A DNA stretch of 64,000 nucleotides, taken from NCBI RefSeq assembly GCF_025024155.1, contig NW_026251831.1:1-64000 (forward strand). The letters are read 5' to 3'. A program made the translations under genes and the position numbers. Origin of the DNA: Gamsiella multidivaricata (lineage: Eukaryota > Mortierellomycota > Mortierellomycetes > Mortierellales > Mortierellaceae). The stretch's first letter is position 1, and every line of letters starts with the position of its first letter. A model generated the notes under the pieces. It ran no database searches and had not been told where the DNA came from. It worked only from the letters and a program-made list of their open reading frames with translations. Positions 1 to 64,000 of this stretch are shown here, piece after piece.

Positions 1-226
1 GCTGATCATCTCGCGTGGAGCTGGTTTGCGCCGAATTGAGTTTGGCGGGCATTTTGGGACGCGATTTGATTGGGCAAGAGTACCAGCCCAAAGAAGGATG
101 GGCTGCAGCGTTTTTGGATAAGGATAAGAATCTGCTCTTTCGCCCACACAGCTCATCAAGCATTACCTTCCTCTTCACGCGCACAACCATCACTCCTTCT
201 CATTTCCAAGCTGATTCGCATCCATT

Positions 227-789
227 ATGGGAGCATGCTTTGGCAAACCTGATCGCAAAAATCAGGGTTACGTCCTCGGTGGAGGTAATGCCTCTTCTAA
301 CGGAACAGCAGGAGCTCCTACAACTGCATCAGGAAAGACCCCAGCGCAACAACCACAGCATCAACAGAGTAAAGGCAACAGTCTGGACGGAGTATCGTCA
401 GCAGCGCCAGTGAGAGTTCAAGGCGAACTATCAGCATCCGCTCTGGCAGCACAGAAGCGAGCTGAGGCTGTATGTTCTCCAATATATTATCACAGTTTCC
501 ACTAACGGCACAATACCCTCGCATTCACCACATGTACTAATCACGTCTCTGTCTTTATCAATGCTTTGTATGCTTAGGCTGAAAAGAGAGGTGTTCAACA
601 AGGAGGCGGAAAACTTGCCAAGAAGCTGGCCAAGGAAAAGCAGCAATCTCCATACGCAATTGAACAGCCCATGCCTGAGCCAACGAATGTATGTGTCTCG
701 CTAGTCTTGTACAGCAAAAAATGATTGTTCTTTTCATTACCCTTCCCACCTTCTCACGGTTGTTTCTTCATTAGACCCAGTGGAACTAG
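227..789 (+). CDS. Small N-myristoylated SVIP-like protein (122 aa, 3 exons)
   Basis: Exons 227-469, 578-688 and 775-789, all phase 0; the last exon adds only TQWN and the stop. The protein starts MGACFGKP, a good N-myristoylation (Gly2) plus palmitoylation (Cys4) context as in SVIP, the small VCP/p97-interacting membrane adaptor of ER-associated degradation. A Ser/Gly/Gln-rich linker follows, then a basic helix reading ALAAQKRAEAAEKR across the exon 1/2 junction. That resembles the AAxxR core of the VCP-interacting motif, but the upstream Arg of the strict motif is Ala here. The splice junction rebuilding this helix supports the model. The family assignment is tentative; any acylated small fungal protein would look similar. 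The first 226 bases are upstream sequence. Confidence 0.55.
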
Positions 790-1260
790 ACGTTCAGAGC
801 CAAACATTGCCGACTGCCATCAAGGAGAACAACGGCTTTAAAGAGCAACAGGGGCGCCTATAAACTCTTTTAGAAGGCAGGCAGCAGTATTATAATTCAC
901 CCTTGAAGCGACGGACGAACATCCAGAAATAAAGCAAGCAATTGGCATTGCTATTCGATCTATGCCGACCTGAGTCTCTTACATTTCCTACTTACGCATC
1001 GATATGGTAGGGTGGGTATGATTCATGCCACACGCTTTGCACGCTCACAGAGGGAGGCTATGCCCTGGTCATGACTATGGTGCATGGTCGAAATATGGCC
1101 TTGGAGTGCTTGAGCTCCGTCCGTGCCGTGGCTTGCTCCCTCTGCGGATTGGAAATTCTGGAGCATGATTGGCTGGAATCTGATTTCGTCAAATGATCTC
1201 CACACGAGATCGCCTTGATCTCTGCTCGGCTTCTTTTACTCCCGACATACATCCGCAACC
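790..1260. other. Intergenic region between SVIP-like and TPR genes
   Basis: It holds the 3' UTR of the upstream gene (an AATAAA-like signal near 929) and the promoter of the TPR gene, including a pyrimidine-rich stretch just before the ATG at 1261. I see no gene in it. Confidence 0.5.
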
Positions 1261-2938
1261 ATGTCGCGTAACCGTATATTCAAGGAAGCAGCTATCCTAG
1301 TAAGGTCAGCATCCCGTACTGCTCTCGCTCAGGCCCGTCCTGCCAGCACCGTACGTCTTCTTTCCCTCACGGCGGCAACCAGAACCACGCCTGTCGTCCA
1401 CGGACCTCGACACCGATTCGCACAACACAGCATCGCTCAACGCGCCTACTCGACGTCCTTGGATCAGAGCCTCAGTCCTCTGGCCCGCTCTGTTATCGCC
1501 ACAACGCGCGCCGTCCGCAACATTCTCATCTTCTCCACCTCCACCCTCACGCTCGGCTACTTTGTCTGGGCGGGCTCACACGCCTACCTCGAGCAATACA
1601 AGTGCCCTTCACCTGAGGGTGTCTCCGCACAGGTCCGGAACTGTCTCCACGGCGCGTGGGTCCGTGAAGAGATTTCGCCCGATCCGGATGTTGCGGCGAT
1701 TTATCTTCAAAAGGCATTGGAATTTGCAAGGAAGGATCTCGAGGAGTTTTACAGGAAAAAGAACCATTCTCTCGAATATTCATCCCTGGAAATCGAGAAG
1801 GATAAGGCCCTGGTTGAAATTCAAAACCGGTTGGCAAGATTCTATGGCAGGATCGGACGCGATGAACAGGCAGCAACTATCTGGACCAGGCTTTGGAAAT
1901 TGACTGAGAAGGAGGTTCCTCCATCATCAGACTCAGCAAAGGCAGGATCATCATCGTCGTCGTCAGGACTCGGCTTGAGATCTTTGTTCGGCGGCGCGTC
2001 TATAGGTCGTCCATTGATCACGAAACAGGATGGCGTGCCCTTCGCAAAGAGCGCGGCGAATTGCTGGATGCGCATGGGCGAATACGATCTTGCAGAAGAA
2101 GCCCTGAGCTGGACATTGAGCACAATCACCACAGCCGCCAATGCTGATGCGACAGGAAGCACGTCCGATTCCATCGAAGAGGTGGGCTTGCTTTCAACAT
2201 TGGGCGCCTTGTACGTCCGTCAAAGGAAATCCGACTATGCCTTGTCGCTTTTTGTCAAGGCCCTACAGTTGGTTCAGCACCATCGTGCGGTCTCAGAGCA
2301 GAGTAACACGGAGAAAGATATGTGGTATTGTCGCGAGGCCATTCTGACCAACAGCATCGGAGAGACGCTTTACGGTGCCACCACCGCTGCAAGGTCAAAA
2401 CTACCAATGGAAACTGCGGAGCAAAAGAAACCATCGTCCTGGAAGTTTTGGTCCTCTTCAAGCTCCTCTACGACAGGAGGATCAGGATCAGCTGCTGCAT
2501 TCAAGACAGCGGAGCAGACAAAGAAGGAGGAAGAGGCCCTGGGCTGGATGCAAAAGGCAGTCGCGATGGCCAAGGAGAAGAGTGGTCAACACCGTGATTG
2601 TGACGAGTGCGCGGCATTGGGTCTCAACAACCTGGGGCTGATTAACGAGGTAAGACATCTGTTTTCCGCAAGCGCCTTTGGATGTCATTTTAATCAAGAA
2701 CGGATCATATTAATATCTGGCACTCTTTCGATAGATGGAGGGTAAAACAGACGTGGCGCTGCAGCAGTTCAGGGAAGCAGTTTTGCATGCTACCATGGCC
2801 AACGATTTTGTCGGATTGGAGGACTATAACAAGAACACTGCACGGCTGACAGACAGGATCGCCTCGACCTCGGAAGAGCAAGCAACTGTGCCAGCATCAT
2901 TATCAACCACATCATCACCAACAACAGCATCAGCATAA
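1261..2938 (+). CDS. Mitochondrial TPR protein resembling Mgr3, i-AAA protease adaptor (530 aa, 2 exons)
   Basis: Exons 1261-2649 and 2735-2938, phase 0. The first ~70 residues are rich in Arg, Ala and Ser and lack acidic residues, as in a mitochondrial presequence. A single hydrophobic segment follows at about residues 88-105 (ILIFSTSTLTLGYFVWAG). The rest is helical with TPR-like repeats, for example the stretches around RLARFYGRIGRDEQAATIW and LGALYVRQRKSDYALSLF, and ends with NNLGLINEMEGKTDVALQQF across the splice. This layout matches yeast Mgr3 and related inner-membrane TPR proteins that present substrates to the Yme1 i-AAA protease. Two Ser-rich insertions (near residues 222-240 and 400-415) look disordered. 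The mitochondrial TPR call is firm; the specific Mgr3 identity is inferred. Confidence 0.6.
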
Positions 2939-3087
2939 ATCATACACAGCACGGCATCTCTTGATTCAAATAAAAGGGATTCATTCTGACGTTTGAATAA
3001 AGTATTATTTTATTAGTCAAAAGCAAATCACTGTAAGCGAACAAACTGCTTCAATTTGCGGAGGGTATGATGTTCTCTTTGCCGGCT

Positions 3088-6000
3088 CTAGTCCCAATCG
3101 TTGCCCCAGCCATCCTCCTCTAATGCCGCCTCATCCACTTGTACTGCCAATGAGGGAGTCGTCTTTGGCAAAGCTGGTGCTGTTGTTGGGGCAAGAGCTG
3201 GAGAGATAGCGAGTGTCTTGCCATGACCGACGCCATTGCTACCGTTGCTGCCATTAATACTGCCGTTGCTTGCCGTTCTCAAAAGTGGTGAGGGGACACG
3301 CTGGGGCATTTCTACAGGACTTGATCTTCGGCTTTGAGAGCCTGCGGAGCTCGGAGACATCGATCCTCCAGGAACTGGTGCGACTGCTGGTCTGATTGTT
3401 GCTGAATCTGCGGCTGATCTCGCAGGTGCTGAGGTTACGGCACTCGTAGTGGCCGTGACGCTACCATGGAGTGTCCTCGTAGTCGAAATAGTTCCTGTAG
3501 AGCTCGATAGTGTCTTGGAAGACGACGACAACATGGATATAGATGTTGAGGATTTCAAAGGACCAGCGCCAACCGATGTGCCACCAACATACACCGGCGC
3601 TTTATATGATACTTCCAGGTCCTTGAACAGATCATCGTCCTCTGCAGCCGCAGCAGCACCAAGCTGGTTTGCGAGCGCACCCATATCGAGGTTCTCATCC
3701 GAATCCCAACCATCCTTTTCTTCTGTTGGACCTTCGGGTAGTCGGATCATGCTGCGACCAGAAAGCGGCTTCGGTGCCGCTGTAGAGTTCGAGGAAGCCG
3801 TTATTGCTGCTGATACCGATACGGATGCTGATGACGGTGCTGACACTGGCGCTGCTTTAACGGCTCCCAGCTTCAGTCCATTGGATGAAGGTTTCTTATT
3901 GATCTGCTTCTCCGCCAGTTGCTGTCGCCTGGCCTCACGCTTAGCCTGCATCTCCTGCTGCTTTTGATCGCGCTTCTGGCGCAGCTGCTCCTGCTTCTCT
4001 GCCTTTTCCATCTCACGCTTCAGAAGTGTTGCTTCGTCTTCCACATGATGCTCCACTGCTGGTGAGGAGGTTTGGTTTGCAGGACCTAGCATATAGATAG
4101 ACAGTCACCGCGATTAGAATAACAGTACCCTGAAGTGACAAATAGGAAGAAAAGAATATGATACTTACTGTTCAAGGAAGTCGAATCCTCGGCGTCCCAG
4201 TCGTCGCCCTCATCATCACCGGCATCATCCCATCCAAACGCCGTCGAGTTATCAGCAATGCTGGGATTGATATCCACACCTCGCGGTATACTGCTCGTTT
4301 TAGAAGGTGGACGTTGCTCGACTGGAAGTTGACGCACCTTCATTTCGGCTTTTGCAGCCTCCAACGCCTTCATTAGCTCAAGCTCATCTGCTGCCTGTGT
4401 GTCCTCTTGCGTGACTTCCTCAGCATGATGGTCGATAGGGTCGTCAAGAGCAGTACCTGATTCCTGTATAAGTTCCTCGCGAGGGTCGTAAAACTGTGTT
4501 GGTTTATCCATTGCCTTGCTCAAGTGCGAGTCCAATCCAGGTGTGCTAACAAGGGTATCCCGGCTCGTCGAATCAGCCGAAAATGACCCTGCCCGTGTCA
4601 ATGAGGGGGTTAGCAAAGACGGAGTCTTGAGTGATCCCTGCTCCGAGAACATGAAAGAATCCTGTGAGACGATCGATGAGCGTCTACTCGACTGCAGATC
4701 CGCACTCAAGTTGCCGCCCTTCACATCAACCCCGTTGTAGCTCCTCATTGAGCTGCTAGAATGGCTCCTCTCCCCTGTAAATATGGACCTTGAGAAGATA
4801 GGTCGCCTTGGTGGCAAGAGCGACTGTTGCTTTTCGCAATACTGACGGATCCTTGAGACGTGAACTGAGTGAGCTGATGAAGGCGAAGGTGCAGGTGGCA
4901 TTGGCGTGGAAGATCCTTCTGTATTGGTTTTATTAGCATCGCTTTCAGCAAGATGCTGTTGATCCTGTTGCTCAACCGCTAGATCTGGCTGAGATACCAA
5001 CGTGATTGCCTGGTGCGCCACCGTCGAGATGGCATTTGCGGCAGCTTCGCGGACCTGCAAATCATCGTCAAGTAAAAATTGTGGAAGAAACTTCAGTAGA
5101 CCGCTGATGCAGAATAATCCGCTGGTGCAATGCTTGGTGAACGATTTCGAGATGAGTTCCACCCGCTCGCTGACAGGCGTAATCTTGAGAACGGAGACGA
5201 GGGCGATGGTGAGAGGTGCGCTTATATCCTTGACAGCTGGGTGATTGTACAGGCCAAGGGTGTAAATCGAGGACCACATGCCCATGATGACCTCGACTAC
5301 CTGCACCTTTGATTCCTGTGTACAATCCTCCGAGATCCAGAAGGCCATGATTTGAGGAATCAGTGTCTGCTCATATAGCGTCTTGATGGAGATTTTTTGT
5401 TTGCTCATGTCCGTATCCCCAAGAGTTGTCACCAAAAGTGCGTAAGGGATCGCGGTGGCCAGGCCGCAGAGCGATGCCAGGTACACTTTGGGATCCGCAT
5501 CCTGAAGTCCTGACAAAATCTAATAATGCAAGCACTAATAGTTAGCATAACATGTCCATTGATGAGTTCAAACGCTCTCTTCATGGCATAAGGGTCAATC
5601 CTACATACCTCTGGCATAATGATCTGTACGAGAACTTCAGATCCGCCTTCGCCCAAAACAACAGCCTTCAAGTACACCTCAAATAGACGGAAAATGGTCA
5701 TGCGAATGTCAGCTTGTCGATATGTCCAGAGTTTGATCATGAATGGCAGTACTTGGGACTGGTACACCTCTTCAGAAATGAGCGGCTGAGGCGGCTGCGG
5801 GGTGAACAGATTCCTGTATAATTTGTCGAATCCCTCCGCTGCAAAGAACTCCTGCGTTAAAAGCTGCGGAAGGACGAGCTTCTCCATGATGGATGGTGCC
5901 AACATATGAAGCTTTGGCATAATGGTCCTAAGGAATAAAAGGAAGGCCTCATGATATCAGCAAGGCTGTATTTTCTGTCATTCTTCAAGTACGAGCAAAA

Positions 6001-7189
6001 AAAAGAGTGTACGTACTGGCTCCATTCCGCATTCTGGCCCTTTTCCAACCCCTTGAGTCGGCAGTAGCGGACGACAGAGACAGAGTTGTTGCGGATAAAA
6101 ATATCGGACTCGAGGATGACATCGCCAGGCGGCCGTTTCCGAGGATCAACGTTGAGCATACGTTCCAGCGGAAGGGCACTCGGTTTAATATGAAGTAGCC
6201 CATACTGGATGAGTGTTTCGACCAGCTTCCCATACTGCCATATATCCACGGCATGGGCAGTATCCATGTCCTTTGAGCTCTAGAAGTGCGTGGAGGAAAA
6301 CCAAGGTCAACACAGGTATCATCATTGACAGGTCAAATAAAGTGCATTGTCATAAGTTCCATAGGGTATCCATACCATTTTCGATGACTGTCCCTGGTAT
6401 TCTGGCGGCACCAATTCCTTTGATAGGAGCGATGTGAGTCCCGTCTCCATGGATTCCGCTGCCGTTCCTGTGAGCTCCATGCCGCCAAGGACCCATCGGC
6501 CGTTCGAGACAAAAATAGAGCCCAATTGTACATTGTTGTGCGAGACATGGCATTGAGAATGCAAGAAATGGAGCGCGACCTATTGGTATCCATAAAGAGG
6601 AGGAGATCATGGTCAGCGGTAAATCATAGATCGTGGCAATTGCCCACAAGCAATAGCCAGGCAAGGCTAGCTCGTCCTTGTAGATATGTCACAATGAGAT
6701 GCAATTTCGTACCATAATATCGTAAAGACCCACAAGGATCTCATCCTCGGTAATCTCCTCGAGATACTCGAGCGTCAAGGGTATGACTTGCTCTGTGATG
6801 AGGTGAACTCCCGCTGAATCTGTCTTGCAGTCGATAAACCTCAGTACGGACGGGTGTCGGATCGTCTTTAGTTTCTAGTGAATGACAGTGTCGGGAGAAA
6901 GGATCAGCAACATGACAAGGGATTCAGTTAAGGTTGCAGAGACAAGAACTGCTGCCTATCTCACCTTGATCGCCTTCGGCAAGAACTCCTGCTTATTATC
7001 GAACACAAACTGGGATGGGTCATAGGTGAACGCTGAGACGGGTCGCTTGCCATAGAAAGCTTCCCGCAACGTATAGACCGGTGTGGCCTGGAGAGACTGT
7101 GTGCCAGGGGCAAAGACCAGCTTTGCCCTGGAAGAAACCTCGCCAACACCAGAGGCACTTCCTTGAATCTTGCTTTCTGCTGCACCCAT
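3088..7189 (-). CDS. SCY1-like pseudokinase with HEAT repeats (1173 aa, 7 exons)
   Basis: Exons (descending) 7189-6965, 6874-6713, 6579-6376, 6279-6017, 5927-5609, 5519-4169 and 4085-3088; phases close. The N-terminal kinase-like domain (about residues 1-290) has the SCY1 hallmarks. KLKTIRHPSVLRFIDC precedes the hinge, the catalytic loop reads HNN instead of HRD (SHNNVQLGSIFV), and the DFG position reads GGME, so it is predicted inactive. HEAT-like helices follow (about residues 290-500), then a long Ser-rich disordered segment, an acidic Trp motif (GDDEGDDWDAED), a Lys/Gln/Glu coiled coil encoded just after intron 6 and a closing GWGNDWD. SCYL1/Cex1 proteins act in COPI Golgi-ER traffic and in tRNA nuclear export, and their tails bind COPI. 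Here the acidic Trp tail may play that part (inference). Confidence 0.87.
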
Positions 7190-8581
7190 CTTTTTCGGAC
7201 TGGTCTGATCGCTTCAAGGTTGGTGGGTTCTGATCTATTCTACGAACCGTCTTGATGCAATGGGAGGGGGGAGGGGGGGGGGTACTTGTAAGCTGATGAG
7301 GCGCCCAGGTGAAGAATCGGGAGCGGGTGCCGAGTGTGGGAGAAGCCAGTTGCCAAGTGAGCAGAAAGGAGCGATCTTTTCTGGTGTTGTCAAGGAAGAT
7401 GAAAGAGGAGAGAAAGTCTGTTTGCACAGTCGTTGGATGGAATAGTCAAAGGGCAAGTGATGAGGTCGAAAGGGGAAACTTAAAGATCTTTCTGTGCACT
7501 CGCAAAAAATTCATAGCGAAAACGGGCTTTAACCAAAGACATGCAGCCTCTTGCGCTTAAGGTCGCACCACTCACTGTGCTGACATGTTCATGTTTGTTC
7601 AAATCGCCGCTGAGCATCGGCAAGTTCTTGTGAAGCTTCCCTAGGGGCTCGACGAGAAGGATTGACACTCATCTATGATACCTGCGAGCATGACAAGTTT
7701 GGCTTACATTACAAAAATTACACCATCCAACGTAACACCGACCTACGCGCCTTTCTGGTGGTTGTGGAAGGGTGATTTGGAATGTTTACTCTTGAAGAAG
7801 TACCCATGCCATGTTGAAAGCGTGATGACCCGTTTGACAATAGCCTGCACGATATGTCTGTGCCATAAAGATGGCTGATCAAGCTCATCTATATCGAGTC
7901 TGATACAGCACACGCAGCTCGACTATTAAAACTTACCTTGGGTTTGGTCGTAGTCGCGTCGGCCCCCATGTTCCGACGTGTCATACCATACTGACCTCGT
8001 TTGGAGAACACTCGTACAACAACGCGCGCCTTGCATCTCAGATCAAAGACGGAAAAGGCATGCGCAAGCTTCTTGAGTCTATAAGAACACGCCGAGGCTC
8101 TCACTTACTTCCTGCTGTGAACTTCAGTGACAATAACTGGTATACACTTTCTGATGTCGCTTGTTGGGTCCGGTCCATGGAAATGCTAGAATAGACTTGT
8201 ATAATCCAAAGAGCCGCTGAAGAGGTAGTGGCGGCATTGTCGAGCGAGACATGACTGTACGCCATTGTCAAGCAACGCTAACGACCCTTGCTCGCTGAAC
8301 TGACGCCATTTGGCCATTTGCGCAGTGCATTTGCTTTTGTTTGGTCCAAGGGTAGTGTAATGCATCAACGACTTTCAACTTCTGTGCAACATAGATACAA
8401 ACCGACGCGTCTAAGTCGAACAGAGGATTAGTGGCAAGTGGATTCAAACCAAGTACTGATGATAACTTTTGGTATAAAAATACTCCTGCCTCTCACGTTC
8501 CTCAACTGGAATCCCCATTCCTCTCTTCTACATTCACAACTCCTTCCCTTCCTCTTGCAACTAACAGACAACCAGGCCACC
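7190..8581. other. Intergenic region, 1.4 kb
   Basis: It is the divergent promoter region between the SCY1-like gene and the VOC gene. A G-rich tract at about 7260-7283 lies in the 5' leader of the minus-strand SCY1 gene, where it reads as a C run in the mRNA. The short open frames here look random in composition and match no family I know. Confidence 0.5.
8471..8480 (+). promoter_or_regulatory. TATA box of the VOC-protein gene
   Basis: GGTATAAAAA lies about 105 bases upstream of the ATG at 8582. It is followed by a pyrimidine-rich leader, which is usual for strongly expressed fungal genes. Confidence 0.5.
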
Positions 8582-9212
8582 ATGACCCAGACAGGCTCCA
8601 TCAATCATATCTCTCTTTCCTCTTCAGATTATGAGCAGAGCAAGAAGTTCTACGGCTTTCTCTTGGTCGACCTCTTGGGGTACAAGATGGTGGCTGAAAC
8701 TCCTCACTTCACCATGTGGGCCCATCCCTCTGGCGTTGGTATGAAGATATTCTCTCGCTTATCGCGTGTGCGGACTTCAAATATGGTCACCATCCTCCAT
8801 TGTCGCTGACTCTCATTTTGTTAACCTCGCTTACTGTGAATTAGGCATCTGCGTCAGTCCTGGTAGCAAGGAGCCTCACCACAAGACTACCCCTGGCCTG
8901 AATCATTTGGCATTCAACACCGCGACTCACGAACTCATCGACGAGTTCTATAACAAGATCGTCCAGTTCCAGGAGGCAAACAAGTCCACCATCAGTGCCA
9001 GTGCCATCCTGGATAAGCCTGCTCTGTACCCTCAGTACTCTGAGGGCTACTACGCGTAAGTCGACCAAGTGAAATGGAGTAATGGGAATCAGAAGGAAAA
9101 TACTAAGCATCTTTATCTTTGTTCGAACTTGGGTCCCTTCATTAGTGTCTTTTTCACTGACCCCGATGGTGTCAAGTTGGAGCTCGCCTTCATTCCTTCT
9201 TATGGACATTAA
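8582..9212 (+). CDS. VOC superfamily (glyoxalase/bleomycin-resistance/dioxygenase) protein (144 aa, 3 exons)
   Basis: Exons 8582-8738, 8845-9055 and 9146-9212 with phases 1 and 2 closing. It is a single-chain pair of beta-alpha-beta-beta-beta modules. The first module has INHISLSSSDYEQSKKFY (metal His at about residue 8); the second starts PGLNHLAFN (His) and ends FFTDPDGVKLELAF (Glu). These are the usual metal-ligand positions of the fold. The length matches small cytosolic VOC proteins. The reaction cannot be read from sequence; relatives are glyoxalase-like or of unknown substrate. There is no signal peptide. A polyadenylation signal (AATAAA) lies near 9296. Confidence 0.8.
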
Positions 9213-9430
9213 AAGTGCTACTTCGCTCTACGCGTGGCTTTTCTATCCAAGCTCCTTTCCCTGGAGATTATATATAGCGCATTTAGGAGCAAAGAAATAA
9301 ATAAAGCCTCCAAGGAGGACAGAAAGTGCACAACGAAACACAAAGCGTTGTTTGTCGTTGTCGAAAAACGACTGAGATTGTTGACGTTGTAAACGCCTCT
9401 AAATACACCAAAAAAGTATGCGACACGGTT

Positions 9431-11353
9431 TTATTTACCAGGCTCTCTCTCAACCAGCTCTATGGTTCTAAACAAATTATAAAGCGACACAGCCCACTCG
9501 TCCGTCGGTCCAGGCCTCTTGTAACTCAAGCAATCGTGTCCGCCAACATGCCCATCTGGCCGCATATTTGTCATGGTCGCGACGTTCCAGTATATCCCAC
9601 CAGTCGCCTCAACAATCTCCTTGGCCATCTGATTCTGTCGGTCATAGTGCGCCCAGTTCAGAGGATAGTCCAACATTTCGGCGATAGGGATATCTTGATC
9701 AAATGGCTGTGCTGGGGCCGAAAAAGTCGACCTATTGTGTACGAGCGGCGTTTTGTCACGAGCCTGGAAAGCGCGCTGATCAGAAGAATTATTTGCAAGC
9801 TGCTGTTCCTGAGCCTGTGCATTTCCATCGATTTCCACCTGGTGCCGCTTAGCCTTGTCGCTATTGAATTTATTGACCTTGGAAGGGCAATCGGGGTGTC
9901 CAACTGGGTTGTTCCGATAGATGACCAATGCCTCCGGCCTTGCCATGCGTATCTTCTTCACTGTGTCTGTCAGGTATTGCATGAACTGCTTGTCTGGCAT
10001 AGTTTGATGAATAGCGCCCAAAATGACCGTGTCCTTGAGCTTCATATCTCGCAACCAGGCCATTTCCACCGGATCCTGGATCTTCGTCTCATTAAGCCGG
10101 CTCTTGTGCGGCCTTATGGGAGACAACAAGTCGTTCCTAACAAACTTGAGATGAACATTGTTTGGCAGTGGGCAGAGCGGGTGTCCAGCGCCGAAATGGC
10201 AGGTCAGGTCACCGTAGCAGACCTGTGGAGTGTCAAACATGTTGTACATAATCGAATCGTGCAGTTGCCAGTGAATTAGGTCGCCAACGAGTACAATATG
10301 CCTGGGACCCAGGGTCCTGCAAAAGTCATCAGGATGGATTCTGTTCGCGTGCCATCCTCTGCCGGTTGCGCCTGCAGATGTTGAGACTGAGTTGACTATG
10401 GGTTTCCAATGATACTTGCCCGCCTCTGGGAAGGGTGGTCGATTGATCGCGACATCTCGATCTCGCTCGTTCTTCTTCTTCTTGTTCCACCCCGTCGCGC
10501 CTCCAAACTCGGGGTAGTCCCTATAGGGTTCGTAGACCCATCGACCCTGATTTAAGGCTTGGTCCATTAGTTGGCGGAACCGTCTCGTCTTTCCTACCGT
10601 GTCCAACTTTGTACCAGGGATTCTTTCCTCAAAAAACTGGTACTCCTCCGGCATCTTTGTGAGAACAAAATCGCGTGCTGTCTTGATAGCGGTCTGCATC
10701 AAGGTCGCATACATCTGAACGGTTTTGATGTCGGTAAGTTTTGCTAACTTGCGTTGCATAGCGAGTTTGCTGCTGAGGTTTACCAGGATTTCTTTTTGTT
10801 GAGATTGTTGCATTTCGCGCAGAAGCTGCAGTTGTTGTGATATCGGCGATGAAGAAGCATCCTGATCCTGATCGTCATCCTGGCTTTGGCGTCGGTCGTG
10901 AAGCAATGTATGAATAGAATAGAGTACTGGGTTCTGCTGTCTCTCTTGGAATGCCGGATGTGTGGGGACCGAAAACGAGGCTTCAACTTCATCCACGTTC
11001 TGAAAGAACGCTTTCCGTCTGTAGTCCTTTGGATTACTTGCATCGGAAGCGGTCGATTTTCCATCTCCTGCCACCTGGCCTTGTCTAACAGAAAAATCCT
11101 GCTGGCGTTGTTGCTCCTCCTCGTTGCGTGACAACAATCCCTTCTGGTACATACCCTCTTCCTGGGCATGTCTCATCACATAGTACGGGATAATGCAGCC
11201 CATGGCGAAGTACAAGATCACCAGAGCCCGGAATCGAAATTTAGTCGTCCGCCGTCGCCCAAACATCCGAAAGGTGCCCCCGCTACTCCCGCCAGCGCTA
11301 TGCGAAAAGTAAGGCGAGGTTCCTGAAAGAGGCCGCCCACTGATCGATACCAT
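9431..11353 (-). CDS. Type II membrane protein with PC-esterase (Pmr5/Cas1p-like SGNH) domain, catalytic residues altered (640 aa)
   Basis: Single exon. A short basic cytosolic tail (FGRRRTTKFRFRA) precedes one membrane anchor (about residues 43-60, LVILYFAMGCIIPYYVM), followed by a stem and a lumenal domain, as for Golgi glycan O-acyltransferases and esterases. The domain shows CRTLGPRHIVLVGDLIHWQ (block I), RPDGHVG, and DCLSYKRPGPTDEW near the C-terminus, the counterparts of the GDS and DCxHWCLPG blocks of the TBL/PC-esterase family. In this copy the GDS serine is Leu (residue 359) and the DxxH histidine is Ser (residue 610). It may therefore be a pseudoenzyme or use other residues. The long open frame on the opposite strand is a shadow. 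Confidence 0.72.
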   Translation of the reverse strand: MVSISGRPLSGTSPYFSHSAGGSSGGTFRMFGRRRTTKFRFRALVILYFAMGCIIPYYVMRHAQEEGMYQKGLLSRNEEEQQRQQDFSVRQGQVAGDGKSTASDASNPKDYRRKAFFQNVDEVEASFSVPTHPAFQERQQNPVLYSIHTLLHDRRQSQDDDQDQDASSSPISQQLQLLREMQQSQQKEILVNLSSKLAMQRKLAKLTDIKTVQMYATLMQTAIKTARDFVLTKMPEEYQFFEERIPGTKLDTVGKTRRFRQLMDQALNQGRWVYEPYRDYPEFGGATGWNKKKKNERDRDVAINRPPFPEAGKYHWKPIVNSVSTSAGATGRGWHANRIHPDDFCRTLGPRHIVLVGDLIHWQLHDSIMYNMFDTPQVCYGDLTCHFGAGHPLCPLPNNVHLKFVRNDLLSPIRPHKSRLNETKIQDPVEMAWLRDMKLKDTVILGAIHQTMPDKQFMQYLTDTVKKIRMARPEALVIYRNNPVGHPDCPSKVNKFNSDKAKRHQVEIDGNAQAQEQQLANNSSDQRAFQARDKTPLVHNRSTFSAPAQPFDQDIPIAEMLDYPLNWAHYDRQNQMAKEIVEATGGIYWNVATMTNMRPDGHVGGHDCLSYKRPGPTDEWAVSLYNLFRTIELVEREPGK

Positions 11354-11668
11354 GGTATCTATATGCTGCTACTGCCTCTTGGTTTGAATCAAAAAGGCTG
11401 CGCCCGTGCAAATGAGGCGAATATGAAAGGCGTTTGGTAGGGGTGGAGAAGAGTGAAAGGTGTGAAATTAACAGGAAGGGCCAAGATGGAGAAAGTGTCT
11501 CCGGGAAAGAAGAATAGAAACAATTTTCTCCTATTTTTTTGGCACATTCCACGACATAATAAGGAGTAAGCAAGTTCTCCTTGAAAGTCCTTGTTTTTTG
11601 ACCGCATTCAAATACCAATACATCGCAACTTGGTTTTATTTCATAGGCAATCTGGATCTGTATGTTGA
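11354..11668. other. Intergenic region between two minus-strand genes
   Basis: It holds the promoter of the PC-esterase-like gene and the 3' end of the glucosidase II beta gene. No gene is seen. Confidence 0.45.
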
Positions 11669-14248
11669 CTACAACTCATCGTGCTTCTTTTTCGTCTCAC
11701 CCTTAGAAACAACGCTAGGCATGTGCACCTCGGGAACGACATCCTGATCTCCTAGCATCTCCGTATTCGACAGGCGACATACAGCAGGCGTCCTGAACTT
11801 AAATAGATATTCGCACCTATTTGATTCGGATATGGACACAATCTCGTTCACCGCCCCACAACTCATCACAACCTAGAAAAAAAAAAAAAAAAAAAAAAAA
11901 GAGAATGCTGTGTCAGCACGCTTTCCTATACATCAAGTCGTATATAGTGCATTGAGAGGATCTTTGTTACATTGACAGAGCGCTCAGGCCCGTTCCAGCA
12001 CCTGAGACCGCCGGTGTACAACTGTGTATCGTAGTTGTTACCGACCCAAGACGAGAATGTGCTACAAAAAACCATTAAGCAGCGAGCAGGTTAGAGCCAC
12101 TATAGATGTCACTCTTGGTGTTGAACAAGAACGCCATGGATTCCTACCCAAGGGAAGTGTCCCCGTTTGATTTTTGCGTTGCACTGCCAAACAGGCATAG
12201 CGAGTACGTGTATCTAGGATGGCACAAGTAAGCAATTTGCGAACGATTAGAGCCACTTTCGCGGTTTGGTTCATAAATCAATTGTGCGTACCACGACTTA
12301 CTCTATATCCTTGTACTCGAAGCATTGGTCCACGAGCTGAGCAAAGGTCTCGTCCTTTCCGAAGTCCATCTCGAGCTTGCGTTCGATAGCCTTAATCTCT
12401 TCCTCAATCTTTCTCTCTTCCTCAGACGCCTTGTTGTATGCTTCTTGGATACGCTCCGTCTCTATGGTTTGACACGATAAACAATGGCGACATCAGTTTT
12501 ATATTCCGTACTAGGCGTTTCAGTATATATCAGCTTTGCATTCCGTATTAGACATCTCATTATATATCCTAGACCTGATGACAAGCACAAAGCTGTACCT
12601 GACTTGGATTCATAGAACAAAAATCCGAGGCCAACGCTTTTGGCAATGTTTCGAGCACGTCCATATATAGCGCCCAAGGTTTCCTTGCTTTCTTTGCCTA
12701 TCGTTTTCATAAAGCGTAGGTTTAGCATGGCGTGTTCGTGACCGACAGCTCGAGAAAAAGTCGAGGAAAAATGAACCCCTATACCTTGATCTTCGAAGTT
12801 CGGCAATACTTCTTCTGGAATCTCGATGAGCTTCTCTCCAACGAACTCGTCCAAATCATTATCCCATTGTGGGGCAAACTCTTCGAAAGCTTTGATGGCT
12901 TTCAAAACCGCCTCGTCGTTGTACTCCGTGTTGTAGGTCTCCTTCATCGTCTTGATCAAATGGAACATCCTTCCAATCTCCTTTCGCGCGTAGTATGTTT
13001 CACTCTGCAGCGCCATCAAGCGTTGTTTCGCAGACAGCTCCTTGTTTTCATCCTTCTTTCTCTCCTTCCTCTCCTCCTCCCTCTGTGCTGCATCTGCGGC
13101 AGCCTGCTTGAGTTCCTCAAGGTATTCGTCAAATCCAGAAATAGTGTCCTTAACTGCGAGATCATGATAATTCTTATTGTGATTCTCCTTCAGCTCTTCC
13201 AGGGTAGTGCGGAGCAAATTCTTGGCTTCAATCGCACGGACAAGTCTCTGGCTTTGCTGCTCGATCAGTGGTGCCAATTGGATTTCTCGTGCCTTCTTGC
13301 GCTCGGCCTTTGTGCTTTCCAAATATTCCTGCTGCTTTACTTTCACGCTGTCCAGTTCGGCTGTTTATCCATTTTGAAAATAAGGACAGTTTTTGTAAGT
13401 TTGCTCCGCGCTCGATATCTCTTGGGTGTTGAATCACGTACTGTAATGACGATTGTTACCTTTTGTATCTGCTGCCTTTTGCCTGATCTGTGTCGCCTTG
13501 ACCTGTACTTTCTCTAATTGCTCTTGGAGCCGTTTTTTGGCATCCTTACCATACGCGATATAGCCCTTTCTGATGTCGCTTCCTTCCCTCTCGATCTTGC
13601 GGATCCTCTCTCGCTCCTTCTTGGCCTCTGTGCCAACTTCTTCGCATATATTGGGGCAGTGCGTGTTTCCATCGTATTCATCCGTCCCGTCGCAGCATTC
13701 CGGGTCGCAAACGCCATCGTTCACTCGGGAACTTATGAGGTACGCTGGGATATGCCCAGCATTTTCGCAGTAAAAGTATGAGTTCCCGCACGCCGAGGTT
13801 CCTATTACAATGGCGAGGGATAGTCAACATCAGCGTCAGTATCCTGTCTATTGTTTGGCATCATACCTTTTTGGAGTTCCTAAAGCGTCAAAAAGGCGTT
13901 ACGTACCTGGCTCATCCGATCCATCGAGACAGTCGCAGTAGTCGTCATTGATAGCTGTAAAAGGTACCACCTTTGTTCCATCAAAGCACTGCCAATTTCC
14001 AGCGCTGTCCGGGGTATACAACTTGGATCCTAGTTGAAAAAAGCAAGAAAGCAGGAGAAGCAATTCAGTTTTCTCGAATTCATTCGAGTCTATCCTAGAC
14101 TCAACTATAGTTTAAGCTCTTCGATAATAGACCACCACCTACTCGATGGAGCTACACCTCGGGGTCCCCTGGTATCATGGACGTTGGCCTGCGCCAAGTC
14201 AAGTGCCAGGGTGACCAAGATTGGAACGCACAGAATACGGGCTTTCAT
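11669..14248 (-). CDS. gtb1: Glucosidase II beta subunit (617 aa, 8 exons) with C-terminal HDEL
   Basis: Exons (descending) 14248-14143, 14029-13907, 13801-13460, 13360-12599, 12461-12302, 12213-12148, 12061-11971 and 11872-11669; phases close. A signal peptide (ILCVPILVTLALDLAQA) is followed by the LDL-receptor-like Cys modules NDDYCDCLDGSDEP and NDGVCDPECCDGTDEY, then a long charged coiled coil. The C-terminal MRH lectin domain includes YSLCLFGSATQKS, the Trp-rich FSSWVG, GGLRCWNGPERS and MSCG...RCEYLF. It ends KKKHDEL, a true ER-retention signal. The protein holds the catalytic alpha subunit in the ER and recognises mannose on N-glycans during glucose trimming in the calnexin cycle. Intron 7 ends in a run of 24 T on the coding strand directly before CTAG. 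Confidence 0.95.
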
Positions 14249-16604
14249 GGCGCACAAAAGGAGTGGAGGGTTGAACTTGTTTCTTTTTATGCAATAAACA
14301 CGATTGCCTTCAGAGTTTGAGGAATCCAGAGTCGCGTCCTGATTCGAAGCTGTTCGAAAGGCTGATGAGGATCTGTTGATCAGTGCATCCCTCGATTTTG
14401 ACCAATAAGAGACGAAACGCAAGGTTTGATCTGATTGGCTATCTCAAACTCGGGGACGCGCCCTCAGATACACGCCTGTCTTGAATGCTTCACATCGCGC
14501 TGCAGGCCACACAGTAGCATGAGGACCTGGTTCTTTTTGCACGTTTGGACAACTGGCCGACCAAGTGCTGATCCGTCGAGGATCTGATGCTAAACTCGTG
14601 TCTCGATTGCCACGTTTTTTCATGTATCTTGGAGTGTTGATCGAACGGCGATTGGTTCCAGCCAAATCATTCAAGATAACTCTGGTAGGTATCTCGAACA
14701 CAACACATGGCCATGTATGTACGTACTACAAAGGTACAGAATGACAGTTTTTGAGCAAAACTAAATGTAACGGAGAAAAAATAAATAAATTCTTTGGCGA
14801 CTTTGGCCGCATGCACTGGTCTGCAACACATCGTTGTGAAGAGGAGAAGCAGCGATTACATTAAGAAAACTCTTCAACATCTATGCCCTGCTCCAGATGG
14901 CGGAGCGCTATCAAACCTAAGCAGCAGCGCATGGCTACGCTCATCGAGGATGGCTAGCCTCTGGTCAACGGAGCAAAACAAAGAGATTTGATCATGGGAA
15001 CAGCTTGAGGCGATTCGGTCATTGTTGACTTTGTGCATTTACCTTCGTGAATAAAGTTGGAAATATATGGAGTGAACGCAAACGATCGGCAGATCAATAG
15101 ATGTAGAGTAGATACTAGCAGACCATGACTGTTAGCACAGATTGTGGCCGAATCTGTGTTTGCCAAATAACGCCTGATCCCTTATTGCGTTCTCTCAGCG
15201 GAATGGTGACAAAAAGACAATGCACATACCTCCCCTGGTCTGCAGACATTTCAGTGCACAAACATCAATGTTCAAGGCAGAAGGAGCCCAATTGTACGAT
15301 GGATACGTGTCGTCGCATTCTCTCTGAGAGGCTTTGGATGAAAAAAGAAAGAAAAGAAAAGAAAACAAATGAGAGGCGCAATGCAGCATCTACACTTCAT
15401 GCAAGGCAAAGCAAGGCAGACCAAGAAGGAATTATTTTAGTGCGGCATGCACTGAGAGCAATGGAGTGACTAGAACCCATGCTGTCTGGTGGGAGCGGAT
15501 GCAGATGTATGAACAGAATGTGCATTTGAGCAGCGCTCTCATCTTTTGTCCGTCATATTCAAGATGTAGTAGAGAGAGTAGGGTTCATCATCATAGTGGA
15601 TGAGCACGCAACACAAATGTGGGGTGTGTACAGAGAGTTGTGTGAGCGTGTGAGTAAGTGCCTATGTGGATATTGGGGGTTCTGCACTAGCCCTTCCTAG
15701 ACGGGCCCAGAACGTGGGATCAACCCGTTAATGTATGTGTCTACTACTTCCTCGGATCGATCTTTCCCAATACAGCTCAGTTCCTTGGTTTTTCGGTATT
15801 AATGTAGCACACACAAACTAATGCATTCGCATTCCCATTTACCCCATTTCCCTCGCCCCTTGTCGTGGCTCTGGAATCTATCGTATCCTCATCCAAGCGA
15901 CCAATTTAGGGAACTATATAGCAATTGCTCCGAGACCTCATCGATGTTCTTTTTTTATAATGCTTCAGATGGCACAATGGCATTCGAGTGGAGTCTTTTG
16001 TTCTAGGATGGAGCAGCGTAAAAAGACCTTTTTGATGTGCAATTGATATACAAGATCAGACATTAAAGAGGGCAGAGCAATAGAAAATTCAGTTACCAAA
16101 GATATTTATGGACGTGGGAGGAGATAACAAAAAAAAAAAGAGAGAGAGAGTGGTGGGGCGATGTGCGGTACCTGAAGATATGTAAGATCCGAAGTACCTG
16201 CGGGTTGGAATGTCGAGGCATGCTGGACTGTAAGCATGAGATTAAGATTTTGCACTATGGCGAACCTTAAATGCGCCTTCAAATGAATACGTTTAATATA
16301 GTTTTCTGTTCCTGACCCCTGTTTTTCTTTTCTTCTTGTTCTTTGCTTCCTCCATTCGCACCCAGCGCGCACCATTCCATTCCATTCCATTCCATTCCAT
16401 TCCATTCCATTCCATCCCATCCCATCCCATCTACCAGTAACGACTCATCCATCTCGACATTCCTCCTCGTCTCAAGGGCTACCTCTTTTTTTATTTTATT
16501 TTGATCACCCTTCCTGAACCCTTACTCTCCACAATAACTGAAGTCGTACACTCCTTCCCCTGTCCCCCTCCTTCTTCGCACTGCACCTCAACCAACTTTC
16601 TCTA
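14249..16604. other. Intergenic region, 2.35 kb
   Basis: It is the divergent spacer between glucosidase II beta and the NmrA-fusion gene. It has CCAAT-type elements (ACCAATAAG near 14400, ATTGG near 14430), purine-rich patches near 15340-15370, a GT-rich stretch near 15600-15660 and the CCATT microsatellite near its right end. Short open frames look random. No tRNA or conserved protein was recognised. Confidence 0.45.
16372..16431. repeat. Pentanucleotide microsatellite CCATT/CCATC
   Basis: Eight perfect CCATT units (16372-16411) are followed by four CCATC units (16412-16431), about 175 bases before the ATG of the NmrA-fusion gene, in its promoter or leader. Confidence 0.9.
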
Positions 16605-18967
16605 ATGGATTATCCATCTGCACAGCATCGCACCCAGCGGGCACACAGCATGGCTACAGACTCCAGGGCAAAGTGCGGCCCTTTCTACAAGGATGCCTAC
16701 CATAGCAACGAGCTCGACTACCACCTGCCCTCTCTACCGCCCACTTCGCCTTTCACCGCCATCTCAGACCTTACGCCTGAAGTCGATCTCTACAAACGAC
16801 CAACATCACCTCCACTCCCTGCCAATCCACCTGCTGTCCCTACACTTTCCAAGACAGATTCAAAAAAAGAAGTAAAATCACCACAGCGACTCAAAAGGGA
16901 ACAAACGGTGCTGAAGCTGCAGCAGCAACAACAGCAGGCCCTCGAAAAGTTCAAGCAGGACAAGCTCGATCAGCAGTACTCAAAGGTCGATCGCAAACAG
17001 AAAAAGGATGAGTACAAGCAGATGTACCAGAGTCAGCACGACTATGAGAAGCAGATGGAGACTAAAGTCGAGAAGCGTCAGCAACGGTCGTTGCCTATCT
17101 ATCCAACTACATCCTCGTCCACTTCCTCCGGACAGAGCAACAATACTCTGACGGATCTTTGGAGTTCACAGTCGACATCACCATCAAATGAGATCTACTA
17201 CCACTCCAGTCGATATTACCACCGCAAACATCCTACACACCTTGCCGACGCCAAACCACATCAACAGCATCAGCACCTCAGCAGCATCTCCTCCTCTACC
17301 TCTACATTCACTCACAAGACAAAATACCAAAACGAGAACATGCGCTCATTGAGTCTGAAGAGTTACTCCACAAAATCCATGTATGATCTAAGACCGTGGT
17401 CCGCCACGCCTCAGTCCCCGGTCTTTGATTACCATTCGGGCTATGACAGCGACGACACCGCCATGTCTCATGGCTGGGATTCTCTCATGGACACACTACA
17501 TTCTCCAACATCTGTACCCTCTCCTATATCCTCCCCTGGCTTGGACTCTTCGTTCAAGGACGAGACAGACGTGGAGCAGATCGATGCCTCATTAGAGGAC
17601 CTTGCTCTTAGCCACAGCGACAACAAGAATGGCAATGGCAGATACTTGCTAGGTAAGGGCTAACTACCATAGCTCGTCCTTCTACCTTTCTACCCCCTTC
17701 CCTTACCACTTCTTTTCTATATTGTCGATGACCATCGTTCATCCGCCAATTGCCAGCATGTGCGCAGTTGTTCCAACGCTTTTTTTTAATTTATCTTGCG
17801 AAAGTACCCATTCGAGCAATGCCCTCTTTTTTAATTACTATTGCTATTTGACAGTGAGCGTACCCACGCCCCCTCCCTTCCTCCCTTACGAGTAGAAATC
17901 CACTTCGTCTGGATGGCGTTTGGTCGCCACTAGTGCGCTCTTTAGATTTGTAGATGGACCTAATATTGGCACGACGTTCACTACAACATAGCTCTAAATT
18001 TCTTTTTGGTTGTCCTCTGTCTTTTTTTACTCCTTGACCATAGTGATGGGTGCCAATGGTCGGACAGGTATCGAGGTCGTGAAGCAAGGCCTAGCGCGGA
18101 ACTACCGAGTGACAGCCTTTGTCAGGGACGACAAGGCTTTCCTCGAGGATAGCACCCTTCGCAAGAACCACAACCTTCTCATCGTGCGCGGATCGCCAAC
18201 GTGCCAGGCGGACCTTGACCGATGTGTCGAGGGACAGGACGTGGTCGTCAATGTGATTGGGGTAAGGGCATTTATTTTCTGTTCTGTAGCCTTTTTTTTT
18301 TTTCATTATGTTACAAACGGATGCTGACAAGAACTTCCCCGATTTCTTAGGCGCGACTCATGTCAAACGATACAACTATCAGCTCGCATTCACAGGTGGT
18401 TCTTAATAATGCGATGAAGAAGCATGGTATGTGTCCTATCTCGATTTTAATACCAGTCAAATACACGCCTTACTGGATACCTAATTCTCAGCAATTCTCG
18501 TTCACTTCATTTTGTGTGTACTACTAGGTGTGCGACGACTGATTGTAGTCACGTCCTATGGTTGCCTAGGTCTTCGTAACTACCTGATCAGCACTAAGAA
18601 GCTGTTCTCCCGCATGTTCATGACTGGGATTCTGAAAGATAAGGTTCTCCAGGAGGACATTATTCAGCGCGATACCCCGTTCCTGGACTGGACCATTGTT
18701 CGACCCATCACCCTCAAAGATGGCGATTTGTCTGAAAAATATTGGGTCAGTTGCGATGAGTTGCCAAATACCAACAAGGTCAAGGTCCTGACGCGGCGGG
18801 ATCTGGCACATTACCTGCTTGGGATCATCAACGCGCGTGAGGAGCATCATGCGATCCGTAGCATTGCAGGCAAGCCCAAGCCAAGCAAAGCGAAGACGAT
18901 GTGCCCGTTTGAACGGAGACGCGAGGCAGCGGAGCAGGCACGACAACTGAAAGAACAGCAGCAGTAG
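16605..18967 (+). CDS. NmrA-like NAD(P)-binding protein with long disordered/coiled-coil N-terminal extension (593 aa, 4 exons)
   Basis: Exons 16605-17652, 18044-18261, 18351-18426 and 18528-18967; phases 1, 0 and 1 close. Exon 1 (~349 residues) is low complexity, Pro/Ser/Gln/His-rich, with a Lys/Gln/Glu coiled coil (residues ~95-165). The 391-nt intron 1 joins its last residues, RYLLV, to MGANGRTGIEVV, and the join makes a complete beta1 strand plus GxxGxxG dinucleotide-binding loop. The rest is an atypical short-chain dehydrogenase (NmrA/NAD(P)-binding_10 type): VTAFVR, VVVNVIG, RLIVVTSYG, WTIVRP. The TSYG keeps a Tyr, but a YxxxK pair is not evident, so a redox-sensor or flavin-reductase-like role is as likely as catalysis. 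Two separate genes is the alternative, but then the Rossmann fold would lack its first strand. Confidence 0.72.
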
Positions 18968-19556
18968 GAATTTCTTACTACTCAATTGCCACCATACCTT
19001 TCATACATAGAGCAATGATAAATGAATGTATTCTAATGTACCATGTCATGTCGTGAATCTGCAACTCCACTCGTGTCCATCTGAGTGCCATGTATGGAGC
19101 ATATCGTGCTGAATTCTGGCGACATACTGTCACGCTGGTTTATTTGTAACTCTTGCTGACCTAATATGTGGAGAGAGGAAGTGGCCCTCGGAGGAGCGCA
19201 ATGGGCACCCAACAAAAAAAATAAAAGAAAAAGAGCCAACGGAAGTCTGAGAAGGATCCATTTGGCATGCAAACATGGAGGTAGACTAGACAACAGCCAT
19301 ACAGCCATTGCGATGGCTTTTTTTTTTCCTTTGGACGCACAGTAACGGCGATGACTTGCATTGTCCATCTCCCCCTGGATTGTGGACTTTTGTAGGCACC
19401 TTGTGCTCCTGTGATCCCTGCTGTTGAGCGTGTGAGCCCTCGTCTGAGATCCTGCTGGACACACTCTTCTCCATTCTTTTCTTTCTTCTCTTTCCATTCA
19501 TCCTCCTTCCTCCTTCCCCCCTCCAGATTCATCAACCGAGTAATCGAGATCCAGAC
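18968..19556. other. Intergenic region
   Basis: It holds the 3' UTR of the NmrA-fusion gene (AATGAATG/AATAAA-like near 19015) and the pyrimidine-rich promoter of the VTT gene (about 19440-19530). Minus-strand open frames here are low-complexity shadows of these CT-rich tracts. Confidence 0.45.
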
Positions 19557-20992
19557 ATGTCGTCCTCGCAAGCAACCGACACCACCCCGTTGCTCCGCAA
19601 TGACACTACCTCGACCGACATCAAGAAGAAGCATGGTGTCCGGCAGCATCTCCTGGACATGACCCCACTACAGAGCTTTCTCTCCCTCCTCGTCTTGGCT
19701 GCCACGGTCGCACTGGGCGTTTATATGATGATAAAATACAGTCTTCCCAAGGATCTGACCGAGTAAGACCTGCTTCTGTGCAGCGTTATGCCCTGAATTG
19801 TCGTCCTCTCGTCCAATTGAAACCTGATAATTAACTCCAGTGCACTGACAACTCGCCCGTCTTTTACCTGCTGCTGACTGCATTCGAAAAACAATAGCGA
19901 ACAGAGACAATGGCTCAAGTTCCCGAGGAATGCAGAGGATGTGCAGCATTTGAGTATTATTCTCGAGTCTTACGTATCCCAGCACTACTATCAGGTTATG
20001 GCCTGCTTCATCGTCACCTATGTCTCGTAAGTGTTGCATCCTCACCGTTTAACCCGGAGCAATCGCTTAAGAGACCACGTTTCTCATCGCCTACATGTTC
20101 TCATTCGCCGTTGCTTGTTCTTTAATTCTTCCAGAATGCAAGCATTTGCAATCCCTGGCTCGGTGATGCTTTCGGTTCTTGGAGGTGCCCTGTTCAAGTT
20201 CTGGATTGGCATTGCTGTTGTTTTGTTCTGCGCAGGTTTCGGTTCGTTGTGCTGCTATTCCATTTCGTACTATCTCGGTCATCCAATTGTGGAGAAGCAT
20301 CTCAAGGACAGGATCGCAAAACTTCAGGTCAAAGTGAGTGAGCGAGCTTGAGCAAACAAAAACATTTGTCAGACGACTGGGGCAATAATTGGAGATCTAA
20401 TTTTTTTTTTTCCCTTTTATTGCAATGACTAGATTGACGCCAAGAGGGATCAGCTTTTCTTCTACTTCGCCTTCTTGCGCGTTACGCCCTTCGTCCCTAG
20501 TATGTTGAGACTTGACATCGATGGTCGCTCTGTGGGTTCATTATTCCGTGGAAGTTGTTGATGATGCTGACATAGCCTCCAACTTTAATAGACTGGTTCA
20601 TGAATGTCGCTTCGCCCCACTTGGGGATTCCAGTTCTCATCTTCTTCTTTGGAACCCTTGGTAAGGCGATATCTGCCGCTGTTTGCTGTATCGAGCGTTA
20701 AATACCATGCTTGCTCCACAATTGCTGACCCGTGTTCTTCTTTCACTATAAATTGGCACATCATATAGTTGGCGTTCTGCCCAACACTCTCGTCACCGTA
20801 CAAGCTGGTGTCACCTTGGCCGCCCTGGCTTCGCCCGATGATTTTACGTTGCTGACGCCCCAGAATATTATCATGACGGTTGTCATATGTATCTGCTTAC
20901 TGATGCCCATTGTGCTTCATCGCAATGCTGAGGATCCTCTGGCCACACCCAAACCCACGGATGAGGAAACTGATCCCCTCTCTCGCGTTTAA
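19557..20992 (+). CDS. VTT-domain (TMEM41/DedA-type) membrane protein, probable ER lipid scramblase (297 aa, 6 exons)
   Basis: Exons 19557-19762, 19898-20026, 20135-20333, 20433-20499, 20592-20660 and 20769-20992; all phases close. A short cytosolic N-terminus is followed by a first membrane helix (FLSLLVLAATVALGVYMM). The VTT core is MQAFAIPGSVMLSVLGGALF, then a Gly-rich loop and YYLGHPIVEKHL. Next come the re-entrant motif FAFLRVTPFVPNWFMNVASP and the VGVLPNTLVTVQAG segment, with a last helix before an acidic tail. These are the signature blocks of TMEM41A/B and VMP1-like proteins, which scramble phospholipids in the ER and support autophagosome and lipid-droplet formation. TMEM41 fits better than the shorter bacterial DedA. 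Confidence 0.88.
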
Positions 20993-22309
20993 AGTAACAA
21001 AAGAATACCCTTTGTCTGTAGTATATACCTCCTCTAGGAATAGCACACAATGAATAAAGATGTCATTTGCATTCATTGCCAGGCCCTACTGTGAAATGGA
21101 TTAGTTTATTAACTAAGTGCATAATGAACAATTCATGAGTGTTGATGTGAACATCGGACAAGACTTCCTTCCAAGTTAATGAAAGGCGAACGGTACACAG
21201 CTCAAAGGGCTGGGGATCGACTGCATTTTCTCGTCTCTTGTACGCAAGACGATATCACCGCTACAGTCATAGCTGCCATAGAAGACGTGCTTATTAACGG
21301 AAAGACCCCTTGCACGACCGCACCGCGGAGCAATGCAGGTAAACACAACGGTCAGTATTTTTCTTAGCAGCACGTCTTGAAGTCCCGGTGATGAGGGCTC
21401 TCGATGTCTAGAGAGTTGACGCTTGCACTTGCGAAGCGCCTGGACGTGAGGGAGGAATAAAGAAGCGATGGATATCTGAGTGGATGAATTGGCTACGCTA
21501 ACGTAGCTGTTCTCACGGATACAGACTACGATGGATTGGAGTATGCAAAAGGCACAGGCTAGGTTATCGACTTTCAATCTCTTGAAGTACAAAACAGAGG
21601 CGACAATGCTAAGGGCCATGACGCTGAAAGTCAGACTTGTGGATTTTATGGTAGGTGAAGAGAATGCGTGAAGAGAGTGTACGCGCCTTTGGTTGAGTAG
21701 TGAGAGGAGTGATGCTTCCTAAAGACATATTGATAGAGGTATATGAACAATGTTTTTCGACCAAGGGTAAAGCGCGTAGGACGACAGCGTTTGAGTTTGT
21801 GTCATGTTTCAGAAACTCGTAGTATCAGTTCTAATTGCAGTGGCCAGAAATAGCGAAACGCGCTTCCTTTTTCTGGTATTTATATCTTTGTATGTGGCAT
21901 GGTGTGAGGACAAAGAGAGACGATTGTTCCATATATGAACAAAGATGTCAGATTGAACGATGTTCCCACTTGTGCTGGAATCGTATCATGATGGAAAATT
22001 GTCTGAGAATGTGCATGGACCGTTCATCTTTTTTTTTTGGCCTCCTACATTGTACCACGCATTACGCCGATACCGCAATGCTCGCATCGAGTGCACCATT
22101 GGGCCCAACCGTTACAGGGGCAACGTAGGGACACTCGGTTTCCAGATTCGCCCGTGTTATAAGCAACTGTGGTAAATGAAAGGGGTAAAGTTCGATATGA
22201 TCCTTCGGCCAGTCTTTTTTCATGCTCGTCCTCCTTTTGAATGTTACCCCCACCTCTCATTCATCCCAACTTCTTCACTACCAACACCTTCTCTCGCTCT
22301 TTATTCATC
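20993..22309. other. Intergenic region, 1.3 kb
   Basis: Polyadenylation signal AATAAA near 21053 for the VTT gene, then the promoter of the first aminotransferase-like gene. One minus-strand open frame (21176-21619, 147 codons, starting MALSIVASVLYFKRL) has a hydrophobic start and several Cys, but I recognise no family and see no paired exons. I leave it uncalled. Confidence 0.4.
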
Positions 22310-25050
22310 ATGGACCCCGAAACAGCACTGGCCCATTGGACACGACTAAGCAAGAAAAGCACCAAAGATTTTATAAAGACCATCCAGGAGGATATCATCG
22401 CATCTGACAACATCCAGGATCCGGTCTTTGGCAAGAAAAAGTCAACCTATGTCGACTGGATTGGGTCGAACAGGGCGCTCCGAACTTTTGAGAGCATCAT
22501 CAATGAAACTGTCCTTCCGTATTGCGCCAGCACACATTCGCACACCACCTCAACATCTCGGTCAACAGCTGCTGCTATACACCACTCACGTGCTGCCGTT
22601 GCTAAGAGCCTTAATGCTCAAACTGTGAAAGGACATCAGCACGAAGCTGTTGTCATATTCTGTGGGTAAGAACAATATCCCGGGAGAGTGACCGGTCCGC
22701 TTGCCATATCATATTTGTCTAACAGAAAACCTCATGATGAACAGCGGTGGTGCTGCGCCAGCAATCCTCAAGCTCAGGGATACGTTTAGACTTGCAGATG
22801 AAGCATTTTGGACTCAAATGTCGGCCGTTGATCAACAGCGCGTAACAGCTAGTCAGGCCACCCCATCAACTACTGCACCTCTGTTCGTGGAATCGTTTGA
22901 TCGTTTGCCTTCAGGATCTCGACCGGTCGTGTTTATATCCGCTCAAGAAAACGACTACAACATCGTACCATGGAGAGACAGCGTCGCGGACGTGGTGGTG
23001 ATTCCAGATACTGCAGATTGTGTCCCGGACCTGAGACAACTCGAAGAGCAATTGGTTCTACACTGGGAAAGACCTCTGAAACTAGGATCCTTTTCTGCCG
23101 GCAGCGGCTTGACCGGCGTCTTGGTAGGATATTTTGTACCTCCTGGGCTTTCTATTGCTCATGTTGCCATCCGTGAGCTAAGGTATGCATCTTTTCCGAT
23201 TTCGTGGTTTCCAGAACAACACTGTAGCGATTGCAGAAATACTGCATAAATACGATGCACTCGCATTCTTTGACTACTCAGAAGTAGGCGCCTACACTCC
23301 AATCGACATGAACCCTCGCCCGAGCAACAGCTATACCATGATGCGCGACAGCAGGGCCTACAAGGACGGCGTCTTCATCAACCCGAACACCATGCTCGGA
23401 GGCCTTGGTTCATCTGGAATCCTCGCCGCGCGGCTCGAGATTTTTTCTTGGACAGAGCGGCATGGCCCCATGGAGAGGAGCAAGTATATTCCAGCGAGAC
23501 CAGGTGTTGGAGCAGTCGACTTTGCCATGCGACGGATACACAAGTACGCCGATAGCGTGGTCGTTCGAGAGGAGGCAGATACCCCCAACACCCTGGCAAA
23601 CATTCGAGCAGGTCTCACATTTCGGTTGCAACAGATCATGAACCCGAGACTTATCCTGGCCAAGGAGAACTGGCACGCAGCAGAGGTTTTTCAGCGACTC
23701 TCCAACCCTGGCAACAACATCGTGATTCTGGGCACACCCAAGATTGAACGCATTGCGTTGTTTTGTGTAACGGTCTCCGTCCCTCAGCTGTCGACTCCCC
23801 TGAAGCAGCTGCAGATCCACTATTCGTTGCTGGGCATGATCATGAACGATTTCTTTGGAGTCGAGATGGGTTGTGGACGCGTGGCTGCTGGACCCTATGC
23901 CATGGAGCTCCTCAAGGTTAACACTATCAAAGAAAAGGCCATGTGGAATCTCTTACTTGGAAATATTGCTGATGAGAAGGGAAGGTTCGGGGACCGATGG
24001 GGCTCCAGGACAAATGTTGGATGGAGCAGCGCAGCGAGAGACGGTGAGCCAGGAAATGATGACATCCATGTGGACAAATTGTCCTTGCCATTCATGAAGC
24101 CTGGGTTCGTACGGTTTAACTTTCCTCATTTCGCGCGCGAGAAGGATGTTGATTTTGTATTGGAATCACTCGAATGGGTTGCGCAGTACGGATTTTTACT
24201 GATTCCGCTCTACCGCCTGGACACGATGTCCGGCACCTGGTCGGTGCGTCCAGTCGTCCGCCATGCGATCTGTCGGTCCTTGAACTCCAAGCGACTCAAC
24301 AGCGGAAATCGTGCTGACTATATCCGGGTGGCAACTGATTGTATCTACGGCCTTCAGACACTATTCAAGTTACAGCAAAAGGAGATTTTGGACAACACTT
24401 CTTCATCACCCTATGCACCCTCCGAAACTGCCCCTACTGGAGTGTTTCACCCTCTCAACCAAGCAAGAAGATCCCTCCGCAACCTCTTTTCCGGGAGCAG
24501 GACTCACCTGCCGTCTTCAAGTGCTAGCCTTGCGATGTCCACAACGAACGTGCCTCAGACGATACCCTCGCCATACCCACACCAAGAAAATTTTTCGTTT
24601 ATTGGTCTTCACGCGAACAACTCGTCCATGTCTATGACGTACTACCCACCTCTCCCGACCCACGCCCTGATGGAGGATGCCAGTCCATTAGGACGAGGTG
24701 GCGGTCCCTCCAGCGCAGATTTGTCGATCGAGGTGCTATCCGGTACGGATTCCAGTCCCCGATCCTTCGGTAGTTCGTCTGGCACTACCGCTGTTGCGAT
24801 ATCACCGCCCAAGTGGTATCGGCAGTCCACCTCCGATACGATCACGAAGGACGCTTTAGAGGAGTTATCATGGGCGAGACTTGAGGCTGAGCTCAGTGCT
24901 ATTGAGACAAGTGCGCTCGCGAAGCAGCTGCGATGGTTTGTCAGTCCATTGGAGGTAGCAGAGCTCTACGTAAGCAATTACTCAGCCGGGCCTGGATCGT
25001 TACCCTGTTTCCCCCCACGAATCGCCAAGAAGAATGGCTGTAAAGGCTAG
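22310..25050 (+). CDS. Class V aminotransferase-like protein, copy 1, PLP lysine replaced by Thr (856 aa, 3 exons)
   Basis: Exons 22310-22665, 22745-23123 and 23215-25050; phases close. The fold-type I PLP-enzyme core spans residues ~1-560. It has the N-terminal KKKSTYVDWIGSNRAL block, KLGSFSAGSGLTGVL, the cofactor-Asp strand LAFFDYSEVGAYTPIDMNP, and KDGVFINPNTMLGGLGSSG. The last block is where class V enzymes carry the Schiff-base lysine (compare HK in copy 2); here the residue is Thr304 (codon 23389-23391). The small domain follows (KPGFVRFNFPHF, QYGFLLIPLYRLD). The C-terminal ~250 residues are Ser/Pro-rich and disordered, ending in a conserved helix (ALEELSWARLEAELSAIE). It is the tandem paralogue of the next gene, in the same orientation with identical exon 1 length. 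It is probably inactive as a transaminase. Confidence 0.82.
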
Positions 25051-25463
25051 GGCTACAGCTCTATTTTTGTCAATTGAAGAGGGGATTATTCTACTTGGAC
25101 AATGTCAATAAAACCGATAGGAGATTAGAGAGAGAAAAAAAACAATTGAAGGTACATCCAGGGTACAGGTACAAACCTGCTCACGGATGAATGCTGCTAC
25201 TTCATAGCCCTAGTGTTGCCCTCTTTTCACTCAAGGGAGGGGGCTGGAAATGCGGCACCCACACCCCCTCCCCTGCCTTGGTTTGTACCCCCATAATCAA
25301 AGATTCATCTGTCCGCGGAGTTCATTTTTCCTTGCACTCTTGTTTATAAGGTGTCCTCAACCTTGTTCATGCCCTCTCTTAAAAACATAGCACGTCGACC
25401 CTCACTAACCCCTACCGACCTAATCCTCCTACTTACACCCCCTTACTACCAACCCCACACATC
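25051..25463. other. Spacer between the two aminotransferase-like genes
   Basis: It carries the terminator region of copy 1 (CAATAAAA near 25108), G/C-rich runs near 25230-25275 that include AGGGG-type stress-element cores, a TTTATAAGG TATA-like element at about 25345, and a C-rich leader of copy 2. Confidence 0.45.
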
Positions 25464-28383
25464 ATGGATCCAGACACAGTACTCGACCACTGGGCTCGTC
25501 TGAGCGAGAAGAACACCAAAGATTTCCTTCGCGCCGTTCAACAAGATGTCATTGCATCTGCCGCTATCCACGATCCACCCTTTGGCAAGAAGAAATCCAC
25601 ATATGTCGACTGGTTCGCGTCCGGGAAGCCGCTCAAAACATTCGAAACCATCATGCAACAATCCGTCCTGCCATACTACGCCAATACACACACATACTCG
25701 ACCTCAACAGCTCGGTATACCTCCACATCTGTCGCCAATTCAAGGAGGATCGTCAGTCGATGCCTGAATGCTCAAACAACAAAGGGGCATCCCCACGAAG
25801 CCGTGGTCCTGTTTTGCGGGTAAGGAATAGTAAGACAAGGGAGCCCCATTCCCCACCCCTTTATCTCCCTCAGTCCTCGATGTCTTTACAGAAAACCCTA
25901 ATTCGAAAACACTCACACGCAACGTGTTGTGGTTCTCATGTGTAACAACAGTGATGGATCAACAGCAGCTATCGCCAAGGTACGCAACGTCTTCCGCCTT
26001 GGCGACCCTGGATTCTGGTTCCGAAAAGCGCATTCCGAACATGCTGTTTGCTCCGGAGACCTGAGCTCGACTTTCTCCATCTCTGATACCACATCCCCAT
26101 CATCAGCACCGGACTCGAGCCTGTGCCAGAGAGTCTATGAGAGGCTTCCGGCACAGTACCGGCCTGTGGTTTTTGTTTCGATCCAGGAGCATCATTCGAA
26201 TCTGTTGCCATGGCGCGAGAGCTGTGCAGACGTTGTGGTGATTGGCGAACATAGCCGGCATCGATTGGATCTCGATCAACTGGAGATGCAGCTGCAGAAG
26301 TACCGTGAACGACCCTTGAAAATTGGGTCTTTTTCGGGGGGTAGTAATTTAACAGGGGTGTTGGTTAGTGAAAGAGTTTTATTTGTTTGTTTGTTTGTTG
26401 TGGAACAGATAGCCCCCTTTCATTCATTCACACATCTCCCTTCTATCCATCTCAATTTTTTTTTCCCACCGCGGACGATCGATTTTGCGCATTCTATAGA
26501 ATGATACTGTCGCGATCGCAGAGCTCCTTCACAAATACGACGCCTTTGCGTTCTTTGACTATGCTGGCGTCGGTGCCTACACGACCGTTGACATGAACCC
26601 TCCCCCTAGCAACAGCTCCTTACCGATGCACGAGAGCAAAGCCTACAAGGACGGCGTCTTCCTCAGTCCACACAAAATGGTCGGCGGTCCTGGCTCGTCC
26701 GGTGTCCTTGTTGCCCGACTAGAGATCTTTTCGTGGGCGGAACAAAATAGTTCGACAAATCGCAACGAGATCTTGCCGTCGCATCCAGCAGGAGGCACTG
26801 TCGACCTGGTGTTCGACAACAAGCACAAGTATGTCAAGGACGTCGTTGCAAGGGAAGAGCCTGGCACACCCAATATCCTGGCCACCATCCGCACAGGACT
26901 AGTGATGCGTCTGCAGGAGATCATGGGCCCAAAGTTAATTTTGGAAAAGGAATACAGGTTGGCGACGTATATCTACCACCGTCTGCTGCAGAACAATAAT
27001 ATCGAGATCTTGGGTACACAGGTGCTGAGCCGCGTGGCAGTGTTTAGTGCTATGATCTCCATCCCGGTCCTCTCGACTCCAGAGCGGCCGATGGAGATCC
27101 ATTACTCGCTCCTCAGCGCAATCATGAACGACTTTTTCGGGATCGAGATGCGCGGTGGGTGCATGTGTGCTGGTCCGTACGGCGCGAAGCTGCTCAAGCT
27201 CACCCCCGAGAAGAAGGCCACACTTTGGGAACTCATGGTGGGGGCCGACAATGGAAACGACGACGACTATCAGACGACCTACGACAACTGCGGACGCAGG
27301 ATCAAAAAGAACCTTCACCAGCAGGACCTGGCCTCATCAGCGTTCAAGCCTGGATTCGTTCGATTCAGCTTTCCATATTTTGCGCGGGACAAGGATGTGG
27401 AATTTGTGCTACAATCGTTCGAATGGGTCGCCCAGTATGGATTCCTGCTGATTCCGCTTTACAGGCTGGATGGCGAGTCCGGCATGTGGTCAATTCGGGA
27501 AGCGGTTCGTCGAGCTGTTAATTTGGAGATCAGCCCCAGGAGGTTCGCCAGCGGACTTCGAAGCGATTACATACCCGTTGCAACAGACTGTATCTATGGT
27601 CTTCAAAAGCTGTTCTCCCATCAAGCTCGGATTAGTGCTCCAGCTGGGGTCCCGACAAAGGCTTCCGATGCATCTCGACCATTCACACCTGAGGGGCAAA
27701 GCAGCAGTTGGCTGAATTCAAGGATGATCAACACGCCCAACCAAGCTGGGGAATCCTCGTTACGACTATCCAGTATGGGAAAATCGGCTGCGCATTTGCG
27801 AACAAGCAGCAATACACATGGGCCTACATCTATGGTCGTTCAGGATTCCAGTTGCACAGCCAAGACGCCCACTCATCCAATATCCCGCAGTTCCTCCGTC
27901 GCAAGCTTGTCTGGTGGCCATGATCCACATCAGCAAGTTTACGAGACTATCCACGGTTATCAGTCCCCATATAATACCTCCCATCATCCTACAGAGGTCG
28001 GTTCTCAGGGACATCTCTCTGTCAATGGATTGGTTCAAGAACCCAGTTCGGGTCGGAGTTCGCCCTCGATCTTTTCATTCAATCGCCCACGTTTGTTCAC
28101 CCACGGTACGTCGTCGTCTTTTGGATCCGCTGGAAAGATGGGTGCCGTACATCCTACTTCTGATGCGGCGACAGCAAATCAGATGAAGATTAGTCCCGCG
28201 ATGAGTGCAGCGCTGAAGGAGCTGTCGATCGAGGCGTTGGAAGAGGAGATGTCCAAAGTCGATTGTAATCCTCTCGCAGCATCTATACGACAGTTCGCGA
28301 TCCCGATCGAGATCGCGCAGGTGTATATGGGACAGAATACTGGTGGGTCTGTTCCGACGTGCTTTCCTAAACGACGCAGGTAG
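25464..28383 (+). CDS. Class V aminotransferase-like protein, copy 2, PLP lysine intact (883 aa, 3 exons)
   Basis: Exons 25464-25819, 25952-26363 and 26500-28383; phases close. Introns sit at the same positions as in copy 1, but both are longer. Key blocks are KKKSTYVDWFASGKPL, KIGSFSGGSNLTGVL, FAFFDYAGVGAYTTVDMNP (Asp for the pyridine nitrogen) and DGVFLSPHKMVGGPGSSG, with Schiff-base lysine Lys315 (codon 26674-26676), matching cysteine-desulfurase-like class V enzymes. Then come the RFSFPYFARDKDVEFVL and GFLLIPLYRLDGESG blocks and a ~270-residue Ser-rich tail ending in the same conserved helix as copy 1 (ALKELSIEALEEEM). Substrate unknown. Intron 2 uses the less common donor GTTAGT. Confidence 0.85.
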
Positions 28384-28775
28384 GAGAAACAAAAGAGAAG
28401 ATAAAATAAAGTTGGAAACATTTCCGTGCCTGTGGTTTGACATGATCTAACATCAACTGTCGACATGTCACACAAGACGACTTTAATATGATTAAGATTT
28501 CAGGGGTGATCAGGGTCCACAGATGAGATGTTAAATGGTCGAAGTATGCTTGTTTGAGCGCTGCATGCCCAATGTCGAGGAACCAGAATAGCAATTATGG
28601 CTTCCATAGCTATGCACGATCCCGCGATGCTTGCTATTGCCCCTGCTGTCCTGCACTTGTAATGGGACATGCCTTTCGTTCGACACGTCGGAAGTTATGG
28701 TCGGTCTATTGTAGGGTATGAGGTATGGTTGATCCTCTCCAATACTTCCAACCCCGATACAGGTCCTCTTCTAGC
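28384..28775. other. Intergenic region downstream of aminotransferase copy 2
   Basis: It holds the 3' UTR of copy 2 (AATAAAG near 28404). No continuation of the truncated minus-strand gene to its right was found in any frame. Confidence 0.4.
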
Positions 28776-29156
28776 TCATAATTCCAACTCTACAACTCCA
28801 TTAAAGTTTCGTCCTTGGCAGCTGCGAAGGAGTCCGTGGGATAAGGACAGCGTCGCATAAAACAACGATATTACAATCCCCGAGGAAAGAATGTCGTCGT
28901 CCCCTGCCAAGATCTCATGAGGCGTGAACTCAAAGTGGACTCGAAAGTTCCTATCCTCGAAATCAACACTGGCCACACTCCTGACCACGCGGATATAATC
29001 CCTCGGATGGGATCTGCCCTGCGGTCCAACTTCTAATACCGAGCGCGCACTATCTTCTTTGCGATAAATCAAAAAAATCGAAATGACAATCGCACATAGG
29101 ACCGCTGTGACAAAGATGCACCAGAGAGTCCGTCGGGCCAATGTTCGTGTTTTCAT
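28776..29156 (-). pseudogene. Short single-pass protein, possibly a 3'-truncated DUF4436-like gene (126 aa)
   Basis: The frame starts MKTRTLARRTLW and has one membrane anchor (IFVTAVLCAIVISIFLIY). An extracytosolic beta-rich stretch follows (DYIRVVRSVASVDFEDRNFRVHF in two halves), then a tail (ISLFYATLSLSHGLL) that ends quickly. The N-terminal layout recalls fungal DUF4436 membrane proteins, which go on for a few hundred residues with several C-terminal helices; those are missing here. It could be a remnant, a small real gene, or have an exon I cannot see. The start was chosen at the first Met before the anchor; the longer upstream frame is low complexity. Confidence 0.35.
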
Positions 29157-29776
29157 GGAAGAGAGACATTTGAAAAAGCAAGCAGGGGGGGCAAGATAAT
29201 GAGAGATGGGGGACAGAAGGTGAAGGTCCTGAGATGTAGACCGGATGGCTGGAAGAACAATCGCAAAAAAAAAAAAAGAAAAAAAAAAAAGGTAGCTCGA
29301 ATACATAAAAAGACACCTACAGGATAACCACGAACGCTCATGACGACTGGTCACGCACTTTTCCACCTCTTCTTGATACAAAGGTAGGCAGGACAGGTAT
29401 CTATGCAGACCATGGCACCTTTCCGTAGGAATGATCATGAGCATGATCCAGGTACTGCGGCATGTCTCAACAAGTAGTCCGCAACACTCGACCCGTACCT
29501 TTCTTCTTCTCTGATCTTAAGCGACGCAACGGCATATAATGCTGTTGGCCATGCGGAAGGGGTGGAGAGAACAACCAGATACACAATGAGAACCGATAGC
29601 TCCTCTTCTTACGAGCCACTAATGTTGCCGGCATAATTATTTTAGGCCGCTCTTTGGGCAAGGCAGAAGAACCCCAAATCCCTCATGGGCATCAGTGCGA
29701 CATCCCCACAGAACCACGAAGGACAAGGAAAACTAACTACTGTTATCGTGCCCTTCATTTTTCTCTATTACTATGT
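29157..29776. other. Intergenic region between the truncated gene and xylulokinase
   Basis: It includes two close A-rich runs on the plus strand (29264-29291). No gene is recognised. Confidence 0.4.
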
Positions 29777-31755
29777 CTAGTCCGCCTTCTGAAGGAGTAT
29801 CCTTTCCAGACGCACGAACTCCGGTATCATCTCCACGTACTTCCTCGTCTGTTCCAAATCCGGCCATACCGTCGCACTCTCCCCAGACTTTCCGCCTGCG
29901 CCTTTATCGTCAACGTCCATATTCGAATCCACCTTCTCCTCCTCCTCTTCCTGGTGGTACTGAACACTAGGATCACGATCATCATGACGGCCAAACAGGA
30001 ACGCCTTCCTGGCAGCACCCCACGCCGCAGATCCTGCTCCCTTCTGCTCGTTCTGGGTCTTGCTCACCACGGGCACCCCAAAGACGTTCGAGAGCAGCTG
30101 AAGAATAGCCCTGTTCGAAGATGCACCTCCAGTCGCCAAAATCCTCGAGACCCCCGGAGGTGAGAGTGATGGATTTTTCGAGGACGATGCTGATAATGAA
30201 TCTCCTTGACTTGAGCGAATCCTTATCGCCAGGAATTGTGATTCACAAATTGCAAGCACATTTACCCACTGCTTCGTATCTCCATCATTCTCGTCCTCGA
30301 ACTCGTTTACAGCGATTCCGTCCTCAAACCGGTACATGCCCTGGACTGGAGGCCAGATCTCGCGGTCGAAAAAATAGAATCCGATCCTAGACTTTGTGCC
30401 ATGATCCGATGTGGCGGCGTCTTTCAAGTATCGATTGAACTGATCCCAGTCTCCATCCGCATACTGATCCCTGATTTTCTCTCGTGCTAGAGATCCGTTC
30501 TTGGCGCAGTACATCATCAGATACCCGCTGGGATCAACAGGGTGGCATAGATATCCGATCGAGAGTCGGGCATTGGACTGGTTGGTTTCGTTCTCCTCTG
30601 TAACCTCTGTATTTGATCGGTGCTTGTTGGTGTATAAGAGTAGCGTGTCGCTGGTGCCGAGACTGACGATCGCATCACCTTGCTCGGCATGCATCGCCAT
30701 CACCGTCGCAGGATTGTCTCCAGTAAAAGATACGATGTTTACGTCTAATCGTATGCAAAATATATAAATAAAGAACAAAAAAAAAGTAACCAGCAGATGA
30801 GTATCGCATATTTCAAGAATATGCTTTAAAAAACCCCAATGGGTCTTGCAGCTGGAGACCAAACGTACCTGAACGGAATCCATATCTTTGCACGAACCAC
30901 TTGCTGAGCACGCCTTGCGCCTTCTTGCCCGAGACATCAACGTCCCCAAGTTTGGTCGACAACGTATCCTTGTCTTCGCTTCCACCATGATCCTGGTGAC
31001 ACACTCCACCTCGGCTAATGAACTCTGTCAGCCGTGAATCCCAGGCCTTGGTGTCGATATCCAACAAATTCATCCCCGAGCCATCCGCGACATCGATCAG
31101 AGCATACTGTGCCATCAGCAACGACGCCAAGAACGAGCTCACGAGCGAAATCCTTTCCGTGGCCCTGTAAACTTCCGGCTTCGTTTGCACAATCTACAAG
31201 GTATTCATTTTCAACAGGATCAGCATTCCTGCATGTTCTTTTTTTTTCGGTCGAAAATCCCGATTGCGAGCATTATCTTCATACTCTTGATCCTCAGTCC
31301 CCCCCTCCCCTCCCCATACCTTCAGGATCTGGCTGCCGGTGTACCGCTCATAGGCGAGTGACCCCGTTAAATCCGCCAAGCGTTGCTGTCCACGCAACCT
31401 GATCGACGTCCTTTCAGATCCCGATTCAGAGTCAAGGCTCCCCAAGAACTCCTCGATTTCCTGGCACTGCGCCGTCGTGCTAGTGTCCTGCCAGATGGGC
31501 GACTGACCGACCGTGAAAGCGTCCTGAAAGATCTCGACTAAAGATAACGAATGGGTCTCGTTGCTCGTACTTGCGGAGGATTGCATGATCCGGAAGGCTT
31601 CTTGACTTTGATGGGACCAATACACACTGCCGTGTTGCTGTTGGGATCATAGTGCGGAGTAACAAAAAGCTCATGCGCACCTTAGTATGCGCACATGTAG
31701 CGTAGCATCCCCACGAGGAAACTTGGGAGATAGTGTTGAATGAGAAATAAAAATG

Positions 31756-31788
<33 letters not shown>

Positions 31789-32126
31789 TGAGCGGCTCCA
31801 GAAATGGCGTGTACGCGCTCGAACGGAAACGCGGCCTGCTTCATCCTATCCAGGACCAATTCCAGAGCCTCGACCCACATCAGGACAGGCGCTGTTACGA
31901 CGCCCCTGTCCCTTGTGTCATCCTCTACGGTGACGCCGCCCTGGGTATGGTAGTGCGCCAAGTCGGCGTCGAACTGTACGGCAAAAGTTGAATGCGTCTC
32001 GAGCGTAGTCGAATGTCCATCCTGATTAATTGCGCACTGAAGTGCAATGACTTTGAGCTGCTGTGTCGAGAGATCAAGTCCCAGAAAAAGCGGGGATGAT
32101 GTCTTGCTGGCGTCTTGGGTGCTCAT
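29777..32126 (-). CDS. Xylulokinase (D-xylulose kinase, FGGY family; 649 aa, 4 exons)
   Basis: Exons (descending) 32126-31788, 31637-31320, 31193-30869 and 30744-29777; phases close. FGGY-kinase blocks: FLGLDLSTQQLKVI (phosphate-binding strand), ISGAAQQHGSVYW rebuilt across intron 1, QSPIWQDTSTTAQC, LTGSLAYERYTGSQI, and SFTGDNPATVMAMHAEQGD with SLGTSDTLLLY. These are followed by HPVDPSGYLMMYCAKNGSL, the adenosine motif ILATGGASSN and GAGSAAWGAARKAF. It phosphorylates D-xylulose to xylulose 5-phosphate, feeding pentoses from xylitol into the pentose phosphate pathway in the cytosol. It is longer than typical (~550-600 aa) because of acidic and Ser-rich insertions. The 5' splice site of intron 1 is followed at once by a ~29-base A run. 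Confidence 0.93.
31757..31785. repeat. Homopolymer T29 inside xylulokinase intron 1
   Basis: About 29 consecutive T on the plus strand. On the coding strand this is poly(A) immediately after the GT of the 5' splice site. The length is likely unstable in vivo and in sequencing. Confidence 0.85.
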
Positions 32127-32570
32127 GCTAATGTTCTTGTATTCGTGGGGTCGTGCTAAGTGAAGAAGAGCTTTTTTTTTTTAGACGATACCTCTGCTGC
32201 GCGTTATCTGGACTACTCCATGCAGCAAACTCCCCTATAGCTTCCTCGTGTCTAAAAGAGACTTCTAATAGCTGGGAAGTGGAGCGGAGAAAAAGGACAT
32301 GGAAGTCTATTTCATGATCCACATCTCCCTTTACATCTGTCAAATAAAGACGAGGGGAAACCAAGGAAGAGCGGAACGCAAAGTACTTTGTTCTGGGAAT
32401 CATTGGCAGATAAGGAAGCGACATCTATATTTTCCTCATAATAAACGCGACCTGTCGTGCCAAGCACTATTCTGTTCTGGAGAAAAAAGCATTCATGCAC
32501 GCGTTCTGTCTACGCGTTCAAGGCACATACACGGTTCTTTTTTTTATTATTATTGTTTCGCGCTACCGCT
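32127..32570. other. Intergenic region
   Basis: It is the promoter of xylulokinase and the 3' end of the Kar9-like gene. A T-rich tract lies near 32170 and another near 32537. No gene is seen. Confidence 0.4.
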
Positions 32571-35500
32571 CTAATGGCCGACGCGAAGGGTCGCCGCATC
32601 ATCCGCAAGCGAGCAATGGTCCAACAAAAAGATATCCAAATCCTGCCATCCACCTCCAACCCGGACCATCACCTTCCTCTTCTTCCCACTGCCTGCCTTC
32701 GCTGCCGGCGCCGAACTCGACGACGACACGGGACTATTGAACGACCTCGCCCGCATTCGTGTTGACCGACTCGCTGCCGGCTCCGGTCTTCTCAAAGTGT
32801 TCATCCCTTGCTGCTGCTGCTGCTGCTGTTTGTACAACGCTTCCTCAACGCCGCTCAGGCTTCGTCCACTCGACGTTTGCGAATCATCCGCAGCCTGCGA
32901 CGATGAGCGTCCGTACTCCATCAACCGACACAACACCATCTTCCCGCCTAGCGCCACGATCCTTCCGTGCGCACGCTCTTCTACCCTGCCTCCGAAATAG
33001 TACTTCCCCTCCCCGAGTCGTCGAACCTGCATCTGGATCGGACTCGCGTTCAAGATCCGCGCAAATTCTTCGTCCAGCTCATCACCACGGACCGATACAT
33101 AGCTCGCAGAGGGTCTCTCTTGAACCCTCACCTTTTCCAGCAAATCTGGTAGCTCAGACTTGTTTTGCGCCTTTTTTGACTGTTCCTGCTGCTGCTGCTG
33201 ATGTTGTTGTTGCTGGTGTTGTTGTTGCTGATGTTGTTGCTGTTGATGTTGATGTTGTTGTTGCTCCTGTAACTGCTGAAACCGCGACGGTTGCAGTCTG
33301 CTAAACGACCCTACGGACGACGACGAAGACGTCGAAGGACTCGCCGGCTCTTCGAATGGCGGTACAGGACACGTCTCCAGCCCCATACTAGAAGAAGATC
33401 CCGTCGTCGACCCAGGCCCTGGTCCATACACCGATCCCACTCTCTCTGCAAAGTATCCCCCCGAAGCCGCCGCCGTCGTCGTCGTCCTCGATGTCTGTAG
33501 TCTCCCATGGTTATCCAACGAAGTCCTCCGATTCCGCTGCAGATTCTGGATTCCATCGCCCACGTTCTGAGCACTCGACTGTCGCTGCCGAACTGTTGGT
33601 GGTGGCGAGAACATCGACTGCCGCTGTCCCGAGGGCGCTTCGCGCCCGTACGGTATCGGACTACTCGATCGCCGCTGAGACATCGTCGTCGCCAGTGTTG
33701 CCGATGTCGGGGTCGGTGCAGAATTCTGTCGGGATCGGGTCAACGAATTCGTGACCACAGGCGGTGGTAATTTGAGCTGCGATTTTCGTCCGCTGGCTGC
33801 GGATCCAGGTGTAGGCGATGTTGACCTTGCAGTCTGAGCTCCCGCAGACAGTTTACTCATGCTTCCGACGGGCGAGAACACGGGCTTCAGCTGCGACGGT
33901 CCGCCATTAAGTGAGGGCGTGCAGGATGTACTCCTGGTCCTGGACATCGAAGATGCTGAGCGAGAGAGAGGTGGACGCGAGGGATCAGGATCATACTCCT
34001 GTCGACTCGAAGACCGGGAACGTGGGGCATATGTCGCTGCAGCGGATGGTGAATGTGGGATTCCAGGGATAGAAGGCGATGTTGTTTTTGTGCTACAAGA
34101 CAAAAAGAAAGAAAGAAAGAAAGCTCCATTAATAACACGACCTTCATCTAGAAATAAAAAGAATGGATATTACAAAGGAAAGGTCAATGTACCTTGGACA
34201 CCATGGGCGCGGTTTGTCCGATGTTTGTCTAGAGGGTGATCGTGATGGGCTTCGACTCAACGATCGATAGTTGACATATGTGTTTGGTGACAGCATGGAC
34301 GGCAGACTAGTGATTGAAGGCACTGGTGACCAAGGACGGTGGCGTTGAGTGTTCATAGGCGACCGATTCCTAGCCCTCAAAGACTCGTTTGGAGAACCAG
34401 CTGGAGACTGAAGCGACGATGTCAATGGCAGAGGTCGCCGTCCACGCTGCTGCACCGGCTGAACCTGCTGAGCCTGCTGAGGCGGCTGAAATAAGGCAGG
34501 TGGTTCAGGAGATCTCCATTCTGACTGAGTTCGGGATCGTCGCATCGCAAACAACGGCCTTTCCGGGAGCTGCGCTGGAGGTGTAGGGATGTGCGATGGA
34601 ATGGACGCATCCAAAATGTCCAGCATTTCCTCGATGCTATCCAAGTCCAATTCGACCTGGTCAAGACTGTCTCGAAGCTGATCCCACTTTGTCTTCATGA
34701 TGCGATGCTTCTGAAGGATCTCTGTGTTCTTTGTCGTGCGACTGTCGATCCCGTTCTCCAGCATGTTGAGCATCTTGTTGACAGCAGGTGCATAATATTT
34801 GTGCTTGGCCTCAAAGCTCTTGAAGATCGTGTAGAGATGGTCACGGTCGATGGGTGCGGTTGGCACGACCTTTTCCCTCACCATCGCCTTGATCTGGTCA
34901 ACCAGCCCCTTGCAGTGCACAATAGCCCTGTCCATCGACTCCATCATCGACTCGACTTGTCCAGCAACCTGCTCAAATACAGCCAACCAGCGCTCCTCCT
35001 TCAATTCGTCTCCTATCTTCTCGCGACGTGCTTTGGCGTCATCCCATAGACCAAGTAGCTCGCGATATTGATCCTGCAGCTCATCTTGAGTGGGATCTTT
35101 GGAGGTCAGTGCATCGAGTTGAGATGTTAACGCCCCTATCCTTGGTGTCAGGGACTCGATTTGACTGTCGATATCAGCCAAGGCATCCGTGCTGCGCTGT
35201 TGCCTTCCCTGTGTCTCCTCTAAGCTAGTGACACCCGTGTCGAGCGGTGATGTCGAAAGCGAATATGGTGGACTGGAAGGCATCTCTGCTGTCGTGGACG
35301 AACCTTGGACATGACGCGACCTCTCGTCCTGGAGTCTGTCCATAGTCAACTCGATATTCTCCACCTCCGCCAGGACATTTTCCATTTGCGTTAACAGCTC
35401 CCGGCGAGTTTGAGCACTTGCGAAAATGCCCTTGACCTCGTCCAACATCGTCTTGAGTGCACCCCAGCCGTACTGGATGGTCTTTGTCGTATGTTGCAGC

Positions 35501-35976
35501 TCTTGTCCTGTTAATGCTGGTTCTTCTGCTTCGTTTTTGCCTCTGAGTTGCTGCTCCTGTGTTGTATCTGAGGTCTCTAATCTTGGTCCGACCTTGTCCC
35601 TGAGCTCTACCATCATCTCGATATTTGGGTGGAATCGATTCATGATCATGTCGATCTCGCTCACGTCCTGCTTTCCATTGGCACTTTTTTGCTGCGCCTC
35701 TACCTTCAGATCCAGCACGGCCAACTTGGCTGTTTCAAGCCACACTGTGAGATCCGAAGCCGCTTTTCGGAACCTTGAGCTGAGAATGTCGATAGGGATA
35801 GTGTCGTATGATGTGAGAACATGGTAGATATCGCTGTATGGTACCGGCAGTTTTTTCAGATTCTCCAGGTGTGATTCGTATGGTGATTCTGTAGTCGATT
35901 CCTCTATACTGCTGTCGCTCTTTCTTACAGAGATGGGTAATGACATTGCTAATTCGCTTTCTTGCTGGGAGGACAT
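32571..35976 (-). CDS. Kar9-like protein with C-terminal GAR (GAS2-related) microtubule-binding domain (1101 aa, 2 exons)
   Basis: Exons 35976-34193 and 34092-32571, phase 2. The N-terminal half is helical and coiled (PVPYSDIYHVLTSYDTIP, then spectrin-like helices), matching the Kar9 family of spindle-positioning proteins. A long Ser/Arg/Pro-rich linker includes SSPIPYG, a candidate SxIP motif for the EB1/Bim1 end-binding protein. A Gln/His tract (coding CAG/CAA, about 33180-33270) comes next. The C-terminal GAR domain is clear: DELDEEFARILNAS, QVRRLGEGKYYFGGR, MVLCRLMEYGR and VRVGGGWQDLDIFLLDH. Such proteins link microtubule plus ends to actin or myosin V to orient spindles and nuclei; here the GAR domain adds direct microtubule binding. 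A second poly-Q (7 residues) lies near 32815. Confidence 0.85.
33180..33275. repeat. CAG/CAA trinucleotide tract coding for poly-Gln/His
   Basis: Imperfect CTG/TTG repeats on the plus strand encode alternating Gln and His on the minus strand, within the linker of the Kar9-like protein. Confidence 0.8.
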
Positions 35977-38900
35977 AATAGTAGTTTCTGATCTACGGAG
36001 AAAAAAGATGTGTCAATTGGGCGAAATATAATATAACCCATTTACTGCCTAGATAGAAATCAAAAAAATTGCTTACGTCGTTATATATTTGTCAGGCGCA
36101 CAGTGCGGGCGTACTGAAGATTACTTTGAGGAAAACGGCCTGAAGGAGGAGAATGATCAAGAACTGAGTGTTAGCAGAGGACAAGGAGCAAATAGAAGCC
36201 CGAGGTTGAACATGGTTGATAAACGGGTCATCCAGGATTGGTGTGTGTGTGTAGCGGAGAAACAACAAAACAAGTCGGGGCCAAAAGTACGAACAAGGCT
36301 AGCGTTGTGCTACATCCCCATCTGCAACCAAGCCGGCTACCTCCTTTCATTCCCATTTGCACTCCTTGAATCTTCGACGGAGGGCCGTTATTCTTCACAT
36401 TCAAAAGCGTAGCAGGTTATCGGGGTGCAAAGGAGAGGGTTTATTGCAGTAGCCGAAATCAGGAGTCGCCCTCGCGGGGTGAGAGGATGGGGAAGGCGAG
36501 ATAGAGAGGCAATCAAGCGAGGATGGAACGATGTCGAGCGCCAGAGCTGAACCGTATGGCCACTACTTTTTAGCCATGTCGCCACCCTGTTATCAGGGCC
36601 CCTGTGCTACGAGTGAGCCTCGGCAACAATGGTTCTCTTTGGACCAAGCCGTAAAACGCTTGTTCCAATGCCTCCTTGCGCCATTTTGTATGGGATTTTG
36701 GTGTGAAAGGGGTCAATTGGCGGCAATTGGTGGCAATTGGTAGTAGTTCATAGCAATTCGTACCAACCGGAAGACGCGTTTTAGTTGGATATGGTTGGTC
36801 GCGTTTTCGTTACAGGGGTTCCAATGGAAGGAATATGATAAAGAAGGGATGATTTAAAAGAATGGAAGGTGTTTGATGGATTCAAAGTGGTATAAGTTCT
36901 ATTCGTATAAAAAGAGCGGGTTTGATCAGCTGAAGGGTGCTAGTCGAGATTACAGACAGCGCTCATCAGTTGTTGTGGATGGAATGAGTGAATGAGAACG
37001 CTGGAAGAATGAGTGAGTGTGAGTGCGCAGAAGCGAGTGAGTGTGAGTAAGAGAGAGAAGAGAAAGCTGAGCTCGACTCAATCCAGCCCAACCCGTGCTC
37101 CTTTCGTCTTTTGCTCCTATTGCCAGCATGACTCTGGCATGTCCACACCCTTTTTTTTCATTTTCATTTTTTTTTTTTGTTGTTGCCTTTATTGTCGAGT
37201 GCACTGTTGTATTCATTGTGTGTGGAGCACTTTCACAGCATACAGGACAAACTGGACCAGTCGGCGATCTCTATCGTAATTGCAATAAAAGCACTAGCTT
37301 CATTTCAGAGCAGAAAAAAAATGTCCACCCATGGAAAGAAGAGAGAGCACTCAAAAAAAAAAAAATAGCATTGCCATTACTCCGTCAGGAACCTTCGGAT
37401 GTGCGAAACAAGAACATCAACTGGCGGGGAGGGAACCAAAGATAGTCAGGGAAATATGATATCCATTTCTGTCTATTTGACCACAAATAGCTCTGCAACA
37501 GATGGTGAATTGGGCGTATACGGATGCTGGCCGTTATGGGGGGTGTAGGCAGCCTTGCCATCCGTTCCATGGCAGCAGAAGAATAATGAGACAGAGGGCT
37601 CGCCTTTGCTTTAATTGGCGATTTGCAGCCCACAGGCTCCACATGCAGCACATTAACCCTATTTCTAGATGACGCGTCTTGCCTCTGCTGGCTGTCTACC
37701 TCCTGCTCCTATGCTCTGCATCGTCCTATTTATACACTAGATACCTCGCGCTGTGCATGTGCATCTTTGGTGTAGATGTACTTGTAAGTCTATGTTTATG
37801 CATCATCTTTGGACGCACCTTGAACATTCCTCCGCACAGCAGGACAAAGACCAAATAGAACGCTAATTTCAGGCACAAGGTATGACCCATTTTCGTGCTA
37901 TGGCACTTAGCTAACCACAGACCATCATTTGACCCGAACCGTGTCTGGATGGAGAAAATGTACGACAATACATTCTTGGAACCGATCGCATAGAATTACT
38001 CGTAATCGAACTCGATTTTTTTAAGGCACTCGTCATTGTCCACCTTTTAAGGAAGATATATTTGCCTGCACCGCGTATGAATCCTACAGTCATTGAACGC
38101 CCTTCGCCGGTGTACAGATCATTTCTTATCCTTCATGCGCAACATCAAGAACTTTCCCACGCCTACAACATAGTATCAGGATTGAACAGAATTAAAAAAA
38201 AAAAAAAAAAAGGAAAAAAGGAAAAAAGAAAAAAAAATAACCGCATTGCATCTTCAGCTTTCCAATTTTTGGGGTCAAACGTTAAGAGATATCGAACTTT
38301 GCGCTGCCGAGAGTGTAGGCAAATAGATATTGGTCATCGGACAAAAAAAAAAAAAAAATTGGCTGACTCACTGTGGCCAGTGAGTAGGATAGAGGACGAA
38401 TGTTGCTGTGGTGACAGATCACTCCTTCGCCGCAGTTATGTGCTAATGGAGGAAAGGTATGCGGTAGAAGCCGTGAGAAAAGTGGCTCGGTTGCTTTTAC
38501 CGTTGCGATCGCAAGTCTAATCTGCGGGCAATTGCTACAGGTGCTGTGAGGGGTCTACACGCTGCTCGGCGCAAACAGAAACAACAAAAAAATAAAAAAA
38601 AAAAACGGCGATTTGCCACGCGAGTAGAACGTGGCACATGACATTTCCGGAAAATGGTTTGTATGGTGCAGGGGCTACTTATATCGTGTGGTGGGACGGG
38701 TGTCCAGCTGGTGTTGTATCGACTTCTTTACACCAAGGTCTCCGACATCATATGAAAATGATGACTAGACTATGTGCCGCTTATCGGAAGATAAGCACGT
38801 GTACAGCTGCCGCCTGATAGGGGTTTTTCAGGGATGTCTCGTTTTTAGGAGTTTAAGGTTTTGTATGCCCTGACACAAATTCAAACATCGATATGGCACC

Positions 38901-40683
38901 CGATACGACCAAATCTCAAAAAAGAGTTTACAATTACGGACCAAAAGAAAAAAACTCGGCACCGTATACCTAGACTTGGGGCGATATAGTGTAGCTTTAG
39001 TGGTGCTGATGAGGAGGAATGATGCGGTCGATGTGCTCATCCCACGAAACCGACAGAAGCAGGAAACTCTAACTTTGGGAGGAGAACCGCTCCTTCTAGA
39101 CAGCATGTTCCCGCAGACAACCTGTCCCAAGTATAGGATGTGATGACAACAGATTAGACTAGGTCGCCACAACTTGGCGCTAAAAGACGTACCCGGACAA
39201 TGGACCTAAAACACCATACGTACGTTGAAGCAAGATATGATCTGTATTGCTTGTGTTCTCTAGACCAAAGAATCTACCCAGATAATGCGCGGTTGACTGA
39301 TCAAAAGCAGCATCGACACTGCACGAAGAGATCCGTCTATCTCATCAAAAAGAAAGAGGTTAGGTGGAGCACGAAGATCGATCCTCCGTAGGAGCGTCGT
39401 AAACGCGTGTATAGCGCGTCGTAGATCTTTTAGCGCGCGTCGGTCCTGTTGTTCTTCTACTCCGTACACAAATAAACTACTGTACATCCAAAATTTATGG
39501 ATCATCGCCTCTATTTTCGTTCCTCTTGCCTCTCCACCTGCTTCCTTCTTCTCCCATAAATTAGATCCGCGAATTACGCTTGAGAAGATACAGGATGCTG
39601 TGTGTGTGTGCTGTATTGCTGCAACTGATCCGATCCACGAGCTGGGCGCTGCTGATCCAATTTGCCTTTGTTTTTTGTTCTTGCTTTTGGTCGCCTCAGG
39701 ACCATCTTTTCAGTGGAGTAGCTAGACCTAATTGCTTTGATCTCAATATTTCGTTGGAGCCCTTGTTGTGGCGGACGGATGGATAAAGAAGGTATCTACT
39801 TTACTAGATGACAAAATAATGAATTGCCCTGGTTCATTCTCGGCTCCACCTTCATCTACCGTATTTTCTTTGAATGAACAGTTTGAAACAGCGCGCGTTC
39901 TTTTATTTTGTACTTTCTTAGAATGGAAACCAACAAAATGCGGGGCAGACGACTAAGCGACGGACAAGGAAAACCATGATAAGGGCTCCTTTCCTCTTGT
40001 GCCTTGGCTTCAATTGAGAACAAATCAGGGACACGACGTATCATCTACACGGATTTACATCTTTACTAGACAGGAAGGCAATCAGGAACGCTTTGATTCT
40101 TGGGCAAACTGGATACATAGGGTTATGCTCGAGGCTATTATTATTATAATTATTATTAGGATAGTCCACTGTCAAGGGTAGGGACAAGGATAAGGACGAA
40201 GACAAGACAAGAAACAAGGACTTTTCTTGATGTCTTGGAAGCAGCTACAGTCCGTGGCTAAAAAAAAAAAATAAAAAAAAAAAAAAGACCTCAATTATTT
40301 TTTTTCTCTCATCCTACAGATCGATGGGGTTCAGGGTCAGCGGCTGAGGAGAAATGCTAAACGGGAGGGCAGCATGGACGCGAAGACAGCTCCTGCAACC
40401 AACGAGAAAGGAGCCAATTGCGCTCAAGGACAGAGAGATAGGGGGATTTTACAGGGGTTCGAGTTCAAAGTTGCAAGCAAGCGACGTCCATGGACAGTGC
40501 AGCAGCAGCAGGTTGGCATGCATCGAGAAATAGGGCCGAGCAGTAGTGGATCGTAGGATTCTCCTTGGCCCCTGGGAAGTGCCATTGCTCGCACAAGCAA
40601 AGGCGAAGGGGGAAGGGAAGCTGGGGAAGTACACAGTCTGGCGAGGACTGGACACGCAGAGTGCAGGCTATAGTGGCAGCAGT

Positions 40684-40685
<2 letters not shown>

Positions 40686-40714
<29 letters not shown>

Positions 40715-40740
40715 ACCAGACCAGACTAGACTAGACTAGA
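40686..40740. repeat. Pentanucleotide microsatellite CCAGA/CTAGA
   Basis: Eight CCAGA units (40686-40725) followed by three CTAGA units (40726-40740), about 470 bases before the glutamine synthetase ATG. Confidence 0.9.
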
Positions 40741-41045
40741 GTAGCGAGAGAGAGTGGCCGAGTGCAGTCAAGGAAAGAATAGCAGCAGTAGTAGTCTAAT
40801 GGCTGGATTGAATGGGAGATAACAAATCCAGTGGATCGAATCGAATCTAGTCGAGTCAAAGGGAGTGTGTTGTCCCTGAACGAGGAAAGTGACTGCCCGC
40901 GTTCATTTCAATCGAGATTAAAGTACCCGCCGCATTCAATCCGCTCTATTGTCTGTATTGTATGCTCCACCTGCCTCCTTCCTATCGTCGTCCTGGAGTC
41001 CTGGAGTCCCTCTCGCCCCATCTTTGCGAGTGTGAGGACGCTTTC

Positions 41046-41053
41046 ATATTTAA
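41046..41053 (+). promoter_or_regulatory. TATA-like element of the glutamine synthetase gene
   Basis: ATATTTAAA-type sequence about 160 bases before the ATG, followed by an extended CT-rich tract to about 41165. This is the usual build of a strongly expressed fungal promoter. Confidence 0.45.
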
Positions 41054-41211
41054 ACCTCCCCGGAGACGCCCTTCCTCCCTCTTCTTCTCTCCTCCCATCC
41101 AATCCACTCCTTCCTTCTCCCTCTCTTCGTCTTCTGTACATCAACCCCCCTTCTTCCCCCTCCTGTAAATATATACCCTATACTCACCTCCTCTCCACCC
41201 ATTCCTTAACC

Positions 41212-43889
41212 ATGGCCAACCAGGCTCGCGTCGCTTCCCTCCAGGACAACATCAACCGCCCCACCCGGGTCCTCTCCTACCCCAAGAAGGCCGATGGCAA
41301 GCCTCTCTACACCTCCGAGTTCTTTGGCGAGAACGTCTTCTCGCTTCAGCAGATCGCCAAGGCCCTGCCCAAGCCCGCCTATGCCTCCTTCCTGAAGCAG
41401 ATGCGCGGTCGCCAGGCCCTCGACAAGGGCACTGCTGACGCCATCGCCCACGCCGTCCGCATTTGGGCCATGGACCGTGGCGCCACCCACTTCACCCACT
41501 GGTTCCAGCCCCAGACCGGCTCGACCGCCGAGAAGCACGATGCTTTCCTCACACTAAAGTCCAGCTTCTCCCCCAATGGCGAGGAGGTAAGAAAACCCCC
41601 CCCCCCCGAACGGATCAGTGGAAATGGACAGCAAGAGGAAACAACTTTCAGGCTTTTTTATTATCAGCATGGACTGGGATCCCAGAAGAAAAAACAGATC
41701 TAGGCAGGGGATGTAGATGGATCATTGGGCTGTCCTAGACACAAAATGGTCGATCTTTTTGGTCTACTGTCAGCGCATCTTTGGAGCCTATGTCGTGTCC
41801 CGTTAGTGCAAAGGACCATTAGGGACTGTGGGATGATAAGGACGGGGCACTGCCGATACGATGCGTCTATTTTCTACCGCTACGGGTGGAGGGGAAGAGG
41901 GAGGGAGATGATTCACGCCACGGAAATATGATTGCTGGTCAAATAGATCCATATACTAACAGCTAGGTATCTATCTATTTTAATTAGGTCACTGCCATCG
42001 ATGCCTTCTCTGGCTCGCAGCTGCTCCAGGCCGAGCCCGATGCGTCATCGTTCCCCTCCGGAGGCATGCGCACCACCTTCGAGGCCCGTGGATACACCGT
42101 CTGGGACACCACCTCGCCCATGTTCATTCAGGAGGGACCCCACGGCACCTCGGTCCTTTACATCCCCTCGGTCTTCATCTCCTACAACGGCGATGCTCTC
42201 GACGAGAAGACCGTCCTCCTCCGCTCAACCTCCGCCATCGCAAAGTCCGCCAGCGAGCTCCTCAACCTCATTGACCCCGTCCCCGTCGGTGCTCAGCCCA
42301 AGGTCAGCCATGTCTACACCACCCTCGGAACCGAGCAGGAGTACTTCTTGATCGACCGCTCCCTCTACTCCCTCCGCCCCGACTTGAAGCACACCGGCCG
42401 CACCTTGATCGGAAACTTGCCCCCCAAGCATCAGCAGATGGACGATCACTACTTCGGACGCGTTCCCTCCAAGGTCATGGCCACCATGTCCGAGGCCGAG
42501 CTCGAGCTCTTCCGTCTTGGTGTCCCTGTCAAGACCCGCCATAACGAGGTCGCCCCTCAGCAGTTCGAACTCGCCCCCATCTTCGAGGAGGCCTCGCTCG
42601 CGGTTGATCACAACCTGTTGACCATGGACGTTCTCTCCAAGGTCGCCCACAAGAACAAGCTGAAGGTCCTCTTCCACGAGAAGCCCTTCAAGGGTGTCAA
42701 CGGATCCGGCAAGCACTGCAACTGGTCCATGTCGACTGACCGTGGCGAGAACTTGCTCGACCCCACTGTCAAGCCCGAGACCAACTACCGCTTCTTGCTT
42801 GTCCTCGTCGCTGTCCTCCACGCCGTCCACCAGCACGGAGGCCTCATGCGTACCTCGATCGCCTCTTCCTCCAACGAGCACCGTCTCGGTGCTTGCGAGG
42901 CTCCCCCAATGATCGTTTCTGTCTTCTTGGGTGAGCACTTGACCGAGGTCCTCAACTCGATCGAGGAGTCCCGCCCCATCAAGAACTTCTCCGTTCCCGA
43001 GATCCAGACCATCAAGTTGGGAGGCACTGCATTGGATGTCAAGGTCGCCTCTTTGCCCAGCATCGCCCGTGACTTGACCGACCGCAACCGCACCTCGCCC
43101 TTCGCCTTCACCGGCAACAAGTTCGAATTCCGTGCTGTCGGCTCCAAGCAGTCGCCTGCCTTCCCCGTCACCATCCTCAACGCCGCCGTCGCCTCGGCTC
43201 TTCAGGATGTCACTGCTGCCCTTCGCGAGCAGATGGGCGACAAGCCCTACCCCTCGGATGCCGACAAGGTCGCTGTCATCAAGAAGTTCATTGCCTCGAC
43301 CAAGTCTGTTCGCTTCGAGGGCGATGGTTACTCCGAGGCCTGGATCCACGAGGCCGAGAAGCGTGGTCTGCCCAACATCAAGACCAGCCCCGAGGCCTTC
43401 GAGCAGCTCTTGAACCCCGTTCACTCGGACATGTTGACCAAGCTCGGTATCTTCACCGCCTCGGAGCTCCAGTCCCGTCACTTGATTCTCCAGGAGCGCT
43501 ATGCCAAGGATCTCCTCGTCGAGGCCTCGACCCTCCGCACCTTGCTCGCCTCCCAGATCTTGCCTGCTGCTTTTGAGTACCGTGCTAGCTTGGCTCAGGC
43601 CATCGGCTTGTTGAGAAACATCGACAACGACGATGCTTCGCCCGAGTTGGCTGCCCTCAAGGCCCTGACCCCTGTTGTCAAGGAGCTCCAGGCTGCGATC
43701 GAAAGCTTGGACGGCTCCATCCATGGTATGCATGAGGTCGGCGATGATGCCGTTGCGGAGGCCAAGTTCGCCAACGACCATATCGCCCCTGCCCTGAACG
43801 TTGCCCGTGCTGCGGCCGACAAGCTCGAGGCCTTGACCGCCGACAAGTACTACCCCATCCCCCACTACAGTGAGCTCTTGTGGTTCTAA
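41212..43889 (+). CDS. Glutamine synthetase type III (GSIII, 758 aa, 2 exons)
   Basis: Exons 41212-41586 and 41988-43889, phase 0, with a 401-nt intron that has a good branch site (TACTAAC) and TTAG acceptor. Motifs are those of the large GSIII class, not the ~360-aa eukaryotic GSII: ARGYTVWDTTSP, TTLGTEQEYFLID, RHNEVAPQQFELAP, NGSGKHCNWSM, RTSIASSSNEHRLGACEAPP, and SPFAFTGNKFEFRAVGS. Length also matches GSIII (~700-730 aa) with a short N-terminal extension. It condenses glutamate and ammonia with ATP in the cytosol. Codon use is strongly C-biased (TCC, ATC, AAG) unlike most neighbours, so expression is probably high. That bias also produces a 546-codon antisense open frame with no coding meaning. 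Confidence 0.95.
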
Positions 43890-44217
43890 GTCAGCGGCGG
43901 ATTATTTTTTTCAGGGGAAACCAGCAGTGAATTGTCATGGGGAAAACAGGATTATATTATTTTTTCAGGGATCTGTATTTTGTAGCATATCAACCAGAAA
44001 GGAGTCAAAGCATTGCTCTTTTGTGAACAAGGAACACCATTCAAATAAAACAACCAACTCAAAAAACACATTGTTCTAAACGAAATATACCATTGAAAGC
44101 CGCTTCCGGTGATTTATTTTTATGAATGAGGCAATGCCACGAAGAGGGGAAAAAAAATGTAAGGATAGTAAGGACATGGCCGATTGAAAAACAACAAAAT
44201 GGAAGTGACTCTCGAGA
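43890..44217. other. Convergent 3' spacer between glutamine synthetase and CDT1 copy A
   Basis: GS 3' UTR with AATAAAA near 44045, then the 3' flank of minus-strand CDT1. The homology shared with the second CDT1 copy starts only at about 44208. Confidence 0.5.
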
Positions 44218-47009
44218 CTACTTCCTCATGATCCTCGACACAAGCTTCGACCGCAGTGCCTTCTCGTCATGTACTACCTTGCCTCCTTTGCCGTCGTCCC
44301 TGATGACCTTGAAGTACCGGCTGCCATCGTTCACCGAGAACACCGTGCACCACTCCGGCAGTTCCTTGCTCAACATCTCCAGGCTCTCTCCTCCTTCGAC
44401 CTCAGAAATCGGCATCCGTGAGCTCTTGACCACCTGCTCCGTCAGTGTCTGGAGCAAGCTCACGTCGATGCGCTTGAACCGGATCAGATCAAACACGGCT
44501 GGCAGTCGCGACAAAGTCAGGGCCTGTTGCTTTTCTTCTGCAGTGCCCAGTCCGCGGCTTACTTCTTTCTTCTCCAGTTGCTTCTGTCGGATCTAGTGTG
44601 CGTGGGCCAATAAAACACAAGAAGACTGGTGAGTTGGATATGGATTATGGATCATGGATTGTGAGCAGCGTTAGCAAACTAGCTGCAAAGGCACACAGGT
44701 TCCGATACGTTACTCGTTCTTTGAGTTGCTCCAGTGAAGAAAGCGGCTTGGCCACTGGAGCCTCAGCGACCACCTTTGCGACCGCTGCTGCACTCCCTGA
44801 CGCCTTCTCGTCCTTCTCCTCCTTCTCCTCCTTCTCGTCTTTCGCCTTCCTCATGTCCTGCTCGACCTGCTTGTCCTGTTCGTCCTTGACAGCATATGGA
44901 CTTGCTGTCGCCCGTCCTTCGTCTGTCCGAGATCGCTGCATCATATCGTTCCTGTTCCCCAGTGCCTTCAGGTCCAGCTTCCGCACATCGACCACCGCCG
45001 GTTTCAGCAGTGGAATCTCTGCCTCCGCCACCATCGGCACACTCTCCACGTCAAAATCTGGATGCCACTGATGTGGAAAGGTATCTGTCCTCGGTGGAGT
45101 CGTCGACCTCAGGAATTTCTAGTCATCCCGCATAGTAAACAACACACCCCTCCCTGTGTTAGTATAGTGCATCCGCATATCATCCACTCATCGCACAATC
45201 CCTCTGCTCCGCTGAGGATGCTCGCCCTACCTGGTGGTACACTTGGATGTGCTCATAGACCCGATCTACAAACAGCTTGCGCCTCCTTTCCGCCTGCGGA
45301 ATGAAATTCGCCTCCGTCTCGCTCTTCAGCTCCTGCATCTCAATCAGGATCGACCGCGTCTTGACTCCCTCGAACAGGCATGGTGCTGCCGTGTACCGGT
45401 AACACTCTGGCAACACTGTCTTGAGTTGCGCAAGATGCCCGAGTTCAAAATTCCTATTCGTCAACGATACATTGCACATAGTGCTGTGTCAGTACCTCAG
45501 ATACATTGCATTCATCCGCTCCATCCATAAAAAAAGAACAGGCGCTGCCTAAGCCCGCTGCGGACCTTGATGACTGGAGCTCGACATGTTTCTTCATCTT
45601 GTGGTAAAAGCACAGCTGGCCCTGTCCTTTCATGAACACCATCACAGTCTCAAGCGCCTTGAAATTGAGATACAGCGTATTCAAGTGGCTAGGCAGTGGC
45701 AGTAGAGCCGCCCCGACTGTCGACTGCTGCACTGCGAATGGCCGTGGAATCCTAGAGGACGATGAGATCGATCTGCGCACCTCGACTTTGCTGTAGTAGC
45801 CGTCGCTGGGCTGCTCCTCAGACACCTTCCGGGGACTGGTCCGTGGAGCCGCCTTGGCAACCGTGCGTGCCAGTGGATGGATGTTATCGTCGTCATCGTC
45901 ACCGCTGCTGCTGCGGCTGCTGTGTCTCCGGAAAATGGTGTCCTCTGCCACTGGCTTCAGTGGTATGGTATGTTCTGTTGGTTGTGACCTGTTCTTTGTT
46001 GCTGTACCATCCTCTTCTGCTGTATCCGCTTTTGGTGCCTGCTTATTGTCTTCAGAAGAATGTTGTGCTTGTGCTTGTGTTTGATCTCTGTCTCTGGACT
46101 CCTCTATTGCCTGATCCTTGATTTCAGTGAGCTGTGTCGGCTGTGGTGTTGACGGGGTCTCTGTATCTTTCGCATCCCTTGCATCCTCTGCATCCTCTGC
46201 ATCCTCTGCATCCTCTGCATCCCCTACATTCCCTGCATCCTCTGTAAACGACGAGTCAGCGTTCTCAATGGCAGCAGTTGGGTCTTCGTCATAATGTGCT
46301 GTGCTCGCTATCGACAGCTGCTCGTCCTTGCTGACTGTGTGCCTGAAGTGGATCGACGACTGTGCCTTGGAGATAGTCGTAGATGTGGATGTAGTCGTGG
46401 TCCTAGTCGTGGCCGTTGTTGTGGCCGTGCTGTGTAGTGTCTCCTGTGTAATGTTATCCTTCTTGACTTCTTGAGACAATGACCTCGATCGCAATGTCCG
46501 CGTCTCCTGGCCTTCTGCTGTCTTCTTGTCCTCCTTTGTCTGCTTGTAAGCAGCCTAGCAGTATTCACAGACATAGTAAATATCATCGAGCCGACGCATT
46601 GAGTATCACCAGTAAAGCGAGTATCACCAGCACAGCAACAGCATGCAACACGAGTTCAGTCCTGCAGCAGCCCAATCACCTACCAGTTTCTCCTCCATTG
46701 ACTGTATGAGTCGGCCGGCCCTGTTCAGCAGCTGGTCGTCTGCTGAAAGACTAGAGTCATCATTGTCCGCTGTCGCTTGTCCATTGGTATCCGTTGCTGT
46801 GCCGTCGCCTGACTCTGCCTTGGCGCGCTTCTACGAGGTTGGATACAATACGGAGTATAAGTTCGCCTTCCCTGCGCTGAATCACCAGTGCTTGACAATT
46901 GAGGATGTTCAGCGAGTCGAGATGCAGGCACACGCACCTGGGCTATTGTCCTGCGCGGGCCAGCTTTCTTTTGCGCAAACTCCAGCCGTCTTTGGTTTCC
47001 AGGAGTCAT
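44218..47009 (-). CDS. cdt1: DNA replication licensing factor Cdt1, copy A (736 aa, 6 exons)
   Basis: Exons (descending) 47009-46938, 46830-46684, 46554-45566, 45453-45231, 45118-44714 and 44592-44218; phases close. The N-terminus (NQRRLEFAQKKAG) loosely recalls a PIP-type degron. A long disordered stretch with an Ala-Glu-Asp repeat follows. The central Cdt1 winged helix runs from LPLPSHLNTLYLNFKALETV through FYHKMKKHVELQSSR into NFELGHLAQLKTVLPECYRY (joined by splicing). A charged linker leads to the C-terminal MCM-binding winged helix (LPAVFDLIRFKRIDVSLLQ, MLSKELPEWCTVFSVNDG). Cdt1 loads MCM2-7 onto origins with ORC and Cdc6. Intron 3 uses an unusual donor, GTCCGC, but it is the only one giving the conserved junction. 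The head-to-head neighbour is the coiled-coil gene at 47290. Confidence 0.85.
46186..46224. repeat. Short tandem repeat coding Asp-Ala-Glu units in CDT1 copy A
   Basis: A nonanucleotide GCATCCTCT array (about four units plus degenerate flanks) gives the acidic AED repeat. The same array occurs 5478 bases further right in copy B with the same unit number. Confidence 0.75.
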
Positions 47010-47289
47010 GCTGATAGGTGGAAAGGTTACAAAGCAGGTGAAAGGTGTTATCAAGAGAGATATGGGTGGGCTGCACAACACGCGCGGGTGGATGAACAAA
47101 CAGCAGTCCATTTGTTTCCCGCGTAAAAAAAAAATGTGGCCGTCCTATGCATGGCTCAGCTTCATCCCACTCCCGCCCTCTCCTTCCCTTTTCATTGCAC
47201 TTCACCCTTTACTCACGCAAGCATATATCCACAGAAGCAAGGACAGACAACTGGAGACATCAAAGCAACAGCAGAAGAATACATCCGCG
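47010..47289. promoter_or_regulatory. Divergent promoter shared by CDT1 copy A and the coiled-coil gene
   Basis: Only 280 bases separate the two start codons. The sequence is unrelated to the region upstream of CDT1 copy B. CT-rich stretches lie near 47160-47215. Confidence 0.5.
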
Positions 47290-49213
47290 ATGCAGGACGA
47301 GAACGCTATCGAGGCGCAACATAGTCCGCGCGGCATGAAGACTACATCGCACCTGAAAAACAAACCAGAAGTACGAGCGAGCACCATCGCCTGTGAAAAC
47401 AGCATTGCATCTTTTCAGCCATGAAGTTCCGAGACTTACTGCATGTATACATTTACTGTTTGCTTCTTGAACCCTCGTTAGGGTGCTGCCGAAGGCATGC
47501 CACCGCAAAAGACACAAAAAACCAGTCATGTGGTAAATAGCATCGCTATTCAGGATGGGACCTCTCTATGACGACCCTGTTGAGGTGGATAGCTTTACTG
47601 ATCGGCCATACCCTCTTGTGTGTCTACTTCAGCCGTCAGCTCAACTTCAAGATATAACTCCATTGAATCCCATCACGAACCTTCCCAGAGCACATGTAAG
47701 GATCGTTGTGCAAACGCTATTGCCCGTCATCCTCTGAAACGATGCGAACTGGGACTGACAGCGGGCTGCTCTTGTATCTCTTGGCATTTTAGAGCAGGAC
47801 ACATCCTCTACCCGGCACAGGAAAAGGGAGACAGGCCCAAGAGGTATACTTTGTCTCGCTCGACTACTTTGCAATAAGCGCAATTCTTTCGTTACAACCA
47901 TACTGATACGGCGCCTTCTGATAATCCCAACTAGAACAACAAGCTCACAAAATCCCAAACATCCGTCGGGACCGAAAAGTCCAGCCGCCTTGTCCAGACA
48001 CGTCTCAATGTACCATCCAAGCCGCAACACCAATCTCCCTCATCCGAGAAAGAGGATTCACTACCTGCAGCAACCGCACATGAATCAGAGACCCTCAGGA
48101 CGCTGCAGAGTTCAATCGAGACACTCAAGGAATCAATCGCACAGCTTCAACGCCAGTTCAAGCAAGAGAGAGACACCTTTAACCATGCGCGCCAGACAAT
48201 GCAAAAGGAGCAGGATGAGCTTATGGAGCAGATCGGAGATGCGGAGCAGGAAATGGAGGAACTTCAGGGTACCATTGCAAATCAAATCTCCGAAATTCAG
48301 AAGCATGAGGACAAAGTGTTTGAGTTGCAGAAGCAGATTGATGAGAGAAGCGATGAAATCAAACGACTGCAGAAGTATGTGGAGGAGTTCGAGGATGAGA
48401 CTTGCAGGATACTGATGTATAACGAGTTCGAGGAGTTGACGCTCGATATTGAAAGACTGAGGGAGGCGATCGGCGAGCAGATGGCGATTCTGGGGGGGAT
48501 GCATAACCAGGTAGAAGCAGTGGAATATGAAACCGATGCCTTGCATAGTAGGGATTTGAAGGGTCTGCTGGAGGAGAAGGACTATTATATTTTGGAGCTA
48601 GAACAGGCATTGGAGCCACAGAGTCTTGATATGGGGATTGTGCTCAATATGTCAATTGAAGAAGAGTTTGAAGCGCTCAGGCGGCAAGCCCAATTGACTA
48701 AGGATCTGGATAAGGAGGTAAGGAGCCATTACGGCCGTATCCCTACTACCTTGAAAGCAACGGCAATGATTTTGAAAATGAAAGAATGACTAACATCGAG
48801 AATCTTTTGGGGAATTCTCTGTGATAGGCGGCCAAGGCTCAGGCCCGACTTAAGATCAGATTCGAGAAGGAATGGATGTCCTTGGATCGCCAACATACTG
48901 TGAATATGGAGCAATTCACAGTGAAGATCGAGTAAGTGCCATCGCAGCTTGTTTTCAACTACAAGCAGCCGACATAAAAACGCTGTTGCTGAACCCTCAT
49001 GTTGCGCCCCTGTGGCGTCTTCTTTGAAATAGGTCTCACAAGACGCGATTGAACAAGCTGCATAAGAACATTAAAAGCGCCAAGGAAACGCTTGCTGTTT
49101 CGGAGCAGGACTTCAAAGAAGCGGAAGCAGAGCGTTTGCAAGTCCTGACAAGGAGCAAGGCATTAGAACAGGAGATCGAAGACGTGCGGCGACAATTGGC
49201 CCACTACCTATGA
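47290..49213 (+). CDS. Coiled-coil protein of unknown function (437 aa, 7 exons)
   Basis: Exons 47290-47370, 47482-47532, 47633-47695, 47793-47843, 47935-48717, 48828-48931 and 49033-49213; all phases close, mostly phase 0. The first four tiny exons encode a polar, probably disordered N-terminus (~70 residues). The remainder is nearly all heptad coiled coil (LRTLQSSIETLKESIAQLQ, ELQKQIDERSDEIKRLQKY, RLNKLHKNIKSAKETL) ending LAHYL. No globular domain, signal or membrane segment is seen. Similar proteins serve spindle poles, kinetochores or septa, but I cannot assign one. It lies between the two CDT1 copies and shares a 280-base divergent promoter with copy A. Confidence 0.75.
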
Positions 49214-49695
49214 ATAAGATCAATATCGAGAGGTCAACGCATCGGCACAATCATCTCCTGGATTCTTCTTTCACGCTTCTTTGCTTTTCTTTTTGTACAT
49301 ATCATTCGCTGCAGCTTTGCTCCTTCCACCATTACTATATTTACGAGTGGGTGCTATCGTATGCGAAAGGCGGAGGTCAACAAGACGAAGACACTTTTCT
49401 CTTTTACGAATAAACAATGCCGTTCCAATAAAAACAATCTCTAAACACAAGCGTAATCTTCTTTCTTGACGCTTTATTCCTTGATTAATACCACACAGCG
49501 AAAATATTAGGCGAGGTATGATTAGGTGGTATTTTAAGTCCGCTGAACAAGTCAGCGCAGATCAGCTTCCTTGCAAGCAAAAGATGTCAAGGTCGTCGAG
49601 ACTGGCTCTGGTGCGGAGGAAAAGGACTTGAAGGGCCGTAGGAACAAAACACGGCTCTTCGCAAAACAAAATGATAACAAAAGCAACTCTCAAGA
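49214..49695. other. Convergent 3' spacer between the coiled-coil gene and CDT1 copy B
   Basis: It holds polyadenylation signals near 49410 and 49429. It has no clear similarity to the 3' flank of CDT1 copy A apart from a few bases next to the duplication edge. Confidence 0.5.
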
Positions 49696-52493
49696 CTACT
49701 TCCTCATGATCCTCGACACAAGCTTCGACCGCAGTGCCTTCTCGTCATGTACTACCTTGCCTCCTTTGCCGTCGTCCCTGATGACCTTGAAGTACCGGCT
49801 GCCATCGTTCACCGAGAACACCGTGCACCACTCCGGCAGTTCCTTGCTCAACATCTCCAGGCTCTCTCTTCCTTCGACCTCAGAAATCGGCATCCGTGAG
49901 CTCTTGACCACCTGCTCCGTCAGTGTCTGGAGCAAGCTCACGTCGATGCGCTTGAACCGGATCAGATCAAACACGGCTGGCAGTCGCGACAAAGTCAGGG
50001 CCTGTTGCTTTTCTTCTGCAGTGCCCAGTCCGCGGCTCACTTCTTTCTTCTCCAGTTGCTTCTGTCGGATCTAGTGTGCGTGGGCCAATAAAACACAAGA
50101 AGACTGGTGAGTTGGATATGAATTATGGATCATGGATTGTGAGCAACGTTAGCAAACTAGCTGCAAAGGCACACAGGTTCCGATACGTTACTCGTTCTTT
50201 GAGTTGCTCCAGTGAAGAAAGCGGCTTGGCCACTGGAGCCTCAGCGACCACCTTTGCGACCGCTGCTGCACTCCCTGACGCCTTCTCGTCCTTCTCCTCC
50301 TTCTCCTCCTTCTCGTCTTTCGCCTTCCTCATGTCCTGCTCGACCTGCTTGTCCTGTTCGTCCTTGACAGCATATGGACTTGCTGTCGCCCGTCCTTCGT
50401 CTGTCCGAGATCGCTGCATCATATCGTTCCTGTTCCCCAGTGCCTTCAGGTCCAGCTTCCGCACATCGACCACCGCCGGTTTCAGCAGTGGAATCTCTGC
50501 CTCCGCCACCATCGGCACACTCTCCACGTCAAAATCTGGATGCCACTGATGTGGAAAGGTATCTGTCCTCGGTGGAGTCGTCGACCTCAGGAATTTCTAG
50601 TCATCCCGCATAGTAAACAACACACCCCTCCCTGTGTTAGTATAGTGCATCCGCATATCATCCACTCATCGCACAATCCCTCTGCTCCGCTGAGGATGCT
50701 CGCCCTACCTGGTGGTACACTTGGATGTGCTCATAGACCCGATCTACAAACAGCTTGCGCCTCCTTTCCGCCTGCGGAATGAAATTCGCCTCCGTCTCGC
50801 TCTTCAGCTCCTGCATCTCAATCAGGATCGACCGCGTCTTGACTCCCTCGAACAGGCATGGTGCTGCCGTGTACCGGTAACACTCTGGCAACACTGTCTT
50901 GAGTTGCGCAAGATGCCCGAGTTCAAAATTCCTATTCGTCAACGATACATTGCACATAGTGCTGTGTCAGTACCTCAGATACATTGCATTCATCCGCTCC
51001 ATCCATAAAAAAAGAACAGGCGCTGCCTAAGCCCGCTGCGGACCTTGATGACTGGAGCTCGACATGTTTCTTCATCTTGTGGTAAAAGCACAGCTGGCCC
51101 TGTCCTTTCATGAACACCATCACAGTCTCAAGCGCCTTGAAATTGAGATACAGCGTATTCAAGTGGCTAGGCAGTGGCAGTAGAGCCGCCCCGACTGTCG
51201 ACTGCTGCACTGCGAATGGCCGTGGAATCCTAGAGGACGATGAGATCGATCTGCGCACCTCGACTTTGCTGTAGTAGCCGTCGCTGGGCTGCTCCTCAGA
51301 CACCTTCCGGGGACTGGTCCGTGGAGCCGCCTTGGCAACCGTGCGTGCCAGTGGATGGATGTTATCGTCGTCATCGTCACCGCTGCTGCTGCGGCTGCTG
51401 TGTCTCCGGAAAATGGTGTCCTCTGCCACTGGCTTCAGTGGTATGGTATGTTCTGTTGGTTGTGACCTGTTCTTTGTTGCTGTACCATCCTCTTCTGCTG
51501 TATCCGCTTTTGGTGCCTGCTTATTGTCTTCAGAAGAATGTTGTGCTTGTGCTTGTGTTTGATCTCTGTCTCTGGACTCCTCTATTGCCTGATCCTTGAT
51601 TTCAGTGAGCTGTGTCGGCTGTGGTGTTGACGGGGTCTCTGTATCTTTCGCATCCCTTGCATCCTCTGCATCCTCTGCATCCTCTGCATCCTCTGCATCC
51701 CCTACATTCCCTGCATCCTCTGTAAACGACGAGTCAGCGTTCTCAATGGCAGCAGTTGGGTCTTCGTCATAATGTGCTGTGCTCGCTATCGACAGCTGCT
51801 CGTCCTTGCTGACTGTGTGCCTGAAGTGGATCGACGACTGTGCCTTGGAGATAGTCGTAGATGTGGATGTAGTCGTGGTCCTAGTCGTGGCCGTTGTTGT
51901 GGCCGTGCTGTGTAGTGTCTCCTGTGTAATGTTATCCTTCTTGACTTCTTGAGACAATGACCTCGATCGCAATGTCCGCGTCTCCTGGCCTTCTGCTGTC
52001 TTCTTGTCCTCCTTTGTCTGCTTGTAAGCAGCCTAGCAGTATTCACAGACATAGTAAATATCATCGAGCCGACGCATTGAGTATCACCAGTAAAGCGAGT
52101 ATCACCAGCACAGCAACAGCATGCAACACGAGTTCAGTCCTGCAGCAGCCCAATCACCTACCAGTTTCTCCTCCATTGACTGTATGAGTCGGCCGGCCCT
52201 GTTCAGCAGCTGGTCGTCTGCTGAAAGACTAGAGTCATCATTGTCCGCTGTCGCTTGTCCATTGGTATCCGTTGCTGTGCCGTCGCCTGACTCTGCCTTG
52301 GCGCGCTTCTACGAGGTTGGATACAATACGGAGTATAAGTTCGCCTTCCCTGTGCTGAATCACCAGTGCTTGACAATTGAGGATGTTCAGCGAGTCGAGA
52401 TGCAGGCACACGCACCTGGGCTATTGTCCTGCGCGGGCCAGCTTTCTTTTGCGCAAACCCCAGCCGTCTTTGGTTTTCAGGAGTCATGCTGAT
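49686..52493. repeat. Direct duplication, unit B (about 2.81 kb, contains CDT1)
   Basis: Second copy of 44208-47015, same orientation, colinear without gaps. The flanks on both sides differ from those of unit A, which argues against a simple assembly stutter. Confidence 0.93.
49696..52487 (-). CDS. cdt1: DNA replication licensing factor Cdt1, copy B (736 aa, 6 exons)
   Basis: Exons (descending) 52487-52416, 52308-52162, 52032-51044, 50931-50709, 50596-50192 and 50070-49696. Same structure as copy A; all splice sites and the frame are intact. Three amino-acid changes: Gly4 to Glu and Glu10 to Gly in the first exon, and Gly to Arg in the C-terminal winged-helix region (codon at 49869). One Val codon change is silent. 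The start codon lies about 160 bases from the probable eS26 start on the other strand, so this copy has a different upstream region from copy A. Both copies look able to make full-length protein. Confidence 0.85.
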
Positions 52494-52649
52494 TGCTGGC
52501 AAATGGGGCCGAGTCCGAGTGGTACATATGCAACTCGCATTGGAACGAGCTGTGCTGCTTACGTATTAAGGGTTTTATGTGACTCTTTGAAATTTTTATT
52601 TATGCGCTGTTCGCAGCAGGCCTCCGAAGCTCCCTCTTTCACTTTCAAT
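52488..52649. promoter_or_regulatory. Short divergent promoter between CDT1 copy B and eS26, with telobox-like site
   Basis: About 160 bases. AAGGGTTTTA at 52568-52577 reads AAACCCTT on the other strand, close to the AAACCCTA telobox common upstream of ribosomal protein genes. A CT-rich leader (52622-52645) precedes the candidate ATG. Confidence 0.4.
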
Positions 52650-54132
52650 ATGGTATTGAAATGCAGCGTCAAATCTGTCTGGGAGTCAAATGCGTTTAGG
52701 GAGACACACACATCCACATTTATCCATGGACACATTGAAGGACAGTACATCCAGCCATTCAGCCATCCAACCATCCATTCCACTTGGCCGACCATTGCGA
52801 TATTGATCTCCATTTTATCTCGATATCCATCTGCGGAGACAACATCACGGCCATCCCCAAGAAGATTCATCAATGGGATGGCTATTTTTGCGAAAGGGTC
52901 ATGGAACGGCATACGAAGGATATTTTAACCAAAGAGGGAATTCAGGCCCTGTTTGAATTTTCAGTCCAAGAGTTGTGGGATCACTTGAGCAGGACAGGAA
53001 GAATGCATCATCGTACGAGCTCATCAAAAAGAAAGAGCAAGGATCTGTCTCATCGTTTCTGGACTCTGGATCGCTTCTTTGGTCGAAGTGACAAACTTTT
53101 CGTGGAAGGCTATTTAAACCTATTCTCGCTGTGTCAGGATGGAGGTTATAGGTGGATCGACAACATAACTGCAGCGACTGATCTACACAATCGGTCGGCA
53201 AGAACAGCAATCCTGGATTCCGCCTGAATTAGGACCTACTTCCCTCAACCCGCAACTTCATACTTCCGACTTTTCTCAACAAGTAACTCACCACTCGCGT
53301 CTGTTTATCCTATGAACTTCCTTTAACAGACCGTCAAGAGAAGAAACCACGGACGCAACAAGAACGGTCGCGGCCACGTTAAGCCCGTCCGCTGCTCCAA
53401 CTGCTCTCGCTGCGTCCCCAAGGACAAGGCCATCAAGCGTTACACCGTCCGTCCTATGGTCGAGTTGGCCGCCGTCCGTGATATCACTGAGGCTCTTGTC
53501 TACAAGGGTAAGGGATCGCAACCGCAATAGCAGCGCAAGGAACAAAGTGAAATTAGAATTCCTCAGTATATTTGGTTCGACAACACAACAGCAACATCAG
53601 TGGCAATTTTTACGATTTGAGGACGAAGTTCTGGCTGGTATATGGAAACATGGATATCAGGGAACTACATGTTTCTCGGAAGGAAAGCTTTTTACGACTA
53701 GAAACATAATTTGGATTGGCATCAACTCTGGATCAGGGAGAACAAGTATCATGGACTGGAGAACACGACATCTGACATTACATGTCTTTTTTATATAATT
53801 CTGTTCCTATAGAGTACACCTTGCCCAAGTTCTACATCAAGATTCACTACTGCATCTCCTGCGCCGTTCACGCCCACATTGTCCGTGTCCGCTCGCGTGT
53901 GGGTCGTCGCAGCCGTGCTCCCCCACCACGCTTCCGTTTCAAGGTAACACTCCTCGATTTGCAGGATGCTGCAGGACGTTTAATTGAACTATGGCTTTTA
54001 ATGCTGGAGACTATCATACTGGAAAGCAAAGGACATATCGATACTTACGTTTTTGCCTTTGTATTATATTGTATCCCATTCTAATAGGATGGCAAGAAGG
54101 TTGCCCCCGCCCAGCCTGCCAAGCCTCTGTAA
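52650..54132 (+). CDS. rps26: Ribosomal protein eS26 (118 aa, 4 exons, first exon probably only the ATG)
   Basis: Exons 53330-53507, 53813-53943 and 54088-54132 are certain: [20 protein letters not shown] with the zinc ligands CSNCSRC and later [12 protein letters not shown], and a short Lys/Pro/Ala tail [14 protein letters not shown]. The mature N-terminus of the family is M-T-x-K-R-R-N, so the first exon must end right after ATG in phase 0. The only ATG followed by GT upstream is 52650-52652, after a CT-rich leader, giving a 677-nt first intron. That exon is inferred. The protein sits near the mRNA exit channel of the 40S subunit. The plus-strand open frame at 52784-53227 lies inside this intron and is not taken as a gene. 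Confidence 0.88.
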
Positions 54133-54707
54133 AGCACTTGTTTTTTTTATTCTTTCCGGTTCTCGAATGGTCATTTCTGAGCGAAGAAAAAGAAACGGCG
54201 TACATGGCTTCTTTTTGTCCCATCCTTAATAAACGATTTTCAGAAGAAAGAGTAGTTGAAGGACGCTCTCTTTTGAATGGTCTTTATTCATTTTGAAAAA
54301 CAATATGATGCTTGAGCTCTGAAAGTCGCGTGCGACTGAAGGTTGCTGGCTGTGCTGTCACTTCTCCCTTTTTTTCGCGGAGCCCGCTGTGGCGCGTCTT
54401 TAATCAGAAGTGGGAAAAATGCCAAGACCGACAAATAGAAAGGATGTCTGTGTCCCTTGGCCCTGGGATAATGCTCAATTGAGCAAACGAAGGACACGTT
54501 CTCCCACCACTCCCACTTTTTTTCCTCCTTCCTTTTACTCATCTCCATCCTCTCATTCCCACTTCTACTCTCATCTTTCATTCGAACTGCTTTTGTTTTG
54601 TTACGCTTTTTTTTTGACGTATATACCTTCTTTTTTTTTTTATCGGACGCGTGGTTGGTACTCTACCCTGTGCGTGTTCAGTTGCACGCCTCACATCAGC
54701 GGGATAC
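54133..54707. other. Intergenic region
   Basis: It holds the eS26 3' UTR (AATAAACG near 54228) and the promoter of the EI24-like gene, with T-rich blocks and a TATATA element near 54620. Confidence 0.45.
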
Positions 54708-57111
54708 ATGCCCTCCTCTGCAGTTGCTGCCGCTTTGCAGGATCTTTCTTGGTTCGCCTCTGGTCTTAAGCAATTCTACCACTCCCTGCACCACTGCCTC
54801 CAAACCTGTTCCAGAACCCGCTCCCGTTCGCTCCTCCTCTCCCTCTCGATTCAATGCCTCGTCTTCCAATCCCTCCTCAATTTCTTAGCCTCCCGTTTCT
54901 CAACTAGCATCTGCGCAAGCTTCAGTCAACTTCTTTATCCCACCCTCCTCCTCTATCGATACCTCACCCCTCAAGCCTGGGATGACCTCTTTATGGACAC
55001 CGTTCGTGCCCTTGGGTGCGATGCCCGCCCTGATATCGCAGCCCGTCCCGCGCCTCCTTACTTTGTCCAGCTTCGGCAATACATCTGCAGAACCGCCAAG
55101 GTCTACTTCATCATTGGAGCCATCCATTGGCTCGTCAACCAGCAAGGGTTCCTTCGGTGGCCTTCTCAGATCCTTGCGCTTCTGGCCGTACAGCATTACC
55201 TCCTCTATCGAGGTGTTCATCACACGCTCCTAATACTCCTCGCCGCCACCGCCATAATCGGGCCTGGACAGACCGTCTGGATCGTCCAGGTCTCGGTTCA
55301 GCAACAAGTCTTCCTCTACGAACTTATGCAACCCTATCTCACCCGTGCGCAATTCAAACCCTGGGAGGAACACGCCTGGTGGAACGAGCATGAGATGGAA
55401 TTGTGGGGGTTCGCCTTTGGCACCTGGACGATCTGTTCTATCCCTGTGATCGGCGTCGCCGCGGTTCCGGTCATGATCCCTGCGGTGGCCTTCTTGTTAT
55501 CGAGATCTTGCGGACTCATGATGGAGACTTCAGGGCATGAGCTTTCGGGTGATATTCTCGAGAAGCGCACTCCGGGCGTCAAGGCTGTAGCGGAAGGAAA
55601 AAGTAAAGCTGTCGGGGGGGATTGGGGTTCCAGCCGGGTGCAGACCTTTATCAGGAGTATCTTTCCTCAAGGAAATGGAAATAGCAATAACGGTGGTGGC
55701 GGTAGTAAGATAAGTTGGCAACCGAAACATTCAAAGAGGACGGTGGCTGGCAAGGACGAGGATGAAGAGCAGACGATCGCGTTCTGGAAACTGGATCAGG
55801 GCGTCGGAAGCGTGGTCAGTGAGGAACAGGTCCGAATGGATAGGGGTCTTATGGAGGCGCAGAAACAGGGTCAGCATGCAAGGTTTCGTCAAACGGTTGA
55901 GCAACAATACCAGCACCAGCACCAGCACCAGCACCAGCACCAACATCAACACCAACACCAACGTGTCCAGGATGACTCATCTTCATCGCCGACTTCTGCG
56001 CTCGCGTCGTCTTTAGCGTCACCACCAGCAGTAGTACTAGCAGGGCCGTCGTCAGGAGCAGAGCCTGACAACTCGTATCGTTCAATGGACCTGCCGCAGT
56101 ATAACCCCAGCGACAGGAGGACGGTCGAGACAGCACCTTCGGCCCCACCAGCGCCAGCTCTGTCGTTCACGCCACCACTGGTCTCGAGTGATATGTCAAG
56201 TTATTTAGGACGTCTATCCGTCGATTCTTCCAGTCAGGACGTTCATCGCGTCGAGCCTGAGTCTGAATCTGCGTCTGTGTCTGAATCGGCATCCTTGAAC
56301 CTGTCAAGCCAGCAGCAGCAAAATTTGAGAAATAGGGCACAGGCGGAGGAGAACCGAAAGCGAACGGAAGAAAGCAGGCGTCGCGCAGAGAGGCATCGAC
56401 GTGGTGCTGAAGAGATCCGTCGCGCTGCGGATGGAAGCAGACGCTTGGCGGAGGATATCAGACAGCTTCCAGGTGGGCTTAGACGTGCCGCTGCCTCCAT
56501 GGTCTCAAGCCTGCAGGCACCAGAGGCAGGCAGTCAACGCGGAAGATGATGAGACGGACGATGATGATGGTGACGATGATGATGATGGTGACGATGATGA
56601 TGATGGTGACGATGATGATGATGATGATGACGACGATATCGAGTTCGTTAGCTCATTGAGCAGAGGTCCCCGCGATCCTGAGCTGGAAGATCATTATGAC
56701 CAGGAGTTCGAGGAATACGATCCCCAGGGTGGACCTATCGAACAGATTCCTATGCGATCGAGATCGAGACCTGACCAGCAACAGCAGCGACAGCTCAACG
56801 GCGGTGTGCCTGAGGAAACAAGCGGCATCCGACAGCGCGGACAACGACAACATCATTCGCGTAAACATTCCGATGGTAACAGGGACAGAGACAGGGACAG
56901 GAGAAGGAGCGACGACATAAGCAACATCGTAGCACCAGGTCCTCGACGACGACAACAAGGACTCTATCGATCAATGAGCGATACGACGGCAGAAACTAGC
57001 CATAGTGCACTGCCCTATAGCCCAACGACGATGATGCACTTGACCCCGTCTATGCCGATGCGTCGGCTCCCCCCACGTGTCCCTTCTGCGGCCTCTACGA
57101 TAGCGCCGTGA
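54708..57111 (+). CDS. Multi-pass membrane protein resembling EI24/Rrt8 family, with long acidic tail (780 aa, 2 exons)
   Basis: Exons 54708-56472 and 56534-57111, joined by a 61-nt GT-CAG intron that changes frame. The upstream open frame to 54651 starts with GTG, so the ATG at 54708 is used. The N-terminal ~280 residues are membrane-rich: LLLSLSIQCLVFQSLLNFLA, FSQLLYPTLLLY, VYFIIGAIHWLV, HTLLILLAATAIIG. The block WGFAFGTWTICSIPVIGVA plus a Pro/Ala helix recalls EI24/Rrt8-type proteins. After that come Gly/Ser linkers, a Gln-His repeat (about 55910-55960), an Arg/Glu/Ala helix, an Asp-Gly run and a Ser/Arg tail. Without the intron the frame would stop at 56549. Function is unknown; a membrane or spore-wall/ER role is a guess. 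Confidence 0.55.
56550..56637. repeat. GATGATGATGGTGAC repeat coding poly-Asp
   Basis: Tandem imperfect 15-base units encode DDDGD repeats just after the intron of the EI24-like gene. Confidence 0.8.
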
Positions 57112-57629
57112 GAGAGCGGAAGGTTTAAGGCAATTATTGCTTAGAATATGCAGAGCCTTGACCAGGCTCTAATCAAGAGACTGGGGGCACGCAGTAGGAA
57201 GAGGTGGGGGCATAGTTCTCATGTCCCATTGCCATCGCCGTCGCTGAGGGAGAGCTTAGTTCTCGAGGTAGAGGAGGCGGAGAAGGGAGGAAGGAGAACA
57301 AAGACAGCGCTAAGTTAGTGCTTGGGTCCTATAGCAAGGACCTCGCATGAGTTACAGGAGTCAGTTTTCGTAATAAAGCGTCGTACAAGACACATGTACT
57401 GTAAAAAGCGTGCGGAACAAACTCTTTACTGCTTGTAATTGTTTTTGTGACATATTCATGGGCAAAGCCAAGGGGAGGGGAGGTGTTCAATGGATTCTAG
57501 TTTTTATTCGTACTTTAAAATACACATGGAGGATAAATGGTTCCTGCATGTCTACGGTAGTTTTTTTTTTTTTTTTTTTTTTTTTCTCATCAGTCGTGAA
57601 ATTTGTTTTCAAAATCCTAAGAAACTCAC
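57112..57629. other. Convergent 3' spacer
   Basis: 3' UTR of the EI24-like gene (AATAAAG near 57372) and of the S41-like gene, with a T run of ~26 at about 57560-57585. No gene is seen. Confidence 0.45.
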
Positions 57630-60118
57630 TTATTTAAAGTCAGCCGCGATCTTGACCCAGACCGTATCCGGGTGCCTGGCCGAAATGGGATCCTGATCCA
57701 AATGAATTTGCGCTGTAAAATACTGTGTATCGTACTCCAACGGCACGGTGCTCTTCTCCGTCGCATAGATCTCTCCGACAGCCACATTCGCCGTGCCCCT
57801 CACCGGCAACTTCTGAGGACCACCCTTGGTCTTATAATTCAGCTGCTTGATATCCGACACCAAACTCTCGTTATCCATCACGAAGCCACCAGGGAAGGAG
57901 AAATACGAAAGCGGGGTCTTGTAGATGCCTCCAACGGCATAGGTCTTGACCTTGTGCTCGATGTTGAAACGGGTCGCGATCATCGTGCAGGCAGATCCAC
58001 AGAACCCGTTCGTGACAATGGCCATGTCCGAGGGCTTCCAGGGCAGGGTGTGGTTCTTGGCCAAGGGCAGGAAGGGCCATGCGTAGTCGAAGTAGTTCTT
58101 CTGGGTGTAGGTTTGGGTTGTACCGCCGCGCTTCAGGCTCACAGGCTTCGTGAACATCGAGGCATCCGTGTAGGGCTTCGAGGTCGCAACGCTATTGTAT
58201 CCACGGGCATCAAAGACCGAGCGCGCCTGAGCCTGCTTGATCGCAACCTTGGCAGCGCCCTGGACATAATCATTCGCACGGAGGTCCTCGACGAAATAGG
58301 GCTTGGCCTTCGGGAACATCAGCGCGTTAATAAAGTAGGCGAAATCGACCGATCCACCACCGTTGTTGGTCATGTCCAGGATCAGTTTCTTGCATCCACC
58401 GTCGCGGAGGGTCTCGAGCCCCTGGATGAACTGAAGATAATCCGACGCATCGAACTTGAAGTACGCAGCCTCCTCCGATGCAATAACTGCAACACAGGCA
58501 TTCGACTTGTTGATCTTGTAGAACGCCGTCGTCGCCGTGATCAGAACCTCGGTTGCCTTCGTGATCGTCTGTGCCCCACCGTTACGTCCGTTCTTTCCGC
58601 CCTTGGGCAATCTGATCGCTCCACGCTCACGGTACAATGTCGTGGCCGGGGCCTCGTTCCACCTGGGCGCGATTCCATTGTTCGTTCCATTTTTGGAGTT
58701 GTTCTTATTGCGGTTGTTATCGTACGGCGAGAGCGGCGCCAAGCACTGGACGTCCCAATAGGTCTTCGTATCCTTGAACGTGTTGAACTCAAAATCATCC
58801 GAGGGCTGAACAATCCAGGGGACCGTCAGTTTCTGGACCGCGCCGGTACCGCACTGGATCGTGTACTCCATCGAGGACTTCTTGGGAACTTCCCAGCGTT
58901 TGGAGAAGCCTCCGGGACTGATGAGCCAATCATTGTACCAGGATGTCGAGGCCAGAGCGTCGTTCAGACGGACACCGGGGTCTTTAGAGATCGCCGAGGT
59001 CCGGTCCGTAAAGTCCTGAATGGCCTTCAGGGCTGGGACGCCGTCAATCGTCTGAACGGCGCAGTCGACGATGCCTGTCTTGGGGACGCCCTTCTGGGTG
59101 TCGTCCGCATAGAAAACTCGCACGGTCTGGACGCCGTTGACCACGGGTGCGTACAATGAAATCGGCTGTGCGAATGAAGCCGTATGATAGCAATCGCCTG
59201 GAATGTGTCGAAAGTAGTAATCAAAAGCCAAAATGGGCGAAGCACCAAAGTTAGGTCAATAACTCATTCCCGCTAGCGAACCCCTCTTCGCCTCCTTCAT
59301 AGAATTAAAAATCAAAAGAATTGCTTACTTCTGTAGGCGAGATGACCATCATTAGCCGAGAAGGTCAAGTAAGTCAGCGCCATCTGGAAGTCATAATCGT
59401 TCGTCCACTTGGTTGCCCGAATCTTCTTCAACCCGGCCATCAAATCGACCGTTGCGGTCTTGAACGGAGCCTTCGTGGGCTCCTTGGCCTGGTCCACAAA
59501 CACGTAAAAGTTACCGATCAAGCTCTCGAGGGACGTCAGAGTCTTCTCTGCGACATCGGCCTTGAAACTCTGGGCACGGTAGCAATCCCGCACCGTGTTG
59601 AACTTCAACAACGAGTCCGAGTTCTTGCCTTGGGCCGCCAATTCGCTGCAGGGGTCCTTGGGTTTAGGCTGAGGAGAAGTCGTTGATTTGGCTGCAGTGG
59701 TGGTAGTCTTGGTAGTGGTAGCCGTTTTGGTAGTGGTAGCAGCTTTGGTAGTGGTAGCAGCTTTGGTAGTGGTAGCAGCTTTGGTGGTCGTAACCGCTTT
59801 GGTGGTCGTAACAGCTTTGGTGGTCGTAGCCGCTTTGGTGGTCGTAGCCGCTTTGGTGGTCGTAGCCGCTTTGGTGGTCGTAGCCGCTTTGGTGGTCGTA
59901 GCCGCTTTGGTGGTCGTAGCCGCTTTGGTGGTCGTAGCCGCTTTGGTGGTCGTAGCCGCTTTGGTGGTCGTAGCCGCTTTGGTGGTCGTAGCCGCTTTGG
60001 TGGTCGTAGCGGCCTTGGTAGTGGTGGTAGTAGACTTTGGTGCGCTGTCAATTGGAGCGGCATTGACGGAGACGACGCCCAAGGCGATCACCAGGGAGAG
60101 GATGGAGGTAAACTTCAT
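57630..60118 (-). CDS. Secreted S41 (CPAF-like) serine peptidase family protein with Thr-rich repeat stalk (785 aa, 2 exons)
   Basis: Exons 60118-59329 and 59197-57630, phase 1. The start MKFTSILSLVIALGVVSVNA is a clear signal peptide. Residues ~25-140 are an 18-base tandem repeat giving KAATTT units, a likely O-mannosylated stalk. The mature domain begins KDPCSELAAQG. Catalytic-type blocks of the S41/CPAF group are NDGHLAYRSDCYH (His, rebuilt across the intron), KLILDMTNNGGGSVDF, and NGFCGSACTMIATRF (candidate nucleophile Ser). No C-terminal membrane segment or GPI signal is seen. Fungal members of this group are extracellular and of unknown substrate. Two upstream in-frame Met codons extend the frame to 60397, but the extension lacks any coding character and would bury the signal peptide. 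Confidence 0.82.
59689..60030. repeat. 18-bp tandem repeat in the S41-like gene
   Basis: Roughly 18 copies of an 18-base unit (plus strand GGTGGTCGTAGCCGCTTT with variants GTAACC/GTAACA and GGTAGTGGTAGC). Units in the centre are identical; those at the 3' end of the coding strand are more diverged. Confidence 0.9.
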
Positions 60119-62457
60119 TATTATGGTTAAAGGAAAGGGCTGACAACTGAGTGAGCAAGAGCGCGCGTAATGTGAGGTTGAGTCGAGTAAGGAAAAACGA
60201 TGAGGTGAAGATGAGACTGAGACTGAGACTGAGTCTACAAGGGGATTGGGCGATTGAGATGAAGAGCGTGTAGAGGTACAAGTGAATAAAAGCGAATAGG
60301 AATTGTTCGCTGGCTGAGAAAGAGGAAGCTGGTCCCTGACAAGGGCTGGAAGGGGTCGATAAGGAGGAGAGAGGGAAGCGAGCGTCCGGGTCGGCAACGA
60401 CTCGCGTGACAGGAGAGGGTGTGAGGAAAGGGGGGAGGAGGAGGGGAAAGGGAAGTTCAGGGGAACAAGAGGGAAACAGGGAAGGATGTCTTCACTTTAT
60501 ATTTATCTCCACCCCCAGCGGATGAAGAGAGGTTATGAGAGCCAGGCAATTAGAATAGACATCCCGGGGATGTTATTATTGAAGGTGAATCTTAATCTGC
60601 CAGGGACGAACTATAAGGGGCTCTCGAACATTTCTTTGTCGTCTATGGGGTGGATGTTCAGTCTTTCTATTTGCTTACAATATATTAGTCTCCTAATGAA
60701 ATATGCCCTACGCAAATGTAGTTTCTTTGTCCGTTACATCAGCAATCGAATGGACGGTACCTGAACAATGCTTCCTGCAGATACCCTGCCTCTTTTTCAT
60801 TTCTAGTTACTTAATCCATTGAAGGATGCAATCTGACATTCCCAGGGACCAAATAAACAAACAAACAAACAACAACAACAACGAGGACCGTTGGGCCTCT
60901 GAGAAAAGAGTAAACACAAAAGGGCGCCGTTGAAGAGAACAAAAAAGATTACCCAGGGTTCTCTGCCTTCTTATTGTTTCTTTTGCAAAGGAGCATGAAG
61001 AGAGCATCCAGAATGATGAGGGTACAACACGCAACACAACATGATAGACAAAGAAGCGAGAGGAAGAGAAAGCGAGAGCAAATGTACCTGCGTCAATGTA
61101 TCAAGTCTCTATTTCTTTTTTCCCTGGACCAAGTCTAGTGCCGTAAACACATGCGGTCCCATAACCATCTCCAACACGGCGGCCACTAATCTAGTGGTTA
61201 ATTATCATGGTACACAAATATGCAAGGGGCGAATTTAAAAAAGACTCTGAGCCGTTCATCATCACTTTCCCATGTGTACAAAGACTCGTTCCTGAGCGCC
61301 CAACAGCCTATCACCATACGCCAAACAGTTATTTGGTTGTCCTCGGATACAGAACCCGCCAATCAAACATACCCATTATGACACTAATTTCAATACAGAG
61401 TGATGGGAACCTGGCAGTGTTAGGGGTTCTCGGTCCTGATGCAATCCAGGCGCCATGCTTGCAGTGTTCTCGTCACTTCTGCTGCTCATATTAAGAGCGC
61501 ATTCTTTTCCAGATACAACGAGAAGGATGCACTGCATCAGGGTATGTCCAGCGGACCAAATTACTTTAGTACCGGATCATTTTACAATCGCGGCTGTAGT
61601 ATCCCCAAAAGTACATGCAACACGTCCAGAACACAATACATGGGGCCTTGCAGAATAGCAATATACGCGAGCATTTGTATTCATACCTGTATCCGTATCC
61701 ATATCCGTATCCATGTCCATATCCACGGTCAACTCAGCTCAAGCGTGACAGAAATGAGTAATGGATTATTTCTTGTATATACTCTAATGCCGTCGATTCT
61801 AATATCCATACGACTTTTGAAAAGCTGGATACTGACATTATCTCCAAACCTGAGCACCACATTCGTACCGCCAAGAACCTCAAAACCTAATCGTAGCCTG
61901 ATGCAACCCTTCCTCTAACTATATTTAACGTGGGAGCTCCTCAATTGACCTGTGCATGTATCCCATCCACAAGAACAACAGTAAACTCGTGAGCTTAACC
62001 ATCAAGTCACCCTCATCCATATATGTAGTATGTTCACCAAAGTCCAGTATCCTATCCCTATTGCCACTAGAGTCCACAGCTCCTAATACTTTGCTTCTCT
62101 CATTCTTTCCACCTCTTCCATTCGCACTAAAGCACACCCAGGCATGACAACTCCTTTAATCCAAAGAAAGCACCCCATCTGTCCAAGACCAGTAGGCGCG
62201 TCAGTCGCTTTGTCCCTACGACAGATACCATCTCCTGCGTTGGAGTCCCCAAGAACTGATTCAAAGAACTCGTCTTTCCGATTTGGTAGACTATTTATTT
62301 TCTTAATCCTGTAAAATTATGTTGCTGCCTATGCTGTGTCCCAGTCTACACAGCGCCGTAGTTCTCGATACGATACACGAAAGGGAAAGGATTTGCTTCC
62401 ATAGTCTCACAGTCTGAAAGCGAACTAGACCCCCGCCCACTTGTCCTCATTATCAGA
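60119..62457. other. Intergenic region, 2.3 kb
   Basis: It holds the 5' leader and promoter of the S41-like gene (with a GAGACT repeat near 60210) and the 3' flank of ERD2. It also has a CAAA/CAA run at 60848-60880 and an imperfect 12-base repeat of CCATATCCGTAT type at about 61690-61730. Open frames are short and unremarkable; no gene is recognised. Confidence 0.45.
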
Positions 62458-63824
62458 TTATTGAGGGAGCTCAAACTTGGCGCCTTTCAGTACCCTACGA
62501 ACATTTAATAATTAGAACATACAAAAAATAAAAATAAAAGAGCAGAACAACACGCGTTAGGAGCACTCTTTACCAATCATACTCTTCATCTATGCAATTT
62601 AGATCCACAGGTACACATTTTTCGAAGACTTACTTTGTGAAGTAGATAAAGAAGAAATCGCAGTAGAGACCCGTCTGGATCGTTCCTGCAACCCAGACAA
62701 TCCAGTCCACATAGCCTTCCGTGAAGTAGCGGTAGATCCAGTTGACGAGGTACAGTGCACGGTACGCTCCCAGCGCAAACAGATAGTGCGTCGTGATCAC
62801 TTCAGCCTCGCCAGTCTTTGTCAGCATGAATAGCTGTGGCAAGATCGCGACCGCCTCCAAGTAGACGGAGAAAGTCCACAGAATCTATGCCCAGTTATAA
62901 AAAAAACAGCGAGTGTTAGCTTTAAAAAGCCATGTAGTTTTTGGAATGCAGATGAAAGTGTCCAGAAAGAGGGCCGGCGGATAGTGTCTGTGCGGAGAAT
63001 GATGCCACCAAATTAATTGAGTAATTAATCGGACTGAATTTGTTGTATAGGTGGTATTGAAGGCCTAGGCGATTTTATCCGTGATAAAGGAACCCAGACT
63101 GGCGGTGATCTCGTTGTTTCATGTATCAATTGTTACGAGTGCTCCTGATGCTGTTGCGCGTCTAAAGCACAGAAAAATACGGCCAATTCCTGACAAATCA
63201 ACCTCGCTCCAAAGCAGCCCATGATATTCACTCCATGTCCTTGAAGAAAGCATTGTCCAATTGCAAGCAGCAGTAAAACTGAAGCAAATGTTGTACTTTA
63301 CCTCCTGGAAAGTAAAGGTATAGTTAGCGATCAATGACAAGAGGGCGGCCCCTCCGACGATGTACTGGACCTGGAAAGTATCCAGACGGGGATCGTTCGT
63401 CGCCTTGAACTTGAACTTCATCAGATAGACAATGTAAAGCGATGAGGAGATGAAGAAGATCTTCATCGATGTGTTGTACAGTGACAGGAATTGCGTCACC
63501 AGATCCGTATACCGCGTCAAGAACACGGCCGCATACAACGCCTGCGTCTTGAATGAGATGCCTATTTCGTTGTTTGATATTGCGAGAGTGGGAAGGTTGA
63601 GTTGATTAAAGAGGGTGAACGCGCCTTTTCTTTCTTCCTTTGCCTACTTCGGAAGTAGTGCGTCATTGCGGCCTCCAACGGTTTGATTCACTTTGGATAT
63701 GTGAGGAACTTGATCGAGCAAGTCGTTATTTACCTGCAACCGAACGCGTCTTCTGCATCTTTAACAGCAGGATAAAAATGGATGCCAGATGCATCAGATC
63801 TGCAACGAGACGGAACAGATTCAT
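62458..63824 (-). CDS. erd2: ER lumen protein-retaining (KDEL/HDEL) receptor Erd2 (212 aa, 4 exons)
   Basis: Exons (descending) 63824-63734, 63561-63302, 62884-62634 and 62494-62458; phases close at exactly the family length. Hallmarks: [116 protein letters not shown] and a short tail [11 protein letters not shown]. It has seven membrane helices of the SWEET-like fold. It captures escaped ER proteins ending in K/HDEL in the Golgi at low pH and returns them by COPI. Glucosidase II beta in this window ends in HDEL and is a natural client. Confidence 0.97.
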
Positions 63825-64000
63825 GGCGACTTCAAGTATTCCCTTGTATCCGTGTAATAAGAATGTTGATTGCCGTCCCAGTCGAGCTATTCTGGTTCGC
63901 TGATAGCTTCTGTCGTTTTTTTTTGGGGGGGGGAGATAGATGATCGGAAATAGGCACTTAATAAAGAGGATGGATGAGAGTAGAGTGGAGTGCAGGAATG
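63825..64000. other. Promoter side of ERD2, window end
   Basis: It contains a T10 run followed by a G9 run at about 63917-63934. No gene is seen. Confidence 0.35.

Follow-up and report, generated by a model that had tools for sequence, protein, structure and literature searches.

For 56 single-locus gene pairs of Saccharomyces cerevisiae with low Ks, the available text of Katju et al. (2009, PMC2728529) reports flank homology of 0-10 bp in about 80% at the 5' side and in 86% at the 3' side, and intron loss was not found in these pairs. In the same text 46 of the 56 are given as whole-genome duplicates, many of them ribosomal, with 24 old ribosomal pairs whose introns are unalike. For old duplicate blocks of Drosophila, the portion available of Osada and Innan (2008, PMC2588116) describes a highly identical middle, more divergent edges and a recognisable block that shrinks with time, ascribed to gene conversion failing at the edges. 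Matches that stop at the coding ends have been described before in duplicated genes which overwrite each other. The regulation of CDT1 itself is relevant here, as in the available part of PMC5294997 it is driven by Cdc10 and, in human, by E2F, so that E2F-like or ACGCG sites are expected in a CDT1 promoter; raised Cdt1 outside G1 is stated there to promote re-replication. Among the titles and abstract openings listed first in narrow searches on duplicated Cdt1, none named a near-identical fungal Cdt1 pair.

The CDT1 pair of the soil fungus Gamsiella multidivaricata resembles the yeast pairs, as described in the text available, in that the match comprises a single gene with its introns kept and short flank homology, and differs from them in that its introns are nearly identical and its copies are neighbours (PMC2728529). 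The identical middle and divergent edges of its block are like those of the Drosophila blocks in the portion seen of that study, which, unlike this pair, were dated by their presence in sister species (PMC2588116). A sequence-only reading of the locus had considered it unexpected for a duplication to end at the codon boundaries. This view was not supported, because most low-Ks yeast pairs share 0-10 bp of flank in the available account (PMC2728529); the block ends agree with published duplicate gene pairs and give no evidence for a new duplication mechanism.

Methodology

The analysed window comprised bases 1-64000 of a contig of 81,375 bp, in a genome of 37.5 Mb in 180 contigs. The repeat survey covered this contig and nineteen 10-kb contig starts. 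Relatives were compared through protein matches, numbering 40 for CDT1 (36 of Mortierellaceae by name), 22 for gene B and the best 120 of 7,996 for glutamine synthetase (GS), in a protein database clustered at 90% identity, where a near-identical second CDT1 of a relative would be hidden. Their gene order was taken from the locus tag numbers and contig sizes of the matched proteins. For the comparison of residues, 22 of the 36 Mortierellaceae CDT1 matches were aligned.

Results

The two CDT1 blocks were analysed by self-BLAST and by position-by-position comparison. Each block is 2,808 bp long, and the two are direct and colinear at an offset of 5478 without any indel and with eight substitutions, as the sequence-only reading had described. 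The coordinates are summarized in Table 1. Comparison of the blocks with the gene models also confirmed that the match ends 6 bp upstream of the ATG and 10 bp downstream of the stop. Both genes, CDT1a in the left block and CDT1b in the right, encode 736 aa in six exons with no internal stop, so the earlier statement of two intact CDT1 genes stands; the five introns (107, 129, 112, 112 and 121 bp, all GT...AG) are kept in each copy. A retrocopy was rejected on account of these introns, again in accordance with the earlier reading.

Table 1: Features of the CDT1 locus (positions in the window)
Feature	Position	Strand	Remarks
Type III glutamine synthetase (GS)	42066..43889	+	long ORF; putative ancestral left neighbour of CDT1
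Left block with CDT1a	44208..47015	-	ATG 47009-47007, stop 44220-44218
CDT1a exons	46938-47009, 46684-46830, 45566-46554, 45231-45453, 44714-45118, 44218-44592	-	
Divergent promoter region common to CDT1a and gene B	47010..47289 (280 bp)		candidate sites: E2F-like TTTCCCGC at 47115; ACGCG at 47080 (+) and 47120 (-)
Gene B, coiled-coil-like protein	47290..49213	+	6 exons, 420 aa (model of this analysis)
Interval from gene B to CDT1b block	49214..49685 (472 bp)		no second copy in genome
Right block with CDT1b	49686..52493	-	ATG 52487-52485, stop 49698-49696
CDT1b exons	52416-52487, 52162-52308, 51044-52032, 50709-50931, 50192-50596, 49696-50070	-	
Interval from CDT1b block to putative RPS26 ATG	52494..52649 (about 156 bp)		no E2F-like site; AGGGTTTTATGTGACT at 52569-52584
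RPS26	52650..54132	+	exon 2 from 53330; stop 54130-54132 read by eye

The CDT1a protein matched the Pfam models CDT1 (E 2.4e-24) and CDT1_C (8.2e-12), both above the cut-off, and Cdt1 sequences of the PDB were also among its matches. By domain content both genes are CDT1 replication licensing factors, whose predicted role is the loading of MCM at origins. A DNA search of the genome placed the block at two positions, and the Pfam CDT1 model, run exon by exon against the genome, gave six matches (two above the cut-off), all at these two loci; no third CDT1 locus was found genome-wide by either search. A cassette carried by a mobile element was rejected as well, given that the block has no third copy, the flanks of CDT1b are unique in the genome and no inverted repeats of at least 40 bp were found at 40-56 kb. 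CDT1b is a real-looking, lineage-specific second CDT1 gene.

The neighbouring genes were used to find the ancestral position, a question that the earlier reading had raised. Gene B corresponds to BC939DRAFT_481973 of Gamsiella multidivaricata (Mortierellaceae), whose public model has 399 aa. RPS26 was identified by comparison with the merged models P0048-P0050 of relatives, and its first exon is probably a bare ATG at 52650, the sole ATG followed by GT before the exon at 53330. The CDT1 locus of other Mortierellaceae holds the same protein family with the same neighbours, GS and gene B, as CDT1a. CDT1 and gene B carried a common tag prefix in eight assemblies, with consecutive numbers in five (BGZ47, BGX26, BGZ72, CPB97, BGZ94), two apart in BG000 and five apart in KVV02; in BCR41DRAFT the tags are far apart, yet both genes lie on a contig of equal size (1,068,272). 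Among the best 120 of 7,996 GS matches, nine assemblies shared a prefix between CDT1 and GS, consecutively numbered in four (BGZ65, BGZ68, BGZ76, BGX26) and not in the other five (BGZ94, BGZ73, BGZ74, BGZ93, BG004), counts which are to be read with GS having paralogs and with names existing for cluster representatives only. Within the same GS matches, BGX26 has GS, CDT1 and gene B in a row, and gene B and GS of BGX21 are two numbers apart.

Gene B is fused in one model with the RPS26 behind it in three assemblies, namely Mortierella sp. AM989 and two of Linnemannia zychae, and the contigs of these models have the size of their own CDT1 contigs (33,589; 33,709; 411,598). In these three assemblies, unlike in Gamsiella, RPS26 follows gene B with no CDT1 in between. 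The order GS - CDT1 - gene B - RPS26 is the simplest reading of these data and is well supported as ancestral, the relatives being known here from their tags and models. This order would place CDT1a in the ancestral position, with CDT1b added between gene B and RPS26, so the tags and merged models of the relatives answer the question in favour of the left locus. The models P0048-P0050, named "40S ribosomal protein S26" and combining gene B with RPS26, are probably annotation errors. No CDT1 protein of Gamsiella occurs among the 40 CDT1 matches, even though the database includes its gene B from this contig; CDT1 may have been split or overlooked in the public annotation. Gamsiella multidivaricata has a second genome represented in that database, under the tag BGZ54.

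The eight substitutions lie at 44214, 44391, 44560, 44643, 44668, 46875, 46981 and 46999 of the left copy. All are transitions, for which the chance is 0.04 to 0.10 if 2/3 to 3/4 of changes are transitions. From CDT1a to CDT1b they give G4E, E10G and G680R, the only three residues that differ between the proteins, together with one synonymous change (codon 623), three intronic changes (in 581 bp of intron, a low divergence) and one change past the stop. The two substitutions in codons 1-10 both alter an amino acid; a synonymous one is lacking there. The quarters of the block contain 5, 0, 0 and 3 substitutions, and the inner 2.2 kb or so is identical. The chance of an empty middle half was 0.004 and that of an empty middle third 0.04, these tests being picked post hoc on eight substitutions; on the same eight, and likewise post hoc, the largest substitution-free gap (2,207 bp) had a chance of 4e-5, and the average of 203 bp from the nearer block edge one of 5.5e-5.

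The alignment of relatives revealed G at residue 4 in 14/22 and E in none, as against E4 in CDT1b; at residue 10 it showed G in 16/22 and E in none, as against E10 in CDT1a. At residue 680 the 22 relatives carry R (11), K (8) or Q (3) but no G, whereas CDT1a has G680. The derived state therefore looks to be that of CDT1b at residue 4 and that of CDT1a at residues 10 and 680. As E10, G680 and E4 are absent from all 22 relatives, the differences are not damage of a new copy alone, and mutation confined to the junction regions of the new copy is disfavoured, two of the three amino-acid changes looking derived in CDT1a.

At the borders, only a few bases separate sequence of 1-2% divergence from unrelated sequence. 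Over about 400 bp outside the block the positional identity was 0.24 on the left and 0.20 on the right, and the longer end given by BLAST (47024/52503) consists of extra mismatches and one gap. The noncoding bases adjoining the codons match between the copies at 15 of 16 positions, and the border extensions were only mildly above random (3.5% at the right and 1.8% at the left of 1,160 pairs), a weak hint that older homology once reached beyond the block. No homology was found between the upstream flanks of CDT1a and CDT1b, where the score was matched by 32/100 shuffles. A 56-column match of the 3' flanks was reached by 0/100 shuffles, by 0/75 control windows and by 0/199 AATAAA windows (2/199 with softer scoring); under a stricter control it was equalled by 7/325 terminator-like window pairs, which weakens it as a sign of residual homology, and it is one of 12 comparisons. 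Beside CDT1b neither a remnant of a second gene B nor one of the CDT1a promoter was detected, shuffles reaching the scores in 16 and 32/100 cases on the same strand and in 22 and 92/100 on the opposite strand. No further copies of the CDT1b flanks were found in the genome.

Discussion

About an even chance (0.5) is given to CDT1b being a second copy of CDT1 which was later homogenised with CDT1a, presumably by gene conversion. On the Gamsiella lineage, CDT1 would have been copied with its introns into the space separating gene B from RPS26, the new copy lying 3' to 3' with the former and head-to-head with the latter; the flanks would have been barely copied, or would have diverged past recognition, so that today's match stops where the coding region does, and gene conversion would keep the middle of the block identical while failing at its edges. 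A near-identical middle including the introns was found together with higher divergence at the edges, as gene conversion would leave them (post hoc, on eight substitutions). Both copies have changed while the middle is undiverged, which fits the published pattern in the available part of that study (PMC2588116), and since the introns match almost fully, an old age would need conversion and not selection alone. The two amino-acid changes without a synonymous one in codons 1-10 and the missing upstream flank homology count against homogenisation. The abrupt border and the matching noncoding bases look more like a physical junction than like slow erosion of the flanks.

A recent single insertion is a serious rival, held to be somewhat less probable, in which a gene-sized fragment, captured for example in break repair between gene B and RPS26, ended by chance at 6 and 10 bp beyond the codons and has not been homogenised since. 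The borders are abrupt, the introns are nearly unchanged, no residue of upstream homology is present, and the short intervals between the block and its neighbour genes (Table 1) leave little room for a decayed flank. The differences should then be evenly spread, yet the inner 2.2 kb has none, and two ends so close to the codons would be a coincidence. In a variant, CDT1 and gene B would have been duplicated in tandem and the extra gene B later lost; against it, the surroundings of CDT1b showed no trace of that gene or of the promoter of CDT1a. An assembly artefact, either as a false second copy or as two real copies whose inner 2.2 kb received one short-read consensus, is regarded as improbable. 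A collapsed assembly would produce the same clustering at the edges, since every difference lies no farther than about 460 bp or 140 bp from unique flank, and the parts available of the literature, PMC10386755 included, gave no account of the sequencing method. A false duplication would not give flanks that differ on both sides of both copies within a conserved gene order; there is also no N in 223,044 bases examined (part of which overlaps the window), and a contig of 1.1 Mb is present.

What merits a bench test is the promoter context. The E2F-like motif TTTSSCGC occurs five times in the window, and neither it nor ACGCG was found between the start codons of CDT1b and, as predicted, RPS26, which are 162 bp apart. 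From this we infer that CDT1b would be transcribed from the RPS26 side and that CDT1a would keep a promoter of cell-cycle type. The stretch 52569-52584 may be a ribosomal promoter element of the HomolD and HomolE kind, a weak assignment, as the pattern AGGGTTTTN{0,6}TGTGACT had one occurrence in the whole genome and the surroundings of two uL14 loci offered no decisive evidence. At the protein level, residues 4 and 10, two of the three that differ, fall within or next to an N-terminal motif that is conserved (Q6 in 19/22, K15 in 20/22 and G17 in 20/22 relatives) and presumably resembles a PCNA-binding motif or degron. It is conceivable, but rather unlikely, that CDT1b captured the RPS26 promoter, so that one licensing factor would be controlled by the cell cycle and a second, near-identical one would be tied to growth, with the N-terminal changes possibly letting S-phase destruction differ; if true, this would be a natural escape from the strict control of Cdt1 dosage. 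Provided that both copies exist and are expressed, the locus would offer a naturally occurring test case for the tolerance of a second CDT1 outside its usual promoter, because raised Cdt1 outside G1 promotes re-replication, according to the part available of PMC5294997.

The CDT1 pair was the sole direct pair of at least 300 bp and at least 85% identity listed by BLAST in the 271,375 bases of the repeat survey (less than 1% of the genome), a sample too small to say much about whether such pairs are usual in this genome. The one other pair listed there was a 503-bp inverted repeat at the start of contig C7 (L011:5597-6757), 99% identical and with about 160 bp between its arms. Near the young CDT1 pair, the head-to-tail stretches 22306-24242 and 25460-27491 gave three BLAST matches of 72-78% identity and form an older tandem gene pair; the ORF 26593-28383, overlapping the second stretch, looks like a class V aminotransferase. 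Short coding repeats rich in Ala, Thr and Lys were observed at 59696-60025, inside the ORF 59312-60397 on the minus strand.
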